NCBI RefSeq assembly: GCF_028282165.1
Contig: NZ_JANQIM010000005.1
Span: forward strand, 124,001 to 188,000
Source: Winogradskyella sp.
GTDB taxonomy: Bacteria; Bacteroidota; Bacteroidia; Flavobacteriales; Flavobacteriaceae
Direction of reading: 5' to 3'
Length of the DNA: 64,000 bases
The notes under the pieces are model-generated. The model ran no database searches, was not told the DNA's origin, and saw only the letters and a program-made list of their open reading frames with translations. Below, one piece after another: positions 1-64,000 of the stretch. Position 1 is the first letter of the stretch; every line of letters starts with the position of its first letter. Both the position numbers and the translations under genes were made by a program.

Positions 1-1012
1 TAACCGTAAGGGTTTCACCTTCTATAAGGTAGTTTAATTCTTCTATATTAATTTCACTTTCAAAAAGTTCACTTTCCAATTCTATTGAACCTGAGGCTGA
101 ACATTCTCCAAGATCTACCTGAACTGAAAATGTACCTGACTCATCGGTTTGATACATTTGACCTGTAGCATCTGGGATTTCTACGCCATCTTTAAACCAT
201 TGATAGCTGTTACCACCTATAGTGCTCAATGTCGTTAGACCTTGTTCTGGACAATAGGGATTACCTAAACTCGATGCAATTGTAGCATCGGCATCACCCG
301 AAATACTTACTTCACTTATAGTAACACGATTGGAGAACGAATTTGATGTACACGTTCCATAGTTTGTCTCTACAAAATAGGTGCCTTCTTCATTAACAGA
401 AAGGGTAGAACCTTGAGCAACAAATACTGCTGTTGTCTCACTGGTTTCCTTATACCAATTGAATGTTAATGATGGGTAATTTAGTGGAGAATCGTTATTC
501 CCAGTCCCAGGGTTATCTATAGTTAGGAGATAACTACCTCCTGTACAAAAAGCACCAGTTGAAACAAGATTGTTAATTGTAAATGGTGAGTCTTGTAACT
601 TATAGTAGGCAGCAAAGGCAACCGAAGCTGAACTTGTAGCTGCTGGAGAACTGCTTTTTATACGAATTCTAAAATTTTCTCCAGTTGTAGTTTCCGGTAT
701 GGGAAAATCTACAGTAGCTGGAGATGTAGTAATCCATCCAGGTGAAGATGTGTATACTATAACTGGATCAGAAAAATCTCCATCTGCATCAGATAGTTCC
801 ACGGTAAATTGATTTGATGCATTCACCGCAGATTCAGGAGAAAACACAAACGTAGCACTAAACGAATTGAAAGAATCACTAGCGCATGCCTGACTAAACC
901 CTAAATTAGGCTGACCTATCACCATTTGGGAATAGGCTTGTTCTTGGGAAAGAACAGCCATAACAAGGCAAAACGCAGTTAGCAGTTTATTTAGTTTAGT
1001 AGTTTGGGGCAT
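1..1012 (-). CDS. Secreted Ig-like repeat protein, probably T9SS cargo (partial)
   Basis: This is the N-terminal 337 codons of a gene that runs off the left edge. The ATG at 1012 is followed by a basic-hydrophobic signal peptide ending near AYSQ. The exported part is rich in Ser, Thr and Gly and looks like successive beta-sandwich (Ig/PKD-like) units. One unit carries the QWFKDGVEIP motif common in flavobacterial T9SS adhesion domains, and paired Cys are present. The sorting domain that would prove T9SS export is outside the window, so cargo status is inferred. A gliding-motility-type (type B) C-terminal domain is my guess from similar flavobacterial proteins. Confidence 0.8.
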   Translation of the reverse strand, partial: MPQTTKLNKLLTAFCLVMAVLSQEQAYSQMVIGQPNLGFSQACASDSFNSFSATFVFSPESAVNASNQFTVELSDADGDFSDPVIVYTSSPGWITTSPATVDFPIPETTTGENFRIRIKSSSPAATSSASVAFAAYYKLQDSPFTINNLVSTGAFCTGGSYLLTIDNPGTGNNDSPLNYPSLTFNWYKETSETTAVFVAQGSTLSVNEEGTYFVETNYGTCTSNSFSNRVTISEVSISGDADATIASSLGNPYCPEQGLTTLSTIGGNSYQWFKDGVEIPDATGQMYQTDESGTFSVQVDLGECSASGSIELESELFESEINIEELNYLIEGETLTV

Positions 1013-1066
1013 TGCTTTTAAGCTGTAATTTTTTAATCTATAGGCTATGGTATTAGTTAGTGATGA

Positions 1067-2392
1067 TTAGTCTTCATCATCGTCATCATCGTCAATAAAA
1101 TCATTTGAGGCTATAATTCTATTTACTTGCAATCTGAAATCAGGATGCTTACTATTCTTAACATCGATAAAGGTTTCTACATCAGACCCTTTTGCATATA
1201 GGTTATCAAATGCTCTGCTACCGTACCAGCTTTCTAAATCATCATTATTAGTGTATCCCTTTTTAAAGATATTACCTTTACAATTGTTAAAATAGGTTCT
1301 TGTAAATTGTATTTTTTCTAAATTTTCGTTATTCAATTTGATTTTATTATCTAAAATAACAGCTGGGTAAAACCCAGAGACTACACTTTTATTGATAGCA
1401 AAAGAAACATCTGCACCTATATATATAGCTTCTTGAACCAAACCTATTTCCATATCTGATTTTATATCATCTGAAACATTCAATAATGTTAAGTTTTCGG
1501 CATTCACAAAGGTTTGTCTCTTGGATGTGTCTGATTCCTCTTTATTATCATAGGATTTAACAACCATGCAGCGCGATCCATTTGCACTTGATACGTATGG
1601 TGATCTTATGGCTAACGAATTAATTAACTGGCACTGAGTCCCTAAGTTAAATTCATAATCATTGCGCTTAGATCTGTAAGACACTAATTTTTCCAAAACT
1701 ACAGACCCACCAAGGACATGAAACGAATTACCAGCACTATAACTGGTCATTACATTCTCTACAACGGTTTGGTTACCAATACCAGCTAAGGTCAAAGCAT
1801 TTAAGTAACCATGTTTTTTGGTTCGCTTTCCTGCAAATTCAATTCTTACATATTTAAGAATTCCAGAGTTGCTTTCTGGATTTGTTCCACCAAAGGCTAT
1901 ATTTTCGGTCGCCGAAGGGCGTAAGCCATAATTTAAGGATTCCTGTTCGCCATAGGTATTTATAGGTGCATCACCTAAAATAAATATTCCTCCCCAATCT
2001 CCTGGTTTTTTGTTATCTCTGCTCGATGTAAAAACTATGGGATCTGTTTCGGTACCCTTAGCAATAATCTTAGCACCTTTACTAATGATAAGTGACGCTT
2101 TAGAATCGAAATCTCCGATAATCCTAGTACCAGGTTCAATCGTTAACGTTGCACTATCTGTTACAAAAACATCACCCAAAAGTAGGTAAACATCTCTTTT
2201 AAGTAGCTTAGTATCTTTTGTGATTTTTCCACTCAAAATTTGAGTAGGCTCACCATAATCGGGTTGACTAGGTTTAAACTCCGTCCATGAATTTAGCCAA
2301 TTGTTATAGCCAATTATTCCTTTCTCCTGTTGTGCAAAACAATTGCTTAACACTAATAGAAAAATAAGCGCGGTTTGAATAAAATTTTTCAT
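1067..2392 (-). CDS. Secreted beta-helix-like protein with acidic tail
   Basis: The 441-residue protein begins with a signal peptide (cleavage near CFAQ). The body has short repeated strands such as LTIEPGT, ASLIISKGAKI and DPIVFTSS, and the KPGDWGGIFILGDAP motif typical of right-handed beta-helix proteins of Bacteroidota. It ends in a run of Asp/Glu (residues about 433-441) and has no recognisable T9SS domain, so it may stay in the periplasm or be surface-anchored in another way. It lies 54 bp upstream of the truncated secreted gene, in the same direction, and may be co-transcribed with it. Function is unknown; conserved relatives in flavobacteria are recalled, not checked. Confidence 0.75.
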   Translation of the reverse strand: MKNFIQTALIFLLVLSNCFAQQEKGIIGYNNWLNSWTEFKPSQPDYGEPTQILSGKITKDTKLLKRDVYLLLGDVFVTDSATLTIEPGTRIIGDFDSKASLIISKGAKIIAKGTETDPIVFTSSRDNKKPGDWGGIFILGDAPINTYGEQESLNYGLRPSATENIAFGGTNPESNSGILKYVRIEFAGKRTKKHGYLNALTLAGIGNQTVVENVMTSYSAGNSFHVLGGSVVLEKLVSYRSKRNDYEFNLGTQCQLINSLAIRSPYVSSANGSRCMVVKSYDNKEESDTSKRQTFVNAENLTLLNVSDDIKSDMEIGLVQEAIYIGADVSFAINKSVVSGFYPAVILDNKIKLNNENLEKIQFTRTYFNNCKGNIFKKGYTNNDDLESWYGSRAFDNLYAKGSDVETFIDVKNSKHPDFRLQVNRIIASNDFIDDDDDDED

Positions 2393-2590
2393 AGTAGTTA
2401 AATTCGTTTGTTAGATTTTGTGGGTTTTTTACTAATAGCCTCAAACATAGGAATAAATCCTATGAAATACAAGAAAATATCGATGAAATGCACTTTAATT
2501 GTGGCTGTTTGATATTTTTCTTACAAATAGTGTCGAATTTTGACAAAAAAGAGTGACCTTCTAAATTAATGTATTGCTAATCAGTAAATT

Positions 2591-2625
2591 GAAAAATAAA
2601 AAAACCTCGTTGTAATGCGAGGTTT
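2591..2625 (-). terminator. Rho-independent terminator of the 2647-3117 gene
   Basis: An 8-bp perfect stem (AAACCTCG at 2602-2609 with CGAGGTTT at 2618-2625) has an 8-nt loop. On the minus strand it is followed by a T-rich tract (complement of 2591-2601). It lies just past the stop of the minus-strand gene. Confidence 0.8.
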
Positions 2626-2646
2626 AGAGACGTAATTGTTTAAGAG

Positions 2647-3117
2647 TTAATCTTCTTTAAAATCGTTGTAGGTATGGAGGGCTTTTAAAGTAGATTCATA
2701 AAATAGAATAGCGGCTATTAAATCGTTGGTATCGGAATACGGTAATATTTTGGTCTGAAACTCAACAGTACTTTTAAAATAATCATCTGAGGCTTCAATA
2801 TTTTCTTCCAAGGCCTTTTTGTTATCCTTTGTTTCAGGAATACCTAAAGATTTCATAGTAACACCAGGCTTGGTAGCAAAGGCGATGTTTGGCAGAATGT
2901 TTACAATAACTTCTATACGTTCTATATATAAGGTCAATAAATCACCCTTAGACATTTCATCGAGTTGTTCGCGACTATGGTATTTAGAAATGTTCACTTT
3001 ACCACTTATGATGCTAAGAGACTTATCGTTTTTCTTTTTAGGTGCATCATTTTGGGCATGGCCAAAACCTATGACTAGGAAAAATAGTGCACTAAATAAA
3101 GTAAGTTTTGCTTTCAT
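2647..3117 (-). CDS. Small exported protein of unknown function
   Basis: I start this at the ATG at 3117, giving 156 residues. This start puts a clean signal peptide (MKAKLTLFSALFFLVIGFGHAQ-type, cleaved after AQ) at the N-terminus; a longer in-frame start at 3213 would bury it. The mature part is hydrophilic and predicted helical. It has a Lys-rich linker, then a segment in which LLTLYIERIEVIVNILPNIA and the stretch near the C-terminus look like amphipathic helices. No family was recognised. It is monocistronic with its own terminator and is transcribed divergently from the dioxygenase-like gene at 3548. Confidence 0.7.
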   Translation of the reverse strand: MKAKLTLFSALFFLVIGFGHAQNDAPKKKNDKSLSIISGKVNISKYHSREQLDEMSKGDLLTLYIERIEVIVNILPNIAFATKPGVTMKSLGIPETKDNKKALEENIEASDDYFKSTVEFQTKILPYSDTNDLIAAILFYESTLKALHTYNDFKED

Positions 3118-3547
3118 ATTTACAGTATTGATTTGGACTAACGGAGACAAATCTATACAAAATAATAAGAAAAACAACAAAATTTCACGTTTTTTCGTAA
3201 ATAATTTTAACACTTTAAGTGCAAAAATATCGGATAAACTGCGTATTTACTGGATAAAATACGTATTTCGACGATGAAATACAATTTTATCATTTTTAAC
3301 ATTTTTCGGTTGTTGTTAAGCCTTAAAAATGGTAAAAATCGAATTTCATTTACACCCCATTTTTATCATTTTGTGACATTATTTTGCCATTTTGAGGTGG
3401 TAATCCTTGATTTTAGATCATGGTGTATTTCATCGTCATTTTTTGCATTTTCTAACACTTTATCGCTAAATATTGACATTGACGTGATTTTTAAGGCTTT
3501 AGGAAATTTTTGAAAGATTTTTGGTCTAACCCAAATCATTTCTACTC
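3118..3547. other. AT-rich divergent intergenic region with iterons and inverted repeats
   Basis: No gene is supported here. Open frames exist on the plus strand but have no homologue-like sequence. The stretch holds 20-bp tandem repeats (listed separately) and two crossed perfect inverted repeats: GACGATGAAATACA at 3270-3283 against 3424-3437, and AAGCCTTAAAAAT at 3319-3331 against 3486-3498. It probably carries the promoters of both flanking genes. Confidence 0.6.
3232..3291 (+). repeat. Three imperfect 20-bp iterons
   Basis: GGATAAACTGCGTATTT starts at 3232 and GGATAAAATACGTATTT at 3252, exactly 20 bp apart. A weaker third unit (CGATGAAATACAATTTT) starts near 3272. Spacing of about two helical turns puts the sites on one face of the DNA, as for a regulator binding side by side. 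No regulator gene lies next to it. Confidence 0.5.
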
Positions 3548-4132
3548 ATGAAAAATCTTATTGTTGTATGCTGTCTCATATGTTTCTACAGTGCATTAAA
3601 TCCAATATTTGCACAGTCGAGCCCTATTTACGATAGAGCAGAAGACCAATTAAGTCACACAGATACTATTCCAGACTTTAGATCAAAAACCAATAAGTTA
3701 AAATTAACGGGTATTATTTATCAAAGCGATGGTGTAACTCCTGCTAACGACGTTATTGTATATATAGAACAGCCAAACGAAGATGGTGATTTTGATTTAA
3801 GACGTTCGGGCGATCAACGTTATGTATTCCATAGAAGTTGGGTAAAAACTGATGCTGAAGGAAGATATACATTCTATACTTTCATCCCTGGTGGCGATAG
3901 ACGTTATAATCAAATGCAACAGATTTTCCCTATTATAAAAGAGGCTTCTAAACCAGAAAGGCATTTAGAGTCTCTATTATTTGATGACGATCCTTTATTG
4001 ACAAAGCGTTGCAGAAAACGTTTGACTAAAAAAGGAAAAACAGGAAGAATTTTAAAAACAAAAAAGGAAAATGGCATTCTTATAGCCACAAAAGATATAG
4101 TATTGTCTGAACATACTGAACCGACAAAGTAA
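3548..4132 (+). CDS. Exported intradiol-dioxygenase-fold protein lacking the metal His pair
   Basis: The 194-residue protein has a signal peptide ending at FAQ. It then follows the intradiol ring-cleavage dioxygenase pattern: GIIYQSDGVTPANDVIVYIEQ, then WVKTDAEGRYTFYTFIPG, then IIKEASKP, then LLFDDDPLL. In active relatives the segment after the PG turn reads AHIH, giving two iron ligands. Here the equivalent stretch is MQQIFPIIKE, so both His are gone, and the usual Tyr positions are poorly kept. It is therefore probably a non-catalytic binding or structural version. The C-terminus is strongly basic (KRCRKRLTKKGK). It ends at a shared terminator, convergent with the nucleotidase gene. Confidence 0.75.
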   Translation: MKNLIVVCCLICFYSALNPIFAQSSPIYDRAEDQLSHTDTIPDFRSKTNKLKLTGIIYQSDGVTPANDVIVYIEQPNEDGDFDLRRSGDQRYVFHRSWVKTDAEGRYTFYTFIPGGDRRYNQMQQIFPIIKEASKPERHLESLLFDDDPLLTKRCRKRLTKKGKTGRILKTKKENGILIATKDIVLSEHTEPTK

Positions 4133-4160
4133 GTCAACATGCTCAATTAGTTAACCGCAA

Positions 4161-4192
4161 AAGCTCTGAATTTATTTTCAGGGCTTTTTTTA
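4161..4192. terminator. Bidirectional terminator between convergent genes
   Basis: Stem AAGCTCTGAA (4161-4170) pairs with TTCAGGGCTT (4177-4186) with one G-T wobble. It is followed by a T-run on the plus strand and preceded by A residues that serve the minus strand. Confidence 0.8.
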
Positions 4193-4714
4193 TAATAAGC
4201 GTTCTGCAATATCTAACCAATTATAGACCTTTGTATATTCAGTTTCGTGTTGATTGTGCGGAGAATCGAATAAAAGCGTATCTCCTACAAAATCTTTCAG
4301 GTTTAAACTACGATCGTCAATAAGTAGGTCTCCATGTAAAATGTGTTTATGCCCACACATTATGCGATGTTGCCAAGTAATATACGGGAAGTACTTGTCT
4401 AGCCATTCACTTTTTTCTTTCATTGAATTTGGAAACAACGTTGCTGCCGTAGCAATATACACATTGTATTTTTGGCAAAGGATTTCCATTACTTGTTGGC
4501 TATCTTTCTTGGGTTCTAAATCCGTAAAAAAGCCTATTTGACTTGCATGCTTTCGAATACTGTCTTGATGCGGTTCTGGTACATTTTGCCAAACTTCGCC
4601 CGACTCGATCTGCGCTAAGGATAATTGTTGTTGATATTCTTTATTGTATAATTCAATGTGCTTTTCATAAGTGCAGGCAAGCACATCGTCCATATCTACA
4701 AAAATAGTCATCAT
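4190..4714 (-). CDS. 5'(3')-deoxyribonucleotidase (HAD superfamily)
   Basis: The 174-residue cytosolic protein starts MMTIFVDMDDVLA. The DxDDV/T motif supplies the nucleophile Asp and acid/base Asp of HAD phosphatases. A Thr-bearing motif II (IATAAT), a Lys-containing stretch (NSMKEKSEWL) and the acidic motif LLIDDRSLN follow. The length and motif set match the NT5C-type 5'(3')-deoxyribonucleotidases, which dephosphorylate dUMP/dTMP and help balance dNTP pools. It stands alone and is convergent with the upstream gene across a shared terminator. Confidence 0.88.
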   Translation of the reverse strand: MMTIFVDMDDVLACTYEKHIELYNKEYQQQLSLAQIESGEVWQNVPEPHQDSIRKHASQIGFFTDLEPKKDSQQVMEILCQKYNVYIATAATLFPNSMKEKSEWLDKYFPYITWQHRIMCGHKHILHGDLLIDDRSLNLKDFVGDTLLFDSPHNQHETEYTKVYNWLDIAERLL

Positions 4715-5094
4715 TGTTTTTTTGCAAAAAAAATAGGTTTACTCCAGCAAATCAATAGCTATTCAAAAACTTCATATAGATTTAATGTTCTAGACGTGTT
4801 TATTTAATTTAATCATAGTGCATTTTAGAGTATAGGAGTTTAGAAATTGTCAGTAACTCTATATAATTAAAATAGTGAACAAATTGGTTAAAATCCTTGT
4901 TTTCAAAGCCAGTTTAAGTACGTAAATTTAACCAAGCATTGCATGAAACATAAAGTAATTGATTGTCCATAATCGCTAAAAAGAAACATGCAATGCTTTA
5001 TTTTATAAAGATATAAGGTCTTTTTGGTTCTTGTATGACGCTTATTGAACCACCATTTTACTTCATTTCTTAAATATTCCTATATTTAGCGTAA
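4715..5094. other. Divergent intergenic region, no gene seen
   Basis: This stretch separates the nucleotidase and the transglycosylase genes, which are transcribed away from each other. It should hold both promoters. I see no open frame with coding character, no strong hairpin and no repeat. A TATATTTA box at about 5081 is a possible -7 element for the downstream gene, but no correctly spaced TTG was found. Confidence 0.5.
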
Positions 5095-6555
5095 GTGAAG
5101 ACTAAGTTTAAACCATATCTTTTAGTACTGATAACCCTAGCAGTAATCTCATGTCAACAGCATAATGCATCTCAATCTAAGAATATAGATTCCGATTATA
5201 ACCCAATTGTGGCTAATTCTGTGGATCGAGATTTAGATGACATAAAAAAGGATGGTACTTTAAGGGCTTTAGTAGTTTACAGTAGTACCAGCTACTTCCT
5301 TTACAAAGGTCAGGCAATGGGTTTTGAATACGAACTCTTAAACAAGCTGGCCGATCATCTTAATCTTGAGCTGGAGCTTGTCATTTCTAATGATTTAGAT
5401 TCAGAATTTGAGGTGCTAAATAGAGGTGATGTAGATCTTATTGCACATGGTATGACCATTACCAATCAACGCAAATGGGAAGTGGGTTTTACCGAACATT
5501 TATATCTTACCAAGCAAGTCCTTGTGCAACGCAAACCAGATAATTATCAAAATATGTCTTGGGCCACACTTCAAAAACATTTGGTACACGATGCCATAGA
5601 ATTAATAGATGATACAGTTTCTATTAGAAAAAATTCGGCCTATTCTGAACGTATTTTAAGTTTATCGAATGAAATAGGGGGTGACATAGTCGTTGACACC
5701 TTAGATAGCAAATTAACAACGCCCGAAATCATAGATATGGTGGCCGAAGGAAAAATTAAATACACCATTGCTGATGAGAATCTGGCTAAAATCAATGCAT
5801 CTGTTAGGCCAATCTTGAATATTGGTGTTCCAGTTTCATTATCCCAGCGTATCGCTTGGGTGACCAGAACCAAATCCGTAAAGTTTAGGGAAGTGATCAA
5901 TAACTGGATTAAAAATGAAAAGAAGAAAACAGAATTTAAGGTCATTTATAATAAGTATTTCAAGAACAAACGATCATTTAACCGACGTACTAAAAGCGAT
6001 TATTATAGCCTTAAAAATAATCAGATTAGCAAATACGACGAGCATATTAAAACTCATGCAGAAAAGATAGGCTTAGATTGGCGGCTTTTAGCTTCACAAG
6101 TTTATCAAGAGTCCAAGTTTGATCCGAATGCGCAATCTTGGGCAGGTGCAAAAGGATTGATGCAAGTAATGCCTACTACTGCAGAATCATTGGGAATTAA
6201 AGACATTTCAGATCCCATAGAGAGCTTGCGTGGCGGTACGGATTATTTATGGCAAATGTATCAATATTTTGACCATATTGAAGACTCTAACAATCGTATA
6301 AAATTTGCTTTGGCCTCTTATAACTGTGGTTATGGCCATGTGCTAGACGCACAAAGACTTGCCGAACATAATGGGTTGAATCCTAATATCTGGACCGGAC
6401 ACGTTGACCAAATGATAAAGGCACTCAGTTTACCAAAAAACTATAATAAGCCATTTATTAAACATGGTTACGTAAGAGGTTCAGAACCTGTACGGTATGT
6501 AGAACAAATCTTTGAGCGCTATAACCATTACAACCAATTTATTAGTTTGGAGTAG
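5095..6555 (+). CDS. mltF: Membrane-bound lytic murein transglycosylase F
   Basis: The start is GTG at 5095. It places a lipoprotein signal directly at the N-terminus, with the lipobox AVISC and lipidated Cys20. Residues about 50-290 form a periplasmic solute-binding-protein (SBP3) domain, recognisable from GTLRALVVYSSTSYF, GFEYELLNKLADHL and the LIAHGMTIT region. Residues about 320-470 are a family 1 SLT lytic transglycosylase domain: SQVYQESKFDPNAQS with catalytic Glu339, then GAKGLMQVMP and ALASYNCGYGHV. This architecture is that of MltF, which cleaves peptidoglycan to 1,6-anhydro-muropeptides at the outer membrane. Length (486) is close to the family norm. The gene appears monocistronic. 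Confidence 0.92.
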   Translation: MKTKFKPYLLVLITLAVISCQQHNASQSKNIDSDYNPIVANSVDRDLDDIKKDGTLRALVVYSSTSYFLYKGQAMGFEYELLNKLADHLNLELELVISNDLDSEFEVLNRGDVDLIAHGMTITNQRKWEVGFTEHLYLTKQVLVQRKPDNYQNMSWATLQKHLVHDAIELIDDTVSIRKNSAYSERILSLSNEIGGDIVVDTLDSKLTTPEIIDMVAEGKIKYTIADENLAKINASVRPILNIGVPVSLSQRIAWVTRTKSVKFREVINNWIKNEKKKTEFKVIYNKYFKNKRSFNRRTKSDYYSLKNNQISKYDEHIKTHAEKIGLDWRLLASQVYQESKFDPNAQSWAGAKGLMQVMPTTAESLGIKDISDPIESLRGGTDYLWQMYQYFDHIEDSNNRIKFALASYNCGYGHVLDAQRLAEHNGLNPNIWTGHVDQMIKALSLPKNYNKPFIKHGYVRGSEPVRYVEQIFERYNHYNQFISLE

Positions 6556-6786
6556 TTGCCATTCATTAACAACAAAACACACTATAGAAGATATCATTAA
6601 CAAACGTATATAACCAATATGGGTTTAAATATTTTTTATATATTTAAGAAATCGCTTTTCTAAAAGCGAATAATTCCCCCTAATTTCAATTAGTAGCACT
6701 TTTTCGGTATAAAATATACCCACTAACAGGTATTTACTCATGCTTGTTTATGGGATAGATTAGTCATTAATTAAAATCATATAGAT

Positions 6787-8265
6787 ATGACTGGAAGTGT
6801 CGCCATTGATGTCGTCATCGGGCTAGTTTTTATTTACCTCTTATATAGCCTGTTTGCCACAGTAATCATGGAAATAGTTAATTCCTTTTTAGGGTTAAGA
6901 GCAAGGAACTTGCGATATACTTTACGGAGGATGTTGATGGATGAGAAAGAATTTAAAACCAAGAATAATTTTAAAAGAAAGATTTTTCGGCTCATTATCA
7001 ACAATTTTCTGAAAATTTCTGGGAAAGCCTATAATCTCAGACGTCCTGAGCTTTTTAATGATTTTTATAACCAGCCATCTATAAAATATTTAGGAGGTGG
7101 AGGCTTATGGAATAAACCTTCATATATTGATGCTCAAACCTTCTCAAAAGCCCTTCTTGATTCTATAAAATCTCTTGGAGCTAAAGATATCGATGATCCT
7201 TTAGAAAAAATTAAGGAAGGTATCGAAAAAATAAGTCTTGATAGAGCCAAAACAACTCAAAACTCATGGGTTGAGGATGTCACTATACAAGCGAACGAAT
7301 TTTTCAAGAAAAAGCTAAAAACAAACACTAAGATAGCTTCTTCAACACAAAAGCATTTAAAGTCTTTGTTAGAAGACGCTAACAATGATTTACAAAAGTT
7401 TAAGTTTTTGTTAGAACAGTGGTTCGATGACACTATGGAGCGTTCTACCGGATGGTTTAAGCGCAGAGTTCAATATTTTCTCTTTATCATCGGGTTCTTT
7501 TTGGCTGTTAGTTTTAATGCCGATACATTAGATATTATTAAGAAGCTTTCTAACGATCCCGATGCACGAGAACAAATGGTGGCTCATGCTATTAACTATA
7601 CCAAAGACAATGAGGCCCTTATTAAAAAGATAAATGAGATTAAAGGTGGTAACGGTAGCGATACGCTTAAAACCACGACTGAAGAAAGCATTAAAGAAGT
7701 CATCAAAAGCAATAATGATTCACTACGTAAAATAGGTCAAACTCTCCAAAAAGACATTATTAAGGCCCAGAATATTATTTCATCAAATTGGCGCATACCA
7801 GATAGTATATTTAATGGTCAGGATAAAGACATTCCGAAAGACTTCACCAAGCATACTTATAAGCTTGTTGTCTGGGATACTATCAGGGGAAGTGACAGCA
7901 AGAAGAAAGTAAAAAAAGATACTTTTGAAGTTTCCATTTTGGTACATAAATCCATTGACCAAGCACTTTTTAAGAAAAGTATTCGCCCAACCAGTCGTGC
8001 TGATTTCGATAAGGGTATTGTTAATGTCAATAAACAAAAGTACAAGTGGAGTTATGTCTTTGCGACAAAAGGCTTTTTTAACTTCAAACATTTTTGGGGT
8101 TATTTTCTCACGGCCTTGGCTATATCTCTGGGATCACCATTTTGGTTCGATCTGCTAAATAAATTGATAAAGCTGCGAAGCTCACTTAAACCTGACGAAA
8201 AAAAGAGCGTAGCACCGAAAGACCCAGGTAACCAAGGAGCCACATTAATAAATAGAGTAGGCTAA
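6787..8265 (+). CDS. Membrane protein, first gene of coupled S8-peptidase operon
   Basis: The 492-residue protein has one TM segment at the N-terminus (about residues 8-30), one in the middle (about 229-248, YFLFIIGFFLAVSF) and one near the C-terminus (about 438-460). A large region between TM2 and TM3 is predicted helical and charged (NDPDAREQMVAHAIN onward). The motifs GLRARNLRYTLRRML after TM1 and ISLGSPFWFDLLNKLIKLRSS after TM3 look conserved, but I cannot name a family. Its stop overlaps the start of the peptidase gene (TAATG), so the two are translationally coupled and probably act together at the inner membrane. Function is unknown. Confidence 0.75.
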   Translation: MTGSVAIDVVIGLVFIYLLYSLFATVIMEIVNSFLGLRARNLRYTLRRMLMDEKEFKTKNNFKRKIFRLIINNFLKISGKAYNLRRPELFNDFYNQPSIKYLGGGGLWNKPSYIDAQTFSKALLDSIKSLGAKDIDDPLEKIKEGIEKISLDRAKTTQNSWVEDVTIQANEFFKKKLKTNTKIASSTQKHLKSLLEDANNDLQKFKFLLEQWFDDTMERSTGWFKRRVQYFLFIIGFFLAVSFNADTLDIIKKLSNDPDAREQMVAHAINYTKDNEALIKKINEIKGGNGSDTLKTTTEESIKEVIKSNNDSLRKIGQTLQKDIIKAQNIISSNWRIPDSIFNGQDKDIPKDFTKHTYKLVVWDTIRGSDSKKKVKKDTFEVSILVHKSIDQALFKKSIRPTSRADFDKGIVNVNKQKYKWSYVFATKGFFNFKHFWGYFLTALAISLGSPFWFDLLNKLIKLRSSLKPDEKKSVAPKDPGNQGATLINRVG

Positions 8266-9284
8266 TGAAGGTTACCGTTTCAAAATACCTCAATGTCCGT
8301 GTTGGAGCACCAAGTGTTAATGCTCCTAACTACCAATACTTAGCACCAGGGAGTGTTTTGGAGGTTGACGGCAAATTATATAATGGTGATGTATATGATG
8401 GCAACGCCCTTTGGTACAAAGATCTTGCAGGTAATTATTATTGGAGTGGGGGGATTGATTATCAGGAAGATATTTTCACTGAGATACAAAATACAATTAT
8501 TGATCCTTTTGCTAATTATAAGGGAAATGGCATCAACATTGGTGTAGGTATTTTTGATTCTGGAGTCAATGATAAGCATAAGTTTTTAAATAAGAGGGTC
8601 AAGTTTTATAAAAACTTTATCACTGGTACCACTTTAAGCCAAATTAGCCCGCATGGACATAATGTGGCAAGTATTATTGCTTCTGACGACTTGAAGATAA
8701 ACAGAAATCTTTCAGACTTATATTGCTTTAGAGTTATCTCAAAAAATAATTTTGTTGATGAAGATGCTCTACTTGAAGGACTAGGATATTTGAATTCTAA
8801 TAGCAATTTATATGATAATATAGATATCATAAATTTGAGTTTAAATATCGGAGATCCTAGTTACTATTTACCAAGGATCCAGGCATTAATTGACGAACTC
8901 TTAAACAAGGGTATAGTTTCTGTTGTTGCCGGAGGAAACGATTTTAATACTCTTGATATTTCTAAACTTAAAAATGTGATAAGAGTTGGGACATTTAGTA
9001 AAGAATATTTATCGAGTTTTATTAGTAATGGAAAACCCAAGTCCTATGACATATGTTGTTTGAATATGCCTATTTCCTGTTATTCACTCAATGGGGTTTA
9101 TCTTACATCGGAGCTTCAGTATGCAAGTGCGTATACCGCTTTTATATCAGCTATTTTCTCAAGATATTTAAGCCTAAATAACTTCCCAAAAGATATCCAA
9201 CGAATTAAAGAGCTAAAATCTTATTTAAGATTAATCAGCAGACCAATTAATAATAATATCCAACCATTTAAATTATATGTCTAA
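8265..9284 (+). CDS. SH3-like domain fused to S8 subtilisin-type peptidase
   Basis: Residues 1-70 resemble a bacterial SH3 domain (YLNVRVGAPS, APGSVLEVDGKLYNG, LWYKDLAGNYYWSGG). Residues about 88-325 are an S8 catalytic domain: Asp98 in GIFDSG, His130 in SPHGHNVA, an oxyanion Asn in AGGND and Ser288 in YASAYTA. The Ser motif departs from the usual GTSMAxP, so activity is likely but not certain. There is no signal peptide, no propeptide and no TM segment, which is unusual for a subtilase and suggests a cytoplasmic role or delivery by a partner. Both ends overlap neighbours as TAATG, so it is tightly coupled to the membrane protein before and the exported protein after. Confidence 0.8.
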   Translation: MKVTVSKYLNVRVGAPSVNAPNYQYLAPGSVLEVDGKLYNGDVYDGNALWYKDLAGNYYWSGGIDYQEDIFTEIQNTIIDPFANYKGNGINIGVGIFDSGVNDKHKFLNKRVKFYKNFITGTTLSQISPHGHNVASIIASDDLKINRNLSDLYCFRVISKNNFVDEDALLEGLGYLNSNSNLYDNIDIINLSLNIGDPSYYLPRIQALIDELLNKGIVSVVAGGNDFNTLDISKLKNVIRVGTFSKEYLSSFISNGKPKSYDICCLNMPISCYSLNGVYLTSELQYASAYTAFISAIFSRYLSLNNFPKDIQRIKELKSYLRLISRPINNNIQPFKLYV

Positions 9285-11227
9285 TGAAAAAAATAATTTT
9301 ACTTTTACTATTATGCTCGTTTAGTGTAATCATGTTTTCTCAAAACGCATTTTATGATGCAAAAGCTATAAGGAGTCTTCCAAATAATAACCTCCTTCCA
9401 TCAGGGAAATTCGAAATTAATATTTCGCCTAATGAAATAGATTCGATGAAGGATGTTTTCGTCAAATATGGGTTAATCATAAATCCAGGTGATAATGGTA
9501 CTACCGTACATGTTAAAATAAAAAATCTTTTTGCCAATAACCCCTTTATAACTATTGGTGCCATGGCTCAAGGTGGTCCAGCGCTTTTTGCAGGTCAAAA
9601 AATTACACCTGTTGAATCCTCACCAGTTTCCGGAGTCGGTGGTTTAAATGTCACTACTATTGCAGACGGTTTGGCCAAATTTCTAGTTGAACGAACTAAG
9701 CAAGAACTGAGTATTACGTTTTTTCAAAAATTTAAGAGTGTTTTAGATGATCCAAATTATGCTGATTTCAAAACGTTGTTTCCTGAGACTTATGGTACAT
9801 TAGAAGTTATTGATAAGGAGGTTTACCAGTTTTCGCACTATATCAACACACTTCGGGAAACTTTTGAAAAGGATCTTCAAAATATGTTGACCCGGCTCGA
9901 ACCTTTTCTGAAAACCATAAAAATGAATCGTTATGCGGCAAGTCAAACTGATGTCATTGCACAAAAAATAGAGTACTTTGAATCTGCCTTGCTTATTATC
10001 AACAATATACGACAAGGTGTTCATCCTGCCGAGGCCATTGGTAAATTGGAATATCAAAATTATCATGCAAACAATACACCTTTGATCCAAATCCAGGAAG
10101 GGGTCAAACTATTCAACATTTTTTCAAATTCATTACGGTCAACTGATCCAAATAGATATTGGATAGACTCCAGTGAATTAGAAAGCCTGTTAGATAACAA
10201 TACATTTAAGGTTTATTTGGGACTTTTATATCAATTAAATGGAAATGATATGGTTAACGGACAACCTTTAAGGACCTACTTAAGTCAGGTGGCTAATGCT
10301 ACTTTTAGCATTGACAGATACAAGGAGTTTGTGAAAGGACTTATTCTTGATTCTGAACAGATTGTACTCGGAGTCCAAAATATAAAGCAGAAAAAAACCA
10401 ACGGTGATAGTATTGGTTCTTATAAGGAATTGTTTCAATCAACTCTAGGGTTTTTGAGAACCCTGAAACAAGGAGATGCCCTTAATTTGGGATTGAGCAT
10501 TAGGAATTCCAATAAGACTTGGGAAGTTTTAGAACTATTAAATGCTATTTATTTAGATATCAATGAGCGAAAATATAATGCACTAATATTGGATGTTTCG
10601 GATCTTTTAACTGAACTTCTTGGATCCGCTAATTTCGTATGGAAAGATGATTTTATTAAATATGGAACGTTTATAGCCAACGTTGCACAAGCTGAAAATA
10701 GCGAAGAGGTAAAATCGGCTATTGAAGCTATTGCTTTGCCTGCAGGTAGTTCGAGCATTAAAAAACGATCTAAGTTTAATGTTTCTCTCAATGCATATGT
10801 TGGGCTTTCCCCAGGATGGGAATATAATGGTGATACTAAAGACTCTAAATTAAGCCTAGGTATCAACGCACCAATTGGTGTTGCCGCTAGTTGGGGAATA
10901 CGCGATAAAGATAATAAGGAGCATGGTTCATTTTCATTGTTTGTCCCGTTGATTGATATCGGTGCAGTTACTAATTTTAGGTTCGATGATGATATGACCG
11001 AAGAATTACCCGAAATTAAACTCCAAAATATTTTCGCACCAGGTTTTTATGTTGTACATGGCTGGGCTAAACTTCCTATATCATGGGGATTAGGAGGACA
11101 GCTTGGACCGCAACTTCGTGAAGTCAATGCCATGACCAATACTTTCGACTCTGATCCGTCATTTTCGTTTAGAGCCTTTATCGCTGTGGATATTCCACTA
11201 TTAAATTTTTATACAAAATTAAGATAA
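9284..11227 (+). CDS. Exported 647-residue protein, C-terminal beta-rich domain
   Basis: A signal peptide (MKKIILLLLLCSFSVIMFSQ) is followed by a short beta-like domain. A long, predominantly helical region spans about residues 110-490 (repeated FEKDLQNMLTRLEPFLKTIK-like heptads). The C-terminal 150 residues have alternating aromatic/hydrophobic strands (SLNAYVGLSPGWEY, GVAASWGIRD, SFSLFVPLIDIGAV) and end in LLNFYTKLR, resembling an outer-membrane beta-barrel or membrane-associated beta domain. No family was named. It is the third gene of a unit coupled by TAATG overlaps, so it probably forms the outer-envelope component of the same system. Confidence 0.7.
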   Translation: MKKIILLLLLCSFSVIMFSQNAFYDAKAIRSLPNNNLLPSGKFEINISPNEIDSMKDVFVKYGLIINPGDNGTTVHVKIKNLFANNPFITIGAMAQGGPALFAGQKITPVESSPVSGVGGLNVTTIADGLAKFLVERTKQELSITFFQKFKSVLDDPNYADFKTLFPETYGTLEVIDKEVYQFSHYINTLRETFEKDLQNMLTRLEPFLKTIKMNRYAASQTDVIAQKIEYFESALLIINNIRQGVHPAEAIGKLEYQNYHANNTPLIQIQEGVKLFNIFSNSLRSTDPNRYWIDSSELESLLDNNTFKVYLGLLYQLNGNDMVNGQPLRTYLSQVANATFSIDRYKEFVKGLILDSEQIVLGVQNIKQKKTNGDSIGSYKELFQSTLGFLRTLKQGDALNLGLSIRNSNKTWEVLELLNAIYLDINERKYNALILDVSDLLTELLGSANFVWKDDFIKYGTFIANVAQAENSEEVKSAIEAIALPAGSSSIKKRSKFNVSLNAYVGLSPGWEYNGDTKDSKLSLGINAPIGVAASWGIRDKDNKEHGSFSLFVPLIDIGAVTNFRFDDDMTEELPEIKLQNIFAPGFYVVHGWAKLPISWGLGGQLGPQLREVNAMTNTFDSDPSFSFRAFIAVDIPLLNFYTKLR

Positions 11228-11234
11228 GCAATAG

Positions 11235-11363
11235 CTTATTAAACTCATTGACAATTTTAGCAAAATTGAATTCGACAGCAGAGATAGAGTACTTATGCCT
11301 TCTGATGTCTTGGACAATAATAAAGAACTTGAAGAAAAGCTTCAAAAGGTTAGAGACTCCTAA
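11235..11363 (+). other. Short open frame, possible gene remnant
   Basis: Forty-two codons lie open between stops, and the hydrophilic reading includes DSRDRVLMPSDVLDNNKE and LEEKLQKVRDS. Codon usage looks protein-like, but the only ATG (11295) would leave 22 residues. It could be the 3' relic of a deleted gene or chance. Confidence 0.2.
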
Positions 11364-11466
11364 AATACTCTTGTTCTGAGAAGCTATTTATATGTTAACT
11401 AAGGTGATTTTTGTCATAGTTATACTTGGCAATTATAGATATATTGATGTCTTAAAATCACATCTT

Positions 11467-12084
11467 ATGAAAACCTTACACACTCATCTAAAAGCTTCAA
11501 ATATAGTAGCCTTAATCGTAGTATTTTTACTCGGTACAGTCTTTTGCCATGCACAGGAGTTGGGTATTGATAAAAACGAAAACCATAAGCCCGAAACTGA
11601 ATTACCACCAGATGTCCTTTGGGATGTAAAAGCGTATATGCCTGAAGCCAAACTCATTAAAGTAAAAGCTGTTGATGAAGATGGTAAACTACACGATGTA
11701 AAGGCTTTACAAAGTTTTGGCGACATAAGTGTGCTTGATGTAAAATGCTTATACAATGATGATATCTTACCCATAAAACTAATTATAGGGAAAGATGACA
11801 GCACCTATGCACTAAAGGCCATTAAAAAGGACGGAACCTTGCTAGACGTAAAGGCCATAACTGACGAAGGTAAGCAGTTTAATATCAATGGTATTACGCG
11901 CACAGGAAATGTCGTTAGTATTAGAGTATCTGGAAAAGATGGTGATTATTACAAGGTTTTTGCCATATCGCCAGAAGGTCATGTTAATGATGTAAAAGGG
12001 ATAAAAATGATGCAATCTAAAGAGGAGACAATTATTAATGAAGTCCCTGTTTATGCACATGTTAAGGCCTTAACCCAGATTTAG
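11467..12084 (+). CDS. Exported DVKA-repeat protein
   Basis: I start this at ATG 11467 (205 residues) because it places the basic-hydrophobic signal peptide (ending CHAQ) at the N-terminus; the frame is open further upstream to 11392. The mature protein consists almost wholly of short repeats of 11-14 residues, each with a core like D-V-K-A-[IL] followed by a charged turn with DG or EG (DVKAYMPE, VKAVDEDGK, DVKALQSFG, LKAIKKDGT, DVKAITDEG, DVKGIKM, HVKALTQ). The pattern suggests stacked beta strands (solenoid or propeller). Related proteins are recalled from other flavobacteria; no function is known. Confidence 0.7.
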   Translation: MKTLHTHLKASNIVALIVVFLLGTVFCHAQELGIDKNENHKPETELPPDVLWDVKAYMPEAKLIKVKAVDEDGKLHDVKALQSFGDISVLDVKCLYNDDILPIKLIIGKDDSTYALKAIKKDGTLLDVKAITDEGKQFNINGITRTGNVVSIRVSGKDGDYYKVFAISPEGHVNDVKGIKMMQSKEETIINEVPVYAHVKALTQI

Positions 12085-12164
12085 AGAAAGTAAATACTGC
12101 TAAAATCATATTTTAAACATAGGCAAAGTCGAAACATAGTTAGTTGTCTTGATATGTCGGGTAC

Positions 12165-12200
12165 TTGTCCTTTTCAACAACACCCACTTTTATATTTTTG
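12165..12200 (+). promoter_or_regulatory. Candidate promoter of the alpha/beta hydrolase gene
   Basis: TATTTTTG at 12193-12200 matches the Bacteroidota -7 consensus TAnnTTTG. A TTG lies at 12165-12167, 25 bp upstream, which is slightly long for a -33 box. The ATG follows 16 bp downstream. Confidence 0.4.
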
Positions 12201-12215
12201 CCCTAAACAATTGAC

Positions 12216-13172
12216 ATGGCAAGAACAACTATCATAGCATTCATTTTGGTTTTATTTGTGGGTATTTTTCTAACGGTTTCATTTTCGGATCCATCTATTG
12301 CAAATAAGAACTTTCAGGATACGAATGAAATAAAACTCACAGAAGGCTCAGGAAGTTTTTTAGTTGAAGGAGGAGAAGGACGTACAGAAAAAACAATTCG
12401 AATATTTTATCACCAACCAAAGAATTTTAATAGTAATTCGAGAGTATTATTTGTGCTCCATGGTGCGGGGAGAAATGGTGATGATTATAGGGATGCTTGG
12501 GTAAAAGCTTCCGAAAAATATAATGTGCTAGTACTCGCGCCTGTATATTCTGATAACGCTTATCCTCAATTTTGGAACTATAATTTAGCGGGAATGCTTA
12601 AAGATGTTAGGATTAATGCCGAGAGAACAGCAATGACAGATTTTACAATAAGCCAAAATCCAAATGACTGGATTTTTAATGACTTTGACAGAATTTTTGA
12701 GGTAGTTGAGCATACACTACAACTAAAGCGTAAAAACTATGATATGTTCGGACATTCTGCAGGAGGGCAAGTATTGCATAGACTTGCAATTTTTAGACCC
12801 AATAGTAAAGCAGATAGAATCCTAGCTTCTAACTCGGGTTGGTACACTGTTCCTGATGATAATGAAAACTTCCCTGTAGGACTTAAAAACAGCAATAAAA
12901 TATCAGAACAGGTAGATTTTAGTACAAATCTAGTACTATTCTTGGGAGAAAAAGATGATGCTAATGAAACTCGTGGAGATATACGTCATACACCCGAGCT
13001 TGATAAACAAGGCTTGCATAGATTGGCACGTGGCACATACTTTTACAATACTTCTAAACATATTGCTGAACATCTAGGGAAGGATTTTAATTGGAAAATT
13101 GAAGTAATACCTGGAATTGGACATGATTATGTTGAAATGAGTAAAGCAGCTGCTTCATACTTGTACGAATGA
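12216..13172 (+). CDS. Exported or membrane-anchored alpha/beta hydrolase
   Basis: The 318-residue protein has an N-terminal hydrophobic segment (signal anchor or signal peptide). An alpha/beta-hydrolase domain follows: LFVLHGAGRNGDDYRDAW (strand and oxyanion loop), nucleophile elbow GHSAGG with Ser181, and the C-terminal motif GIGHDYVEM with catalytic His303. The Asp is probably in LVLFLGEKDD. The sequence resembles the PHB-depolymerase/feruloyl-esterase-like branch of serine esterases. The natural substrate is unknown. A small membrane protein gene follows closely. Confidence 0.82.
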   Translation: MARTTIIAFILVLFVGIFLTVSFSDPSIANKNFQDTNEIKLTEGSGSFLVEGGEGRTEKTIRIFYHQPKNFNSNSRVLFVLHGAGRNGDDYRDAWVKASEKYNVLVLAPVYSDNAYPQFWNYNLAGMLKDVRINAERTAMTDFTISQNPNDWIFNDFDRIFEVVEHTLQLKRKNYDMFGHSAGGQVLHRLAIFRPNSKADRILASNSGWYTVPDDNENFPVGLKNSNKISEQVDFSTNLVLFLGEKDDANETRGDIRHTPELDKQGLHRLARGTYFYNTSKHIAEHLGKDFNWKIEVIPGIGHDYVEMSKAAASYLYE

Positions 13173-13178
13173 GTAAAA

Positions 13179-13424
13179 GTGATTTTTCGACAGTTTTCTT
13201 GGTCCCCGATAAATTTATCAAAGGTTTGGAAAGTAGATTTGGTAGTTAGCGTATTATTTTTCCCCATACTATCCCTTATTTTTTTATATGTGAAATTAGC
13301 TCAATTCGGACCAATCGATTTCTTTCCTTCGCTAACTTTATGGTTATGTGTGATTGGAATATTGATTCTAGGAGTGATATTATTTATGAGAATTCTTTCA
13401 ATTCGGTCGATGATCCATAATTAA
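13179..13424 (+). CDS. Small two-TM membrane protein, start uncertain
   Basis: The frame encodes up to 81 residues with two strong TM helices (about residues 24-41 and 50-73) and a short basic tail. The only available start is GTG at 13179. A competing ATG at 13169, overlapping the hydrolase stop, is in another frame and ends after 26 residues, so either the gene uses GTG or a frameshift has occurred near 13200-13250. Co-transcription with the hydrolase is likely. Function is unknown. Confidence 0.45.
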   Translation: MIFRQFSWSPINLSKVWKVDLVVSVLFFPILSLIFLYVKLAQFGPIDFFPSLTLWLCVIGILILGVILFMRILSIRSMIHN

Positions 13425-13472
13425 AATGGTTAGTGAGGTATGCCAAAGTTGAGAAAAAAGTGTGTCTATTAG

Positions 13473-13562
13473 ATGAATTACATAAGACTACAAGATGAAG
13501 ATATAGACAAACACGCTTTTCCAAAAGCATACTATTTTGATAATAAACTCGCAAGATTTTGA
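13473..13562 (+). CDS. Possible 29-residue small ORF
   Basis: The ATG at 13473 directly follows an in-frame stop and opens 29 codons (MNYIRLQDEDIDKHAF onward, ending YYFDNKLARF). The composition is protein-like. It could be a real small protein or the relic of a longer gene; there is no other support. Confidence 0.2.
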   Translation: MNYIRLQDEDIDKHAFPKAYYFDNKLARF

Positions 13563-13580
13563 ACGTATTAGCTTTTAAGA

Positions 13581-14162
13581 TTAACTTTTTTTGTTTTCTT
13601 TTTGCTGCTTATCCTTATGAAGGATCAATAAATTACAAAAAGAAATGATCAAAGAAGCTGTTAGTGTATAAATCAATACGAGTAAAACAATTAATAAGTT
13701 CTTATTCGTATTAATACTTTTTTTTGTCCATATCTTATCACTTTGACCCTGTACATGTTTTAATATTTCTTCATCGTTAAGATTAAACTTATTGCTGTTT
13801 TCCAATTTTGTTAATGGGTCATTTTCAATCCTTTCATTGCCAATAATTACATCTATACCTTCATAAGGCAACGTCTTAGATTCCCTAGTGTAAGAATAAC
13901 TAATAAAGCATATAGTGAGTAAAATGAAAAAGGAAATGGAGTACCTGTACCAACTTTTTATGCTTCTATTTTTATAGGTATGTAGCACTAAAAAACCGGC
14001 AATAATAGTTGCAAAAAAAATGATGAATTTTAAGTACGAGGTAGATACAACTGTACTATTGCTCCAAGAGGGTAGAGGTAAAACGAATGGGCTGGCAACC
14101 GTAGTAATCCAAGCACTTATTAGCGTTAGCTCTTTCCAAGCTTTTTGTAATTTTTCTATCAT
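13581..14162 (-). CDS. Membrane protein, last gene of the HExxH-peptidase operon
   Basis: The 193-residue protein has TM segments at about residues 14-30, 46-63, 73-90 and 156-180, and one extracytoplasmic or cytoplasmic loop (about 91-155) of charged sequence. The C-terminal tail is very basic (HKDKQQKENKKS). No family was recognised. It starts 12 bp after the exported-protein gene in the same direction, so it belongs to the operon running from 18080 down to 13581. Confidence 0.65.
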   Translation of the reverse strand: MIEKLQKAWKELTLISAWITTVASPFVLPLPSWSNSTVVSTSYLKFIIFFATIIAGFLVLHTYKNRSIKSWYRYSISFFILLTICFISYSYTRESKTLPYEGIDVIIGNERIENDPLTKLENSNKFNLNDEEILKHVQGQSDKIWTKKSINTNKNLLIVLLVLIYTLTASLIISFCNLLILHKDKQQKENKKS

Positions 14163-14174
14163 TGTTTAGATAAT

Positions 14175-14858
14175 TTAGTTTAAGTGAAAATAAATTACTG
14201 TCTCACCTTCGTCCGTCTTAACAACTTCAATGTTTCTTTCTTCACTTTTATAATCGCCTTTTTCTATCCAGACAATGTAGTAACCAGGCGCAAGATACCT
14301 CTCGGCATCATTAGTAGGATTATTAAACGTATACCTTTTTATAGTGTTATCAAAATCGTAGGAGTATTTTATATATGCAAAATACCCACTATGATTAGGT
14401 GTTTCTACCTTCACTTTAATTTTGTCTACAACTGTCGTTTTAATACCAAATTTAAAAGAAGAGCTTTTGCTTTTGTAATCTTTTGTCACAGCTTCGAAAA
14501 TTGCAATAGACTTTTCGATGTCTTTATTATCTAAGGATTGTTTTAAAATCTCGGTAGATTTTTTTAGTGTGTATAGATAGTCTTCGTCAACACTTTCTTC
14601 ATTATCATAAATGTCATTTAGATTGCTGAATAGCTCTTTTTGTGACACATCGAGTGTTTTAAAGCTACTAATAAATCTTCCCTTTAATATACTGTTAGCT
14701 GTACTATCGTTATAAACTTTATCTGCTAGTTGAGATAACGTAACTTGAGCATTAAAAGCTACTTGATAATAATTATCCTGTTCACCTTCTTGGCAGATGG
14801 CAAAAACACTATAAGTTACTACCAAAAAGGTGAGGACTGTTTTACGATTTAATGTCAT
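14175..14858 (-). CDS. Exported protein of the HExxH-peptidase operon
   Basis: The 227-residue protein has a signal peptide ending near AICQ. Residues about 25-135 are helical and acidic. The C-terminal part (about 140-227) has alternating beta strands (KIKVKVETPN, YFAYIKYSYD, YYIVWIEKGDYKSEERNIEVV), like a PEGA/carboxypeptidase-regulatory-type sandwich, ending in YFHLN. It sits 14 bp from the metallopeptidase stop, so the two exported proteins are almost certainly made together. Function is unknown. Confidence 0.65.
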   Translation of the reverse strand: MTLNRKTVLTFLVVTYSVFAICQEGEQDNYYQVAFNAQVTLSQLADKVYNDSTANSILKGRFISSFKTLDVSQKELFSNLNDIYDNEESVDEDYLYTLKKSTEILKQSLDNKDIEKSIAIFEAVTKDYKSKSSSFKFGIKTTVVDKIKVKVETPNHSGYFAYIKYSYDFDNTIKRYTFNNPTNDAERYLAPGYYIVWIEKGDYKSEERNIEVVKTDEGETVIYFHLN

Positions 14859-14872
14859 AAGTCTTTTTTTAA

Positions 14873-16549
14873 TTAATATATTTCTATTTCTAAACTCCAG
14901 AGGTTATCAGAATTTCTATATAAGGCAACATCTATATTTGACTCTTTGCTTGAATAAAAAACTTCTTGCAAACTGTATGTCTCTTTGTCTTCTTCTTTAA
15001 CATGGTCTTTTAAGGCCATATCAAAAGCCTTTATGATGCTGTTATATTTCTCTAGCCCTCGCTGTCGACTTTTAAATGGCTTATACTTAAAGTGCAGTTC
15101 CATATTATCAAAATCTAAGGGAAGAAATAAATCCTGATCTCTTTGTATGAGCTTTCTAACAGTGATTTTACAATCTTTATCAAATTGCAATGGAGAATTA
15201 TAGTGGCATGCGCTATGATTGCTATTTGGTATTTTTATAAGATCTCCAATGCCAATAATGGTATTATTTGGTGAGTACTTTAACTCTCTTAATATTCTTA
15301 AGATATTACTGGCCAACTTGTAACTGTTCTTTTCTGGAACTGGTGCTGCTGCTAGATATTCTATAGATGCTTCAGTAGTTTCGGGATTGTAAGTTTTATC
15401 TGTATATTCACAATAAATCCAAGAATCCTGACTATAGGCACTTGGGAAAACAATGCGAGGCATTTGGTTTTCTTTCATTAGCGTAATGCCCTCAGGATCG
15501 TTTTCTGCACCGTCCCATCTCAACCTACCTTTAATTTTTTTAATTCCTTTGGGGCCTAAATTAAACTTATGTATAGAAGCATTTACCTTTTTATGAAATG
15601 GAGAATAATCGGAATCTTCTCTGTCTACATGAGCTGTATATACTTCGAGCTCTACGTAAATGGTAGCATTAGAGGTGTTCATGTAGTTGAATTCAAAATC
15701 TACAAAGGGATTGTCACTACTGGTGTGCCATTTTATGTTCTTGGTAGATGGAGAATTAATAAGAATAATGTTGCTTAATACTTCCGGATCATAATTAAGT
15801 ACTCTTTTGGCCATTCTATAAGACCACATAAATATGTTTTCTTTTTGGAATTCATAATCCATTTGCTCTAAAGTCTCTTTTACGATTTGGTTATACTTCT
15901 CAATTGAACCATAATATGCTATCACAATTTCAGGGTGCTTTTTAGCCTCATCAATGGCGTAATAAGCCATACCACAGACCAATCCTTGTCTAAAAGACAT
16001 TAACCTATCATTTTTAGAAGGGTGAGTTCCAAGTGCGTTTTCTTCAATACCAATATCGAGAATTACCTCAAATATTTTATAAAATTCATCCAGATCAATA
16101 TCTTCTGCAGTAAGGTGACCCATAGTTATATCGTAAGTTAATAGGTATCCAAACAAATAACCAGATAAAACATCGGCTTGGCTTTCTAGTAGCATTCGTC
16201 TAATTTGTGAGTTAGACATTTCAATAGTATTATTATACCTGTTAAACTGAAACTGATGGGCGAGTTCATGGCCTAAAATAATTTGAGCAATAAACTTTTT
16301 GGATACTTGGCTTAGCTGATTAGAAAATTTATTAAGTTGTTGCCGACTTATTACTATTTTCTTTTCCTCTTTTAAAGAGGCAATTTCACCCTTCTCTACA
16401 ATTTGGAGATATACATCAAAATTGTTTTTGGATATGGCTTTTAGTTTTTCAAACTCCGTTCTAATTTGGCTATCTGGGATTTGAGAATTGCTAATAGTAT
16501 AATAACAGAACGCTATAAGAACTAAAACATATTTTGCTTTTAATGGCAT
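14873..16549 (-). CDS. Exported HExxH zinc metallopeptidase-like protein
   Basis: Starting at ATG 16549 gives 558 residues with a signal peptide (MPLKAKYVLVLIAFCYYTISNSQ-type). A further upstream in-frame ATG at 16588 is less likely. The N-terminal half is gluzincin-like: LGHELAHQF gives HExxH at residues 94-98, and LLESQADVLSGYLFGYL supplies the downstream Glu ligand and Asp as in M48-type and neutral-zinc peptidases. HPSKNDRLMSFRQG further on is also typical. The C-terminal half is beta-rich and of unknown type. Five co-directional genes surround it, suggesting an envelope proteolysis or quality-control function. Confidence 0.72.
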   Translation of the reverse strand: MPLKAKYVLVLIAFCYYTISNSQIPDSQIRTEFEKLKAISKNNFDVYLQIVEKGEIASLKEEKKIVISRQQLNKFSNQLSQVSKKFIAQIILGHELAHQFQFNRYNNTIEMSNSQIRRMLLESQADVLSGYLFGYLLTYDITMGHLTAEDIDLDEFYKIFEVILDIGIEENALGTHPSKNDRLMSFRQGLVCGMAYYAIDEAKKHPEIVIAYYGSIEKYNQIVKETLEQMDYEFQKENIFMWSYRMAKRVLNYDPEVLSNIILINSPSTKNIKWHTSSDNPFVDFEFNYMNTSNATIYVELEVYTAHVDREDSDYSPFHKKVNASIHKFNLGPKGIKKIKGRLRWDGAENDPEGITLMKENQMPRIVFPSAYSQDSWIYCEYTDKTYNPETTEASIEYLAAAPVPEKNSYKLASNILRILRELKYSPNNTIIGIGDLIKIPNSNHSACHYNSPLQFDKDCKITVRKLIQRDQDLFLPLDFDNMELHFKYKPFKSRQRGLEKYNSIIKAFDMALKDHVKEEDKETYSLQEVFYSSKESNIDVALYRNSDNLWSLEIEIY

Positions 16550-16741
16550 ATTTTCTGGTGGCTTAATTGAGTTTAATAGGAAAACCAATTTGCAATTTAA
16601 CTACACTAAAAATTCTTAACTTATCATATTACAGTATTATATCAATAGATATTCTATAATTATTGGTACTATTAAGATTAAGGAAGGGGAGGAAATGTTA
16701 TGACACATTATGTTTTAAATATAAGAAAAATATGTTTTCCA

Positions 16742-17227
16742 CTATTCTAAAGGCACAACTTTAATATCATAAATACATTGATACAAAGGACCATACGCCT
16801 TTTGAAAAAATAAATCCGTTTCACCTTTTAAAAAAATAAGATGTCTGGATCTTAATTTTGAGGCCATTAGAGTCCTGTATTCATAGTTTGTGGTACACAT
16901 TAAGCGATCAAGGTATTTGCTGGCTACATCTAAATAGTTCTCTCTAGTCATTCCTTCTTGAAGCTCCATTTTCATTGAATATTTAAAAATTACAACACTG
17001 TCTTGATAAGAAACTTCTTGTACTATTAGTTTATCTTTACCTTTAACAACTGGCAATGGGAACGAATATTTTTCGTTTACATGGTCAACATATAACTTTT
17101 CATTATCAAATTGTCCTGGGCTTTTTGTGTAGTCATAGTCATTGCATGAAACAACCCAAACCAAAATGCTTATTAAAAGAATAAGTTTTTTTAAGTCGCT
17201 AATTAATCCTTTTAGATTCAATTTCAT
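16742..17227 (-). CDS. Small lipoprotein
   Basis: The ATG at 17227 gives 161 residues, with a lipoprotein signal whose lipobox is VWVVSC. The mature domain is of mixed alpha/beta character (DKLIVQEVSYQDSVVIFKYS, RHLIFLKGETDLFF) and carries two later Cys. No family was recognised. Its 5' end overlaps the 3' end of the upstream membrane gene by 29 bp, implying co-translation with it. A gap of about 190 bp separates it from the metallopeptidase gene, and a separate promoter could lie there. Confidence 0.65.
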   Translation of the reverse strand: MKLNLKGLISDLKKLILLISILVWVVSCNDYDYTKSPGQFDNEKLYVDHVNEKYSFPLPVVKGKDKLIVQEVSYQDSVVIFKYSMKMELQEGMTRENYLDVASKYLDRLMCTTNYEYRTLMASKLRSRHLIFLKGETDLFFQKAYGPLYQCIYDIKVVPLE

Positions 17228-18080
17228 AGATATAATCAGATAGAAAATTATTACAATCGGTAAATTCACATAAAATAATATTAGCCAGTAATATTAGTAG
17301 GGCAACTACAATTCCTAAAAAGATCTCCTCAGATGCGTATTTAACAGCCGCTACAGTGGTGATAATAAAAATAATTAGAAAAATAATTGACCAAAATACA
17401 TACCCAAAAGAATGAAAATCATCTCCAAAATACTTTGGCTTGTAACCTAGGTCAAAAGTTTCTAGTATCATTGAACCAGGAACAGCAAATATCTCTAACA
17501 TCAACCCCGTTTTAAAAATAAGCCCTAGTACAATCAACATGCCAATAACTCTTAAGAAGCATCCGCCTTCCATATCCTCATCCGAAAATGAACTTAATGA
17601 ACCTACAAGAAAAAAGAGTAATACAAAAGCAAGAATAGGTTTAAATATTCCATAAATTGTAAACTCTTGGATGGTCATGTACCAAACTAAACCAACAACA
17701 AAAACCGCTGTGAGCGCGTATGGTATTTTAAAATCATTAGTAAGGCTTTTAATGTCAATTCCAGCAATTTTTAAAACTGGATAAATCAAATGATTTGTTA
17801 CCCAAGTTCTAACACTTAAGTTAAACAGTTTAAATAGTGTTGGTACAAGTAATAGACTGAAAAAAGTGAGTATATCGAGTTGCCTACCATGGAGATCAAA
17901 AATTGACCAATCTGGCAAAATAAAGTCCCAAAAAAAACGTGTAAACCAGAGAAAATTTGCCAACAATGTTCCTAAAACTGGTACAACGGGAACTTGCGTA
18001 AGAAGAATAGATAATAAAGTTGCCACCAATAATAAGGGAATACGAAAAATTGGGGCTAGATTTTTAAATAGGTTGGTCAT
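17199..18080 (-). CDS. Polytopic membrane protein
   Basis: The 293-residue protein has about seven hydrophobic segments (near residues 13-33, 70-90, 118-137, 143-165, 178-197, 228-250 and 255-272). A short cytosolic or periplasmic motif, FSDEDMEGGC, lies between the fourth and fifth. It appears to be the first gene of the minus-strand operon that continues with a lipoprotein, an HExxH peptidase, an exported protein and a second membrane protein. It is divergent from the AraC-type regulator at 18331. No family was recognised. Confidence 0.65.
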   Translation of the reverse strand: MTNLFKNLAPIFRIPLLLVATLLSILLTQVPVVPVLGTLLANFLWFTRFFWDFILPDWSIFDLHGRQLDILTFFSLLLVPTLFKLFNLSVRTWVTNHLIYPVLKIAGIDIKSLTNDFKIPYALTAVFVVGLVWYMTIQEFTIYGIFKPILAFVLLFFLVGSLSSFSDEDMEGGCFLRVIGMLIVLGLIFKTGLMLEIFAVPGSMILETFDLGYKPKYFGDDFHSFGYVFWSIIFLIIFIITTVAAVKYASEEIFLGIVVALLILLANIILCEFTDCNNFLSDYIYEIESKRIN

Positions 18081-18330
18081 AAAAAAATAGTATTGCTATT
18101 CTTTTTCTAAGTTATAAAAAATCCCATTTTAAACAATGTGCATTTGTTATTGTTTTAAAATGTTCTAATTGATGAAAAAGAATAATGTGATTTCGTTCAG
18201 CACATATAAACGGAAAATATGAAAAAACAAGTGTAACAATCAGCTAATAATTATATCTTTTAAAAGTATTGGATATGGCGCAAAAGCGCTTACCGTTTTG
18301 TAACATCTTGTTAAACCTAATTCATAAAAG

Positions 18331-19359
18331 ATGCAGTTGCACATTCAAGTCATTTTCGCGTCTTTCGTCCTGCTGCTACTTATTTTTTTGCTAAGCAGGA
18401 AGGACAAACTCTTCCATAATGAAGTGTTTGCATTATTTGTTGGTGCATTGTTACTAAATAGCTGTTTTGAAATTTTAGCAACGCTCAACATTTTAACCGA
18501 CAGGGTCAATTTCAATCAATTTATAGGTTTCCTTTACGGCCCTTTGCTTCTTTGGTATATAAATTCGATTACCGCAAATTCTAGGAATAAGGTAACGCTT
18601 AGTTATTGGCATTTTGTGCCTGCCGCTATGGTTCTGGCCTTGGAACTATTGCACTATGCCACTGCGATTTTTATGCAATTCCAATTATGGAAGATTATTG
18701 GGATCCTTATAGTAATGCACAATATGGGATATCTTTTTTGGATTTTTAAAATCCTTAACAAGACCAAAACCGAAAAATCACTGCATTATTTAATGCCCTG
18801 GCTTAACTTATTGAGTAAAGGATTTGCAGTTATTCTTGGTATGTTCATCTTGGAACTTTCACTGGCCCTTATAGGTTATTTTAATTACATGTTCATTGTT
18901 CGTTCTATTAACCTAATGCTACTATTGGTCTATATCAATGGAATGGTGTATTTGGGGCTTTCAATCCCTTATATTTTCAATAAAAAAATGAAGTATGCCT
19001 ATTCCAGTCTAAGAGCGGACCAAAAAGAGAGACTGGTCAAAAAACTATCGCGCTATATGAAAGTACAGGAGCCTTTTTTATTCCCTGAGTTATCCCTTGA
19101 AATCCTGGCTTCTCATTTAGAGGTGAAACCTGACCAACTTTCTCTTGTGATTAACGAGCATTATCACAAGAATGTAAAGGACTTTATAAATTCATATCGT
19201 GTGGAAAAAGCCAAACAACTGCTTATTGATAATCCGGACTTGATTATAAAAGAAGTGATGTACGATTCCGGATTTCAGTCCAAATCTACCTTCAATTTGG
19301 TTTTCAAAAACGCAACGGGTATGTCGCCCTCTAAATTTCGTCGTGCCACTACTGTCTAG
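18331..19359 (+). CDS. Membrane-bound AraC-family transcriptional regulator
   Basis: The N-terminal 225 residues contain about seven TM helices, starting with VIFASFVLLLLIFLL. The C-terminal 110 residues are an AraC/XylS HTH domain: LEILASHLEVKPDQLSLVINEHYHKNVKDFINSYR is the first HTH and VMYDSGFQSKSTFNLVFKNATGMSPSKFR the second, with the family signature. This layout, a 7TM sensor joined to an AraC domain, is common in flavobacteria and suggests direct membrane sensing. The thioredoxin-domain gene follows 89 bp downstream and is a plausible target or partner. Confidence 0.88.
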   Translation: MQLHIQVIFASFVLLLLIFLLSRKDKLFHNEVFALFVGALLLNSCFEILATLNILTDRVNFNQFIGFLYGPLLLWYINSITANSRNKVTLSYWHFVPAAMVLALELLHYATAIFMQFQLWKIIGILIVMHNMGYLFWIFKILNKTKTEKSLHYLMPWLNLLSKGFAVILGMFILELSLALIGYFNYMFIVRSINLMLLLVYINGMVYLGLSIPYIFNKKMKYAYSSLRADQKERLVKKLSRYMKVQEPFLFPELSLEILASHLEVKPDQLSLVINEHYHKNVKDFINSYRVEKAKQLLIDNPDLIIKEVMYDSGFQSKSTFNLVFKNATGMSPSKFRRATTV

Positions 19360-19448
19360 AGATTAAAAAAGTCCAACAATACCTTTTTGGACTTCTGGCT
19401 AGAAACTTAATGGTATCATTGGGTTTTAAATCAAAAAACATAAGCAGA

Positions 19449-20543
19449 ATGAAATTTTATTTTTTTTTAAGTTGTCTGGTGGTATTGTGCCCCAAGATTA
19501 ATGCGAACGATAATTTAGTTGAGTTGAATAAGATCATCACAACTTTTAAATCAATGTCCTATGCAGGGTATCATATCAATTATTATGGTACGGGAGAAGT
19601 AAAAAATGCAACTAAGTTTGAAGGCGACGTAAGAATCAAATGGTCCGAGCAAGCGGATTTTGACTATGAAAATATCAGAATTCAGGGCTCATACCATGTT
19701 AAAGACATCTTGGGGAAGCGTAATGAATCAGCCAATATTTATCTAAATGGAGATGTCTTTTGGAACGTAGACCACACTTCCAAAGTGTATACTTATAGTC
19801 CGGATATTAGGTCTACTTTGCGAACCGCATTTAGAAAATCGCCCATTTTTCCTTTCACAGCGCTTACATTTATGAAAAAGAACCCATCAAGCGTAAAAAT
19901 ATCTACCGATGCAAATACCATACAGCTGACCTGTTCGACTAACGGGAAGTCTTTTAGGATTATTGCCAATAAAAGTGATCACAGCATTAGAAAAATTACT
20001 TGGAAAAAAGATAATTGGAAAAAAAATTCGGAAATCACAGCAGAACTCCATTTTAAACATCTGGAGGCAATCAAGGATTTTGGAAAACCTAATGTGAAAG
20101 ACTACGACAAAAAAATGTTGCCGACTAAAGGATACGAAGCACCAAAATGGCAATCCGTTTATCATTCTGGAGGACCTGTAAATCTCGATCAATTTAAAGG
20201 CGAAATTGTGGTTATGGATTTTTGGGCCACTTGGTGTTCACCATGCATAAGAGCCATACCATCCCTCCAAAAATTACATGCAACATATGGAGAAAAAGGC
20301 GTGAATATCTTGGGCTTGAATTATTTTGAAAAACGGAACCCCAAAAAGATTATGAAAAAATTGAAGGCGACTTATCCTACCATTCAAGCTGAAAGTATTG
20401 GCAAGGATTATGGAATTTTAAACTGGCCCACAACATTTGTGGTCGACAAAAAAGGAGTTATAAGGGAAATCATTGTAGGATATCATGGCGAGAAAACCGA
20501 TAAGCAGCTTAACGAACTCATTCAAAAGTTGATCACTGAGTAA
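19449..20543 (+). CDS. TlpA-like exported thioredoxin-fold protein
   Basis: The ATG at 19449 (364 residues) gives a proper signal peptide (ending INAN); a longer in-frame start at 19410 exists. The N-terminal 210 residues are a beta-rich domain with lipoprotein-carrier-like strands (VRIKWSEQADFDYENI, IYLNGDVFWNVD). Residues about 230-364 form a TlpA/ResA-type domain with DFWATWCSPC, active-site Cys263 and Cys266, and the cis-Pro loop LNWPTTFVVD. It should reduce or isomerise disulfides in the periplasm. The regulator gene upstream may control it. Confidence 0.88.
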   Translation: MKFYFFLSCLVVLCPKINANDNLVELNKIITTFKSMSYAGYHINYYGTGEVKNATKFEGDVRIKWSEQADFDYENIRIQGSYHVKDILGKRNESANIYLNGDVFWNVDHTSKVYTYSPDIRSTLRTAFRKSPIFPFTALTFMKKNPSSVKISTDANTIQLTCSTNGKSFRIIANKSDHSIRKITWKKDNWKKNSEITAELHFKHLEAIKDFGKPNVKDYDKKMLPTKGYEAPKWQSVYHSGGPVNLDQFKGEIVVMDFWATWCSPCIRAIPSLQKLHATYGEKGVNILGLNYFEKRNPKKIMKKLKATYPTIQAESIGKDYGILNWPTTFVVDKKGVIREIIVGYHGEKTDKQLNELIQKLITE

Positions 20544-20583
20544 TGTATTCCTTCTTCAGTGCTATTGCGCTTAGACATAGAAA

Positions 20584-20610
20584 TGTTCTGTAATGTACTA
20601 GTGTTATACC
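20584..20610 (-). repeat. Degenerate copy of the island dif-like motif (left edge)
   Basis: Read on the minus strand, TATAAC, then a 9-nt spacer, then TTACAGAACA follows the same pattern as the copy at 26035-26067 (TTACATAACG, spacer, TTATAGAACA). It lies 40 bp after the last core gene before the island. Confidence 0.5.
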
Positions 20611-20726
20611 TGTGCCTAATCTGAAAGGGTAGAGGCTTGGCGACAAAATCGAGCTTGCGAGATTGACTTCATCGAATCTTCGATTTCACGAATACCTATT
20701 TAATGAAATAAATATTTCAGTGAGTA

Positions 20727-20741
20727 AATGTGTGTGGAATG
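20727..20741 (+). repeat. Short copy of the GTGGAATG element
   Basis: AATGTGTGTGGAATG here is shared with the longer elements at 22150 and 26169. The distance from the dif-like motif to this element is 158 bp here and about 165 bp at 26035-26201, so the two form one repeated block with conserved ends and divergent interior. Confidence 0.6.
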
Positions 20742-20757
20742 ACCTATGTGTCCTTAC

Positions 20758-21948
20758 CTATATAGGAAAAGATAATGCGTTGTTGCAGTCTAATAGACCA
20801 AATCCAGATTTTTCATCACGTCCTGGCAAGTATATATCCTTACTTGAACTATGAAGTCTTTGTCTTATTTCTTGTGGTGTCCAATGCGGGAATGCTTGTT
20901 TTAGTAAAGCTATGGCTGCTGCAACATGTGGAGCCGCATAACTTGTCCCACTACCAATACCATAACCTCCACCTGGATTAGTTGATAAAACTAGATGTCC
21001 AGGAGCAACGATTTCTACACTTTGAGTTACTGGAAGGTTAATGGGACCATAAGAAGATTTTTCCCATATACTTTCATTTTCCTTAGTTGCACCAACGCTA
21101 ATATAACTTGGACATCTCGAAGGGTTAGTAACCCAATGATTAGCTTGATTTCCCGAATTACCTGCAATTCCCACAACCGAACAACCTGCATCAACAAGTT
21201 TTCTGGCCATTTCTTCCCAAGAACTCCAAAATGGGGCATTTGGATCATTTTCCCCACCTGTATTCCATAAACTAAAGGAAACAACATCTATTTTTTCCTT
21301 AATTGCCTCTTCCATTGCTGCAAAAACCCATTCTTCTTTGGCTCTACCGTTATTAGATATTCTATAAGCATAGATTTCAGAATCATGAGCAATTCCAATA
21401 ACCCCATTAGCATTATTTTTTGCGCCAATAATTCCCGCACAAAAAGTTCCGTGTGGATCAGTAGGGTTTTGCCAATCACTAATACCAGTTACAAAAGAAG
21501 AACCTCCAGTAATGTTTAAATCTGGGTGAGAAGTATCAACTCCTGAATCTAAAATTGCAATTTTTACACCTTTACCAGTGGCTTTATTCCAAGCCATATC
21601 AGCCTTTACTTGCTTTACATTCCATTTGATTTCACTAACAAAATCACTTTCCCGTATGGGTGAAATTTCATCTTGTGAATAAAGCATCAATTCTTCTACA
21701 GATGTAATTTCTTCTATTTCTGCATAATCTTTTAAAAGAAGGATTTCATTCTCATCTAATTTAGTATAACATGTTGAAATAGAATTATATATACGAACAT
21801 CATCGTCATTCTCTTTGTCTATTTCATTTGACGATATTAATGCCTCTCTGCCATCTTTAATATTTTGAATTGGTCTTTTGAATATTTTGGAAAAATCAGG
21901 TTTATCTAATCCCTTTTTTGATAATTTTATTTTGTAATCTTTCTTCAT
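20758..21948 (-). CDS. Intracellular-type S8 subtilisin-like peptidase
   Basis: The 396-residue protein has no signal peptide. Residues 1-110 are charged and may act as a propeptide or substrate-recognition domain. The catalytic domain has the full triad: Asp134 in AILDSGVD, His166 in DPHGTFCAG and Ser336 in GSGTSYAAPHVAA, with the oxyanion Asn in GIAGNSG. It is therefore probably active. It lies inside the accessory island, divergent from the HerA-like ATPase gene, with its stop 17 bp from a GTGGAATG repeat. Whether it belongs functionally to the HerA module or is an independent passenger cannot be told from this window. Confidence 0.85.
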   Translation of the reverse strand: MKKDYKIKLSKKGLDKPDFSKIFKRPIQNIKDGREALISSNEIDKENDDDVRIYNSISTCYTKLDENEILLLKDYAEIEEITSVEELMLYSQDEISPIRESDFVSEIKWNVKQVKADMAWNKATGKGVKIAILDSGVDTSHPDLNITGGSSFVTGISDWQNPTDPHGTFCAGIIGAKNNANGVIGIAHDSEIYAYRISNNGRAKEEWVFAAMEEAIKEKIDVVSFSLWNTGGENDPNAPFWSSWEEMARKLVDAGCSVVGIAGNSGNQANHWVTNPSRCPSYISVGATKENESIWEKSSYGPINLPVTQSVEIVAPGHLVLSTNPGGGYGIGSGTSYAAPHVAAAIALLKQAFPHWTPQEIRQRLHSSSKDIYLPGRDEKSGFGLLDCNNALSFPI

Positions 21949-22149
21949 TTTTTCTAAATTAAAAATACCTGCTCAGTTTCATTATAAAATTGAATTTTTA
22001 ATGAACAAGATAAAATACCCAATAAAGGGTAATTTTAATTTGTGAATAGTAAATAGGCATTACTTGTTTAATAAGTAAAAATAAGAAAATCAACCTGTTA
22101 TAACAAATCGCCGTTTTTTTGTTTAAGATTTTTTCTTTACCAGAATTAC

Positions 22150-22181
22150 AATAGGAGAGTAGTGGAATGTGCGTGGAATGG
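22150..22181 (+). repeat. 5' cassette element, HerA module copy
   Basis: ATAGGAGAGT followed by AGTGGAATGTGCGTGGAATGG. The KAP-module copy at 26171-26202 differs at only a few positions. Both lie 62-65 bp upstream of an identical TATATTTA box, so the element marks the 5' boundary of each module. Confidence 0.65.
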
Positions 22182-22242
22182 TTTTGTACATAACTTGTTG
22201 AAAACTACGGAAAACCGTAATCATATACTTGTTAAAATTTAG

Positions 22243-22250
22243 TATATTTA
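22243..22250 (+). promoter_or_regulatory. Candidate -7 box of the HerA module
   Basis: TATATTTA followed by AATTCTCCCTT is nearly the same as the sequence upstream of the KAP gene (TATATTTA, AACTCTGCCTT at 26267). It resembles the Bacteroidota -7 box, though no well-spaced TTG is present. Confidence 0.4.
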
Positions 22251-22343
22251 AATTCTCCCTTAACAATTAATTGCACTCGAACAGATTTAAACTTTTCGTA
22301 TTGTGATTTGATTTACTATACTTGAATCATTTTATATAGTTAA

Positions 22344-24572
22344 ATGAAAATTAACCTAACACAGCCTCAAAGAACTCTAGCAGCAATCATTTATTTATTA
22401 TTGCTAATATTATTATTCAGCTTAATTGACGGAAATTTTAATGAGTTGTTATTTAAATCTTCAGATGACAAAAGAGTTTGGTTTTTTTCTGGAGCTCTAT
22501 TAATAATTTTAGGAAAATACATTGCTGAACCGTTTTTTAGTAAACCCACTGATGCAATTGCAAATTCAGCAGCAGTAATAATTACATTATTAACGTTAAA
22601 TGATAAAGATAGATTTACATTATATAAAGTTATTTTAGTACTAGCAATACTAGTATTGATTTCTAGCTTAATCACAATTTTCTTAAAAAACTTTAATCAG
22701 GAAAATAAAACAATTCAAAGAATAAATGCAAGTGCTTATAAAATAGCGACAGATATTGGCAATTATAAAGTTCTATTTTCACTTGTTTACTTATCTACTG
22801 TCCATACATACTTTTTAAATATTTCTGAACCAGATATAATCTCTACAATTGTATTATTTGCATTCTGGTATATTTTAATCTCTTTTGATATAGTTGGCTG
22901 GTTTATAAAAACATTTATAAATCTAGTATTATCTACTAGTGATGATTTAGAAGAAGATTTAGGTTTAGCTATTGGTTGTGAAAATCCTTTATTATATAAA
23001 GTAGAAGTAGACTTTTTAAAAAATAAAAGTTCAAAGATTGATATAGGAGATTTGGTTACAGTAGAAAATGAGAAATTAAATAAATCTGTTGGAATCGTTA
23101 TTAATAAAAAACAATTACTCAATAAATTTTGGCTAGAGGTATATCTATTAGTGGATGAAAATGAAAATGTTATTAAGATGCCACAAGTGCATAGGTTAAA
23201 ATTTTTAAATGAAAAGAAAATATTACAGTTCAAGAATTCAGTAAAAAAAATTAAAACACTAGATTCTCTACCTGAATCAAATAGAAACCAAGTAGGAAAT
23301 AATAAACTTTATAGAAAACGAGAAAATTTTGTTGGTTATATTGAAAAAGGCTCAAACATAAATCAAATAATATTCTTGCATTTAGGAGAAAAAGAAATCA
23401 AAGAAGGTGCGATTGTTGTTTCCGAGATTTATGGAGAAGAAGTTTTATTTCAAGTAATTGATGGTCAGACAAGAGAAGAACCTTTGGAGTTTAAAGATGG
23501 TTATGGATATGAAGTTGCTTATGCTCGAAAAATAGGTAGTTATGATAATAAAAATAAAGAACTTAAAGTTAGGAATTGGTTGCCAAGAATATATACTCCA
23601 GTCTTTGTTTTTGAAAGTGAAGATTTAAGTGAGGAAAGGTTGCTCGAAATTTCCAATAATTCGATTGGTAGACTTCCAAAAACTACCTTTGAAATACCTA
23701 TTAATGACTATAATTCTTTGGTTACTCATAATACAGCAATTCTAGGTATTCTCGGAATTGGAAAATCTCGCCTTACATTCGAAATTCTTAAAAAACTAAT
23801 TAATAAAACAGGCGTCAAAATAATTTGTATTGATGTTACTAAACAATATCAAACTGAATTATTAGATTATTTTGAAGAAGATAAACTTATGATTGATTTA
23901 TCTGAAGAAGAACTTAAAGATTTAAAAGCTAAAAATGCTGATGGTAATTTTGATAATCCAACAAGTTGGGGAAATGAAAGTATATATAGAGAAAAATTAG
24001 ATAAGTGTATTTCAGATTTTTACAATAGTGAAAGTAGAGTTTTGATATTAAATCCTGATTGGCACAATGTTTCAGTAGCCGGAAGTAAATTTAAAATAAC
24101 GCATAAAGAAGATTTAACAATTGCCCAGAAAACAAGAATTATTAGCGAAAGAGCTTTTATCTACTCTTATAATCAAGGAGAAACTACTGACGCTCGATGC
24201 ATGATAGTATTTGAAGAAGCTCATTCTCTAATCCCAGAATGGAATTCTGTTGCCAATGATGGAGATAAAACAGCAGTAAATGGTACTGCAAAAGTTATTC
24301 TGCAAGGAAGAAAATTTGGATTAGGTTCGCTTGTTATAACGCAACGTACAGCTAATATAAGTAAGAGTATATTGAATCAATGTAATACAATTTTTGCTCT
24401 GAGAGTATTTGATGATACAGGGAAACAATTTCTTGAAAATTACATAGGTTCAGATTATTCAAACATTTTGCCAACTCTAGAGGAGAGACATGCAATTGCA
24501 GTTGGAAAGGCATTAAAATTAAAGCAACCAGTAATCATAGAGTTAAATGATATGAAAAGAGTTACAAATTAA
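22344..24572 (+). CDS. Membrane-anchored HerA-like (DUF87) ATPase
   Basis: The 742-residue protein has an N-terminal membrane region with about five TM helices (residues 10-205). A beta-rich middle region (about 225-420) looks like HAS-barrel-type folds, and the HerA/FtsK-type P-loop ATPase is at the C-terminus. The Walker A motif is GILGIGKSRL (about 467-476). Walker B is MIVFEEAHSLIP (about 620), and the sensor/arginine segment is QGRKFGLGSLVITQRTANISK. HerA ATPases act as hexameric DNA translocases with nucleases (NurA, DUF4297, Sir2) in repair or defence; a membrane-fixed form suggests action on DNA at entry or on membrane complexes. The partner gene starts 11 bp downstream. Confidence 0.85.
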   Translation: MKINLTQPQRTLAAIIYLLLLILLFSLIDGNFNELLFKSSDDKRVWFFSGALLIILGKYIAEPFFSKPTDAIANSAAVIITLLTLNDKDRFTLYKVILVLAILVLISSLITIFLKNFNQENKTIQRINASAYKIATDIGNYKVLFSLVYLSTVHTYFLNISEPDIISTIVLFAFWYILISFDIVGWFIKTFINLVLSTSDDLEEDLGLAIGCENPLLYKVEVDFLKNKSSKIDIGDLVTVENEKLNKSVGIVINKKQLLNKFWLEVYLLVDENENVIKMPQVHRLKFLNEKKILQFKNSVKKIKTLDSLPESNRNQVGNNKLYRKRENFVGYIEKGSNINQIIFLHLGEKEIKEGAIVVSEIYGEEVLFQVIDGQTREEPLEFKDGYGYEVAYARKIGSYDNKNKELKVRNWLPRIYTPVFVFESEDLSEERLLEISNNSIGRLPKTTFEIPINDYNSLVTHNTAILGILGIGKSRLTFEILKKLINKTGVKIICIDVTKQYQTELLDYFEEDKLMIDLSEEELKDLKAKNADGNFDNPTSWGNESIYREKLDKCISDFYNSESRVLILNPDWHNVSVAGSKFKITHKEDLTIAQKTRIISERAFIYSYNQGETTDARCMIVFEEAHSLIPEWNSVANDGDKTAVNGTAKVILQGRKFGLGSLVITQRTANISKSILNQCNTIFALRVFDDTGKQFLENYIGSDYSNILPTLEERHAIAVGKALKLKQPVIIELNDMKRVTN

Positions 24573-24583
24573 AACGAAGATAA

Positions 24584-25255
24584 ATGGCGCTAAAAAAATT
24601 ACCAGTAAAGAAATTAGTGGAATTTCGAAGATTATCGAAGAGAAGACAACTCACATTTACTAATAGACTCAAGTCACCTAAAGAATCAAGTTCATCAGGA
24701 GGCGATTATTGGGTAAGAAGTATTAGCGCAATTAGTAATGCTTTTAGAGAAAACGACAACTCCTATATAAATAAAAAACTTGAATAAACTAAAGAACTTT
24801 TTGATATAACTCAAAGAAGTCAAACAAAAACGATGTATAAGAGAAACATTGACATATTAGATAAGTATAAAAATTTTGACTTTGAGGTTTGGAGGCCTAC
24901 ATCAGAACTAAAATTCCTAAAAAAGCCTAATTCATTGTTGGAGATGAACGGATTGCCAGTTCAAATTCGTCCAAATCATGTTTTCTATTATGGAGCAAAG
25001 GATAAAAAAAGTTTAGGTGGTATTTGGTTCATTACCTGGTTAGAAGGTTTTAAAAGGAGTGATTTAGGCATTTATTCTGAAGCATTATACAGATACCTAA
25101 CATCCTATTTTTCTGAAGAGTACGAAATAAACCCAGCTTCGTGTATTACTGTCGATGTTTCAAGTACTAATTCTGTAGGTTATAATGAGATAATTAATGG
25201 GGAAATTCCCTCATTATTAGATTCAACTTTATCGGAACTGAAAAAATTCATTTAG
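24584..25255 (+). pseudogene. HerA partner gene interrupted by in-frame TAA
   Basis: An ATG at 24584 opens 67 codons ending in TAA at 24785-24787. The same frame continues without another stop, through TKELFDITQRSQTKT and an ATG at 24833, to 25255. The second part (140 residues from 24833) has coherent protein character with LEMNGLPVQIRPNHVFYYG and IWFITWLEGFKRSDLG. Together they make about 222 residues, which I believe is one gene. From memory, full-length proteins with both halves (KLVEFRRLS, GGDYWVRS, LEMNGLP motifs) follow HerA-like genes elsewhere. The gene is either a nonsense pseudogene, two polypeptides, or a readthrough product. No nuclease motif is visible. Confidence 0.65.
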
Positions 25256-25265
25256 AAGTCAGTTG

Positions 25266-25292
25266 GCCTCATAAAATTTTGGTGAAAACAAT
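25266..25292 (+). repeat. 3' cassette element, HerA module copy
   Basis: GCCTCATA, ATTTTGG and AAAACAAT occur in this order with the same spacing as at 31933-31959 (23 of 27 positions identical). Each copy lies directly downstream of the last gene of a module. Confidence 0.6.
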
Positions 25293-25320
25293 CTACCTTC
25301 GTTGCACTTCGGCAGACAAG

Positions 25321-25337
25321 TAGGAGAGTGGAATGAC
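25321..25337 (+). repeat. Short GTGGAATGACC element
   Basis: TAGGAGAGTGGAATGACC overlaps in sequence with the 5' cassette elements at 22150 and 26171, and its GTGGAATGACC end matches the left-edge copy at 20733. It looks like a truncated element left between modules. Confidence 0.45.
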
Positions 25338-25362
25338 CATACTTTGTTCTGCAAGAGAAATC

Positions 25363-25569
25363 CTAAGACGATTTTCCTTTTCTGTGACCAGTCGGGTAGG
25401 GCTTTATCTTCTTTTTAAAATCCTCAATCTCATTTTTTAGTTTTTTGTTGGCGTTTGCGATGAGTTCATTTTGGTGCTTCATGATGCTAATGAGATCGTG
25501 CATAGCGTTTAGGTTTTCTAATTGGGCGTATACGATTTGTTCTAATTCTGCTTTTGTGTATCTAAACAT
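25363..25569 (-). CDS. Small coiled-coil protein
   Basis: The 68-residue protein is predicted helical throughout (ELEQIVYAQLENLNAMHDLI, NANKKLKNEIEDFKKKI), with a basic C-terminal tail (GHRKGKSS). It is divergent from the XRE-type regulator at 25716, 146 bp away, and the two probably form a pair in which the regulator controls this gene. It resembles small flavobacterial proteins found beside such regulators, but no function is known. Confidence 0.55.
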   Translation of the reverse strand: MFRYTKAELEQIVYAQLENLNAMHDLISIMKHQNELIANANKKLKNEIEDFKKKIKPYPTGHRKGKSS

Positions 25570-25715
25570 TTCTATTATGTGTAATTTTTTAATACAAAAG
25601 TTTCAATTTTCTATCCAAAAGTATACAAAATAAATCCAAATCCAAAACATTTGGTTCAAAATTTGATACAACTGTATACATAATCTATATTTATGTTTTT
25701 AAAAATAAAATACTT

Positions 25716-25937
25716 ATGACCAGATTAGGTCTATATTTGGCTAAGAAATCCATTAACAAGGCAGAAGTCTCTCGTAAGACTGGGATTAGTAAATCAAGAA
25801 TGAGCCAGTTAAGTTCTAATGAGTCAACAAAACTTCGTGCAGATGAATTGTATCTAATTGCTTTAGCCATAGATGTCGATCCATGTGAAATCTTCCAGGA
25901 AGTTTGTGGAGACCTCAAATTGCGTGAGGAAGCATAA
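25716..25937 (+). CDS. Small XRE-family HTH regulator
   Basis: The 73-residue protein is essentially one Cro/C1-type helix-turn-helix: LGLYLAKKSINKAEVSRKTGISKSRMSQLS, followed by the capping helices ADELYLIALAIDVDPCEIFQEV. It has no effector domain. It lies divergent from the coiled-coil gene at 25569 and between the HerA and KAP modules. An exact 11-bp dif-arm copy starts 6 bp after its stop. Confidence 0.8.
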   Translation: MTRLGLYLAKKSINKAEVSRKTGISKSRMSQLSSNESTKLRADELYLIALAIDVDPCEIFQEVCGDLKLREEA

Positions 25938-25942
25938 TTTCT

Positions 25943-25953
25943 ATTTTACATAA
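25943..25953 (+). repeat. Exact dif-arm copy
   Basis: ATTTTACATAA, identical to the reverse complement of the right arm of the dif-like site at 32653-32680. The opposite arm is not recognisable. Confidence 0.5.
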
Positions 25954-26034
25954 TACTAATAATGCAAATCGTCATGGCACGATTTACAAACCGATTCTAG
26001 CCACTCAACCTGTGGTGCTATTATTCTAAATATA

Positions 26035-26067
26035 CAATTGTTCTATAATGTACTTGCGTTATGTAAC
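26035..26067 (-). repeat. Degenerate dif-like motif between modules
   Basis: On the minus strand this reads GTTACATAACG, a spacer, then TTATAGAACAATTG. It shares TTACATAA and TTATAGnACAA with the copies at 32475 and 32653, but the spacer is about 10 bp, so it is unlikely to be a working Xer site. Confidence 0.5.
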
Positions 26068-26168
26068 TTAGCTTTGGTAAAAAGCTAAGGTTCAATGCAT
26101 AGTTTCTTTATTTTTTTCTTCTCAAATGTTTCTCTACTCAGTTAATGGAACACTTTTTTTACGAAGTG

Positions 26169-26202
26169 AAGATAGGAGCGCAGTGGAATGTGTGTGGAAT
26201 GG
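26169..26202 (+). repeat. 5' cassette element, KAP module copy
   Basis: AGATAGGAGCG followed by CAGTGGAATGTGTGTGGAATGG. It nearly matches the element upstream of the HerA gene (22150-22181) and lies at the same distance from the promoter-like box. Confidence 0.65.
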
Positions 26203-26266
26203 ATTAGAAGTTAATAACTTTCAAACATTTACGGTTTTCCCTCAAATTAGCTCATAGTAATTTCAT

Positions 26267-26274
26267 TATATTTA
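26267..26274 (+). promoter_or_regulatory. Candidate -7 box of the KAP operon
   Basis: TATATTTA followed by AACTCTGCCTT, the same box and context as upstream of the HerA gene. The ATG is 74 bp downstream. Confidence 0.4.
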
Positions 26275-26347
26275 AACTCTGCCTTGTACTAAAAAATCAG
26301 CTATTAATCTGGTAAATAAATCAGCTTAGAATCCTTTTTAATTTAGT

Positions 26348-29300
26348 ATGGAATTAAAAGATAAGTACAAAAATTGTTTGAAAAACATGAAAAATAAAAA
26401 CAAAACTAAGGTTGAGAATTTTCAATTTATTTCTGAAAGACCTAAAGACGGTGAGTTACTATTTGGACATAAGGAAATAGTCTCTACTCTTCAAAAGATA
26501 GTTTTAAAAAGCCCTCAGTCATTTACAATAGGGTTATTTGGGAACTGGGGTTCTGGTAAAAGTTCAATTGCTGAGACCTTACAAAGTAACCTTAAAAGCA
26601 ACGATATACCTTTGATAATATTTGATGTATGGAAACATGAAGGTGATGCGCTTAGGCGAACTTTTTTAAAAGATTTAGACAAAAAATTATCTAGTGAATA
26701 TTTTGGTAAAAAATATTATAAAGAGAATTTTAAGTTAGAAAAAAACTTAGATAGTGATATTAATATTGAAGGCAAAAGTGGATACGAATTCAAAGGAAAA
26801 AAGTTTTTTAATCATGTACTAGTAATATTCTTATTCATTTTAATTCCTTTAATATTAGTTGCTCTTGGACTTTGGGGAATTGGAAAAACTTTATCAATAG
26901 AATCTTTTTCATTTAAAAAAATATTAGAAAAGCTTTTGTTAGTTATAGGTGGGCTAACAATACCTATTACATTTTGGTTTAAATATTTTAACTCATTTAT
27001 AATTGAGAAAAAAACAACATATAGAAAGTCCAGAATTCAAGATCCAATTGAATTTGAAAACTCTTTTCATGAGATACTAAATAACTTAACAAAAAAAGTT
27101 AAAAAAATTGTAGTTGTTTTTGATAATTTAGATAGAGTAAGTGGAGAAAAAGCAGTTGAGATAATATCAACGATTAAAACATTTCTCGAACCAATTGATA
27201 GAAAGAACAAAAAGGACATTGTATTTATTATTCCTTGTGATTCTACAGCAATAAAACGACATTTAAATTATGCGTTTGATATAGATGATGAACAATATGC
27301 GGATGAATTCTTAAGGAAATTTTTTAATACAATAATTTGGATTCCAGAATTCTACAATAATGAATTACAAAAACTTGCTCATGATAAGCTTAAAGAAACA
27401 CAGATTAAAGATTTCGAAAATCTAGATCTTGCTGCTCTAATTGTACTTGTGTTCGACCAAAACCCAAGGCAAATTATACAGTTTATTAATATTCTACTAG
27501 CAAATTATCTTTTGTTAAAGGAGAGAAAAATTCCTGGCTTTTCTTTGAAAGAAAATATTACTCAGTTAGCAAAATATCTGTTATTAATTCAAAGATTTCC
27601 TCTAATAATGGAATTTTATAAAAAGACTAATACGTATAGATTAAAAGACGATATCAGAAAAAGTATTAGTCAACATGATGTTGAATACATCCACGAACAG
27701 TATGAAAGTTTTATAGATTTTATTGATTCAACAAGCCCTTGGGAAATTGAGTCGTTAGATTTGTTTTTTAAGTTTCGATTAACTGAATTTGAAAGAAAAT
27801 TTGAAAATAGCACAAAACTTATTAGACTATTAGAGTCAAATAGAATTTCATCAATTTTAATTGATAATTCGGATAAGAATATTGATGACAAAAAATACTT
27901 AGATAATTTAGACTTCAAATCTAAAACTGTTGATTTAAGTAATATTGCGAAACAAAAAATCAAGACTAATATTTATCCTTTAACATCAGTTAATTTTATT
28001 AACGGTTTAATGGAATTAACTAAGCACTATGAAATAAAATTAAATGATGATGCTTACAGAGAGTTTTTTAAGAAATTAAAAAAAGACCCTTTTAGTAATT
28101 ATATCCATAGATTGAATATTCAAAATATATTAGTAGAATGCCTTGATAAAATTGAAAATTCAAGACTAAAAGAAAGTTTTATGAAAATTCTTTTAGATCA
28201 ATGGATTATTGATTTTGTAAACTTTTCCAATACGCAACGAAATCAACAGAAAACAACTAATCAAGAGAGTTTTATTGAAAACTTTTTTGATCTAATCTTA
28301 GATGAAGAAAAAGTGTTCCTGTTCGAAGAATCAAAATTAAACTCTATCAATATTGCTATATCAAATCACCATAATAATAATCTAGAGAAAATCAAACGAA
28401 TTAGTAATAGCTCAATATTAAGAAAGAAGTTGTTAACATCCGGATTATTGAATCAAATCATTAGCAATTTAACTAGGCGGATATCTAAAGATTTTAAAAT
28501 AGATTATTTTAGTAATTACATTGATATCTTAAATACTTTTAATAAGAGTTTGTTTACTCAAGATATTTATACATCGAGTATTTCGTTTGTATATGCCGCA
28601 ACCAATAAATTGAGAACTGACTATAATGCGTTATTAGATCAGGAGGATGATGTGGTTCTCAAACAATATCAAATTACAATCAAAAGTTTCAACAAATTCT
28701 ATAACAGAGTAATTGAAAATATTGTTATAAATAAAAACAATAAAGGTCATTTTGATAACATATATAATTTGTCAAAGTCCATTTTTATTGAAGGAAATTA
28801 TAAAAATGCTAGTTTATTTTTAAGCTATTATTATTTGTTTGAAAATCATTCAGAAAAATCCATTGATAAAAATGACGTAAAAAACACAATATCAAAATTT
28901 TTGAATAGCAATATTGAGGCAGTTCAGATTAAAAGAGATTTAACCTCTTCTATTGGTGTGAAAAAGCTATTTGAAAACTCTAATTATTTAAATATCGTTT
29001 TTAATAGAGCCAAAACTTCTCAAGATTTCATTGAACAATTTTATAGTTATTTTGATTCAACAAAGCAGCAGGAATTAATAGAATTTTGGATTCCATTAAA
29101 TGGCAGTAAGGATATTAACGTATACGAGGAAATATTAAAAAACTTAAAGTATAACATACCAGATAGCGATAAAGCAGCCAATAAAATGTTAGCTAATGCT
29201 GGTATAACAAATTTACTACTTGAAAAGGAAAAAATTTATGATATAGTTTTTAATCTAGACCTTTCTAAAGAATTTGACTATACGATTTACTCTAATCAAA

Positions 29301-29920
29301 TTATAAACTTATTATGTTCAACAAATTTAGAAAATCATAAACTTGGTTTTAGGCAGATAGACAAGCACGGTAAATTCGTGGTCAAATTTGATCTTAAGAA
29401 AAAATGTGAAGACACTCTTAAACGAAGATTTTTACTCAATGTGAATCAATATAGCACTCATATAAAGAACATTTTAGAATATAAATTTGGAATAAGTAAA
29501 AAAGAGATAAATGATTTTATTAAAGAAAATCAAAAAGCAAAAAACTCTATTATTGATTATCTAATCAGAAGTCAAAGCTTAGATTTTTTAATCATTCTGA
29601 AAGGGTTTTTATATAAATCAAACTATGTTGATCTATCAAAAGTATTATTAACGAGTATAGCACTAAAAATTAAATCTAATAAAAATCAATTGAACGTTTT
29701 TAGAAATATAATTGATGAATTATGCTCGGCCAATCTAAAGGGTGTTGAACGAGAATTTCTAGACTTAATGGTTAGTTATTCATCCAATCTAAGCTATAAT
29801 CAATTTGACGAATTAATTATTAAAATAGAGGAGAGGCTTTATAAAAATAGAAATAAGTTGCCTGATGATAGTTTGAGAAAAGCATGGCTAAATTCGGATA
29901 GATTTGGCAAACCTTCTTAA
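26348..29920 (+). CDS. KAP-family membrane-associated P-loop NTPase
   Basis: The 1190-residue protein has Walker A GNWGSGKSS (about residues 65-73) and Walker B KIVVVFDNLDRVSGE (about 253-267). Two or three TM helices (about 157-215, VIFLFILIPLILVALGLWGIG) are inserted between them, which is the defining KAP arrangement and holds the NTPase at the inner face of the membrane. A sensor-like segment (FIIPCDSTAIKRHL) and DQNPRQIIQFIN follow. The remaining 750 residues are helical, Asn/Lys/Ile-rich and of unknown fold. KAP NTPases occur in several phage-defence systems. It is the first of four closely spaced genes in an island module. Confidence 0.85.
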   Translation: MELKDKYKNCLKNMKNKNKTKVENFQFISERPKDGELLFGHKEIVSTLQKIVLKSPQSFTIGLFGNWGSGKSSIAETLQSNLKSNDIPLIIFDVWKHEGDALRRTFLKDLDKKLSSEYFGKKYYKENFKLEKNLDSDINIEGKSGYEFKGKKFFNHVLVIFLFILIPLILVALGLWGIGKTLSIESFSFKKILEKLLLVIGGLTIPITFWFKYFNSFIIEKKTTYRKSRIQDPIEFENSFHEILNNLTKKVKKIVVVFDNLDRVSGEKAVEIISTIKTFLEPIDRKNKKDIVFIIPCDSTAIKRHLNYAFDIDDEQYADEFLRKFFNTIIWIPEFYNNELQKLAHDKLKETQIKDFENLDLAALIVLVFDQNPRQIIQFINILLANYLLLKERKIPGFSLKENITQLAKYLLLIQRFPLIMEFYKKTNTYRLKDDIRKSISQHDVEYIHEQYESFIDFIDSTSPWEIESLDLFFKFRLTEFERKFENSTKLIRLLESNRISSILIDNSDKNIDDKKYLDNLDFKSKTVDLSNIAKQKIKTNIYPLTSVNFINGLMELTKHYEIKLNDDAYREFFKKLKKDPFSNYIHRLNIQNILVECLDKIENSRLKESFMKILLDQWIIDFVNFSNTQRNQQKTTNQESFIENFFDLILDEEKVFLFEESKLNSINIAISNHHNNNLEKIKRISNSSILRKKLLTSGLLNQIISNLTRRISKDFKIDYFSNYIDILNTFNKSLFTQDIYTSSISFVYAATNKLRTDYNALLDQEDDVVLKQYQITIKSFNKFYNRVIENIVINKNNKGHFDNIYNLSKSIFIEGNYKNASLFLSYYYLFENHSEKSIDKNDVKNTISKFLNSNIEAVQIKRDLTSSIGVKKLFENSNYLNIVFNRAKTSQDFIEQFYSYFDSTKQQELIEFWIPLNGSKDINVYEEILKNLKYNIPDSDKAANKMLANAGITNLLLEKEKIYDIVFNLDLSKEFDYTIYSNQIINLLCSTNLENHKLGFRQIDKHGKFVVKFDLKKKCEDTLKRRFLLNVNQYSTHIKNILEYKFGISKKEINDFIKENQKAKNSIIDYLIRSQSLDFLIILKGFLYKSNYVDLSKVLLTSIALKIKSNKNQLNVFRNIIDELCSANLKGVEREFLDLMVSYSSNLSYNQFDELIIKIEERLYKNRNKLPDDSLRKAWLNSDRFGKPS

Positions 29921-29943
29921 TTTTTTTGGCCAATAAAATTAAT

Positions 29944-30366
29944 ATGAATAAGCAAAACATAATAACTCCTTTTGTTAAATCACAATTAGGAAATACTGGC
30001 ATGAATTTAATTCCAAAAGAGAGTGGAAGGGAAGGAGTAGATTTTTTAATTGGAACTAATGACTTCTTTTTACAATCGATAGATTTAGATACTATTGATC
30101 GTAGTGCAAAAATTGTAAAAAAGGATTTAGGTAAATTAAGAGATAACTTATTCATTATTCTCGTTTTAATTATTGAAGAAGAACCAAGAATGGTTTATAT
30201 AATTCCATCAAAGGATTTATCGCAATCAGAAAGCGAAATCTTTATAAGTAACGATGTCAGTTTAATGCCAAGTTTATCTAATTGGGAGATTAGAATTTCT
30301 GTTCATACAATACCGAAATTAGTAAAGTACTCTTTAGAAAGTATGATTGATAAACTAAAAACTTAG
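29944..30366 (+). CDS. Small protein in KAP operon, possible degenerate nuclease fold
   Basis: The ATG at 29944 gives 140 residues; a TTG at 29926 is in frame but less likely. The pattern EGVDFLIGTNDFFLQSIDLD resembles the core of DUF4365/PD-(D/E)xK-like domains (acidic residue, beta hairpin, then QxK), but the Lys is absent (QSI). If the fold is right, it is probably inactive as a nuclease. The remainder alternates strands and helices (LFIILVLIIEEEPRMVYIIP). It lies 23 bp after the KAP gene and 54 bp before the next. Confidence 0.6.
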   Translation: MNKQNIITPFVKSQLGNTGMNLIPKESGREGVDFLIGTNDFFLQSIDLDTIDRSAKIVKKDLGKLRDNLFIILVLIIEEEPRMVYIIPSKDLSQSESEIFISNDVSLMPSLSNWEIRISVHTIPKLVKYSLESMIDKLKT

Positions 30367-30420
30367 TTTAATACTATTTGATAAAAACAATAACAATTAT
30401 TTTAAATAAATTTATAAAAA

Positions 30421-30930
30421 ATGAATTTTAATTTTGATATAACAATTGATACAATTGTATCAATAATTGGTTTTGCATTTGCAATTATTGGTATTTGGTT
30501 CACTTATAAACAAATGAAAGAAACATCTAGAGTTAACCGTGTTAAGTTTATTTATGATTTAACTAATGATTTATTTGGAGATGATAAAATACGAGAGTTT
30601 TTTTATAAAATTGACTATGAAAAATTCACATTTAATCTAGAAGAGATTGATAAATTTAAAGACAGCAGTGAAGAAAGATGGTTAGACGCAATTCTATATA
30701 GATATGATGTAATCGGTAGAATGGTTAAAACTAAAACTATACCTCTTAATGATATCGATTATATACTTTTTGAAATTATTCAAGTTTATAAAAATAAAGA
30801 TGTAAAAAACTATCTTAAATGGCTAGATGGAGAGTTTGAAGACCATGGAAAACTTGGTGATAATAAAAGAAAGAGAGCTCATGATGATTTCAGGTGGCTG
30901 GCGGAGCAAATTGAAAAAAATAGGCGCTAA
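30421..30930 (+). CDS. Membrane-anchored helical protein (DUF4760-like)
   Basis: The 169-residue protein has one N-terminal TM helix (about residues 9-30, IVSIIGFAFAIIGIWFTY). A cytosolic helical domain follows, with RVKFIYDLTNDLF, EERWLDAILYRYDVIGRMV and the basic C-terminal segment KRKRAHDDFRWLAEQIEK. The pattern resembles the DUF4760-type proteins often seen in mobile or defence loci, by recollection only. It starts 54 bp after the preceding gene and ends 8 bp before the GNAT-like gene, so it belongs to the KAP operon. Confidence 0.6.
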   Translation: MNFNFDITIDTIVSIIGFAFAIIGIWFTYKQMKETSRVNRVKFIYDLTNDLFGDDKIREFFYKIDYEKFTFNLEEIDKFKDSSEERWLDAILYRYDVIGRMVKTKTIPLNDIDYILFEIIQVYKNKDVKNYLKWLDGEFEDHGKLGDNKRKRAHDDFRWLAEQIEKNRR

Positions 30931-30938
30931 ATTTAGTC

Positions 30939-31868
30939 ATGAAAAATGATTCTCATTACATATATGAAATAAATTCACACTCTCAAATTTTACCCTACTT
31001 AAAACAATTTATGAATCAATTAGATTCATATTTATGTTCTCCATTTTATTTTTTGCTAACAGGGCGTAAAGGTCTTAAGGTGATTAATTGTAATGATAGT
31101 GCTATAATTTTCTCTGATCATCCAAACTTAGAAGACGAAACTATTATTTTTCCTCCTTCATCGAAAAAAGAGGTGAGAATTTTAGACTTTCTTTTTTCTT
31201 CAAAAAGATATCTTTTGAAAAAAAACTTAAGAATAATTAGATGTAACAATATGAGTTATGGACTAATTAGTCAAAGTATTATGTCGAAATTTAATTTACA
31301 AAAAAAGAATGAATATTTACTTGATTGGAAATACCCATCTGTAACTATATCTGTTAGAAGTGTATTAAAAATGTCTGGAAAAAACTATAAAGATCTTAGA
31401 TATAATATAAATAAAGTCGATTCAAGCAAAGTTGTATTTGAAGAGTATAAACATCAGCTTCATTATGAAGATTCATTAAAACTTATAAATAAATGGTGTA
31501 AACGAAATACCTCTGTTTTATTTAATGAATCTAATCTATCTGCTCCATATTTATATCTTTTGAATCAAATAAAAATGGTTGAAGGTCTATTTGGATATGT
31601 AATGTATTATAAAGATAATTTTGTTGCTTTTAATATACTTGATAAACCATATAACAATATGTATGAGTTTATCTCATTAGCTTTTTTAGCAGACGTTGAT
31701 TTTAAAGGAATACCCAGCTACATGAGATATAAAGTATGTGAATTTGCTAAGTCTCAATTAATAAATACTATTAATATAGGTGGGGCTGAGACTTTAGGTT
31801 TATATAGATTTAAAAAGAAGCTGGTTCCAAGTAGGGAGCTAGAGCTATTTTCTATTACTAATCAATAA
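30939..31868 (+). CDS. GNAT-fold (DUF2156-like) putative acyltransferase
   Basis: The 309-residue protein resembles the C-terminal catalytic domain of phosphatidylglycerol lysyltransferases (DUF2156) and FemAB/GNAT enzymes. The first half includes the SVLKMSGKNYKDLRYNINK pattern and an EEYKHQLHYEDSLKLINKWC stretch. The second half has an acceptor-like core (LFGYVMYYKDNFVAFNIL) and the closing motif NIGGAETLGLYRFKKKLVP. Such enzymes transfer acyl or aminoacyl groups to lipids, peptides or small molecules. No TM segment is present. It is the last gene of the KAP operon and the most likely enzymatic effector of the module. Confidence 0.6.
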   Translation: MKNDSHYIYEINSHSQILPYLKQFMNQLDSYLCSPFYFLLTGRKGLKVINCNDSAIIFSDHPNLEDETIIFPPSSKKEVRILDFLFSSKRYLLKKNLRIIRCNNMSYGLISQSIMSKFNLQKKNEYLLDWKYPSVTISVRSVLKMSGKNYKDLRYNINKVDSSKVVFEEYKHQLHYEDSLKLINKWCKRNTSVLFNESNLSAPYLYLLNQIKMVEGLFGYVMYYKDNFVAFNILDKPYNNMYEFISLAFLADVDFKGIPSYMRYKVCEFAKSQLINTINIGGAETLGLYRFKKKLVPSRELELFSITNQ

Positions 31869-31932
31869 AGGTGAAAAACCTATTCTTTCGAACATATGAT
31901 TAGTTTTTCCCAGATGGCGCATTGGCAAAACA

Positions 31933-31959
31933 GCCTCATATTATTTTGGCTAAAACAAT
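31933..31959 (+). repeat. 3' cassette element, KAP module copy
   Basis: GCCTCATA, ATTTTGG and AAAACAAT with the same spacing as at 25266-25292. It lies 64 bp after the last gene of the KAP operon. Confidence 0.6.
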
Positions 31960-32191
31960 AGGCGAAGTGAGCGTCTATATTTTAGGGGTTTAGTAATACA
32001 TATTCTTAAAAGTTCCAATTATACAAGGGATTTCAAACCAATCTTAACCAGTTACAATGTTTCCTAAAATATAGCGAATAAGCCGTTTATTGTTTCCAAA
32101 ATTATATGCAGCCTTGATTTTTTTGTTTCTTTTTTTATCAAGAAAAAAAGATTATAATTAAAGAAATAGAAGTTCAAATCATGAAACTCTA

Positions 32192-32202
32192 TTTTACATA
32201 AT
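32192..32202 (+). repeat. Exact dif-arm copy
   Basis: ATTTTACATAA, followed by AT-rich sequence in which no second arm is recognisable. Confidence 0.5.
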
Positions 32203-32474
32203 ATTAGATGTTACAATTAAAAAACGTGAATAGGAGTTCTACATAGAACAAGTGCATAGAAATATCTCTTCGAGTAATTTTATGCTCTTGTGGTAAGCTC
32301 ACGAGAATTGCGTAGAAAAAAATATAAAGCACAATTATTCAAATACGGCAAAATTTCAATAACATCTAAAAGCTAGCTTTTATAATGCGCTGGCAAGCGG
32401 CTGGAAATTGAGTTATAAATAAATTGCAATAAGCAATTTGCATTTATAAAAACAATATGGCGTTGGCAGCGGAT

Positions 32475-32503
32475 ATTTTACATAACGGCAAATTATAGGA
32501 CAA
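32475..32503 (+). repeat. dif-like copy with 7-bp centre
   Basis: Arm ATTTTACATAA, 7-bp centre (CGGCAAA), arm TTATAGGACAA. It is inverted relative to the site at 32653. The centre is one base longer than a standard dif site, so it may be a decayed junction. Confidence 0.6.
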
Positions 32504-32587
32504 ATGAAAAAACTCTGCGAAGCAAACCGATTTTTAGTTTAATGCCCAAGTTCCAATTGTTCTTTTGAAAACGAATGTCTCTGGGAT

Positions 32588-32614
32588 ATTTTACATAATG
32601 TCATTATAGGCTAC
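32588..32614 (+). repeat. dif-like copy with 5-bp centre
   Basis: Arm ATTTTACATAA, 5-bp centre (TGTCA), then TTATAGGCTAC. It has the same orientation as the 32475 copy. Its second arm keeps TTATAG but diverges at the end. Confidence 0.55.
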
Positions 32615-32652
32615 GAATGTGATACTTTGACTTAAACAACAAATATGAGTAT

Positions 32653-32680
32653 TTGTACTATAATTTACATTATGTAAAAT
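32653..32680 (+). other. Candidate Xer recombination (dif-like) site
   Basis: The 28-bp site has 11-6-11 architecture: left arm TTGTACTATAA, centre TTTACA, right arm TTATGTAAAAT. The right arm matches the E. coli XerD arm (TTATGTTAAAT) and the B. subtilis equivalent (TTATGTAAACT) at 10 of 11 positions each. The left arm keeps the ATAA inner end. It sits between an accessory island and the core genome, and gene orientation changes near it. It could be the chromosomal dif or an integrated-element copy. Confidence 0.6.
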
Positions 32681-32805
32681 AATGTTTATGGAATTACAGT
32701 CACCTCTACCTTGCAAAACCACCTCCTAATTTAGTTTCTCCAATTACTTCTATTATTATTTCAGGATAATTATTAAATTGAAATCTGGCTAATCAAAACC
32801 TTATA

Positions 32806-35001
32806 ATGTCCAAAGCATCATCAACCCTTAAAAAATTCGGCACCTTTGGTGGCGTCTTTACACCAACGCTTTTAACCATTCTTGGGGTTATTATGTACTT
32901 ACGTTTGGGCTGGGTTGTTGGAAATGCCGGTTTACTCGGCGCTTGGCTTATCATCCTTATTTCATTTGTCATTACACTTTGTACGGCACTGTCCATGTCG
33001 GCCATAACCACAAATATCCGTATTGGTGCTGGTGGTGCCTATGCAATTGTGTCCCAAGCTCTGGGTCTCGAAGTTGGTGGAAGTTTAGGAATTCCGCGCT
33101 ATATTTCCCAAGCTCTTGCCGTTACCATGTATATTTTTGGTTTTCGTGAAGGTTGGATGGGTATTTTCCCAGACCATAATGCCTTTATGGTCGATATGAT
33201 TGTATTTGCCTCGCTCTTTACCATTGCCTATATCAGTGCCAATCTTGCTATAAAGACCCAGTATCTTATTATGGGAATTATCATCATTTCGTTTTTATCG
33301 ATTGTCATTGCAGCTTACGATGGCTCCATGTACAAACCTCTAAGCAATACCCTAAGCTGGGGCTCATTCAGAGGTTCCGTCGAAAACGGGTTTAGTGGTA
33401 GTGGTTTCTGGATCGTTTTTGCTGTTTTCTTTCCCGCAGCTACAGGGATTATGGCAGGCGCTAACATGTCTGGCGAACTCAAGGATCCTAAAAGAAGTAT
33501 CCCGACTGGAACGCTTTGGGCTATTGGGGTTAGCTTCTTGATATACATGCTTTTAGCCTTCTGGATTTCACGTAGTGCTTCAGAACAGGAATTACTGACC
33601 AACTACTACATCATGGTCGATAAAGCCTATTTTGGACCAGCCATTATTGCTGGCATTTTAGGAGCCACCTTCTCTTCGGCCTTGGCTTCCATAGTGGGGT
33701 CGTCTAGAATACTATATGCCATGGGAGAACATAAGGTACTGCCCTATTCTAAAATCCTATCTGGCACCAGTAATAATGGGCAACCACGAAATGCCATGAT
33801 CGTGACTGGACTCCTTATCTTTTTTACCTTATTACTTAGAAACCTAAATGCTGTTGCGCCTTTGGTGACCTTATTCTTCTTAATTACCTATGCTATGATC
33901 AATATTGTGGTCATTATAGAACAACGTTTGGGTTTAATCAGTTATCGTCCGGTATTTAAGATTCATAAATGGGTACCATGGTTTGGATTGATTTCTTCGG
34001 TGTTTGCGATGTTTATTATCAATCCAACAGTAAGCTTAATATCTATTGCCATCGTCCTTATGGTGTATTGGTATTTATCCCGACAAAACCTAGAAACCCC
34101 TTTTGAAGATGTACGTTCAGGGTTGTTTGTATCCTTCGCGGAATGGGCAGCCAAACATACTTGGGGCATGAAACAAAAGCAACAACGCGCTTGGAAAGCT
34201 AATCTTATGGTGCCTGTACGCGATATCAATGGGCTTAGGGGAACCTTTGAATTTCTGCGGAATATCACTAAACCTAAAGGTTCTATCAAACTTCTTGGTA
34301 TCGAACCCTTTACCGAGAATAGTACCCTAGCAACCCAACTTGAGGAGATTTCGGCATCGTTCCGGGAAAAAGGTGTGTTCTCCTCCTCTACGGTGATTCA
34401 TACAGATCAATTTGCCAATGGTATTAATTATGGCAGTCAGGCGTTGAACGGTGCCTTTTTTAGACCAAATATCATGTTTTTAAATTTACAGGATCATGAT
34501 GATTATGAAAATGAACTCAAACCCGTGATGAAAGAATCCATGCGTCTAGAAATTGGCATTTTATTGTTCAACATGCACACCACAACCCTTTTAGGACAGC
34601 GTAATACCATTAATGTTTGGGTTAGTGATCGTAGAGGCAATTGGGAATTTGGTGGTTTGGATATCGGGAATTTGGATTTATCCATTCTCGTGGCCTATAA
34701 ACTTAAAATGAATTGGAATGCTAATATTCGCCTAATAACTGTAGTTGAAAATCCAGAGGATGAACCCCATGCTAAAGCCTTCTTAGAATCCCTTAAAGAA
34801 TTGGCCCGATTACCACAAATCCTCACTGAAGTTTCCGTAGGACAGTTTAAGGATTATGTTTCTGAGGCTCCATCTGCCGATCTTAACATCTTCGGCATGC
34901 AAGACACCCTGCCTTATGATTTTATAAAGACCATGTCACAAAAAACCCACAGCAGCTGTTTGTTTGTAAGGGATTCGGGTCACGAGAGTATTTTGGCTTA
35001 A
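32806..35001 (+). CDS. Na-K-Cl cotransporter-like APC/SLC12 family transporter
   Basis: The 731-residue protein has about 12 TM helices (residues 15-430). The first, FTPTLLTILGVIMYLRLGWVVG, matches the SLC12 signature, and TM3-TM6 carry GAGGAYAIVSQALGLEVGG and FFPAATGIMAGANMSGELKDP. The C-terminal 300 residues are a cytosolic regulatory domain with alternating strands (INVWVSDRRGNWEFGG, LNIFGMQDTLPYDF). It probably moves cations with chloride for osmotic balance. It is convergent with the DUF4251 gene, with 2 bp between stops. Confidence 0.88.
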   Translation: MSKASSTLKKFGTFGGVFTPTLLTILGVIMYLRLGWVVGNAGLLGAWLIILISFVITLCTALSMSAITTNIRIGAGGAYAIVSQALGLEVGGSLGIPRYISQALAVTMYIFGFREGWMGIFPDHNAFMVDMIVFASLFTIAYISANLAIKTQYLIMGIIIISFLSIVIAAYDGSMYKPLSNTLSWGSFRGSVENGFSGSGFWIVFAVFFPAATGIMAGANMSGELKDPKRSIPTGTLWAIGVSFLIYMLLAFWISRSASEQELLTNYYIMVDKAYFGPAIIAGILGATFSSALASIVGSSRILYAMGEHKVLPYSKILSGTSNNGQPRNAMIVTGLLIFFTLLLRNLNAVAPLVTLFFLITYAMINIVVIIEQRLGLISYRPVFKIHKWVPWFGLISSVFAMFIINPTVSLISIAIVLMVYWYLSRQNLETPFEDVRSGLFVSFAEWAAKHTWGMKQKQQRAWKANLMVPVRDINGLRGTFEFLRNITKPKGSIKLLGIEPFTENSTLATQLEEISASFREKGVFSSSTVIHTDQFANGINYGSQALNGAFFRPNIMFLNLQDHDDYENELKPVMKESMRLEIGILLFNMHTTTLLGQRNTINVWVSDRRGNWEFGGLDIGNLDLSILVAYKLKMNWNANIRLITVVENPEDEPHAKAFLESLKELARLPQILTEVSVGQFKDYVSEAPSADLNIFGMQDTLPYDFIKTMSQKTHSSCLFVRDSGHESILA

Positions 35002-35003
35002 AT

Positions 35004-35612
35004 CTAGGACTCTGGTTCGGTAGTGTCCGTAAATTGTAAGGTACCACGATAGTGAATCACGGTTTTTAATGTCGAAGTAATAAAGACGTGTACAGTTTTG
35101 TTAGGATAAACGAGAAATTGTATTTCATAAGTTTCAGTGGACACTCTTGAATCATTAACATCGTATGCTATCTCTAAGACCGATTTTTTTTTATGCTTGG
35201 ATATACTGTAGTCTATAGGCGCACCATCGAACTGAATATTGTTATCATTGCCAATGTTGTAGCCACCAGATATACGTTGCTCACCAAAAAATGGTAAATC
35301 GCCTTTGGTTGCTGTTGTACTGAATTCTATAAAATGACCATCATTAGCAACATCGATCCAACTAGCACTATTACTTGTTCCTGGTATTAATATGCTATTC
35401 AAAACGTCATTTGTGGCTGCTGTATTAAAGGGATACACTGTTTTGATATCTACTCTAAAGGCATTATCATGCAATAATGTTTCCAACTCGGCTAACTGCT
35501 CAGATGCTTCCGCTTCGCTCATGGTATTGGCGGATTTACAGCTAAGGTTAAATCCAATAACACACAGTAAAACGACAGTTGATAAGGTTTGTATGGTCTG
35601 TTTAAGAATCAT
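35004..35612 (-). CDS. DUF4251 lipoprotein
   Basis: The 202-residue protein begins with a lipoprotein signal (VLLCVIGFNLSC, lipidated Cys about residue 25). A helical segment follows. The beta-rich DUF4251 pattern comes next: FRVDIKTVYPFNTA, GDLPFFGEQRISGGYN, FDGAPIDYSISK and the closing YRGTLQF. DUF4251 proteins are common Bacteroidota periplasmic proteins of unknown function. A second, shorter relative is encoded at 41517. Confidence 0.8.
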   Translation of the reverse strand: MILKQTIQTLSTVVLLCVIGFNLSCKSANTMSEAEASEQLAELETLLHDNAFRVDIKTVYPFNTAATNDVLNSILIPGTSNSASWIDVANDGHFIEFSTTATKGDLPFFGEQRISGGYNIGNDNNIQFDGAPIDYSISKHKKKSVLEIAYDVNDSRVSTETYEIQFLVYPNKTVHVFITSTLKTVIHYRGTLQFTDTTEPES

Positions 35613-35705
35613 AACAGTTTTAAAGATAAGGATTTAAGATAAGAAATACTATTACATTAACAGTCTATTACAATTTCATACCAGCATTTTAGAAGCCTTG
35701 TGATG

Positions 35706-35731
35706 CTTTTACATAATATATTATGTAGCAG
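35706..35731. repeat. Palindrome related to the dif-like sites
   Basis: TACATAATATATTATGTA (35710-35727) is a perfect 18-bp palindrome. Viewed as arms it reads CTTTTACATAA, then TATA, then TTATGTAGCAG, so it contains both inner dif arms but a 4-bp centre instead of 6. It lies between two minus-strand genes and could equally be an operator for the DUF4251 gene. Confidence 0.5.
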
Positions 35732-35742
35732 TTTGGGACTTG

Positions 35743-36192
35743 TTATTCGCTTGGCAAATGCGTTTCCCCTTTATACTCTACCCTTTCCCATAAATAATCT
35801 GACGTCAACCTAAAACTTCCTAAATAGCTAAAGTCGCAACTATCGGGATCGATAATGGATAAGAAGGGTTCTTCTTTGGCGTTGTTGTACAAGTGGTAAG
35901 TCTCACCTATCAAAGGCTCAAAGGTAAACTTGGCATTGGTCACCAATTCGTTATATTCCATAGTCTTGAGTAGTTCGTCATACTCAGCCTTAATGGCTTC
36001 GTATTTGGCCCTAAGATGTTTATTGGCTTTGTATATCTGTGAGTTTTTCCAACTCCCGTTATTGGGTAATTTTATCTGTGGTGCACCAACATTGGTAGCA
36101 TAAGGTCTAAAGGCTGCATCATAGCGTTGTTGATCTTCGTCAAACACCACTAAATCAGGTCTTTTTTTGTTATTTTTTGGCTTCTTTTCCAT
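35743..36192 (-). CDS. DUF2452 protein
   Basis: The 149-residue cytosolic protein starts with a Lys-rich tail (MEKKPKNNKKRPDLVVFDE). It has a helical middle (LRAKYEAIKAEYDELLKTMEYNELV) and ends in the DUF2452 pattern FEPLIGETYHLYNN, PFLSIIDPDSC and YLGSFRLTSDYLWERVE. Function is unknown. It is divergent from the DUF2237 gene, with a shared promoter region of 61 bp. Confidence 0.85.
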   Translation of the reverse strand: MEKKPKNNKKRPDLVVFDEDQQRYDAAFRPYATNVGAPQIKLPNNGSWKNSQIYKANKHLRAKYEAIKAEYDELLKTMEYNELVTNAKFTFEPLIGETYHLYNNAKEEPFLSIIDPDSCDFSYLGSFRLTSDYLWERVEYKGETHLPSE

Positions 36193-36198
36193 ATGAAT

Positions 36199-36232
36199 TT
36201 GGATACAAAAATACGTATTTTTGCTACGTTTG
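36199..36232 (+). promoter_or_regulatory. Promoter and palindrome between divergent DUF genes
   Basis: TTG at 36199-36201, 23 bp, then TACGTTTG at 36225-36232 matches the Bacteroidota promoter consensus for the DUF2237 gene. Inside it lies the perfect 18-bp palindrome CAAAAATACGTATTTTTG (36206-36223). On the other strand this palindrome itself supplies TATTTTTG as a -7 box for the DUF2452 gene. Confidence 0.5.
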
Positions 36233-36253
36233 CTATCTTAAAGAATACCTAAA

Positions 36254-36613
36254 ATGAATGCATTAAATGTTTATGGTCAGCCATTAATAGCCTGTTGTAC
36301 CAATCCAATGACAGGTTATTTTAGGGATGGATTTTGTCGCACAATGCCCGAAGATACTGGCACACATGTGGTTTGTGCTAAAGTAACGGATGATTTCTTA
36401 GCCTATACTAAATCTCGTGGCAATGATCTAACCACTGCCATTCCGCAATGGCAATTTCCTGGACTCCAACCTGGCGATAAATGGTGTTTGTGCATTTCTC
36501 GATGGCTAGAGGCAGAAAAAGCTGGTGTAGCTCCAAAAATAGATCTTAATGCTACACATATTAAAGCCTTAGAATATACAAGTTTAGAGCTATTAGAATC
36601 TTACGCACTCTAA
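36254..36613 (+). CDS. DUF2237 protein
   Basis: The 119-residue cytosolic protein is recognisable as DUF2237 along its full length: NVYGQPLIACCTNPMTGYFRDGFCRT, GTHVVCAKVTDDFLAYTKSRGNDL and PGDKWCLCISRWLEA. It has five conserved-looking Cys, which suggests metal binding or redox sensitivity. The function of the family is unknown. It is convergent with the S41-like gene, with 13 bp between stops. Confidence 0.88.
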   Translation: MNALNVYGQPLIACCTNPMTGYFRDGFCRTMPEDTGTHVVCAKVTDDFLAYTKSRGNDLTTAIPQWQFPGLQPGDKWCLCISRWLEAEKAGVAPKIDLNATHIKALEYTSLELLESYAL

Positions 36614-36626
36614 AATTTTGTTCTCT

Positions 36627-38294
36627 TTACATTTTTTGTAAGGCTTCTATCCTACTTTTTGCTGTTCTGGCCAACATGCCCTTGGGCTTCAGTTCTAAAA
36701 TCTTTTGAAACGAGACAATTGCTTTCTCATATTGTTTCATATCCATTTGTAGATTGCCCAAGCTAAACCAAGTACCTACAGAATTAGGGTAAAGTTCCGC
36801 AATGATTTCAAAAATAAACAGTGCACCTTGTTGGTTACCCTGACCTAAAACGCGACTAGCGGCATTACTGAATTCCTCTTTAAAATCGTAATACTTATAT
36901 CTTTTATCTTTAGCTATTTTAGCTGCATCTTTTTTTAGGGTTTCAAAATCACCTGTTATAAACAATTGCGTTAAATGTCCCATAGGATCTAAAATAAAGC
37001 CATCATCCTTATAATTCACAGCAGCCTCTAAAACAGGGTCTGCATTGGTGATATAATCCTTATAACTCATGTCTACGGCAATGTGTGGAAACGTGGCATC
37101 TTTGTTTTCCCACTTTGGTTTGTCTTGCCACCACGCAAAGGATAAATAGGCCTTTATGCGACTATTGGGCAATTGTACTGGTCTGTTGTCACCATAAAAA
37201 TTAAGGTTTTCAGCTGTTGGTTCACCCACAATTATTGCTTCGGTATAGGTAGTAATTTCGTTGGTTAAATTCTGGCAGGCTGAAAAGGTATCTCTCCCAA
37301 TAATGAAGAAGAATTTACCTTTTGAATTAATTTGTGGTCTTGCCATAAGCCCTTTAATTAAATTCAGATTGTTGTAATTATTACCTCCTCCATTTAAACG
37401 CACATCGTAAATGAGCCTATCGACCTTATTGTTATCTATAAAATCGAATAACCGTTTGTAAAAATCCTTAAGACTTTCAGATTCGTGATCAAAAACAGAA
37501 CTTTGCCTTACGTAAAGTGTCTTTTCATTATCCAGATACTCAAAATAATAATACTTGCTGTCTAGATACTTCAAATACAAAGGGGTTTGTGATAGATCTC
37601 TTGCCGTTAACCAATCTTCTGTTGGTAAGGTGAAATTAAAAGCTCTCGGCTTATCTTCTGTGGGTATGGTCGGAAAATCGTAAGTAAAGGTTCTTCCTTC
37701 TTTTTCTAAAGTCAGACTTACTGTTTTATTTAATTCAGGAATAACACCTTGGGCATGAAGCACTTCTGGTGACAATAAGAAGCGTATACCATAGGCTTTA
37801 AAATACTGATCATTTTCAACAGGAACCACAGGACGAACAAGCTCTAGGGCTTTAGTAATTGGGGTCTCTCCTACTTTTATCACTTTGGCTCCCAATACTA
37901 CTTCATGCGCTTTGTGGACACCTTCAATATATAAACCATCATTAAAAAGGTAAAGATTAATTGGAAGAATACCTGCCTTAGCTACGGTGCCATAAGGAAT
38001 TTGGGTGTGTCCATATTGAAATAAGGAGACCAATCGTGATAGCCCTACCCTGATTTCGTGTTCTTCTAAATTGGCCACATCATTGTGTAGTGCATCAACG
38101 GCTTTATCGAAATCCTCGGTACTTACTTTTTTGAATAAAAATGGAAATTTGCGATGTATCGTAGATTGCAAATAACGAATATCGTCTTGCCATTCTTCTG
38201 TGGTTAAATTCTCTTGGGCACTTAACGGATATAATAAAACACTTGAAGCAAGACAAATGCCGAATAGAGCAACTTTCTGGATTGATGATAGCAT
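36627..38294 (-). CDS. Exported S41-like serine peptidase with C-terminal TPR
   Basis: The 555-residue protein has a signal peptide ending near LSAQ. Residues about 30-110 are a helical N-terminal domain. A PDZ-like region follows (GAKVIKVGETPITKALEL), and the peptidase core holds LIYDVRLNGGGNN and GRDTFSACQNL, the latter carrying the expected catalytic Ser. Residues about 490-555 are one or two TPR units (WFSLGNLQMDMKQYEKAIVSFQKILELKP). It is probably a periplasmic processing protease or a peptidase-like binding protein. A helicase gene lies upstream in the same direction, 132 bp away. Confidence 0.8.
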   Translation of the reverse strand: MLSSIQKVALFGICLASSVLLYPLSAQENLTTEEWQDDIRYLQSTIHRKFPFLFKKVSTEDFDKAVDALHNDVANLEEHEIRVGLSRLVSLFQYGHTQIPYGTVAKAGILPINLYLFNDGLYIEGVHKAHEVVLGAKVIKVGETPITKALELVRPVVPVENDQYFKAYGIRFLLSPEVLHAQGVIPELNKTVSLTLEKEGRTFTYDFPTIPTEDKPRAFNFTLPTEDWLTARDLSQTPLYLKYLDSKYYYFEYLDNEKTLYVRQSSVFDHESESLKDFYKRLFDFIDNNKVDRLIYDVRLNGGGNNYNNLNLIKGLMARPQINSKGKFFFIIGRDTFSACQNLTNEITTYTEAIIVGEPTAENLNFYGDNRPVQLPNSRIKAYLSFAWWQDKPKWENKDATFPHIAVDMSYKDYITNADPVLEAAVNYKDDGFILDPMGHLTQLFITGDFETLKKDAAKIAKDKRYKYYDFKEEFSNAASRVLGQGNQQGALFIFEIIAELYPNSVGTWFSLGNLQMDMKQYEKAIVSFQKILELKPKGMLARTAKSRIEALQKM

Positions 38295-38426
38295 GGTTTT
38301 GGTTTTTTTTAATTAGCCTTATCAAAGATGCAAAATTCTCTATCCAAAAGATATAAATAAGTACCGAACTGTCAATTCTTAATACTGAACTGCTAGTTTC
38401 TATTTTCAGAATCTTTGGATGACCAA

Positions 38427-39980
38427 TTATTCTTCTGGCGGATACCCGTGAATCTCTTCAAATTTCTCATCAAAATTGGCTCTCAGATACGAGTTTAGTT
38501 TCTTTTGGTAATCGTCCTTTAGCCATTTTAAAAAGTTGCCTGTACTTTTACTAATGCATTTCGCATAGATTTCGATACGTTGACCAATATCATCCTTAAG
38601 AAGCTTAGCTAAAGCCAAAGCATCGTATACGTCTTCACTATTTTCGATGCAAATCTTAGCATGTTGTTCTATAGAACGTTCCAATACCACTTTAGAGGAT
38701 TCACCAGCATCTACAGCATCTTTATAGGTCTGTCTAATATCAAAGTAGGTGTTTTCAGACTTCGAGAATTCATCCTTAATTTCATCCGCTAGTTCGTGCT
38801 TAAAGTTGGCTTCAATAGCTTCATCACTTTTTATACGATCGGTATACCAATCTGGTGATTTAAAAATCAATTGCCAATCCAGGTCAGCTCCCCAAGGCCC
38901 AAATCGATATAGGTTATTTCCAAGGTCGATGACCGTAAACTTCGACTTATTATTCAAAATTCGAGAGCCACGTCCTATCATTTGATAGTATAAGGTTAAG
39001 GATTTGGTCGCTCTATTTAAGATAATAGTATCTATAGTAGGCTCATCAAAACCTGTGGTTAAGATACTTACTGAAGTCAATATGGCATTTGGTGTATCGC
39101 GAAACCAATCCAAAATTTGTCGACGTTGTTTTTTAGTAGCTGTATTATCTAAGTGCATAATGGGTATACCAGCTTGTCGAAATGCATAATAGATACTGAT
39201 CGATGTATTGATACCGTTATTAAAAATCAAGGTCTTCTTCCCTAGCGCATGTTTTTTATAAGCATCTATGGTCTTTTGGAGCATGGCGGGACTAGTATAT
39301 AAATCTTCGGATGATTTAACGGTATAGTCCCCATTAGAACCAATTTCTAGTGAAGTTAATCCCATATCATAAGCGAAGGTTTCACAACGTGCCAAAAATT
39401 CGTTTTCAATCAAATCTTCGATCGTCTCGCCAGTGATAAGTTCATTATAGTTGCCTTTCATGGGCAGTTCTTTGTTAGAACTCAATGGTGTTGCCGTAAC
39501 ACCAAGTATGAAGGACTTTTCAAAAAACTTGAAGAGTTTGGTAAAGGAGTTATAATGTGCCTCATCAATAATCACCAATCCCACATCCGAAATATCGAGC
39601 ATATTATCATTCAAACGATTGTTAAGGGTTTCTACCATGGCTACAAAACACGAGTAGTCGGATTGGTCATCAAGATTGGCTTTGCTATCTACGACTTTAT
39701 TGGTCACGCCAAAACTCGTGAGCATTTCTGAAGTCTGTCTGCAAAGCTCTATTCGGTGCGTCATTACTAAGACTTTCTTATCATGATTCTTAAGATATTG
39801 GCGTACCATCTCTGAAAAAATCACTGTTTTCCCACCACCTGTTGGTAATTGGTACAGCAAATGGTAGTCTTCTGGAGCATTATCGAATTTATCAAATATC
39901 TGACTTATAGCACCTTGCTGATATTCGTATAATTCTTTATCGGTTTTCTTTTCTTGAACGGCCTGATTATTTTGAGACAT
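38427..39980 (-). CDS. DEAD/DEAH-box superfamily 2 helicase
   Basis: The 517-residue protein has the SF2 motifs in order: Q-type start YQQGAISQIFDKF, Walker A LPTGGGKTVIFSEM, motif Ia VMTHRIELCRQ, DEAH box VIIDEAHYNSF, motif III VTATPLSS, and the C-terminal lobe with ILTTGFDEPTIDTIILNRAT and motif VI YYQMIGRGSR. The last 130 residues are helical and specific to this subgroup. It resembles the type-III-restriction/RadD-like helicases of flavobacterial core genomes. It stands alone here with no nuclease or methylase partner, so a housekeeping DNA or RNA role is likelier than restriction. Confidence 0.85.
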   Translation of the reverse strand: MSQNNQAVQEKKTDKELYEYQQGAISQIFDKFDNAPEDYHLLYQLPTGGGKTVIFSEMVRQYLKNHDKKVLVMTHRIELCRQTSEMLTSFGVTNKVVDSKANLDDQSDYSCFVAMVETLNNRLNDNMLDISDVGLVIIDEAHYNSFTKLFKFFEKSFILGVTATPLSSNKELPMKGNYNELITGETIEDLIENEFLARCETFAYDMGLTSLEIGSNGDYTVKSSEDLYTSPAMLQKTIDAYKKHALGKKTLIFNNGINTSISIYYAFRQAGIPIMHLDNTATKKQRRQILDWFRDTPNAILTSVSILTTGFDEPTIDTIILNRATKSLTLYYQMIGRGSRILNNKSKFTVIDLGNNLYRFGPWGADLDWQLIFKSPDWYTDRIKSDEAIEANFKHELADEIKDEFSKSENTYFDIRQTYKDAVDAGESSKVVLERSIEQHAKICIENSEDVYDALALAKLLKDDIGQRIEIYAKCISKSTGNFLKWLKDDYQKKLNSYLRANFDEKFEEIHGYPPEE

Positions 39981-40101
39981 ATAAATAATGTGAGAATTTA
40001 AAACTGCAAAATTAAGCTATTTAAAGCGATGTTAAAGCCATTTGTTGTTAACAATATTTATCTTAAATTCGCGTTCATTCAATCAAAAGTTAATTGAATT
40101 A

Positions 40102-41034
40102 ATGAGAATCCTAACCCTCTGTCTCGCATTTCTGTTGCCTTGCTGTTTTGCGTTTGCACAAAATGATAGTTTATCCGAAGCTATAAAAATAAAACTCCCA
40201 AGTACTTTTAAGAAAGCCGAATTAATTAGCGAAGTAGAAATTCCAATACTCTCAAAGACTGATAGTACTGCCGAAAAAAGCATTGACATTACAAGTGCAT
40301 ATTGGGATACAACGGTATATAATCCCTATAAAAATACCATATCTGAATTTCCTTTGAATATTGTGTTTGAAGACAGTACTTATGCTTCACCTGTATCCCA
40401 TAAAAAAGTCATTACATCACGATATGGTTGGCGAAGAGGACGACCACATAAGGGCATTGATATTGATCTAATCACTGGTGATTCTGTAGTTGCTATGCTC
40501 GATGGTATTGTACGCTTTGCCAGATATAGCCGTGGACATGGAAGAACAGTTGTGGTTAGACATTATAATGGTTTGGAAACCACATATGCCCATTTATCGC
40601 GGATTGCTGTAAAAGCCAATGATACGGTTACCAAAGGACAATATTTGGGAAAAGGCGGCAATACTGGAAATTCAAGAGGCAGTCATTTGCATTTGGTAAC
40701 GAGTTATAATGGAGAATATATTCATCCAGAATACCTCTTTAACTTTGACGACACAAATACTATACGGTCCCAGGATATATGGGTTACTCGAAAGTGGACA
40801 AGGCCTAGTTATCACAATTCTAGGCGCTTATCGAAGCTAGCGCTTTACGAAACTAAAGAATCGGCCTTAGCAAGTTTAGAAAAACAACGAAAAGTCTATG
40901 TTGTACGCAAAGGCGATACCTTATCCCGAATTTCGAGACGAAATAATACGACTATCACAGCCATCTGCAGAACCAATAAGATAAAACGGAATTCTACCCT
41001 TAGAGTTGGTCAGAAATTAATTTTGGAATTATAG
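40102..41034 (+). CDS. Exported M23 metallopeptidase with LysM domain
   Basis: The ATG at 40102 gives 310 residues with signal peptide MRILTLCLAFLLPCCFAFAQ; the frame is open upstream to 40042. The M23 (LytM) domain contains SRYGWRRGRPHKGIDID (HxxxD zinc ligands) and GSHLHLVTSYNG (HxH). The C-terminal 50 residues are a LysM repeat (YVVRKGDTLSRISRRNNTTI). It should cleave peptidoglycan cross-links or act as an amidase activator. It overlaps the convergent GyrI-like gene by 6 bp. Confidence 0.9.
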   Translation: MRILTLCLAFLLPCCFAFAQNDSLSEAIKIKLPSTFKKAELISEVEIPILSKTDSTAEKSIDITSAYWDTTVYNPYKNTISEFPLNIVFEDSTYASPVSHKKVITSRYGWRRGRPHKGIDIDLITGDSVVAMLDGIVRFARYSRGHGRTVVVRHYNGLETTYAHLSRIAVKANDTVTKGQYLGKGGNTGNSRGSHLHLVTSYNGEYIHPEYLFNFDDTNTIRSQDIWVTRKWTRPSYHNSRRLSKLALYETKESALASLEKQRKVYVVRKGDTLSRISRRNNTTITAICRTNKIKRNSTLRVGQKLILEL

Positions 41035-41493
41035 TTTTCTAACAGGAACATAAAAATCTTCCTCAGAGTCTGGACTCCCATTTTTATACTTCGTTCCCAT
41101 TACTTGAAAATGTGGTCTGTTGTCTATAGTATAACCCGAAGTTGGTAGCCACTCTGCCATAATTTGTTGATAAGTAGCTCCTGCATTCATCCCTTTATGT
41201 AGAAAAACGGCGTACAAACCTTTTGGAATCGTATAGGAAAGCATGTCCTTTGGAGTCGTTTCAAAATCCGATACTTCCACACAAGCCCAAATATCAAAAG
41301 GTCTTTGTAAATCATTCGGATCTTCATAGTCTTGAAGGGCAATTAGATCGTTGTTAATAGAATTTGTGATTTCGTTTTTTCTAGGCATAAATTGTTTCCA
41401 AAGGGCAACAATATGGTTATACTCATGCCTAAGCATTTGACTCCTTAAGCCAATTAGCTTCTTAGTTTCTAAAGAAATAATCCTATGATGCAC
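41029..41493 (-). CDS. GyrI-like effector-binding domain protein
   Basis: The 154-residue protein lacks an HTH and consists of one GyrI/BmrR-type small-molecule binding fold: KKLIGLRSQM near the start, IWACVEVSDFETTPKDMLSYTIPKGLYAVFLHKG in the middle, and EWLPTSGYTIDNRPHFQVMG with PVRKL at the end. It probably binds small amphipathic molecules. The DUF4251-like gene lies just upstream in the same direction, 23 bp away, so the two may form an operon. Confidence 0.85.
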   Translation of the reverse strand: MHHRIISLETKKLIGLRSQMLRHEYNHIVALWKQFMPRKNEITNSINNDLIALQDYEDPNDLQRPFDIWACVEVSDFETTPKDMLSYTIPKGLYAVFLHKGMNAGATYQQIMAEWLPTSGYTIDNRPHFQVMGTKYKNGSPDSEEDFYVPVRKL

Positions 41494-41516
41494 TAAAACT
41501 AAATTGTACTAAGCTA

Positions 41517-41975
41517 TTATTTGGCAATAACACCTCTGTAAGTCATGCTCTGCAAATTATTAGCTTTTAATACTAAAAATGCCTTACCATTAGATTTAAT
41601 ATCGATCTTGATATCGTAAACATCTGTCTTTATTTTGATGATAATCTGTTGCTCATCATCATTAAATAAGGTAGAATAATCGTTTATTTTGCCATTAAGT
41701 ACAATGGCTTCTTCATTATTACCAAATGAAGCGAGTAATCCTGCAAGATTAGATTGACTGATTTTGATTGTATTTCGATCTACTGGGACTTCTTTGCGTG
41801 CATCATCCCTAAAAACCCAATTTGCTACAAATTGAAAATTCTGAGTTTCTATCAAAGCTTTATGTCCTAGATAAATGGCCTGAGCTCTTTCTTTTTCTGA
41901 GGATTGCTGCTGTGAAAAACAAACTGAAGAGAAAGAGATACTCAATATCAATGTAAGTGCAATAAGATTTTTCAT
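41517..41975 (-). CDS. Exported DUF4251-like protein
   Basis: The 152-residue protein has a signal peptide (cleavage near CFSQQ). The DUF4251-type pattern follows: FQFVANWVFRDDARKEVP, NLAGLLASFGNNEEAIVLNG, INDYSTLF, a strand pair (IIIKIKTDVYDIKIDI) and the closing SMTYRGVIAK. It is a paralogue in type of the lipoprotein at 35004 but not closely similar. Function is unknown. Confidence 0.75.
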   Translation of the reverse strand: MKNLIALTLILSISFSSVCFSQQQSSEKERAQAIYLGHKALIETQNFQFVANWVFRDDARKEVPVDRNTIKISQSNLAGLLASFGNNEEAIVLNGKINDYSTLFNDDEQQIIIKIKTDVYDIKIDIKSNGKAFLVLKANNLQSMTYRGVIAK

Positions 41976-42111
41976 AGTTCCTATTTTTGCTCTAATATAG
42001 TGTTTATTCTTTCAATAAAAGAATGAATTTGAGTTTTTGGCTGTTTCTTAAAACCTGTTAAAAAGCTATGGTTATTCCTTTATTCTAGAGTATTTTTGCA
42101 AAAAATATAAT

Positions 42112-42405
42112 ATGTTAAAATTACTGTCAACTTTTAGGGTTATTGCCTTTTTAGAAGGGGTCTCTTATATTCTCCTATTGTTTATTGCTACACCAGTAAA
42201 GTACTTAGGCGATGATCCGCAATATGTAAAAATGCTTGGCATGCCTCATGGGCTTTTGTTCATAGCATATGTGGTTATAGCTGTTTTGATAAGCAAGGAT
42301 ATGAAATGGTCTACAAGAACCTTGTGGGTTGTACTTATTGCGGCAGTAATTCCTTTTGGAACATTTTATATAGATAAAAAATATTTAAAAAACGTACATG
42401 CATAA
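42112..42405 (+). CDS. DUF3817 membrane protein
   Basis: The 97-residue protein has three TM helices and the DUF3817 pattern: FRVIAFLEGVSYILLLFIATPVKYL, MPHGLLFIAYV and the final KKYLKN. Function is unknown, although it occurs next to transporters in many bacteria. A TATTTTTG box at 42091 may be its -7 element. Its last 8 bases overlap the MscS gene start, so the two are probably co-translated. Confidence 0.85.
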   Translation: MLKLLSTFRVIAFLEGVSYILLLFIATPVKYLGDDPQYVKMLGMPHGLLFIAYVVIAVLISKDMKWSTRTLWVVLIAAVIPFGTFYIDKKYLKNVHA

Positions 42406-43639
42406 TTTAAGACATTATATCTACGATTGGTTGGTTGATAATGGTATTGCCGAGGACACAGCCAAATATCTTAATATGCTTATTCTTCTTATAGGCCTAT
42501 TAATTATTGCATTATTAGTCGATTTTATAACTAAACGCTTGCTTAGGAAGTTTTCTTCAAGTGTAGCCAAACGTACTAAAACGAATTTTGATGATATTCT
42601 TATTAGTAATAAGCTACCAAGGAATATTGCGCACATTATACCACTCATTCTTCTCATTGAGTTTGTACCAGATGTGTTTTCTGATTTTTCTTATGTGGAA
42701 AACATTATTGAGAAAACACTTAAGGTCATAGCGATCTTATTGTCACTTCGCATCGTAAAAAGTTTTCTGTATTCAGTACGCGATTATCTAAAGACACTAC
42801 CACGCTACAAGGATAAACCTTTGTATAGCTATATTCAGGTCTTTATGATTTTTCTGTGGTTGTTGGCCATATTTTCAATGTTTGCCATTGTTACCAGCAT
42901 TACGTTCTGGAAATTTATAACCAGTCTTGGTGCGGCTTCAGCAATAATTTTGTTGGTATTTAAGGATAGTATCCTAGGGTTTGTAGCCAGTATTCAGGTG
43001 ACTGTAAATGATATGGTGCGCATCGGTGATTGGATTACTTTCGAAAAATATGGCGCTGATGGTGATGTTGTTGAAATTACACTAGCCACAGTGAAAGTTC
43101 AAAATTGGGACAAAACCATAACCACAATTCCTACTTACGCACTAATTTCGGATTCCTTTAAGAATTGGCGTGGCATGATGAATTCTGGTGGACGACGTAT
43201 TAAACGATCAGTTATTATAAAAACGTCAACCATTAAGTTTCTTACGGATGACGATATAGAGCGTTTTAAGAAAATTGAATTGGTATCTAATTATATTGAC
43301 CGTGCTTCTCAAGAAATAAGGAAACATAATAGTGATAAAGGTGTGGACAAGTCCGTATTGATCAATGGCCGTAACCTCACTAACTTTGGAGTATTTAGAA
43401 AGTACCTCCAAACCTATATGGATAATCACTCAGCCATTAATAAGAACATGACCTTAATGGTACGGCAGTTGGAACCTACACCTCAAGGGATTCCTATGGA
43501 AATCTATGCTTTTAGCAGTGACATACGTTGGCAAAACTACGAGTATATTATGGGTGATATCTTTGATCATGTATTGGCCTCAGTAAAGTTTTTTGATTTG
43601 GAAATCTATGAGTTAGCGGTAGCTTCACCAAAGAAATAG
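42398..43639 (+). CDS. MscS-family mechanosensitive channel (YbdG-like)
   Basis: The 413-residue protein has about five TM helices. The last is the pore helix, SLGAASAIILLVFKDSILGFVASIQ, typical of MscS-type channels. The MscS beta domain follows (VRIGDWITFEKYGADGDVVEITLATVKVQNWD), then a mixed C-terminal domain. Length and the long insertion after the beta domain match the YbdG/MscM-like branch. It should open under membrane tension to release osmolytes. It overlaps the DUF3817 gene by 8 bp. Confidence 0.9.
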   Translation: MHNLRHYIYDWLVDNGIAEDTAKYLNMLILLIGLLIIALLVDFITKRLLRKFSSSVAKRTKTNFDDILISNKLPRNIAHIIPLILLIEFVPDVFSDFSYVENIIEKTLKVIAILLSLRIVKSFLYSVRDYLKTLPRYKDKPLYSYIQVFMIFLWLLAIFSMFAIVTSITFWKFITSLGAASAIILLVFKDSILGFVASIQVTVNDMVRIGDWITFEKYGADGDVVEITLATVKVQNWDKTITTIPTYALISDSFKNWRGMMNSGGRRIKRSVIIKTSTIKFLTDDDIERFKKIELVSNYIDRASQEIRKHNSDKGVDKSVLINGRNLTNFGVFRKYLQTYMDNHSAINKNMTLMVRQLEPTPQGIPMEIYAFSSDIRWQNYEYIMGDIFDHVLASVKFFDLEIYELAVASPKK

Positions 43640-43690
43640 ATCTGCCATACCTACGCAAGCATGAACCATATAAATTAGAACTAAAATTAA

Positions 43691-43722
43691 AATGATTCCT
43701 GTTTTCACAGGAATCATTTGGC
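43691..43722. terminator. Terminator between convergent genes
   Basis: A 12-bp perfect stem, AATGATTCCTGT (43691-43702) with ACAGGAATCATT (43707-43718), has a 4-nt loop. It is followed on the plus strand by a short T-rich stretch and serves the MscS gene, possibly also the opposing gene. Confidence 0.8.
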
Positions 43723-43744
43723 TTTTTCTGTAATATAAATGGTG

Positions 43745-44761
43745 TTATCTTACGATAAACTTTAATGTTTCTGTTGCTCCAGATTGTAAGACGACCTTTG
43801 CAAGGTATATACCTGTCTTTAGATTCGACAAATCAAAACTGTCTAGGTCATCTATATTCGCATTCAAAATGCGTTTTCCGTCAATAGAATAGACATTAAG
43901 ATCAGCATTTATAGCTTTACTGAATAATAAACTCTTTGTGGATGTTAAATAATGTATATCAATTGATGATGCTTTAAAATCATTGATTGATAAACTCAAA
44001 TCTTCCCAACTCAATGCTACGCTTGGTAACCCTATATGACCTCCAAATCTGTCCGACGGTGTTATATTCCAAGGAAAAGCCATTCGATCTACATTTCCTG
44101 AAGCTTCAAACATTGGTAATGGTGCTGACAGTGTAGCTGTTCCAGGTTCACCGTTGCTATAATCTGGATTAACAAATAGGTCTAGCTGATCATCATTTGT
44201 ACTTGGGTTCATCGTGTATTTTAAAACGACCAGATGATCTATATTGTAATCATATTCAGTGGCAGTCGTATCTCCAGCATTTGAAGGATCACCCGTTTTA
44301 ATCCCAAAATTAAAACCAGTACCACCGGATTGTTCTACCCATAGTCTCAAGGTAGTACTAAAGCTCGATCCGTTCATGACACGCATAACATCCCTAACAG
44401 TGCCAGCAGATGAAGGCGCACTAGAAACATTAATTACAAAACTGACATAGAATGTTCCGGATGTTATTGTAGAATTGAATATATGTCCTACACCATCAGT
44501 TTCTTGGGTATTATCCGCGAAAAGGCTATTAGGCGAACTCCCATAATCAGTATATGACAATGCAAAATCCACAATTGGTGATAAAGGGCCTCCACCAATC
44601 GACGATCCAGTTCCTCCCATAGAGGTATCGTTAGACCAACCATTTTGCCCATTCAATGGTTGATTGATTGTTAAAGCACTAAAGTCGTCCTGAAAAACAA
44701 CCTGTGCATTCGTAATGTAAGTAAACAATAAACATGTAAATAATAGCGTAATTTTTTTCAT
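43745..44761 (-). CDS. T9SS cargo protein with type A sorting domain
   Basis: The 338-residue protein has a signal peptide (cleaved near ITNAQ). A jelly-roll-like beta domain spans residues about 20-240 (VFQDDFSALTINQPLNGQNGW, SGTFYVSFVINV, FGGHIGLPSVALSWEDLSL). The C-terminal 75 residues are a T9SS type A domain with LNVYSIDGKRILN, LDSFDLSNLKTGIYLAKV and final KFIVR. It would be exported across the outer membrane and anchored or released. Its binding target is unknown; the fold suggests a carbohydrate- or matrix-binding module. Confidence 0.85.
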   Translation of the reverse strand: MKKITLLFTCLLFTYITNAQVVFQDDFSALTINQPLNGQNGWSNDTSMGGTGSSIGGGPLSPIVDFALSYTDYGSSPNSLFADNTQETDGVGHIFNSTITSGTFYVSFVINVSSAPSSAGTVRDVMRVMNGSSFSTTLRLWVEQSGGTGFNFGIKTGDPSNAGDTTATEYDYNIDHLVVLKYTMNPSTNDDQLDLFVNPDYSNGEPGTATLSAPLPMFEASGNVDRMAFPWNITPSDRFGGHIGLPSVALSWEDLSLSINDFKASSIDIHYLTSTKSLLFSKAINADLNVYSIDGKRILNANIDDLDSFDLSNLKTGIYLAKVVLQSGATETLKFIVR

Positions 44762-44947
44762 ATTGATGATTTTTAGTAATTAAATGTACGAATTTATTTC
44801 TCATCTCATCTATTTCTTACAAACTCTACTTTGGTTTTTAGATTAGTAATTAGTAGCAATTTAGAGTGATCCTTTTGAAGGTGTCACTTAGGGTGAAATT
44901 TTCATTTGCTGAAAATTTTGTATTGGAGAAGTCTTTAAAAGGTTAAG

Positions 44948-45014
44948 TTCTCGATACGATTTTCTTGTCTTCGACTAAGCTCAGTCAACACTAAAAATCA
45001 CTTGAGGTGACAAA
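44948..45014. repeat. REP-like intergenic repeat
   Basis: TTCTCGATACGATTTTCTTG, a central TCGACTAAGCTCAGTC, and AAAAATCACTTGAGGTGACA recur in related form at 59169-59274 (TCTCGATAC, AAAATTCACTCGATGTGACA). It lies in the spacer before the DUF72 gene stop. Confidence 0.6.
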
Positions 45015-45024
45015 ACCTGATACT

Positions 45025-45912
45025 TTATAATAGTTTTGTTTGTTGGTTCTCATTAGGAATTTTTAGATCTGTTCCTAATTCGGTATTGAGTTTTTTAATT
45101 AAGTATGCTGAAAGTAAAGGCGATTCTTTTTCAATATTCTGATGCACAAAGAAATTGATGTGTTCAATACCATGAGCTTTCCAATGTTTTAAACGCGCTA
45201 CCCAATCATCCAATCGTGTGTAATCACTTGGGTGGTTAGCGCCAACATAGCGCACAAAGGCTCTTGAGTTGGTGAGTCGCATATGCATAATATCACGTCT
45301 CCCGGCACTATCAACTATAATGTTTGAGGTATTATTGTCTTCCAAAAGTTGATATAAATCGTCAGCAACCGCTTTGTCGTTATACCATCCTGTATGTCTA
45401 AACTCTACGGCTAGTGGAATTTCCTTGGGCCAACCTTCTACAAAATTGATGACTCGATCAAAGTCTTTAGGTGCAAAATTATTGTGCATTTGTAAAAAGA
45501 TGCAACCAAGTTTTTCCTTTAGGTTTATGGCACTATAGAGATAATTATCAACTACGGGAGCTACATCATCATTTAAACGTTTCCAGTGGCTTATCTCCTG
45601 GTTTAGTTTTGGAAAGAACTTAAAATTAGCAGGTGTTTTATCGTACCACTTTACAAATTGCTCAGGTGGAAAGATTCTGTAAAATGTCGCGTTTAGTTCT
45701 ATTGAATTAAACTGACGCGAATAGTATTCTAATTCATCTTTTGTTCCTCTAGGATAAAAGCCTTTTAGATCTGCTTTGTTCCATTTGGCACAACCAACAA
45801 AAACAGTAGTTGATTCAGAAGGATGTTTTTGCAATACTTTTATTGTATCTGGATGGTCTGGAGGCAAAGTAAAATCTATATTTGATGGGTCGTCAACACT
45901 TCCAAATTTCAT
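45025..45912 (-). CDS. DUF72 TIM-barrel protein
   Basis: The 295-residue cytosolic protein matches DUF72 over its full length: FVGCAKWNKADLKGFYPRG near the start, then FNSIELNATFYRIFPPEQFVKWYDKTP, FKFFPKLNQEISHW, GCIFLQMHNNFAP, LAVEFRHTGWY and MRLTNSRAFVRYVG. The family adopts a TIM-barrel fold; its role is unresolved. The gene is monocistronic, and a TATCTTTG box (complement of 45929-45936) may be its -7 element. Confidence 0.88.
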   Translation of the reverse strand: MKFGSVDDPSNIDFTLPPDHPDTIKVLQKHPSESTTVFVGCAKWNKADLKGFYPRGTKDELEYYSRQFNSIELNATFYRIFPPEQFVKWYDKTPANFKFFPKLNQEISHWKRLNDDVAPVVDNYLYSAINLKEKLGCIFLQMHNNFAPKDFDRVINFVEGWPKEIPLAVEFRHTGWYNDKAVADDLYQLLEDNNTSNIIVDSAGRRDIMHMRLTNSRAFVRYVGANHPSDYTRLDDWVARLKHWKAHGIEHINFFVHQNIEKESPLLSAYLIKKLNTELGTDLKIPNENQQTKLL

Positions 45913-46069
45913 AAGATAAGGTTTTGTTCAAAGATAAAGTTTAATGCCAATTTATTTAATGTATTATTATGAAATGTTAATAACACCGTTAACAACATAA
46001 TTTAGCCTCTTGCTTATACTTTGGGTTAATAAGTAAATTTAATTCCAAATTAATCCTAAATACTTAACC

Positions 46070-46486
46070 ATGACAACCCGTTCTGAGCATCTACTGGCAA
46101 TTAGGCCTGTTATTACTTCTGCAAAAATTTATGATTCCATGAGTTCTGACGAATTATTTCAGAACAAAACACTTCGACCTATCATAAAAATGCAGCACGA
46201 CTTATTTATTGCGGTTTTTAAGAATTACATTAAAAAGAGGAAAAATGTATTCTATGAATTGAGCCTATCCAAACAATTGGCTTATATTGATAATGCGATA
46301 CATAAGGATATGAAGTTTAGAAACTCGATTAAAGGAATGATTATTGGGCAATTTACGGTCGAAGAATATGCAGTCTACATCGAAAACTCATCGGCTTTAA
46401 ACAAACGCATGATGAATATTGTAAAAGAGCGATTAATTGACAGCATTCAAGTGTTTTCTAACCCACAAATTTTAACGGCTATTTAA
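46070..46486 (+). CDS. Small conserved flavobacterial protein
   Basis: The 138-residue protein is helical and cytosolic: LRPIIKMQHDLFIAVFKNYIKKRKNVFYELS, KQLAYIDNAIHKDMKFRNSIKGMIIGQFT and ALNKRMMNIVKERLIDS. Similar sequences are, as I recall, widespread in Flavobacteriaceae and sometimes labelled glyoxalase, but no glyoxalase metal-binding pattern is visible here. Function is unknown. A TetR-type gene follows 78 bp downstream in the same direction but probably has its own promoter. Confidence 0.7.
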   Translation: MTTRSEHLLAIRPVITSAKIYDSMSSDELFQNKTLRPIIKMQHDLFIAVFKNYIKKRKNVFYELSLSKQLAYIDNAIHKDMKFRNSIKGMIIGQFTVEEYAVYIENSSALNKRMMNIVKERLIDSIQVFSNPQILTAI

Positions 46487-46536
46487 TTTTTGAATTTTTT
46501 ATGAAAATTTTAATATTTTAAATTAAGCGGTTTTAT

Positions 46537-46558
46537 TAATTTTGAAACGTTCATTTCA
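46537..46558 (+). promoter_or_regulatory. TetR operator and -7 box upstream of tetR-type gene
   Basis: TAATTTTG (46537-46544) fits TAnnTTTG. It overlaps a near-palindrome TGAAACGTTCATTTCA (46543-46558; arms TGAAAC and ATTTCA). The same kind of site occurs before the neighbouring dehydrogenase gene, implying autoregulation by the TetR protein. Confidence 0.65.
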
Positions 46559-46564
46559 AATAAA

Positions 46565-47131
46565 ATGCCAAGAGTAGAAATTTTTAACCGTGATGAAGTC
46601 CTTGAAAAAGTTGTGAAGCTTTTTCATAGTAAAGGCTATAATGCTACATCTATGCAAGATTTAGTCGATGTCACAGGATTAAATAGATCTAGTATATACA
46701 ATTCTTTTGGTAATAAAATGGAACTCTACCAAGAAAGCTTAAGAGTATATAAAAAACAGGCAAGCACTTACGTACAAAAGGTTTTGATCAATAATTCCGA
46801 GCCTTTAGAAACTATCCGAAAGATTTTTACAACAAACCCTGAGGATAAATTAAACGGTTGTTTTTTAGGAAATTGCACAACTGAAATGGCCAATCAGGAT
46901 CGAGAGATCAAAAAATTCCTAACAAACAATTTAAATGCGATGCAAGATCTTTTTGAAGAGCTTGTTACCAAAGGGCAATCCGTAGGGTCTATTAATAGCA
47001 ATAAAAGTGCAAAAGCCTATGCGGTATATTTATTTACTGCCTTACAAGGATTGCGTATTACTGGAATTTTATTGAATGAACAACACGAACTTGAAAGTAT
47101 CGTTGACACTATACTTTCTGTATTAAAATAA
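46565..47131 (+). CDS. TetR/AcrR-family transcriptional regulator
   Basis: The 188-residue protein has the TetR HTH at residues about 7-55 (EVLEKVVKLFHSKGYNATSMQDLVDVTGLNRSSIYNSFGNKMELY) and an all-helical ligand domain (about 70-188, with a GCFLGNCTTEMANQD stretch). It belongs to the group that usually represses an adjacent dehydrogenase or reductase gene. Palindromic sites containing TGAAAC lie just before this gene and before the SDR gene, supporting control of both. Confidence 0.9.
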   Translation: MPRVEIFNRDEVLEKVVKLFHSKGYNATSMQDLVDVTGLNRSSIYNSFGNKMELYQESLRVYKKQASTYVQKVLINNSEPLETIRKIFTTNPEDKLNGCFLGNCTTEMANQDREIKKFLTNNLNAMQDLFEELVTKGQSVGSINSNKSAKAYAVYLFTALQGLRITGILLNEQHELESIVDTILSVLK

Positions 47132-47147
47132 TTTTTTTAACCAATTT

Positions 47148-47163
47148 TGAAACGATTGTTTCA
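47148..47163 (+). promoter_or_regulatory. TetR operator upstream of the SDR gene
   Basis: TGAAACGATTGTTTCA has perfect 6-bp arms (TGAAAC and GTTTCA) around 4 bp. It is preceded by AATTTTG, as at the tetR-type promoter, and the SDR start codon is 19 bp downstream. Confidence 0.7.
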
Positions 47164-47181
47164 AATAAAAAACAAAACACA

Positions 47182-47931
47182 ATGGGTAAATTAGAAAACA
47201 AAGTCGCTGTGATAACTGGTGCTAATAGTGGAATAGGTTTAGCTAGTGCAAAACTCTTTTTGCAAGAGGGTGCTAAAGTAGTCATCTCAGGACGAAGAGT
47301 TGAAGCTTTAGAAGAAGCCACAAAAGATTTGGAAGGTGATTACATAACTGTGGTAGCAGATGTATCAAAAGATGAAGACAATAAAAGATTGATTGACGAA
47401 TCAGTGGCTAAGTATGGGAATATCGATATCCTTTTCTTAAATGCTGGCGTTGCACCTCCTACTCCAACAACAGATGTTACGGCCGATCATTATAATGAAG
47501 TGTTTGATATTAATGTTAAAGGTCCAATTCTAGCAACTAAAGAAGCTTTACCACATATCAATGATGGTGGTACTATACTATTCACAAATTCTATTGTGCA
47601 TCAAAAAGGATTTGACGGATTGGGTGTCTACTCAGCCAGTAAAGGTGCATTAAGGGCTTATGCCAGAGTATTGACTTCTGAACTGAAATCAAGAGGCATC
47701 AGAGTCAATTCTATAGCACCTGGTCCTATTGATACACCTATTTATGGCAAAATGGGATTACCACAAGAGGTTGTAGAAGATATGGGCAAAGGCTTCGCAG
47801 AATCAGTACCTTTAGGAAGATTTGGTACATCTGAAGAAATTGCTAATACTGCCCTATTTTTAGCTTCTGATGATGCCTCCTACATCAACGGTATAGAATT
47901 AGAAGTCGATGGTGGATTAAGCCAAATTTAA
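47182..47931 (+). CDS. SDR-family NAD(P)-dependent oxidoreductase
   Basis: The 249-residue protein is a classical short-chain dehydrogenase: cofactor motif TGANSGIG (about residues 13-20), NAG in LFLNAGVA, catalytic Ser and YSASKG (Tyr-x-x-x-Lys), and the C-terminal motif YINGIELEVDGG. Residues after the second strand (VISGRRVEALEEA) favour NADP. The substrate is unknown. It lies 50 bp downstream of the TetR-type gene, shares its operator sequence and ends at a clear terminator. Confidence 0.92.
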   Translation: MGKLENKVAVITGANSGIGLASAKLFLQEGAKVVISGRRVEALEEATKDLEGDYITVVADVSKDEDNKRLIDESVAKYGNIDILFLNAGVAPPTPTTDVTADHYNEVFDINVKGPILATKEALPHINDGGTILFTNSIVHQKGFDGLGVYSASKGALRAYARVLTSELKSRGIRVNSIAPGPIDTPIYGKMGLPQEVVEDMGKGFAESVPLGRFGTSEEIANTALFLASDDASYINGIELEVDGGLSQI

Positions 47932-47954
47932 TGAGAATTGGAAAAGATAAGAAG

Positions 47955-47980
47955 ACCGAACAAGATGTTCGGTTTTTTTA
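47955..47980 (+). terminator. Terminator of the SDR gene
   Basis: Stem ACCGAAC (47955-47961) with GTTCGGT (47967-47973), 5-nt loop, then a T-run. It lies between convergent genes. Confidence 0.85.
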
Positions 47981-47981
47981 T

Positions 47982-48659
47982 TTAAAGTAATGACTCACCG
48001 TTTAGGTTAGTGGTTAACACATCGCTCATATAATCAAAATAAGGGCGTATTTTCTTAAAGGCATCATTCACATTATCCAAAAAATCATCGGCTAAAACCT
48101 CTTTATCACTATATTTTTTGATAAAAATGAATTGTTTTTTACGAATTAAGTCTATAGCAGGATGCTCTTTGTCAAAACCTTTAGGTGCTGTTTTTAGTTC
48201 ATCGCCTACAAAATTTCCCCAAGTGTCACTAAATGTTTTATCATTGAGTATAGCTCTCATTTCACTATCGTCCATTTCAAATTCTTTTCTTATCCTAAAG
48301 AGATCTTCTTTATTGGGTTCCCAAAAACCTGTGGCGATGAACGATTCGTCATTAGGTTGAATATGCAGATAATATCCACCTCTTAATTCTGGCTTTTTTC
48401 TTGCGAAAGATCCCCCAAAATGAATTTTGTAAGGTTGCTTATTTTTAGAAAAACGTACATCTCTGTATATTCTAAAAATCTTAACCTTTTCGATTTGGTC
48501 ATGCGTATTCATAAGTTCACCAAGATGATTATACGCATTTTTAACCTTCACCTCAATAGCTTTAAACTCAGACTTATGTTCATTAAACCAATCTCTATTA
48601 TTGTTCTTTGCTAGTTTTTTAAAAAAAGTAAGGGTTTCGTTTGGTATAGTGTGACTCAT
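47982..48659 (-). CDS. DUF2461 protein
   Basis: The 225-residue cytosolic protein fits DUF2461: FFKKLAKNNNRDWFNEHKSEF at the start, KIFRIYRDVRFSKNKQPYKIHFGGSFA in the middle, YYLHIQPNDESFIATGFWEP, and a helical C-terminus (DVNDAFKKIRPYFDYM). The family function is unknown. The gene is monocistronic and convergent with the SDR gene. Confidence 0.88.
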   Translation of the reverse strand: MSHTIPNETLTFFKKLAKNNNRDWFNEHKSEFKAIEVKVKNAYNHLGELMNTHDQIEKVKIFRIYRDVRFSKNKQPYKIHFGGSFARKKPELRGGYYLHIQPNDESFIATGFWEPNKEDLFRIRKEFEMDDSEMRAILNDKTFSDTWGNFVGDELKTAPKGFDKEHPAIDLIRKKQFIFIKKYSDKEVLADDFLDNVNDAFKKIRPYFDYMSDVLTTNLNGESLL

Positions 48660-48824
48660 GAGTTGTTTATTTGATATAAAAGTATAAAAATCATCTGTTC
48701 TTTTTGCTAAAATCCATTAATCCTTTTGTTGTTAAAAACTCTGTTTAGAATAGTTACAAATAAACTTGGTTGTTGACAGAATTTTCAGTATAATGCAATA
48801 CTTTTAAAAACACACACTAATTTT

Positions 48825-49046
48825 ATGGGTAGACCAGCAACAAGACCAACTAAGCTTAAAGATGGTTTCTATATTGAAATCAGAAACAAAGGTTCAAAAT
48901 CGGGTGTTAAACTGTACAGTGGCACCAAATTACAAATGCATCGCGCTATCAAAATGTATGAACGTTCAAAAGAAGTGCTCATATTAGGCGAATCTATAAA
49001 CGGGAAATTTGTAGATAAAGAACCTAAGCTTCATGTTGTAGAATAA
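48825..49046 (+). CDS. Small conserved basic protein
   Basis: The 73-residue protein is basic and beta-rich (GFYIEIRNKGSKSGVKLYSG), with a helical centre (QMHRAIKMYERSKEVLILGE). Similar short proteins occur across Flavobacteriaceae, as I recall; function is unknown. The Arg/Lys content suggests nucleic-acid or ribosome contact, which is inference only. A strong terminator follows directly. Confidence 0.7.
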   Translation: MGRPATRPTKLKDGFYIEIRNKGSKSGVKLYSGTKLQMHRAIKMYERSKEVLILGESINGKFVDKEPKLHVVE

Positions 49047-49064
49047 CTATAATCGACATAGTAT

Positions 49065-49105
49065 AAAAAAGGGTGAAAATTTAACTTTTCACCCTTTTTT
49101 ATTTG
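49065..49105 (+). terminator. Terminator of the small basic protein gene
   Basis: A 15-bp stem (AAAAAAGGGTGAAAA, 49065-49079, with 49086-49100) has a 6-nt loop and ends in a T-tract. Confidence 0.85.
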
Positions 49106-49211
49106 TCCTAGTTGTACCTGTAATTAACAATCTATAATTTTTTTTATACATTGTTAAAGAAATTCATGGAGAATCTCAACTAAAAACTAACTAATTTAAA
49201 TCAATTTTATT

Positions 49212-49646
49212 ATGACTGCATCAACCAACAAACCGCCTATTTGGTTCTGGATTATTAGTGTTATAGCACTTATCTGGAATGGCTTGGGTGTACATGGCTA
49301 TTTAAGTCAGGCTTACAAAACTAGTGCATATACAGATTATTATTCAACAGAGCAAATCGACGTTATGAATAGTTTGCCGACTTGGTATACAGCTTTGTTT
49401 GCCATCGCTGTTTTTTCTGGCGTATTAGGGAGCTTGCTACTGCTATTTAGAAAAAAGTTTGCGAAATTGCTTTTAATCTTATCTTTTTTGACTGCGACCA
49501 TACAAATGGTCTATTTCTTATTTATTGCTGATTTAAAAGGTGTGGATTTTAGCGATCAAAAAATAACGTCTTATATCGTAATAGTATTTGCCACATTTTT
49601 GGTGTGGTTTGCAACAAAAGCAAAATCTAAAGACTGGATCAATTAA
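49212..49646 (+). CDS. Four-TM membrane protein
   Basis: The 144-residue protein has four TM helices (about residues 11-30, 58-80, 85-105 and 120-137). The second half (LLLLFRKKFAKLLLILSFLTATIQMVYFLF) is typical of a small flavobacterial family often labelled sugar transporter without evidence. No substrate-binding motif is visible. The gene is monocistronic, between two terminators. Confidence 0.7.
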   Translation: MTASTNKPPIWFWIISVIALIWNGLGVHGYLSQAYKTSAYTDYYSTEQIDVMNSLPTWYTALFAIAVFSGVLGSLLLLFRKKFAKLLLILSFLTATIQMVYFLFIADLKGVDFSDQKITSYIVIVFATFLVWFATKAKSKDWIN

Positions 49647-49664
49647 ACCTAACCAACCAAGTCT

Positions 49665-49703
49665 AAAAAGGAATTAGTGTGTATTTAACTAGTTCCTTTT
49701 TTT
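49665..49703. terminator. Terminator between convergent genes
   Basis: A 14-bp stem with one mismatch (AAAAAGGAATTAGT at 49665-49678, 49688-49701) is followed by T residues. Confidence 0.75.
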
Positions 49704-50488
49704 TATTCAAAATCCAAAGCATGTAAAATGAGTCCTGAGGCTGGCGCTATATAATCCATTACTTCTTGAGTATGATCGTCTAAAGACTCTTGTATATAGT
49801 TGAGTGTGACTTCTCCTCTACCCAATTTAATCAGGCAGCCCATCATCAATCGTATTTGATTACGCATAAAGCCTTTGCCTTTAATTATAAAAACATATGA
49901 CTCTTTAGGAAAAAAGTTAGCAGTATAAATGATATTATCGATTATCTCACTATGTGTTATGGTTCGTTGGTATTCACCCTTATCAGTAGCTTTATAACAA
50001 TAAGCTTTAAAGTTGTGAGTCCCCTCGAAGAGTTTTGCGCCTTTTTTCATAAGTTCTACATCAAGTGGATCGAGAATGGTTGATAGTATAGGCGCACAAA
50101 AGGGATGGTTCTTCTGGCCTTGTGAGAATACATAATGGTACTCCTTAACTTTAGAATCTTGAATAATATTAAAGTCCTTTTCCACTTCTTTTATAGATAA
50201 AGCTCTGATATCTTGTGGCAAATTTTGATTAAACAGCTCTAAAAAAGCGTCAAAGTCAGTGATAGGTTCATCATGGAGAAATAACTCTAAAGCAGCTTCA
50301 TTAGCAGAAACCATAGCATCTGTGCGACCTGCTCCTAGCGTTTTAAACTTGATATTACCCAAAATGAATTTTAAGGTCCTATCAATCATCAGGTGTATTG
50401 TTTTTACATCTGGTTGTTTTTGCCAACCATGAAAACGATAGCCCAAATATTGTATTTTAATCAGATAATAAAAACGTTTTTCAAACAT
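49703..50488 (-). CDS. truA: TruA-family tRNA pseudouridine synthase
   Basis: The 261-residue protein has the TruA core: YLGYRFHGWQKQPDVKTI, then GAGRTDAMVSANEAALEL with catalytic Asp in GRTDA, the YHYVFS tyrosine stretch, FEGTHNFKAYC and FIIKGKGFMRNQIRLMMGCLI. It should convert uridines at positions 38-40 of tRNA anticodon arms. The divergence within motifs such as KGKGFMRNQ suggests this could be a second paralogue in the genome, so the symbol is tentative. It is monocistronic. Confidence 0.82.
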   Translation of the reverse strand: MFEKRFYYLIKIQYLGYRFHGWQKQPDVKTIHLMIDRTLKFILGNIKFKTLGAGRTDAMVSANEAALELFLHDEPITDFDAFLELFNQNLPQDIRALSIKEVEKDFNIIQDSKVKEYHYVFSQGQKNHPFCAPILSTILDPLDVELMKKGAKLFEGTHNFKAYCYKATDKGEYQRTITHSEIIDNIIYTANFFPKESYVFIIKGKGFMRNQIRLMMGCLIKLGRGEVTLNYIQESLDDHTQEVMDYIAPASGLILHALDFE

Positions 50489-50536
50489 TAAGGCAAGAAC
50501 GCTATTTTATTTATGAAAGAAAAGCAAACCTATAAT

Positions 50537-53500
50537 TTACCTTATAATTAACTTTTGGGTTTTGGTTCCATTATCATTAGTTATTTCTACAATATAGACA
50601 CCAGAATGCATGTAACCTACATTTATTGTATTTGTAGTTACGGATTCATTCAATACACTACTTAATACAAGTCTACCTTGTACATCATATAATTTGGCTA
50701 TAGTTTCACTATTTAGATGTCCTTTTATAACTAGAGTTTTAGGATTGGTTATCGCAAATACTTGCAAGTGATTTAATTTATCCTCATTTTCGGATAAGGT
50801 TTGAGATATAAACCAAAGATAAAACCGTCCTGTACCATTCAATTCAGTATTTGGTGTGAATATATAGTCACTCGTATTTAGCAATATAAATGTATTTTCC
50901 TCTGTATCTTCTAAATAGATATTAATATCTTCAGGAATAGTTGAAGTATTACTAACACCAATAGTCAATTGTGTCGTTGCTGTAGCATGGATGCCAAGAG
51001 GAATAACAACATCATTCAAATCATCAAAAGGGAGTGTTTGGATCGCCATGTCAATTCCAACATTGTCCTCAACTAAATTTGAGAAAATTGAAAATGTACC
51101 AGCATTTCCTCGAAAAGCGCCTGCATCATAACCCACATCCAAACCTCTAGTTGTTCCTTCTATAAAATAAAGCTGTGTTGTGCTAGTATCAGTGTTACTA
51201 GTCATATATAACTGACATAAAGCTACATTAGAGGGCGATGGTCTCCCCAGAATAAAATCATCGGAACTACCAGTTCTTCGCATGGCGGTTGTAAAATCTA
51301 CTAAACCACCACTTGTTTTTGACTTTACAAAAAAGCCTTGCCCTGGTGCAATGAGTTCTGTAATACTTCCTTCATCAATAGTTGCCTGATTCCAAACGGT
51401 CCATCCATTTGACGCATTGCCATCATATCCGTAGATGGCTTGAAATTCAGTCTGTGTATCAAATTCTGAACTATTTGCTTGAAAGAAAGTATCAAAATCG
51501 AGATAAGACGGATAAGGATTACCCATTAGATTCCATGCATTTCCTGCGGCGGCATCAGAAATAGGTATATTAAGAATATCGGTGGAAGCTACAACCCCAG
51601 AAAACATTAAAGTACTCCCATCAATAGTTGCAGCTCTGTAACCCATACCTTGATTTAGGATTGTGGCGGCGTTGGAAGAGCTATCATAATTTTCGTAAGC
51701 ACCAGTAGAAGTATTGTATGGCGCAAAAGCTCTAGTGGATCCAGATGCGGCCAGATTACTATTGGCCATATCAAAGGCTCCGAAGGTTTGTCCCGAAAAG
51801 GGTGTGGCAATTAAATCATTTGTTCCAGTTGGTCCAACTTGGGCGGTATACCTATGGTAATTTATAGTTCCAGAAATAGAGCCATTTAAAATGAGGCTAG
51901 AAAATGATAAAGATGTAGATTGTAGGTTTAAAGTATTGGTTGTTAACGTTACACCAACATCAATAGTTGTACTAGCACCTGAGTTCACTGTAACCGTATC
52001 GCATTCTAAATTACTAGACAACGTAAAATCACCGGTTTGAATCTCAATTTGATCTCTGCTATCTAACGTACCAATAGGATTTGATGGTGCCCATGTACCA
52101 GAGTTATAGGTATATACAGTTGGAATGTAACCCGTAATAGTTACTGCAACAGAATTAGAGCTTAAAGCACCACAAAAAGCAGTACTGGAAATATCGGATT
52201 GCAGGCTAGAAAATGCTCCACCAACATATCCACTGGTAGCACTACCAGCTAAGTAGGATAATCCATAAACGGTATAATCTGCTGCTGGAAATAAAGAATC
52301 GTCCGTTAAGTCAGAGTCTGAACTAAAGGCTACAATATTCCCAGAACTGTCATTAACAATAACATAGGTATATAAGTAGCCGGCAATATTTAGTGCACCA
52401 ACATCGTACAATGTTGCAGGACCAAAATTGACATTGTAATTCCCAGGATTTGGAGAATTAGTACTGAAGCCCGATGCCAATAAAACGTATGTAGTACCCA
52501 CGGTTAATGATTCAGAAAAACTGGTATTTAAATCTACAGAAGACCCATTAAAGTTTGCGTTGGAATTTAACCAATTATCGCAAACACTACTTGGGTTATA
52601 ACTCCCCTCAAATAAGTTAATCACGCTGCCGTAACTCTCAACGGTATTAGTAAAGGTTACATTAGAATTTGTACCAGTAACGAGCTCAATCGTTTCATAA
52701 AATGGGCTATTGCCGAAAGAAATACATGTGTCACCGCCATTGTTTTCTACAGTGAGATTTGTATTAGGATCGCTTGCGTCTAATGTTCCTGAAACAGAAT
52801 TTACAGCCAAACCGGCCATCAGTCCAAGATTAAGACTAGCATCACCTTCAATAGCCGTTACTGGACTACTATTCGCAATTGTTCCTCCAACGGCATCGCA
52901 GGTAGAAGTCACTAAAATATCAATGTCATTAATGTCGAAAAATATATTAGTACCGCCAGAGCATACAATTTTCACTCTGGAAGAACTACTCGATACATTC
53001 GGTACAGTAATGTTATACGAGCCATTGTTGGGCACTCCACTTGCTAAAGTCGTCGGAAATGTTGCACCGCCATCAGAAGAAAACAAAATGTCTACATTAG
53101 CACAAGTATATGTAGGACTGTCTGTATTAGCTACATCCCATGTTATGGTTTCTGTTGCACCCACAACCCATGCTGTATTTGAGTTTTGGGATGTGATCTG
53201 AAACGGACCATCCGAACCTACGATCAATGAAATTTGATCACAGGCTACACCTCCACCTCCAATTTCATTATCCCTAACAGTTAACCGCCAAGTGAGATTT
53301 CTTGCTACCGTAGGGAGAACCTCTCCAGTTCCGGTTGTCACATTACCTGCTAAAACAGATGATAATTGAGGGACCGTTCTTTCATTACTCGTTGAAGGAG
53401 GAAAACTCCTGAAAAGTGGTGCTGTTGTACTTGCAGCGGTATCATCTGGTGCGTCAGAACCCGAATAATCTGTATCATATTGTTCCCAATTATAGGTAAG

Positions 53501-54895
53501 GCTTCCCGTACCGTCCGCATCAGATCCTGAACCAGATAGTACAAAAGGTGTGCTGTGCGGAATCACTAAACCATCAATGCTATTAGCATTGGCATCGGAG
53601 CTTGGCATATTGTTTCCTGTTGGTGTTATTGTAGCGCAATCGGACCAACCGCCTATCGTAACAGTTCCACAACTAGTACCACTAACAAATAATCCAGAGT
53701 TTTGGTAGTCGATCATATTTTGTAGACTCGTAATACCAAAATAATCCGTACGATCAGCAAAAAAATCGCCTGCATCACAACCTGCGCCAGTACTCATAAT
53801 CGTAGACCCTTCTCCTGGCTCATAACGGCTACAGGCATTATTGGTATTACATCCATAATTGGTATGTCTATTACTAAACTGATGTCCAAACTCATGAACC
53901 AAAACTGTTATAGAAGTTGGTATATCATTGGGTAAATAGGTATAACCTCTGGCCTTTGATGAGGTACAAACCACTGCTAATCCTGCTCTACCAGCAAAAC
54001 TACAACTGCTACCACAAGTAATTTCGTGAAACCCATGCCCTATATCCCAAGAGCTTACACTTACATTAGAGTCGATATAAGTTTGGGTTTCACTAATCGA
54101 TGTAAAAGTATTTGTGGGATCACTATATGGATCAGTAGCTGGGTTATTATTCAGTAAGTACTCAACTATGGTAAAAGTTGTGGCCACTTCAGTTTCATAG
54201 ACCGTATTGACTTGTGCCACTCTGTTAAGGAGTGCAGCTTCCACTAAAGGGTCTGTCCCTCCATTTAAAGCATAAAATTCACCTGAACAGGTAACAACTA
54301 ACTCATAGGTACGAAGATTATCTCCGATTTGAAAGCACGAATCAATACGATTTGCCGAAGGTAATAATGAGCCTGAGGTTAACTCGTTTTCAGATTCACA
54401 ATGAAATCCATCAGAATGACCAATAATATCATGATCATAATAAGCAATATAACGATCATCATTGCTTAAAAGGTTTATTTTTTCTATGACTACTATTCCA
54501 TTTGCACTTTTTACTAAACCATAAAAACCTGCTGAAGTGACATTAAATCTCGCTACAGCAGTTGGATCATTTAAACCCTTTGCCACATAACTTTTGACTT
54601 CTGGACGAGATGCTGACAGAGCCGGCGATAATATAGGGGATTCTGTAACCCTGAAGCTTTCTTTATCTCCACTAGGCATAGGTAATTCGATAACTGTTGT
54701 TGATCGTCTGTTTTGAGAAACAGTACTTTTCATTGGAGCTGTTTGCAAAGTACTTTTTAATTGATTGATGTCAATTTTTACTTCTTTATAATGAACTAAA
54801 TTTTCAGAATACTTAGCAGGGACTTGTGCATTAAGGTTAGATAAACAGAAAATAACACACAATAAAATATAGAGTGTACAACGGATGTTATTCAT
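50537..54895 (-). CDS. Secreted T9SS reprolysin-like metallopeptidase
   Basis: The 1452-residue protein has a signal peptide (ending NLNAQ) and a propeptide of about 180 residues. A metzincin domain follows with HEFGHQFSNRH (zinc ligands, about residues 333-343) and Met-turn STIMSTGAG. Cys pairs near the site (GCNTNNACSRYEPGEG) fit the M12B-like T9SS family. Several Ig/CUB-like beta domains fill about 420-1360, and the C-terminal 80 residues are a type A sorting domain (LYDVQGRLVLSSV, YMHSGVYIVEITN, KLIIR). It is an extracellular protease, probably for nutrient acquisition. It lies downstream of hisIE in the same direction but is likely transcribed separately. Confidence 0.88.
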   Translation of the reverse strand: MNNIRCTLYILLCVIFCLSNLNAQVPAKYSENLVHYKEVKIDINQLKSTLQTAPMKSTVSQNRRSTTVIELPMPSGDKESFRVTESPILSPALSASRPEVKSYVAKGLNDPTAVARFNVTSAGFYGLVKSANGIVVIEKINLLSNDDRYIAYYDHDIIGHSDGFHCESENELTSGSLLPSANRIDSCFQIGDNLRTYELVVTCSGEFYALNGGTDPLVEAALLNRVAQVNTVYETEVATTFTIVEYLLNNNPATDPYSDPTNTFTSISETQTYIDSNVSVSSWDIGHGFHEITCGSSCSFAGRAGLAVVCTSSKARGYTYLPNDIPTSITVLVHEFGHQFSNRHTNYGCNTNNACSRYEPGEGSTIMSTGAGCDAGDFFADRTDYFGITSLQNMIDYQNSGLFVSGTSCGTVTIGGWSDCATITPTGNNMPSSDANANSIDGLVIPHSTPFVLSGSGSDADGTGSLTYNWEQYDTDYSGSDAPDDTAASTTAPLFRSFPPSTSNERTVPQLSSVLAGNVTTGTGEVLPTVARNLTWRLTVRDNEIGGGGVACDQISLIVGSDGPFQITSQNSNTAWVVGATETITWDVANTDSPTYTCANVDILFSSDGGATFPTTLASGVPNNGSYNITVPNVSSSSSRVKIVCSGGTNIFFDINDIDILVTSTCDAVGGTIANSSPVTAIEGDASLNLGLMAGLAVNSVSGTLDASDPNTNLTVENNGGDTCISFGNSPFYETIELVTGTNSNVTFTNTVESYGSVINLFEGSYNPSSVCDNWLNSNANFNGSSVDLNTSFSESLTVGTTYVLLASGFSTNSPNPGNYNVNFGPATLYDVGALNIAGYLYTYVIVNDSSGNIVAFSSDSDLTDDSLFPAADYTVYGLSYLAGSATSGYVGGAFSSLQSDISSTAFCGALSSNSVAVTITGYIPTVYTYNSGTWAPSNPIGTLDSRDQIEIQTGDFTLSSNLECDTVTVNSGASTTIDVGVTLTTNTLNLQSTSLSFSSLILNGSISGTINYHRYTAQVGPTGTNDLIATPFSGQTFGAFDMANSNLAASGSTRAFAPYNTSTGAYENYDSSSNAATILNQGMGYRAATIDGSTLMFSGVVASTDILNIPISDAAAGNAWNLMGNPYPSYLDFDTFFQANSSEFDTQTEFQAIYGYDGNASNGWTVWNQATIDEGSITELIAPGQGFFVKSKTSGGLVDFTTAMRRTGSSDDFILGRPSPSNVALCQLYMTSNTDTSTTQLYFIEGTTRGLDVGYDAGAFRGNAGTFSIFSNLVEDNVGIDMAIQTLPFDDLNDVVIPLGIHATATTQLTIGVSNTSTIPEDINIYLEDTEENTFILLNTSDYIFTPNTELNGTGRFYLWFISQTLSENEDKLNHLQVFAITNPKTLVIKGHLNSETIAKLYDVQGRLVLSSVLNESVTTNTINVGYMHSGVYIVEITNDNGTKTQKLIIR

Positions 54896-54979
54896 TGGGT
54901 TGGTTTTAATTGAATAGCTAATTAAAATAAATATACAATTTAATTGCTATTTAGTGCAATCTAAACCAAGATTTTAGTT

Positions 54980-55579
54980 CTATCGCTGCCTTTGCATAAG
55001 TATCTCAAGAACATCTTCCAGTTTATAGTTTTTGGCCTGTAAGAGCATTAAATAGTGAAACAATAAATCTGCACTTTCATTTAAGAACAGTTCATCGTTA
55101 TTATCCTTGGCTTCTATTACCAATTCAACAGCCTCTTCCCCTACTTTTTGAGCAATTTTATTAATGCCCTTTGCAAATAAGGAGGCAACATAAGATGTTT
55201 GAGTATCGGCATTTTCAATTCTTGATGCTATAATATCCTCTAATTTGGTTAAAAAACCATAGGATTGCTTGTTTTCTTCGTGCCAACAGGTATCGGTCCC
55301 TGTGTGGCATGTTGGCCCTTGGGGATTAACATGTATCAGCAGTGTGTCTTCGTCACAGTCATTTTTTATACTAACTAATTCCAAATAATTACCACTTGTT
55401 TCACCCTTGGTCCATAGGCGTTGTTTGGATCGACTAAAAAATGTAACCTTTTGGGTTTCCAAAGTTTTTTGATGAGCTTCTTCATTCATGTATCCAAGCA
55501 TGAGTACATTTTTAGTTTTTGCATCCTGAATGATAGCCGGTATTAGCCCATCATTGTTTTTATTGAAGTCTATTTTCAT
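54980..55579 (-). CDS. hisIE: Bifunctional phosphoribosyl-AMP cyclohydrolase / -ATP pyrophosphatase
   Basis: The 199-residue protein is a fusion. The N-terminal HisI domain (about 1-105) has MLGYMNEEA, the metal-binding [13 protein letters not shown] and the Cys motif [11 protein letters not shown]. The C-terminal HisE domain (about 108-199) has [15 protein letters not shown] and [10 protein letters not shown]. It catalyses steps 2 and 3 of histidine synthesis. Its start overlaps the hisF stop by 4 bp (ATGA), so it is coupled. It is the last gene of the operon. Confidence 0.95.
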
Positions 55580-56331
55580 AATCTTACTTCGATATTATTC
55601 TTCTTTAATTCTTTTTTTAAATCCAAAATGGGTATCTCACCAAAGTGAAAAACGCTTGCTGCTAAAGCTGCGTCTGCTTTCCCTGTTTTAAAAGCATCTA
55701 CAAAGTGTTGTACGGTGCCAGCTCCACCTGAAGCAATGATTGGGATATTTACCAGCCCTGACAATTTTGCCAAGGCTTCATTGGCAAAACCAGATTTTGT
55801 TCCATCGTGATTCATTGAGGTAAATAATATTTCGCCAGCGCCACGCTGTTCGACTTCGACTGCCCATTCGAATAGTTTTACTTTAGTTGGAATGGTTCCT
55901 CCAGCTAAATGCACAAACCACTTGCCTTCTATTTCTTTGGCGTCAATAGCCACTACTATGCACTGATTTCCAAACTTGTCTGACAATTCATTAATTAAGT
56001 TTGGTCGTCTTACGGCTGACGAGTTAATGGACACTTTGTCTGCTCCACAATGCAATAAATCATCCACATCTTCTATTGTTGAAATACCACCACCAACTGT
56101 AAATGGGATATTCACTTGCTCAGCTACTTTTAAGACCATGTCGTGCATAGTTCTTCGTTTTTCTTGGGTAGCACTAATATCGAGAAACACCAATTCGTCA
56201 GCACCTAAGTCTGCATATTGCTTACCTAAGACCACAGGGTCGCCAGCATCGCGAAGATCCACGAAGTTGACTCCTTTTACAGTACGCCCATCTTTAATAT
56301 CTAGACAAGGTATAATTCGTTTTGTTAGCAT
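55576..56331 (-). CDS. hisF: Imidazole glycerol phosphate synthase cyclase subunit
   Basis: The 251-residue TIM barrel has [18 protein letters not shown] with catalytic Asp11, VVAIDAKE with the second catalytic Asp (about 130), and two phosphate-binding loops ([20 protein letters not shown]). With HisH it converts PRFAR and glutamine-derived ammonia to IGP and AICAR. Length is normal. The 81-bp spacer to hisA is completely occupied by a REP-like repeat. Confidence 0.96.
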
Positions 56332-56335
56332 AATA

Positions 56336-56412
56336 CGTATTTGTCATTGCGAACAACATGAAGCAATCTGTCAATTTTTAATTAGATTGCCACGCTACGC
56401 TCGCAATGACGG
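56336..56412. repeat. REP-like palindromic repeat between hisA and hisF
   Basis: GTCATTGCGA (56343-56352) pairs with TCGCAATGAC (56401-56410), and GCAATCT (56363-56369) with AGATTGC (56384-56390), giving a nested hairpin. The consensus (TCATTGCGA, GAAGCAATCT, CGCTACGCTCGCAATGA) is a frequent mobile repeat type in Bacteroidota, by recollection. Confidence 0.75.
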
Positions 56413-57183
56413 TTAGTTGTTCATTATAAAATGTTCTATCTGTTTTAAACTTATCTTATGTTCATAAATAGCTTTGCCTACAATAACACCTTCACATCCT
56501 AAATCCTTCAATTGTGGCAATTCATCATATTTTGAAATGCCTCCAGAGGCAATCAATTTTATTTCTTTTATAGCATGAGATTTCTCGTCGCTGCGCTCTG
56601 TCGAAATAACATTACATGCTTTTAATATCTTCTGGTATAAATTAAATGAGGGGCCTTGCAGCATTCCATCCTTAGATATATCCGTACAAATAACGTATTC
56701 CACACCTTTGTTTTGATAATTTTTTATAAATGGAATCACTTCTAATTTGCTTTCTTCTTGCCAACCTGAAATAGCTATTTTTTCGTTATTACAATCTGCA
56801 CCAAGAATGATTTTGTCCGAGCCATACTTCGTCAGCCAATTCTCGAATACTTTAGGATCTTTTACCGCAATACTACCTCCTGTAATTTGCTGAGCACCAG
56901 ATTCAAAAGCAATTCTTATATCTTCATTTGATTTTAATCCTCCTCCAAAATCAATCTCTAAATTGGTCTTAGTCGCTATAGCCTCTAGCACCTTGTAATT
57001 GACTATGTGGCTTGCCTTGGCACCATCTAAGTCCACTACATGTAAGTATTGAATTCCTGCATCTTGAAACGCCTTTGCTACTTCAACAGGGTTTTCGTTA
57101 TAGACTTTCTTTGTGTCGTAATCGCCTTTTGTTAAACGTACACATTGCCCATTGATAATATCTATTGCTGGTATAACTCGCAT
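56413..57183 (-). CDS. hisA: ProFAR isomerase with repeat-derived in-frame insertion
   Basis: The 256-residue TIM barrel has [19 protein letters not shown] with catalytic Asp8, [16 protein letters not shown] at the second catalytic Asp (about 129), and [12 protein letters not shown]. It catalyses step 4 of histidine biosynthesis. Relative to ordinary HisA (about 240-245 residues) there is extra sequence before the seventh strand. Residues 192-203 ([12 protein letters not shown]) are encoded by a REP-like repeat (56577-56610) in frame. The insertion lies between barrel elements and, because all motifs are intact, probably does not abolish activity. Confidence 0.93.
56577..56610. repeat. REP-like repeat inside the hisA coding sequence
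   Basis: GAGATTTCTCGTCG, CTGCGCTCTGTCG and AAATAAC correspond to the end of the intergenic repeat at 57981-58010 (TTTCTTGTCG, CTTCACTCTGTCG, GAATAAC). The DNA is read in hisA as [11 protein letters not shown]. Confidence 0.75.
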
Positions 57184-57234
57184 TTATATCGTTTTTGGCT
57201 ATTAGCTAAAGACTAAAAGCATTATTTTTTATAT

Positions 57235-57816
57235 CTATAATTCTAAAAAATTCTGCAACAGTTTCTCTCCTACTTTGCTACTCTTTTCTGGGTGAAACTG
57301 TACGCCAAAAAAGTTATCGTTTTCTAAAGCCGAAGCATATTCAAGCTCATAATCCGTAGTAGCAATGGCTTCACTACAATTTTTGACGTAATAACTATGC
57401 ACCAAATACATATGAGCACCTTCATTTATACCCTTGAATAAATCCGATTTTAAATTTCTTACCACATTCCAACCCATTTGAGGGACTTTAACTGTATTTG
57501 AAAATCGCTTCACCTCTGCATTAAAAATGCCTAAGCCTTTGGTATCCCCTTCTTCGGTATAATTGCACATCAACTGCATACCCAAACAGATGCCTAAAAC
57601 AGGTTGTTGCAATTTTGGAATCACTTTATCCAGTCCGCTTTCCTTGAGTTTTTTCATCGCTGAACTTGCTTCGCCTACACCTGGAAAAATAACCTTATCT
57701 GCTTTTAGCAACTCATTTGCGTCGTTTGTTAAAACGGCATTATAGCCTAATCGTTGAAAGGCAAATTGGATACTTTTAATGTTTCCAGCTCCGTAGTTTA
57801 CAATTTTTAGATTCAT
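57235..57816 (-). CDS. hisH: Imidazole glycerol phosphate synthase glutaminase subunit
   Basis: The 193-residue class I glutaminase has the nucleophile elbow GICLGMQLM (catalytic Cys), the N-terminal VNYGAGNIKSIQFAFQRLG motif and the His-Glu pair in GVQFHPEKSS. It supplies ammonia to HisF. It lies 51 bp upstream of hisA. The spacer to hisB carries a REP-like repeat. Confidence 0.96.
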   Translation of the reverse strand: MNLKIVNYGAGNIKSIQFAFQRLGYNAVLTNDANELLKADKVIFPGVGEASSAMKKLKESGLDKVIPKLQQPVLGICLGMQLMCNYTEEGDTKGLGIFNAEVKRFSNTVKVPQMGWNVVRNLKSDLFKGINEGAHMYLVHSYYVKNCSEAIATTDYELEYASALENDNFFGVQFHPEKSSKVGEKLLQNFLEL

Positions 57817-57921
57817 TCTTCAATCTATATTAACACCCCTAAAGAGCTCAATCGGTATCCTCAAAAAGCTATTGCTTTAATCTTGATAGTCCTCAAGAGG
57901 GTAATTTATTTAAATCTGAGA

Positions 57922-58010
57922 GTCATTTCGAACGTATGATAGAAATCTTTTATAAGATTTAGCTATGTTGGACCTAAAGGTTTCTTGTCGCTTCACTCTG
58001 TCGGAATAAC
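57922..58010. repeat. REP-like repeat between hisB and hisH
   Basis: GTCATTTCGA (57922-57931) pairs imperfectly with TCGGAATAAC (58001-58010). A central AAATCTTTTATAAGATTT hairpin (57943-57960) lies inside. It is the same family as the in-frame repeat in hisA. Confidence 0.7.
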
Positions 58011-58012
58011 AC

Positions 58013-59149
58013 TTACAACATGCCTTTTGTTGATGGCAAAATCATTTTCTCTACATCTCGTTTTACAGCCATTTTAATTGCTTTTGCAAAGGCTTTAAAA
58101 ATGGCTTCTATTTTGTGGTGTTCATTAGTCCCTTCAACTTTAATGTTAAGGTTGCACTTTGCCCCATCCGTAAAGGACTTAAAAAAGTGGTAAAACATTT
58201 CGGTTGGCATTTTGCCAATCATTTCGCGCTTAAACTCAGCCTCCCAGACTAACCAATTTCTACCTCCAAAATCTATAGCCACTTGTGCTAAGCTATCATC
58301 CATGGGCAAACAAAATCCGTAGCGTTCTATGCCTAGCTTATTCCCTAAAGTTTTAGCAAACACCTCTCCTAAAGCAATGGCTGTATCTTCAATCGTATGA
58401 TGTTCGTCAACTTCCAGATCACCATCCACTTTAATGTTTAAATCCATTTGGCCATGTCGTGCTATTTGATCTAGCATATGGTCAAAAAATGCGATTCCTG
58501 TATCAATATTGCTTTGTCCTGTACCATCGAGATTAATATCTATTTTTATTTTAGTTTCGTTGGTATTGCGTTCTATAGAACCTACACGCTCGGACGCTTT
58601 TAAAAAACGATAAATGGCTTCCCAATCGTTGGTTTCTAAAGCTATGAAAGTCTGTAATACGGAATTACTAACTGTAACTTCGTCAGTACCGAGGTTAGTG
58701 TCATCATTTATAAAGATACCTTTAGCTCCTAAATTTTTAGCCAATTCAATATCTGTTAACCGATCACCAATAACATAAGAATTTCCAAGATCATAATCAT
58801 CAGAGAAATATTTGGTGAGTAAGCCTGTATTGGGTTTTCGGGTTGGTGCATTATCTCTGGCAAACGTCCTGTCAATAAATTGCTCCTTAAATACAATGCC
58901 CTCATTTTCAAATGATTTAATAATGAAATTATGAACTGACCAAAAGGTATCCTCAGGATATACTGCAGTGCCAAGACCATCTTGATTGGTAATCAAAACG
59001 ATTTCAAAATTTAGTTCTTTGGTTATTTTGCTTAAATATTGAAATACTTTAGGGTAGAATTCCAACTTCTCAAATGAATCTACTTGTTCATCAGCTGGCT
59101 CTTTAACTAAGGTTCCGTCCCTATCTATAAATAATACCGTTTTTTTCAT
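58013..59149 (-). CDS. hisB: Bifunctional histidinol-phosphatase / imidazoleglycerol-phosphate dehydratase
   Basis: The 378-residue protein is the fused form. The N-terminal HAD phosphatase (about 1-165) has [12 protein letters not shown] with both catalytic Asp, ITNQDG and [14 protein letters not shown]. The C-terminal dehydratase (about 190-378) has [35 protein letters not shown] and the metal-binding [14 protein letters not shown]. It performs steps 6 and 8 of histidine synthesis. Length is normal for the fusion. Confidence 0.96.
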
Positions 59150-59168
59150 GTTTTAACATTTACGTCTT

Positions 59169-59274
59169 TTCGAGTGATTTTCGATAGACCATCGTACCTG
59201 CCTAGTCGGCAGACAGGTCGAGAACTCACACATCTCGATACAAATTTTGCGAGTAAAATTCACTCGATGTGACA
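59169..59274. repeat. REP-like repeat between hisC and hisB
   Basis: TCGAGTGATTTTCGATAG at the start and TCTCGATAC, then AAAATTCACTCGATGTGACA at the end form a long imperfect inverted repeat. CCTGCC with GGCAG and ACAGG make an inner hairpin near 59197-59218. The right part is related to the repeat at 44948-45014. Confidence 0.7.
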
Positions 59275-59275
59275 A

Positions 59276-60310
59276 CTATAATTTACTTAATACTTTTATT
59301 AATTTTTTATTTTCATCCTCTGTTCCTACTGTAAAGCGTAAACAATTCTTGCAAAGTGGTTGCGTTGTTCTATTTCTTACCACAATACCCTTTTCAATTA
59401 ATTGTTGATAGCGTTTATTGGCATCATCAACCTTGGCTAACAGAAAATTAGCGTCAGATGGATATACGTTTTTTATAAAATCAATTTTATTTAGATCGTT
59501 TTCCATTGATTTCCTGTCAGAAACAATTCGTTCAACCTCTCCTTCAACTTTATCCAAATCATTGAGTCTTTTCAATGCTTTTTCTTGTGTGAGTTGATTT
59601 ACATTATATGGCGGTTTGATTTTATTCAGTATCGAAATAATAAATTCTGAAGCATAACAGATGCCCAATCTAATCCCAGCTAAACCATAAGCCTTAGATA
59701 GGGTTTGTGTTACAATTAAATTAGGAAACTCGTTAAGTCTATTCAACCAGCTTTCATGATTTGAAAAATCGATATAGGCTTCATCTATAACTACAATGCC
59801 CTTAAAGCCTTTTATGAGCTCTTCAACTTTATAAGCACTAAAACTATTAGCTGTTGGATTGTTGGGCGAACACAATAACAATAGTTTTGAATTAGCATTT
59901 TGCGTCAATAAGATATCGGAAATCTTAGGTTGAAAAGAAGCATCTAATTCTACTGTAATGATTTCAATGGCATTTAAATGTGCCAAAACCGAATACATAC
60001 CATAGGTTGGTGGTAGTGTAATGACGTTATCTACTTTTGGTTCACAAAAGGCTCTGAAGATTAAATCCAAAACTTCATCACTGCCATTGCCCAACAGAAT
60101 TTGGGATATTGGCACATTCTTAATTTCCGAAAGGCGCTCCTTTACCTTTGACTGTTGCGGATCAGGATAGCGATTCACATTGGTCTGAAATGGATTTTCA
60201 TTAGCATCTATAAAAACCATATCTGCTGAGGTATCTTTATATTCATCCCTTGCGGACGAATAGGCTTTGATAGTTTTAATATTATCACGCAACAAATTCT
60301 CTACATTCAT
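59276..60310 (-). CDS. hisC: Histidinol-phosphate aminotransferase
   Basis: The 344-residue fold-type I PLP enzyme has FIDANENPFQTNVNRYPDP, LGNGSDEVLDLIFRAFC, LCSPNNPTAN, VIDEAYIDFS and the Schiff-base Lys motif TLSKAYGLAGIRLG, with LRFTVGTEDEN near the end. It catalyses step 7. Its start overlaps hisD by 4 bp, so the two are translationally coupled. Confidence 0.96.
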   Translation of the reverse strand: MNVENLLRDNIKTIKAYSSARDEYKDTSADMVFIDANENPFQTNVNRYPDPQQSKVKERLSEIKNVPISQILLGNGSDEVLDLIFRAFCEPKVDNVITLPPTYGMYSVLAHLNAIEIITVELDASFQPKISDILLTQNANSKLLLLCSPNNPTANSFSAYKVEELIKGFKGIVVIDEAYIDFSNHESWLNRLNEFPNLIVTQTLSKAYGLAGIRLGICYASEFIISILNKIKPPYNVNQLTQEKALKRLNDLDKVEGEVERIVSDRKSMENDLNKIDFIKNVYPSDANFLLAKVDDANKRYQQLIEKGIVVRNRTTQPLCKNCLRFTVGTEDENKKLIKVLSKL

Positions 60311-61593
60311 GATTCCAAATCTTTTAATCTTAAAGTCACTGCATTTTTGTGAGCTTGTAGTCCTTCGGCTTCGGCCATCAATTCTATAGCTGGGCCAATA
60401 TTCGCAATTCCTTTTTGAGATATTTTCTGAAATGTTATGCTCTTTAGAAAACTATCTAAATTTACTCCAGAATAGGCTTTTGTGTATCCATTGGTTGGTA
60501 AGGTGTGATTGGTTCCTGAAGCATAATCACCAGCACTTTCAGGGGTGTAATTCCCTATAAAAACTGAGCCTGCATTGCCTATATGCTCTACGAAAAAATC
60601 ATCGTTTGTTGTACTGACTATGAAATGCTCTGGTCCATATTCATCAATTAGGCTAAGTGCGGTTTTAAAATCTTCGACTATTATTGATTTGGAGTTTTTA
60701 ATGGCATCTGTTGCTATGTCTTTTCTCGGTAGAACTTCGAGCTGTAATGTCAAGGCCTCATTGACTTTATCGGCAAAAGCCTTTGATGTTGTTACTAAAA
60801 TCACTTGACTATCTGATCCATGCTCTGCCTGACTCAATAAATCTGCAGCCACGTAGTTGGGATTTGCAGATTCGTCGGCCATTACCAATAGTTCACTTGG
60901 ACCTGCTGGCATATCTATGGCTACACCATATTTAGTGGCAATTTGTTTTGCCACGGTGACATACTGATTGCCTGGACCAAATATTTTGTACATCTGCGGA
61001 ACGGTTTCGGTCCCAAAAGTCATTCCTGCAATAGCTTGGATACCTCCTACTTTGATCATTTTCGTTACGCCGCATAAATTTGCGGTATATAAGATTTCCT
61101 TAGCAATTTTCCCATTTTCATTAGGTGGTGAACAAAGCACAATTTCTTTGCAACCGGCTATTTTTGCCGGAATGGCCAACATTAACACCGTGGAAAATAA
61201 TGGCGCTGTTCCGCCTGGTATATATAAACCTACCTTTTGGATCGGGCGTTTCTCTTGCCAGCATTTTACGCCTCGCATAGTCTCTAAAGTGACTTTATCC
61301 GTTTGCTGCGCTTCATGGAATCTTTCAATGTTTACTTTCGCTATTTGAATGGCATCTTTTAAATCTTGAGAAACCAATCTTGTAGCCTCATTTATTTCGT
61401 CTTTAGAGACCAATAATGCATCTAAATTGACTTGATCAAATTTTGAAGTGTAGGCTTTTAAAGCTTTATCACCATCGTTCTTTACATTTTCAAAAACATC
61501 TATGACTATAGATTCAATGTCATCAACAGTCTTTGTTGGTCGACGAAGAATGTTTTGCCAATCTTCTTTTTTTGGATTTATATGTGTTTTCAT
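60307..61593 (-). CDS. hisD: Histidinol dehydrogenase
   Basis: The 428-residue protein shows the HisD pattern along its length: YIPGGTAPLFSTVLMLAIPAKIAG, MYKIFGPGNQYVTVAKQ, DMPAGPSELLVMADESANP, LLSQAEHGSDSQVIL (metal and catalytic residues) and SGTNHTLPTNGYTKAYSGV. It carries out the last two oxidations of the pathway. The spacer to hisG (69 bp) contains a GAAATGC...GCAT...CATTTC imperfect palindrome with GCTTCGACAGGCTC. Confidence 0.96.
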   Translation of the reverse strand: MKTHINPKKEDWQNILRRPTKTVDDIESIVIDVFENVKNDGDKALKAYTSKFDQVNLDALLVSKDEINEATRLVSQDLKDAIQIAKVNIERFHEAQQTDKVTLETMRGVKCWQEKRPIQKVGLYIPGGTAPLFSTVLMLAIPAKIAGCKEIVLCSPPNENGKIAKEILYTANLCGVTKMIKVGGIQAIAGMTFGTETVPQMYKIFGPGNQYVTVAKQIATKYGVAIDMPAGPSELLVMADESANPNYVAADLLSQAEHGSDSQVILVTTSKAFADKVNEALTLQLEVLPRKDIATDAIKNSKSIIVEDFKTALSLIDEYGPEHFIVSTTNDDFFVEHIGNAGSVFIGNYTPESAGDYASGTNHTLPTNGYTKAYSGVNLDSFLKSITFQKISQKGIANIGPAIELMAEAEGLQAHKNAVTLRLKDLES

Positions 61594-61662
61594 TTTAAAA
61601 TTAACAGATCTGAGTTGAAATGCTTCGACAGGCTCGGCATAACATTTCGTTCATATTTATGT

Positions 61663-62520
61663 TCATAACACCATATTTTCTATTGGACAAACTAAGATTC
61701 CTTCGGCGCCATTGGACTTTAACTCATCAATGACATTCCAAAAATCATTTTTGTTGATGACTGAGTGTAAAGAGCTCCAACCTTCTTTTGCTAATGGTAA
61801 AATCGTTGGACTATTCATTCCAGGAAGAATAGTACAGATTTTATCGAGCTTATCATTTGGTGCATTTAGCAGCACATATTTATTTTCCCGACCTCTTAAA
61901 ACCGACTTTAATCTGAATTGGATTTTATCTATTAGCGCTTTATTTTCTGCCGAAATCTTAGGTGATGTGGCTAAGACGGCTTCTGACTTTAAAAGGATTT
62001 CGATTTCTTTCAATCCATTTTTAAACAAGGTACTTCCGCTTGAAACAATATCGCAAATCCCATCGGCCAATCCAATATTCGGTGCAATTTCAACAGAACC
62101 ATTGATAATATGAAGCTGTGCCGAAATACCTGAATTATTTAGAAATTGATTTACCGTATTTGGATAGGATGTTGCAATACGCTTACCTTCTAAGTCTTTA
62201 AGACCTTTAGCATTAGATGATTTAGGTACTGCAATAGAAACACGGCACTTAGAAAATCCCAATCTTTCTACTATATCTATATCTTGTCCCTTCTCGATTA
62301 ACACATTTTCGCCTATTATTGCAGCATCTACGACGCCATCCTTTAAGTATTGCGGAATATCACCATTTCTTAGATAAAACACTTCTAAAGGGAAATTTCT
62401 GGCTGATGCCTTAAGCTGATCCTTACCATTATCAATGGAAATTCCGATTTGCTTCAAAATCTTTAGGGAGTCTTCATTTAATCGTCCTGATTTTTGAACT
62501 GCGATCTTTAGTGTACTCAT
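61663..62520 (-). CDS. hisG: ATP phosphoribosyltransferase, long form
   Basis: The 285-residue protein is the long (hexameric, HisZ-independent) HisG. It has LKIAVQKSGRLNEDSLKILK at the start, DAAIIGENVLIEKG, the PRPP loop DGICDIVSSGSTLFKNGL (about residues 155-172) and a C-terminal regulatory domain (about 215-285, ending AEGILVCPIENMVL) that binds histidine for feedback inhibition. It catalyses the first step and is the first structural gene behind the leader. Confidence 0.96.
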   Translation of the reverse strand: MSTLKIAVQKSGRLNEDSLKILKQIGISIDNGKDQLKASARNFPLEVFYLRNGDIPQYLKDGVVDAAIIGENVLIEKGQDIDIVERLGFSKCRVSIAVPKSSNAKGLKDLEGKRIATSYPNTVNQFLNNSGISAQLHIINGSVEIAPNIGLADGICDIVSSGSTLFKNGLKEIEILLKSEAVLATSPKISAENKALIDKIQFRLKSVLRGRENKYVLLNAPNDKLDKICTILPGMNSPTILPLAKEGWSSLHSVINKNDFWNVIDELKSNGAEGILVCPIENMVL

Positions 62521-62630
62521 TTTATGTTGACTTTACTTGTGCCGAATTAATTTCAGCATTTCAGTATTCATTTAAAATTTAGATCCCAATCTTTTTTGGG
62601 ACTGTTTTCTGTCGCTCTTTAGAGCTCTAG

Positions 62631-62668
62631 AAAAAGAAAAACCCATTTGATATTCTCAAACGGGTTTT
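62631..62668 (-). terminator. his operon attenuator
   Basis: On the minus strand AAAACCCGTTTGA pairs with TCAAATGGGTTTT (62638-62650 with 62656-62668, one wobble), with a 5-nt loop and a T-rich tail. It lies after the His-rich leader peptide and 110 bp before hisG, the arrangement of transcription attenuation by ribosome stalling at His codons. Confidence 0.85.
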
Positions 62669-62699
62669 CATTTATATGTTGAAATTAATCAATACATTC

Positions 62700-62753
62700 T
62701 CACCTCGCTTGAGCGATTACCTGAAAATGATGATGTAATTGATTGTTTTTCAT
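62700..62753 (-). CDS. hisL: his operon leader peptide
   Basis: The 17-residue open frame reads MKNNQLHHHFQVIAQAR, with three consecutive His codons. It starts 10 nt after the expected transcription start and is followed by the attenuator hairpin. A second hairpin overlapping its 3' end (CGCTCAAGCG) could serve as the pause or anti-terminator element. The arrangement matches His leader peptides; the gene name is by analogy. Confidence 0.85.
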   Translation of the reverse strand: MKNNQLHHHFQVIAQAR

Positions 62754-62769
62754 TTAATTTTTAATGAAA

Positions 62770-62801
62770 CAAAGTTTTGTAAAATTATTTTACAATTCCA
62801 A
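62770..62801 (-). promoter_or_regulatory. his promoter with embedded palindrome
   Basis: On the minus strand, TTG (62801-62799) is followed after 21 bp by AAACTTTG (62777-62770), a near match to TAnnTTTG. Between them is the palindrome TTGTAAAAT-T-ATTTTACAA (62777-62795), a possible operator. Confidence 0.5.
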
Positions 62802-62817
62802 GTATTCAGTAATTTTT

Positions 62818-63633
62818 TTATTGATTACCTAAAATTATAGGCATTCCACTTTCGCCAGAACCAATAATTACGACCTTGCTATTCGGTGATTCTGCTAATT
62901 TGTTTGTGGCTTCTATACCTTTATCTTGTAAGATCTTATCTGTTAACGAAGCGCTCAAAATTCTGTTGGCGTCTGCTTTACCTTGGGCTTCAATACGCTG
63001 ACGTTCTGCTTCTTTTTGTGCAGTTACAAGCCTAAACTCATATTCTAGAGATTCTTGTTCTTGCTTTAATTTACGTTCAATCGCCCCCTTAATTGTTGGT
63101 GGCAATGTTACATCCCGAATTAAGACACTATTTAATTGAATATACTGGCTCTCAACTATTTTCTTAGTCTCTTCAAAAATTTCAGTCTGAATAGCATCAC
63201 GCTTGCTAGAGTACAACTGCTCTGGTGTATAACGTCCTACTACACTACGCGCTGCTGATCTAATTGCTGGCTGTAGTACCCTGCTTAAGTAGTTTTCACC
63301 TTTTTCATTATGAAGCTTGCCTAGATTTTTCTCATCTGGCTCATAAAGTACAGAGGCATCGAGTTTTATGTCCAAACCATTAGAGGAAAGAACGGACATT
63401 TTTTCAGGAATCTCTTGTTGACGTGTCTCATAATCAATGACCCTATTCCAAGGTGCAATGATATGAAAACCAGGCCCGAGAGGTTCTTTATCTGAGTCAA
63501 CACCATCCTTTAATGTTTCGTATAATACTGCAGCGTGACCAGCATCAATAGTTACTGCTGATTTAAAGAGAATTATTAAAAATATTATTATTCCTACTAA
63601 TATAGGTAATCCTATTTTTGGTAATTTTTCCAT
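62818..63633 (-). CDS. Prohibitin/SPFH-family membrane protein
   Basis: The 271-residue protein has one N-terminal TM helix (about residues 9-27). The SPFH/PHB domain follows (VTIDAGHAAVLYETLKDGV, GPGFHIIAPWNRVIDYETRQQEIPEKM, LDASVLYEP), then a coiled-coil region (IKGAIERKLKQEQESLEYEF, AEAQGKADANRI). Prohibitins form large rings that scaffold membrane proteases or lipids. It is encoded between the VWA-like gene and the his leader, all on the minus strand. Confidence 0.92.
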   Translation of the reverse strand: MEKLPKIGLPILVGIIIFLIILFKSAVTIDAGHAAVLYETLKDGVDSDKEPLGPGFHIIAPWNRVIDYETRQQEIPEKMSVLSSNGLDIKLDASVLYEPDEKNLGKLHNEKGENYLSRVLQPAIRSAARSVVGRYTPEQLYSSKRDAIQTEIFEETKKIVESQYIQLNSVLIRDVTLPPTIKGAIERKLKQEQESLEYEFRLVTAQKEAERQRIEAQGKADANRILSASLTDKILQDKGIEATNKLAESPNSKVVIIGSGESGMPIILGNQ

Positions 63634-63644
63634 GTTATTTTCTT

Positions 63645-64000
63645 TTAGATTAAACCGTTATATTTTCTAATAAACCATTCTGCAAATAAACTCAACGCTA
63701 TAATACCAAGCAAATATTTCCAGTCTATCAAAGGTACGATATTTTTAGTGCTTTTTTGAATGGTTTGGTAGCGGGAATCTGCTAATAAATTGTTAATTAA
63801 GTCTACGGAGTTATTGAAAAAATAAGCTTTACCAGAGCTATTTTTTGCTAAGGATTGAAGCTTATCTATGTCTGCATTTAAGAATTGTTGTTCTACATTA
63901 TATTCTAAAATTTCAAAACTTCCAGATGCCGCAATAGATTCGGTGTTATGCTTTACGGTAAAATCATAAGAGCCTGGCTCAATACCACTTAAATCCACAC
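63645..64000 (-). CDS. C-terminus of a membrane protein, possibly VWA/BatA-like (partial)
   Basis: At least 118 codons are visible and the gene continues beyond the right edge; the codon at 63998 is an internal GTG, not a start. The visible part has beta strands (GSYDFTVKHNTESIAASGSFEI), a helical segment (LNADIDKLQSLAKNSSGKAYFF) and a single TM helix (LLGIIALSLFAEWFIRKY) ending in NGLI. Such a periplasmic C-terminus closed by one TM helix resembles large VWA-domain membrane proteins of flavobacteria, by recollection. The VWA domain itself is not in the window. Confidence 0.6.
   Translation of the reverse strand, partial: VDLSGIEPGSYDFTVKHNTESIAASGSFEILEYNVEQQFLNADIDKLQSLAKNSSGKAYFFNNSVDLINNLLADSRYQTIQKSTKNIVPLIDWKYLLGIIALSLFAEWFIRKYNGLI

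Follow-up and report, generated by a model that had tools for sequence, protein, structure and literature searches.

How does a chromosome come to carry, directly beside its dif site, a row of gene blocks which are unrelated to each other and several of which resemble phage-defence genes? The question is raised by a 64,000-nt stretch of the genome of Winogradskyella sp. (assembly GCF_028282165.1, contig NZ_JANQIM010000005.1, positions 124,001 to 188,000 of the forward strand), hereafter called the window, whose own coordinates are used throughout. A sequence-only reading of this DNA had proposed serial capture by the host Xer recombinases without an integrase of the island's own. That core idea finds support in the comparative data presented here, whereas the anatomy of the elements, as deduced from their sequences, differs from the one proposed.

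The point of reference for the whole region is the following site:

32653..32680, plus strand: chromosomal dif, with the XerC arm at 32653-32663, the centre TTTACA and the XerD arm at 32670-32680

This 28-mer is the sole match with up to three mismatches in the 4.0-Mb genome; a genome search with a looser dif consensus added one site with two mismatches, on contig C48. The GC-skew peak, i.e. the turning point of the contig, coincides with it and an identical dif site is present in relatives. The sequence at 32653-32680 is the true chromosomal dif.

An 11-mer repeated in the region had been taken to mark the borders of the modules. Its exact copies at 25943, 32475 and 32588 and the inverted one at 32670 were recovered, and the remaining copy starts at 32191 rather than at 32192; the inverted copy is the XerD arm of the complete dif. 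Exact copies are clustered, with 5 of the 11 found in the genome lying within 25943-32680 (the probability that a stretch of this length holds at least 5 of 11 by chance is about 6e-12, the stretch having been chosen after the fact). The reversed-pattern control also gave 11 copies genome-wide, and with one mismatch allowed the frequency of the motif in the window is unremarkable (11 copies against 8.85 expected, 28 of 100 shuffles reaching 11). As module borders the exact 11-mers had to be rejected: those at 25943, 32191, 32475 and 32588 sit inside right ends, either 65 to 462 bp ahead of dif or immediately ahead of the junction of the newest element, and the junctions are located at 20583, about 22020, 26038 and dif. 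The degenerate copies reported at 20584 and 26035 are real and correspond to XerC arms followed by a left-end core (arm 20583-20593 with core 20594-20607, and arm 26038-26048 with core 26049-26065).

Three elements lie to the left of dif. Two of them have decayed left ends, at 20583 and about 22020, whereas that of the third, at 26038, is intact. The newest one, E3, adjoins dif and comprises:

26049..32652, plus strand: element E3, 6.6 kb
26038..26065, plus strand: intact left junction, XerC arm 26038-26048 followed by the left-end core TGTACTTGCGTTATGTA at 26049-26065
26049..26203, plus strand: conserved non-coding left end (LE) with the core, a small inverted repeat (26066-26091) and the tail motif (26187-26201), as defined by an alignment of 52 left ends
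26348..29920, plus strand: KAP P-loop NTPase, 1190 aa (Pfam PF07693, E 1.1e-24)
29926..30366, plus strand: ORF with no assigned function, 140 aa from the ATG at 29944
30421..30930, plus strand: ORF with no assigned function, 169 aa (Pfam and PADLOC searched)
30939..31868, plus strand: 309-aa protein with a weak match to LPG_synthase_C, under the Pfam cut-off
31932..32652, plus strand: right end of type A, about 700 bp kept in relatives, with the exact 11-mers at 32191, 32475 and 32588 inside
32477..32503, minus strand: inverted dif-like site, complementary to the XerC arm plus left end of E3
32588..32611, minus strand: second inverted dif-like site, located 65 bp ahead of dif and conserved in several relatives

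The left junction of E3 is the sole match with up to three mismatches genome-wide. Its KAP NTPase is weakly similar to the PADLOC models of QatA (E 3e-13) and PifA (E 3e-11), and the DNA of the ORF at 29926..30366 is 88.7% identical over 362 nt to an element in Aurantibacter (L097). Further from dif lie the older elements and additional DNA:

22020..26037, plus strand: element E2, left border estimated as the junction is decayed, left-end tail at 22166-22180
22344-24572: HerA-like ATPase of E2 (Pfam, PADLOC)
24833-25255: 140-aa ORF of E2
25716-25937: helix-turn-helix protein of E2 (Pfam, PADLOC)
20583..22019, plus strand: element E1, with an estimated right border, a left junction at 20583-20607 that is decayed and the tail motif at 20727-20741
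20758-21948, minus strand: S8 subtilase of E1 (Pfam, PADLOC)
12010..20582, no strand assigned: additional DNA missing beside dif in a relative, G035 (comparison with G035)

The right end of E2 contains the 11-mer at 25943. The left end marked by the decayed repeat at 22166-22180 is a third one, overlooked in the sequence-only reading. The stretch that differs from G035 extends leftwards to position 12009 of the window, and the left-end tail search gave no tail within 12010..20582.

The order of parts is the same wherever a junction is intact: the XerC arm of dif is followed by the conserved left end of about 155 bp, and the newest right end is directly followed by a complete dif. In 29 Flavobacteriaceae genomes, 38 junctions are on the same contig as dif, and every one is located on the XerC side of dif, on the same strand and 3.1-36 kb away (28 of 28 in the genus set and 11 of 11 in the family set, the genome of the window being common to both; 6 of the 34 genus junctions, on contigs without dif, are outside this count). 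No such junction was seen on the XerD side of dif, and reversed-pattern controls gave none. All junctions have one orientation and a centre of 10 bp, as against 6 in dif. In its strict form the junction is uncommon, being present in 11 of 299 genomes of the family and in 25 of 68 genomes of the genus. Nine of 11 interior right ends are followed next by the XerC arm and left-end core and the other two by the same with an insertion. The left end is conserved across genera, as seen in the 52 aligned copies. A left-end tail without strict junction in G368 also lies beside dif, with a 9-nt centre, and one exception, the left end on contig C5 of G010, is not beside dif. That the motif pattern reflects chance in AT-rich DNA would agree with the 11-mer being neither enriched in the window at one mismatch nor above control level genome-wide, but the polar junctions with their empty controls and the left end conserved in other genera leave this reading with next to no probability.

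The comparison of related genomes gave the same picture. In G035, the one relative that has the right flank of the window, the match starts at the first base of dif and runs rightwards, while 44 kb leftwards give almost nothing; such a hard edge exactly at base 1 of dif was seen in two comparisons. Strain comparison had been expected to reveal variable modules and an empty site with a single dif: pairwise matches of at least 500 bp between the 80-kb contexts of six relatives revealed common right flanks and unequal left intervals, and no element-free site with both flanks was found among them. Neither of the two observations that had been named as speaking against serial capture, i.e. modules without flanking motifs in related genomes and an equal density of the 11-mer elsewhere in the chromosome, was made. 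The terminus might instead simply be prone to rearrangement, with genes accumulating close to dif through homologous or illegitimate recombination and the border repeats spreading passively. Arrays do differ in almost all genes between genomes, and repeats such as the tandem type B units could recombine; right flanks that start exactly at base 1 of dif and base-identical junctions of one polarity, absent from the XerD side, make this explanation highly improbable.

The two ends of an element may act together. Joined as one strand, they are predicted to form a bulged dif-like hairpin, resembling the attP of CTXphi, in 13 of the 21 complete elements, E3 included; in these joined top strands both arms are predicted to pair with one inverted site. 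Of 95 boundaries, 39 have an inverted site, about seven times the 5.6 expected, and these sites match the left end of their own element. Paired base changes were found in 12 of the 13 scorable elements (Fisher p 0.014, an optimistic value because the elements are related), L062 being the one that breaks the covariation. Fold energies are modestly below those of doublet shuffles (60 per sequence; for the window z -2.2 for the top and -0.9 for the bottom strand). Xer could also insert ordinary double-stranded circles, as it does for VGJphi and LME-1 (PMC5357621; PMC9765430); a single dif-like attP of divergent centre would then recombine via XerC, and the inverted sites would be accessory or left over. 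The polarity and the regenerated dif would be explained equally well, and the 56 of 95 boundaries without a scorable inverted site would fit, but the 10-bp junction centre and the excess of inverted sites matched to their own left ends argue against such circles, which we regard as unlikely.

The 21 complete elements are 1-12 kb each and carry, among other cargo, genes of CBASS-, restriction- and toxin-antitoxin-like kinds. The lack of mobility genes noted earlier was borne out: none of the Pfam matches listed for 73 cargo ORFs is to an integrase, transposase, relaxase or Rep family, the listing covering all but nine low-ranked families, and the contig of the window has no tyrosine recombinase gene (PF00589). 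Pfam revealed no filamentous-phage replication or virion genes in the elements of the window, nor among the matches listed for the cargo. Left and right ends had no match in phage and plasmid records; in IMG/VR the junction and left-end tail gave none and the dif core matched two contigs. Scanning 20000-33000 with Rfam produced a single match, at chance level (E 0.99). A transposase supplied in trans could be what places the elements beside the XerC site, in the manner of ISAjo2-type insertion sequences, which are found in one orientation, 5 bp away from the dif XerC site (PMC10132070). These have terminal inverted repeats of 24-26 bp and a 5-bp duplication (PMC10132070), whereas the ends described here are not mirror images, what is repeated is the XerC arm itself, and this arm is complemented by the right-end inverted site; neither these ends nor the cargo families listed have the features of the IS1202/ISAjo2 type (terminal inverted repeats, 5-bp duplication, transposase), and we give a transposase very little credence.

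We consider the region most likely to be a row of gene cassettes inserted successively on the XerC side of dif by host XerC/XerD by way of a folded single strand, a view that rests on sequence. Circular single-stranded cassettes would be inserted by host XerC at dif in one polarity. In the joined single strand the inverted dif-like site of the right end is predicted to pair with the XerC arm plus left end, which would give a hairpin with putative XerC- and XerD-binding arms flanking a bulged centre. XerC would cut the hairpin and dif at the border of the XerC arm and the centre and exchange one strand, and replication would complete the insertion. The double-stranded left junction with its 10-bp centre would be a poor further substrate, and therefore, within this proposal, insertion would be polar, dif would be kept working and reversal would be hard. 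A ssDNA phage, a conjugative element or natural transformation could conceivably carry or circularise the cassettes.

The attP of CTXphi, a filamentous phage of Vibrio, consists of two inverted dif-like sites, attP1 and attP2, with centres of 12 and 5-7, which pair only in single strands (PMC4246890). CTXphi-type IMEX share with the cassettes the dif target, the lack of an own recombinase, inverted sites of long (10 here) and short (7 here) centre and a dif that stays usable (PMC4246890). They differ in being phage genomes, whereas the 1-12 kb cassettes hold many cargo types, form arrays in another phylum and lack Rep and capsid families among those listed; dependence on XerC has been shown there and is presumed here. 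PhiCjT23-like ssDNA prophages of Flavobacterium and the proviruses of Bacteroidetes microviruses (BMV), from the same family or phylum, have single-stranded genomes, dif-like end sites and a proposed reliance on XerC/XerD, and BMV 4-6 have an extra dif-like site near one end (PMC9719478, PMC3091885); they are 6-8 kb viruses with replication and capsid genes, in place of which the cassettes carry cargo. Such viruses are possible helpers. The pdif/dif modules of Acinetobacter are likewise small gene modules between Xer sites in multi-module islands (PMC12907356, PMC6449649), but each is bounded by complete 28-bp sites, C/D and D/C, whose orientation alternates, and most are carried by plasmids or lie elsewhere than at the main dif, in contrast to one-sided arrays with asymmetric ends at the main dif; the likeness to pdif modules drawn in the sequence-only reading does not hold, as no complete sites surround each module, and the folded attP of CTXphi is the closest in logic. 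The IMEX genomic islands LME-1 (PMC9765430) and GGI (PMC5357621) also lie at dif and rely on host Xer, but the att of LME-1 consists of 22 bp that are identical to a part of dif, GGI measures 57 kb, and these sources describe neither as a cassette array with a common left end. Among the titles and abstract openings listed by literature searches that took in few subscription papers and no preprints, none reports non-viral dif cassettes in Flavobacteriaceae, so novelty is provisional; a search for XerCD, dif and Flavobacteriaceae together, of the same coverage, gave no paper at all.

In integrons cassettes accumulate at a single site, all in the same direction, and a folded single strand is the substrate. 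The elements described here also stack one way at a single site, with a folded single strand as the predicted substrate, but here dif would be the site of capture and host XerC would act as the enzyme. Chances are about even that dif acts as the attI of an integron-like capture system without an integrase of its own, in which host XerC would be the integrase and the two cassette ends would together make up a split attC, folded and single-stranded; marine Flavobacteriaceae would use this system to stack and swap genes, anti-phage ones among them, at the replication terminus. If so, the essential dimer-resolution site would serve as a general gene-capture platform to which an element supplies only its ends, the insertion mode of CTXphi would be extended from phages to non-viral cassettes of another phylum, and the idea that Xer recombination and integrons are linked would become directly testable. 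The XerC arm followed by TGTACTWGCGTTATGTA beside dif provides a sequence handle for new defence genes in Flavobacteriaceae.

The complete dif site at 32653-32680 is the chromosomal dif. When TTGTNCTATAANNNNNNTTATGTAAAAT was sought at up to 3 mismatches in 60 genomes including the window's own, a threshold that gives chance matches (0 to 4 per strand and genome in reversed controls), a copy with 0-2 mismatches was found in 34 of 37 genomes of the genus (Winogradskyella), four of which had a second copy. The 28-bp window site has no other match at up to 3 mismatches in its genome, and lies at contig position 156653, within the peak of cumulative GC skew at 155-175 kb on this 315-kb contig. A shorter dif core is present in 239 of 299 family genomes. 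The XerD arm is the inverted copy of an 11-mer which the sequence-only reading had taken for dif-like junctions of serial XerCD capture; the positions given there were right save one, at 32191 and not 32192. The 4.0-Mb genome contains 11 exact copies of the 11-mer, a reversed control being no rarer, and five of them fall within 25943-32680 (chance about 6e-12, for a stretch picked post hoc). The elements to the left of dif are the following.

Elements left of dif and the dif site in the window
20583-22019 (right border estimated): element E1, cargo S8 subtilase
22020-26037 (left border estimated): element E2, cargo HerA-like ATPase, 140-aa ORF and HTH protein
26049-32652: element E3, the newest, cargo KAP NTPase and three ORFs
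32653-32680: complete dif, 28 bp, XerD arm formed by the inverted 11-mer at 32670

Element ends were defined on the surroundings of dif in 33 genus relatives, as a rule with 15 kb taken towards the XerC side and 5 kb towards the XerD side. The right end of E3 (type A, about 700 bp, 31932-32652), used as a BLASTN query with pieces of at least 60 bp, adjoins dif in 12 of the 33 relatives, and a second type (type B, BLASTN query from locus L059) in 10, L059 counted; copies of both also lie farther left. Behind nine of 11 interior right ends examined come the dif XerC arm, TGTACTWGCG, TTATGTA (part of the left-end core, one base changed in L074) and a small hairpin, and in the other two (L049, L053) the core is broken by a short insertion. 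Where a right end adjoins dif itself, the XerC arm comes next and then the remainder of dif. Since right ends precede either the XerC arm with a left end or a full dif, entry is between the XerC arm and the centre. Judging by these sequences, dif is re-formed to the right of each inserted element. The insertions in L049 (near -11719 relative to dif) and L053 (near -7950) sit exactly at the junction centre, and one is a palindrome. Beside dif in L059, L060 and L078, type B right ends form head-to-tail repeats with a unit of about 110 bp, which looks like loss of cargo or insertion of empty units.

The left end is non-coding, about 155 bp long, and terminates in AATGTGTGTGGAATGG in most of 52 aligned sequences from several genera (50 with a junction, that is XerC arm plus left-end core, at up to 3 mismatches, and two decayed window copies). 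This tail occurs in the window at 20727, 22166 and 26187, and thus marks three elements, among which E3 alone has intact ends. E2 and E3 (GC 0.29 and 0.27) are AT-richer than E1 (0.35) and the flanks (0.33-0.36). By eye, the HTH protein at the right end of E2 (25716-25937) resembles one directly behind the left end of the L147 element.

Polarity was assessed in whole genomes with the junction query CTATAATGTACTWGCGTTATGTA, at up to 3 mismatches in the genus and 2 in the family; controls gave 0 in both. In the genus, 25 of 68 genomes have such junctions, 34 in all. Twenty-eight (19 genomes) share a contig with dif, all on the same strand and on its XerC side, 3.1-36 kb off; six lie on dif-free contigs (G012, G373, G378, G009, G382, G016), and in the drafts G012, G009, G382 and G016 the dif contig breaks off no more than about 1.2 kb from dif on that site's XerC side. 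A junction was found in 11 of 299 family genomes, 11/11 with the same strand and side, 4.2-16.6 kb off (the G179 dif having 2 mismatches). Combined polarity is 38/38 in 29 genomes, the window's genome being counted once. The 42 named loci belong to Winogradskyella, Aquimarina, Sinomicrobium, Hyunsoonleella, Gelidibacter, Gaetbulibacter, Galbibacter, Psychroserpens, Altibacter, Aurantibacter and a few MAGs, of which a Saprospiraceae MAG may be a binning error.

The array has a hard edge at dif. In G035, the sole relative among the 33 whose right flank matches the window's, the match starts at dif base 1 and runs rightwards for 2354 nt (85.8%); leftwards there is a single 83-bp left-end match before the shared block at window 12009, whose distance from dif is 20.6 kb in the window but 44.4 kb in G035. 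In G030 and G003, too, the match begins at dif base 1 and extends to the right, with the nearest shared left block 54 kb and 22 kb away. Left of the island is another variable spot, where about 4.8 kb (window 6555-11400) is missing in G035 between two shared blocks.

Twenty-one complete elements (junction to next junction or dif, up to 17 kb, junction at up to 3 mismatches) measure 1.0-11.7 kb, the longer of which may hide a decayed border. Their cargo is diverse, and 61 of 73 ORFs of at least 80 aa point towards dif. Pfam and PADLOC assigned DNA methylases, a PLD-type restriction enzyme, McrBC, RloB, NB-ARC, NACHT and nSTAND ATPases, MqsR/MqsA, ParE/ParD, and CBASS-like cyclase and patatin pairs in L097 and L100, which have the same cassette although they belong to two genera. 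Cargo goes beyond defence, as it includes alpha/beta hydrolases, two-component pairs, beta-lactamase-family proteins and phosphoenolpyruvate mutase. No recombinase (integrase or transposase), relaxase, Rep or capsid occurs among the families listed for the 73 ORFs (best 25 of 32 and best 25 of 27 in two sets); the best 25 of 77 PHROG families include a terminase-small-subunit family and a lysin-type tail family, with two matches each. The window's genome has six tyrosine recombinase genes, none on the dif contig. Cargo is common to different genera, as L097 (Aurantibacter) and L100 (W. jejuensis) have 3055 nt in common (82%) and E3 matches L097 at 88.7% over 362 nt within ORF 29926-30366. A protein of up to 264 aa with no assigned function recurs left of dif in nine of 34 loci (L055, L057, L058, L059, L060, L061, L063, L067, L077).

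Type A right ends carry an inverted dif-like site about 130-190 bp before the XerC arm. Its sequence is complementary to the XerC arm together with the left end of the same element, two parts that adjoin only in a circle. By a fixed rule, an inverted site is found at 39 of 95 boundaries (5.6 expected from shuffles). Left ends with TACTTGCG go with right-end CAA in nine elements and those with TACTAGCG with CTA in three, L062 being the one exception (13 of 21 elements scorable; Fisher p 0.014, relatedness ignored). Folding of the joined ends as ssDNA predicts a single-strand hairpin: in 13 of 21 top strands, 11 of type A plus the compact L104 and L110, the greater part of the XerC and XerD arms is paired with one inverted site and the centre is bulged. 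Doublet shuffles have fold energies only modestly higher (z for the window -2.2 on the top strand, -0.9 on the bottom strand). The centres are 10 in the cassette junction and 7 in the inverted site, and G372 has a compact version with the site directly beside the junction. We propose that the cassette would enter as a single strand, that XerC would catalyse the insertion and that this would be poorly reversible.

Away from dif, on another contig, L146 (G010:C5:229000-244000) has a left end with a 9-nt centre, among ORFs which by eye we take to be MnmE and a phage-type integrase; integrative elements may be cassette carriers. Several relatives also have, away from dif, dif-like sites in inverted pairs with a spacing of about 45 bp, which resemble a folded attP with 6-bp centres:

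Inverted dif-like site pairs away from dif
L080, 6554-6645
L081, 6362-6455
G278:C1:1595364-1595461

Nearest in logic are CTXphi-type IMEX, integrated elements relying on host Xer recombinases. According to PMC4246890, the CTXphi attP has two inverted sites with centres of 12 bp and 5-7 bp and is active only folded, a fold which that of the cassettes resembles; catalysis is by XerC alone, and excision is reported as not detected. Nearest by host are the ssDNA prophages of Flavobacterium that resemble PhiCjT23 and have dif motifs (PMC9719478), and Bacteroidetes microvirus proviruses (PMC3091885). Acinetobacter dif modules differ, since each of them is flanked by complete sites and they lie apart from the main dif (PMC12907356, PMC6449649), and ISAjo2-type IS, as described in PMC10132070, have the XerC-side polarity in common with the cassettes but differ by inverted repeats and a transposase. 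Further comparison literature is found in PMC5357621, PMC9765430 and PMC3025954. Among the matches listed in a full-text literature search there was no description of such dif cassettes.

The island appears to be a cassette array with dif as the capture site and host XerC as the integrase. It is a new combination of known parts, an IMEX with integron-like behaviour.
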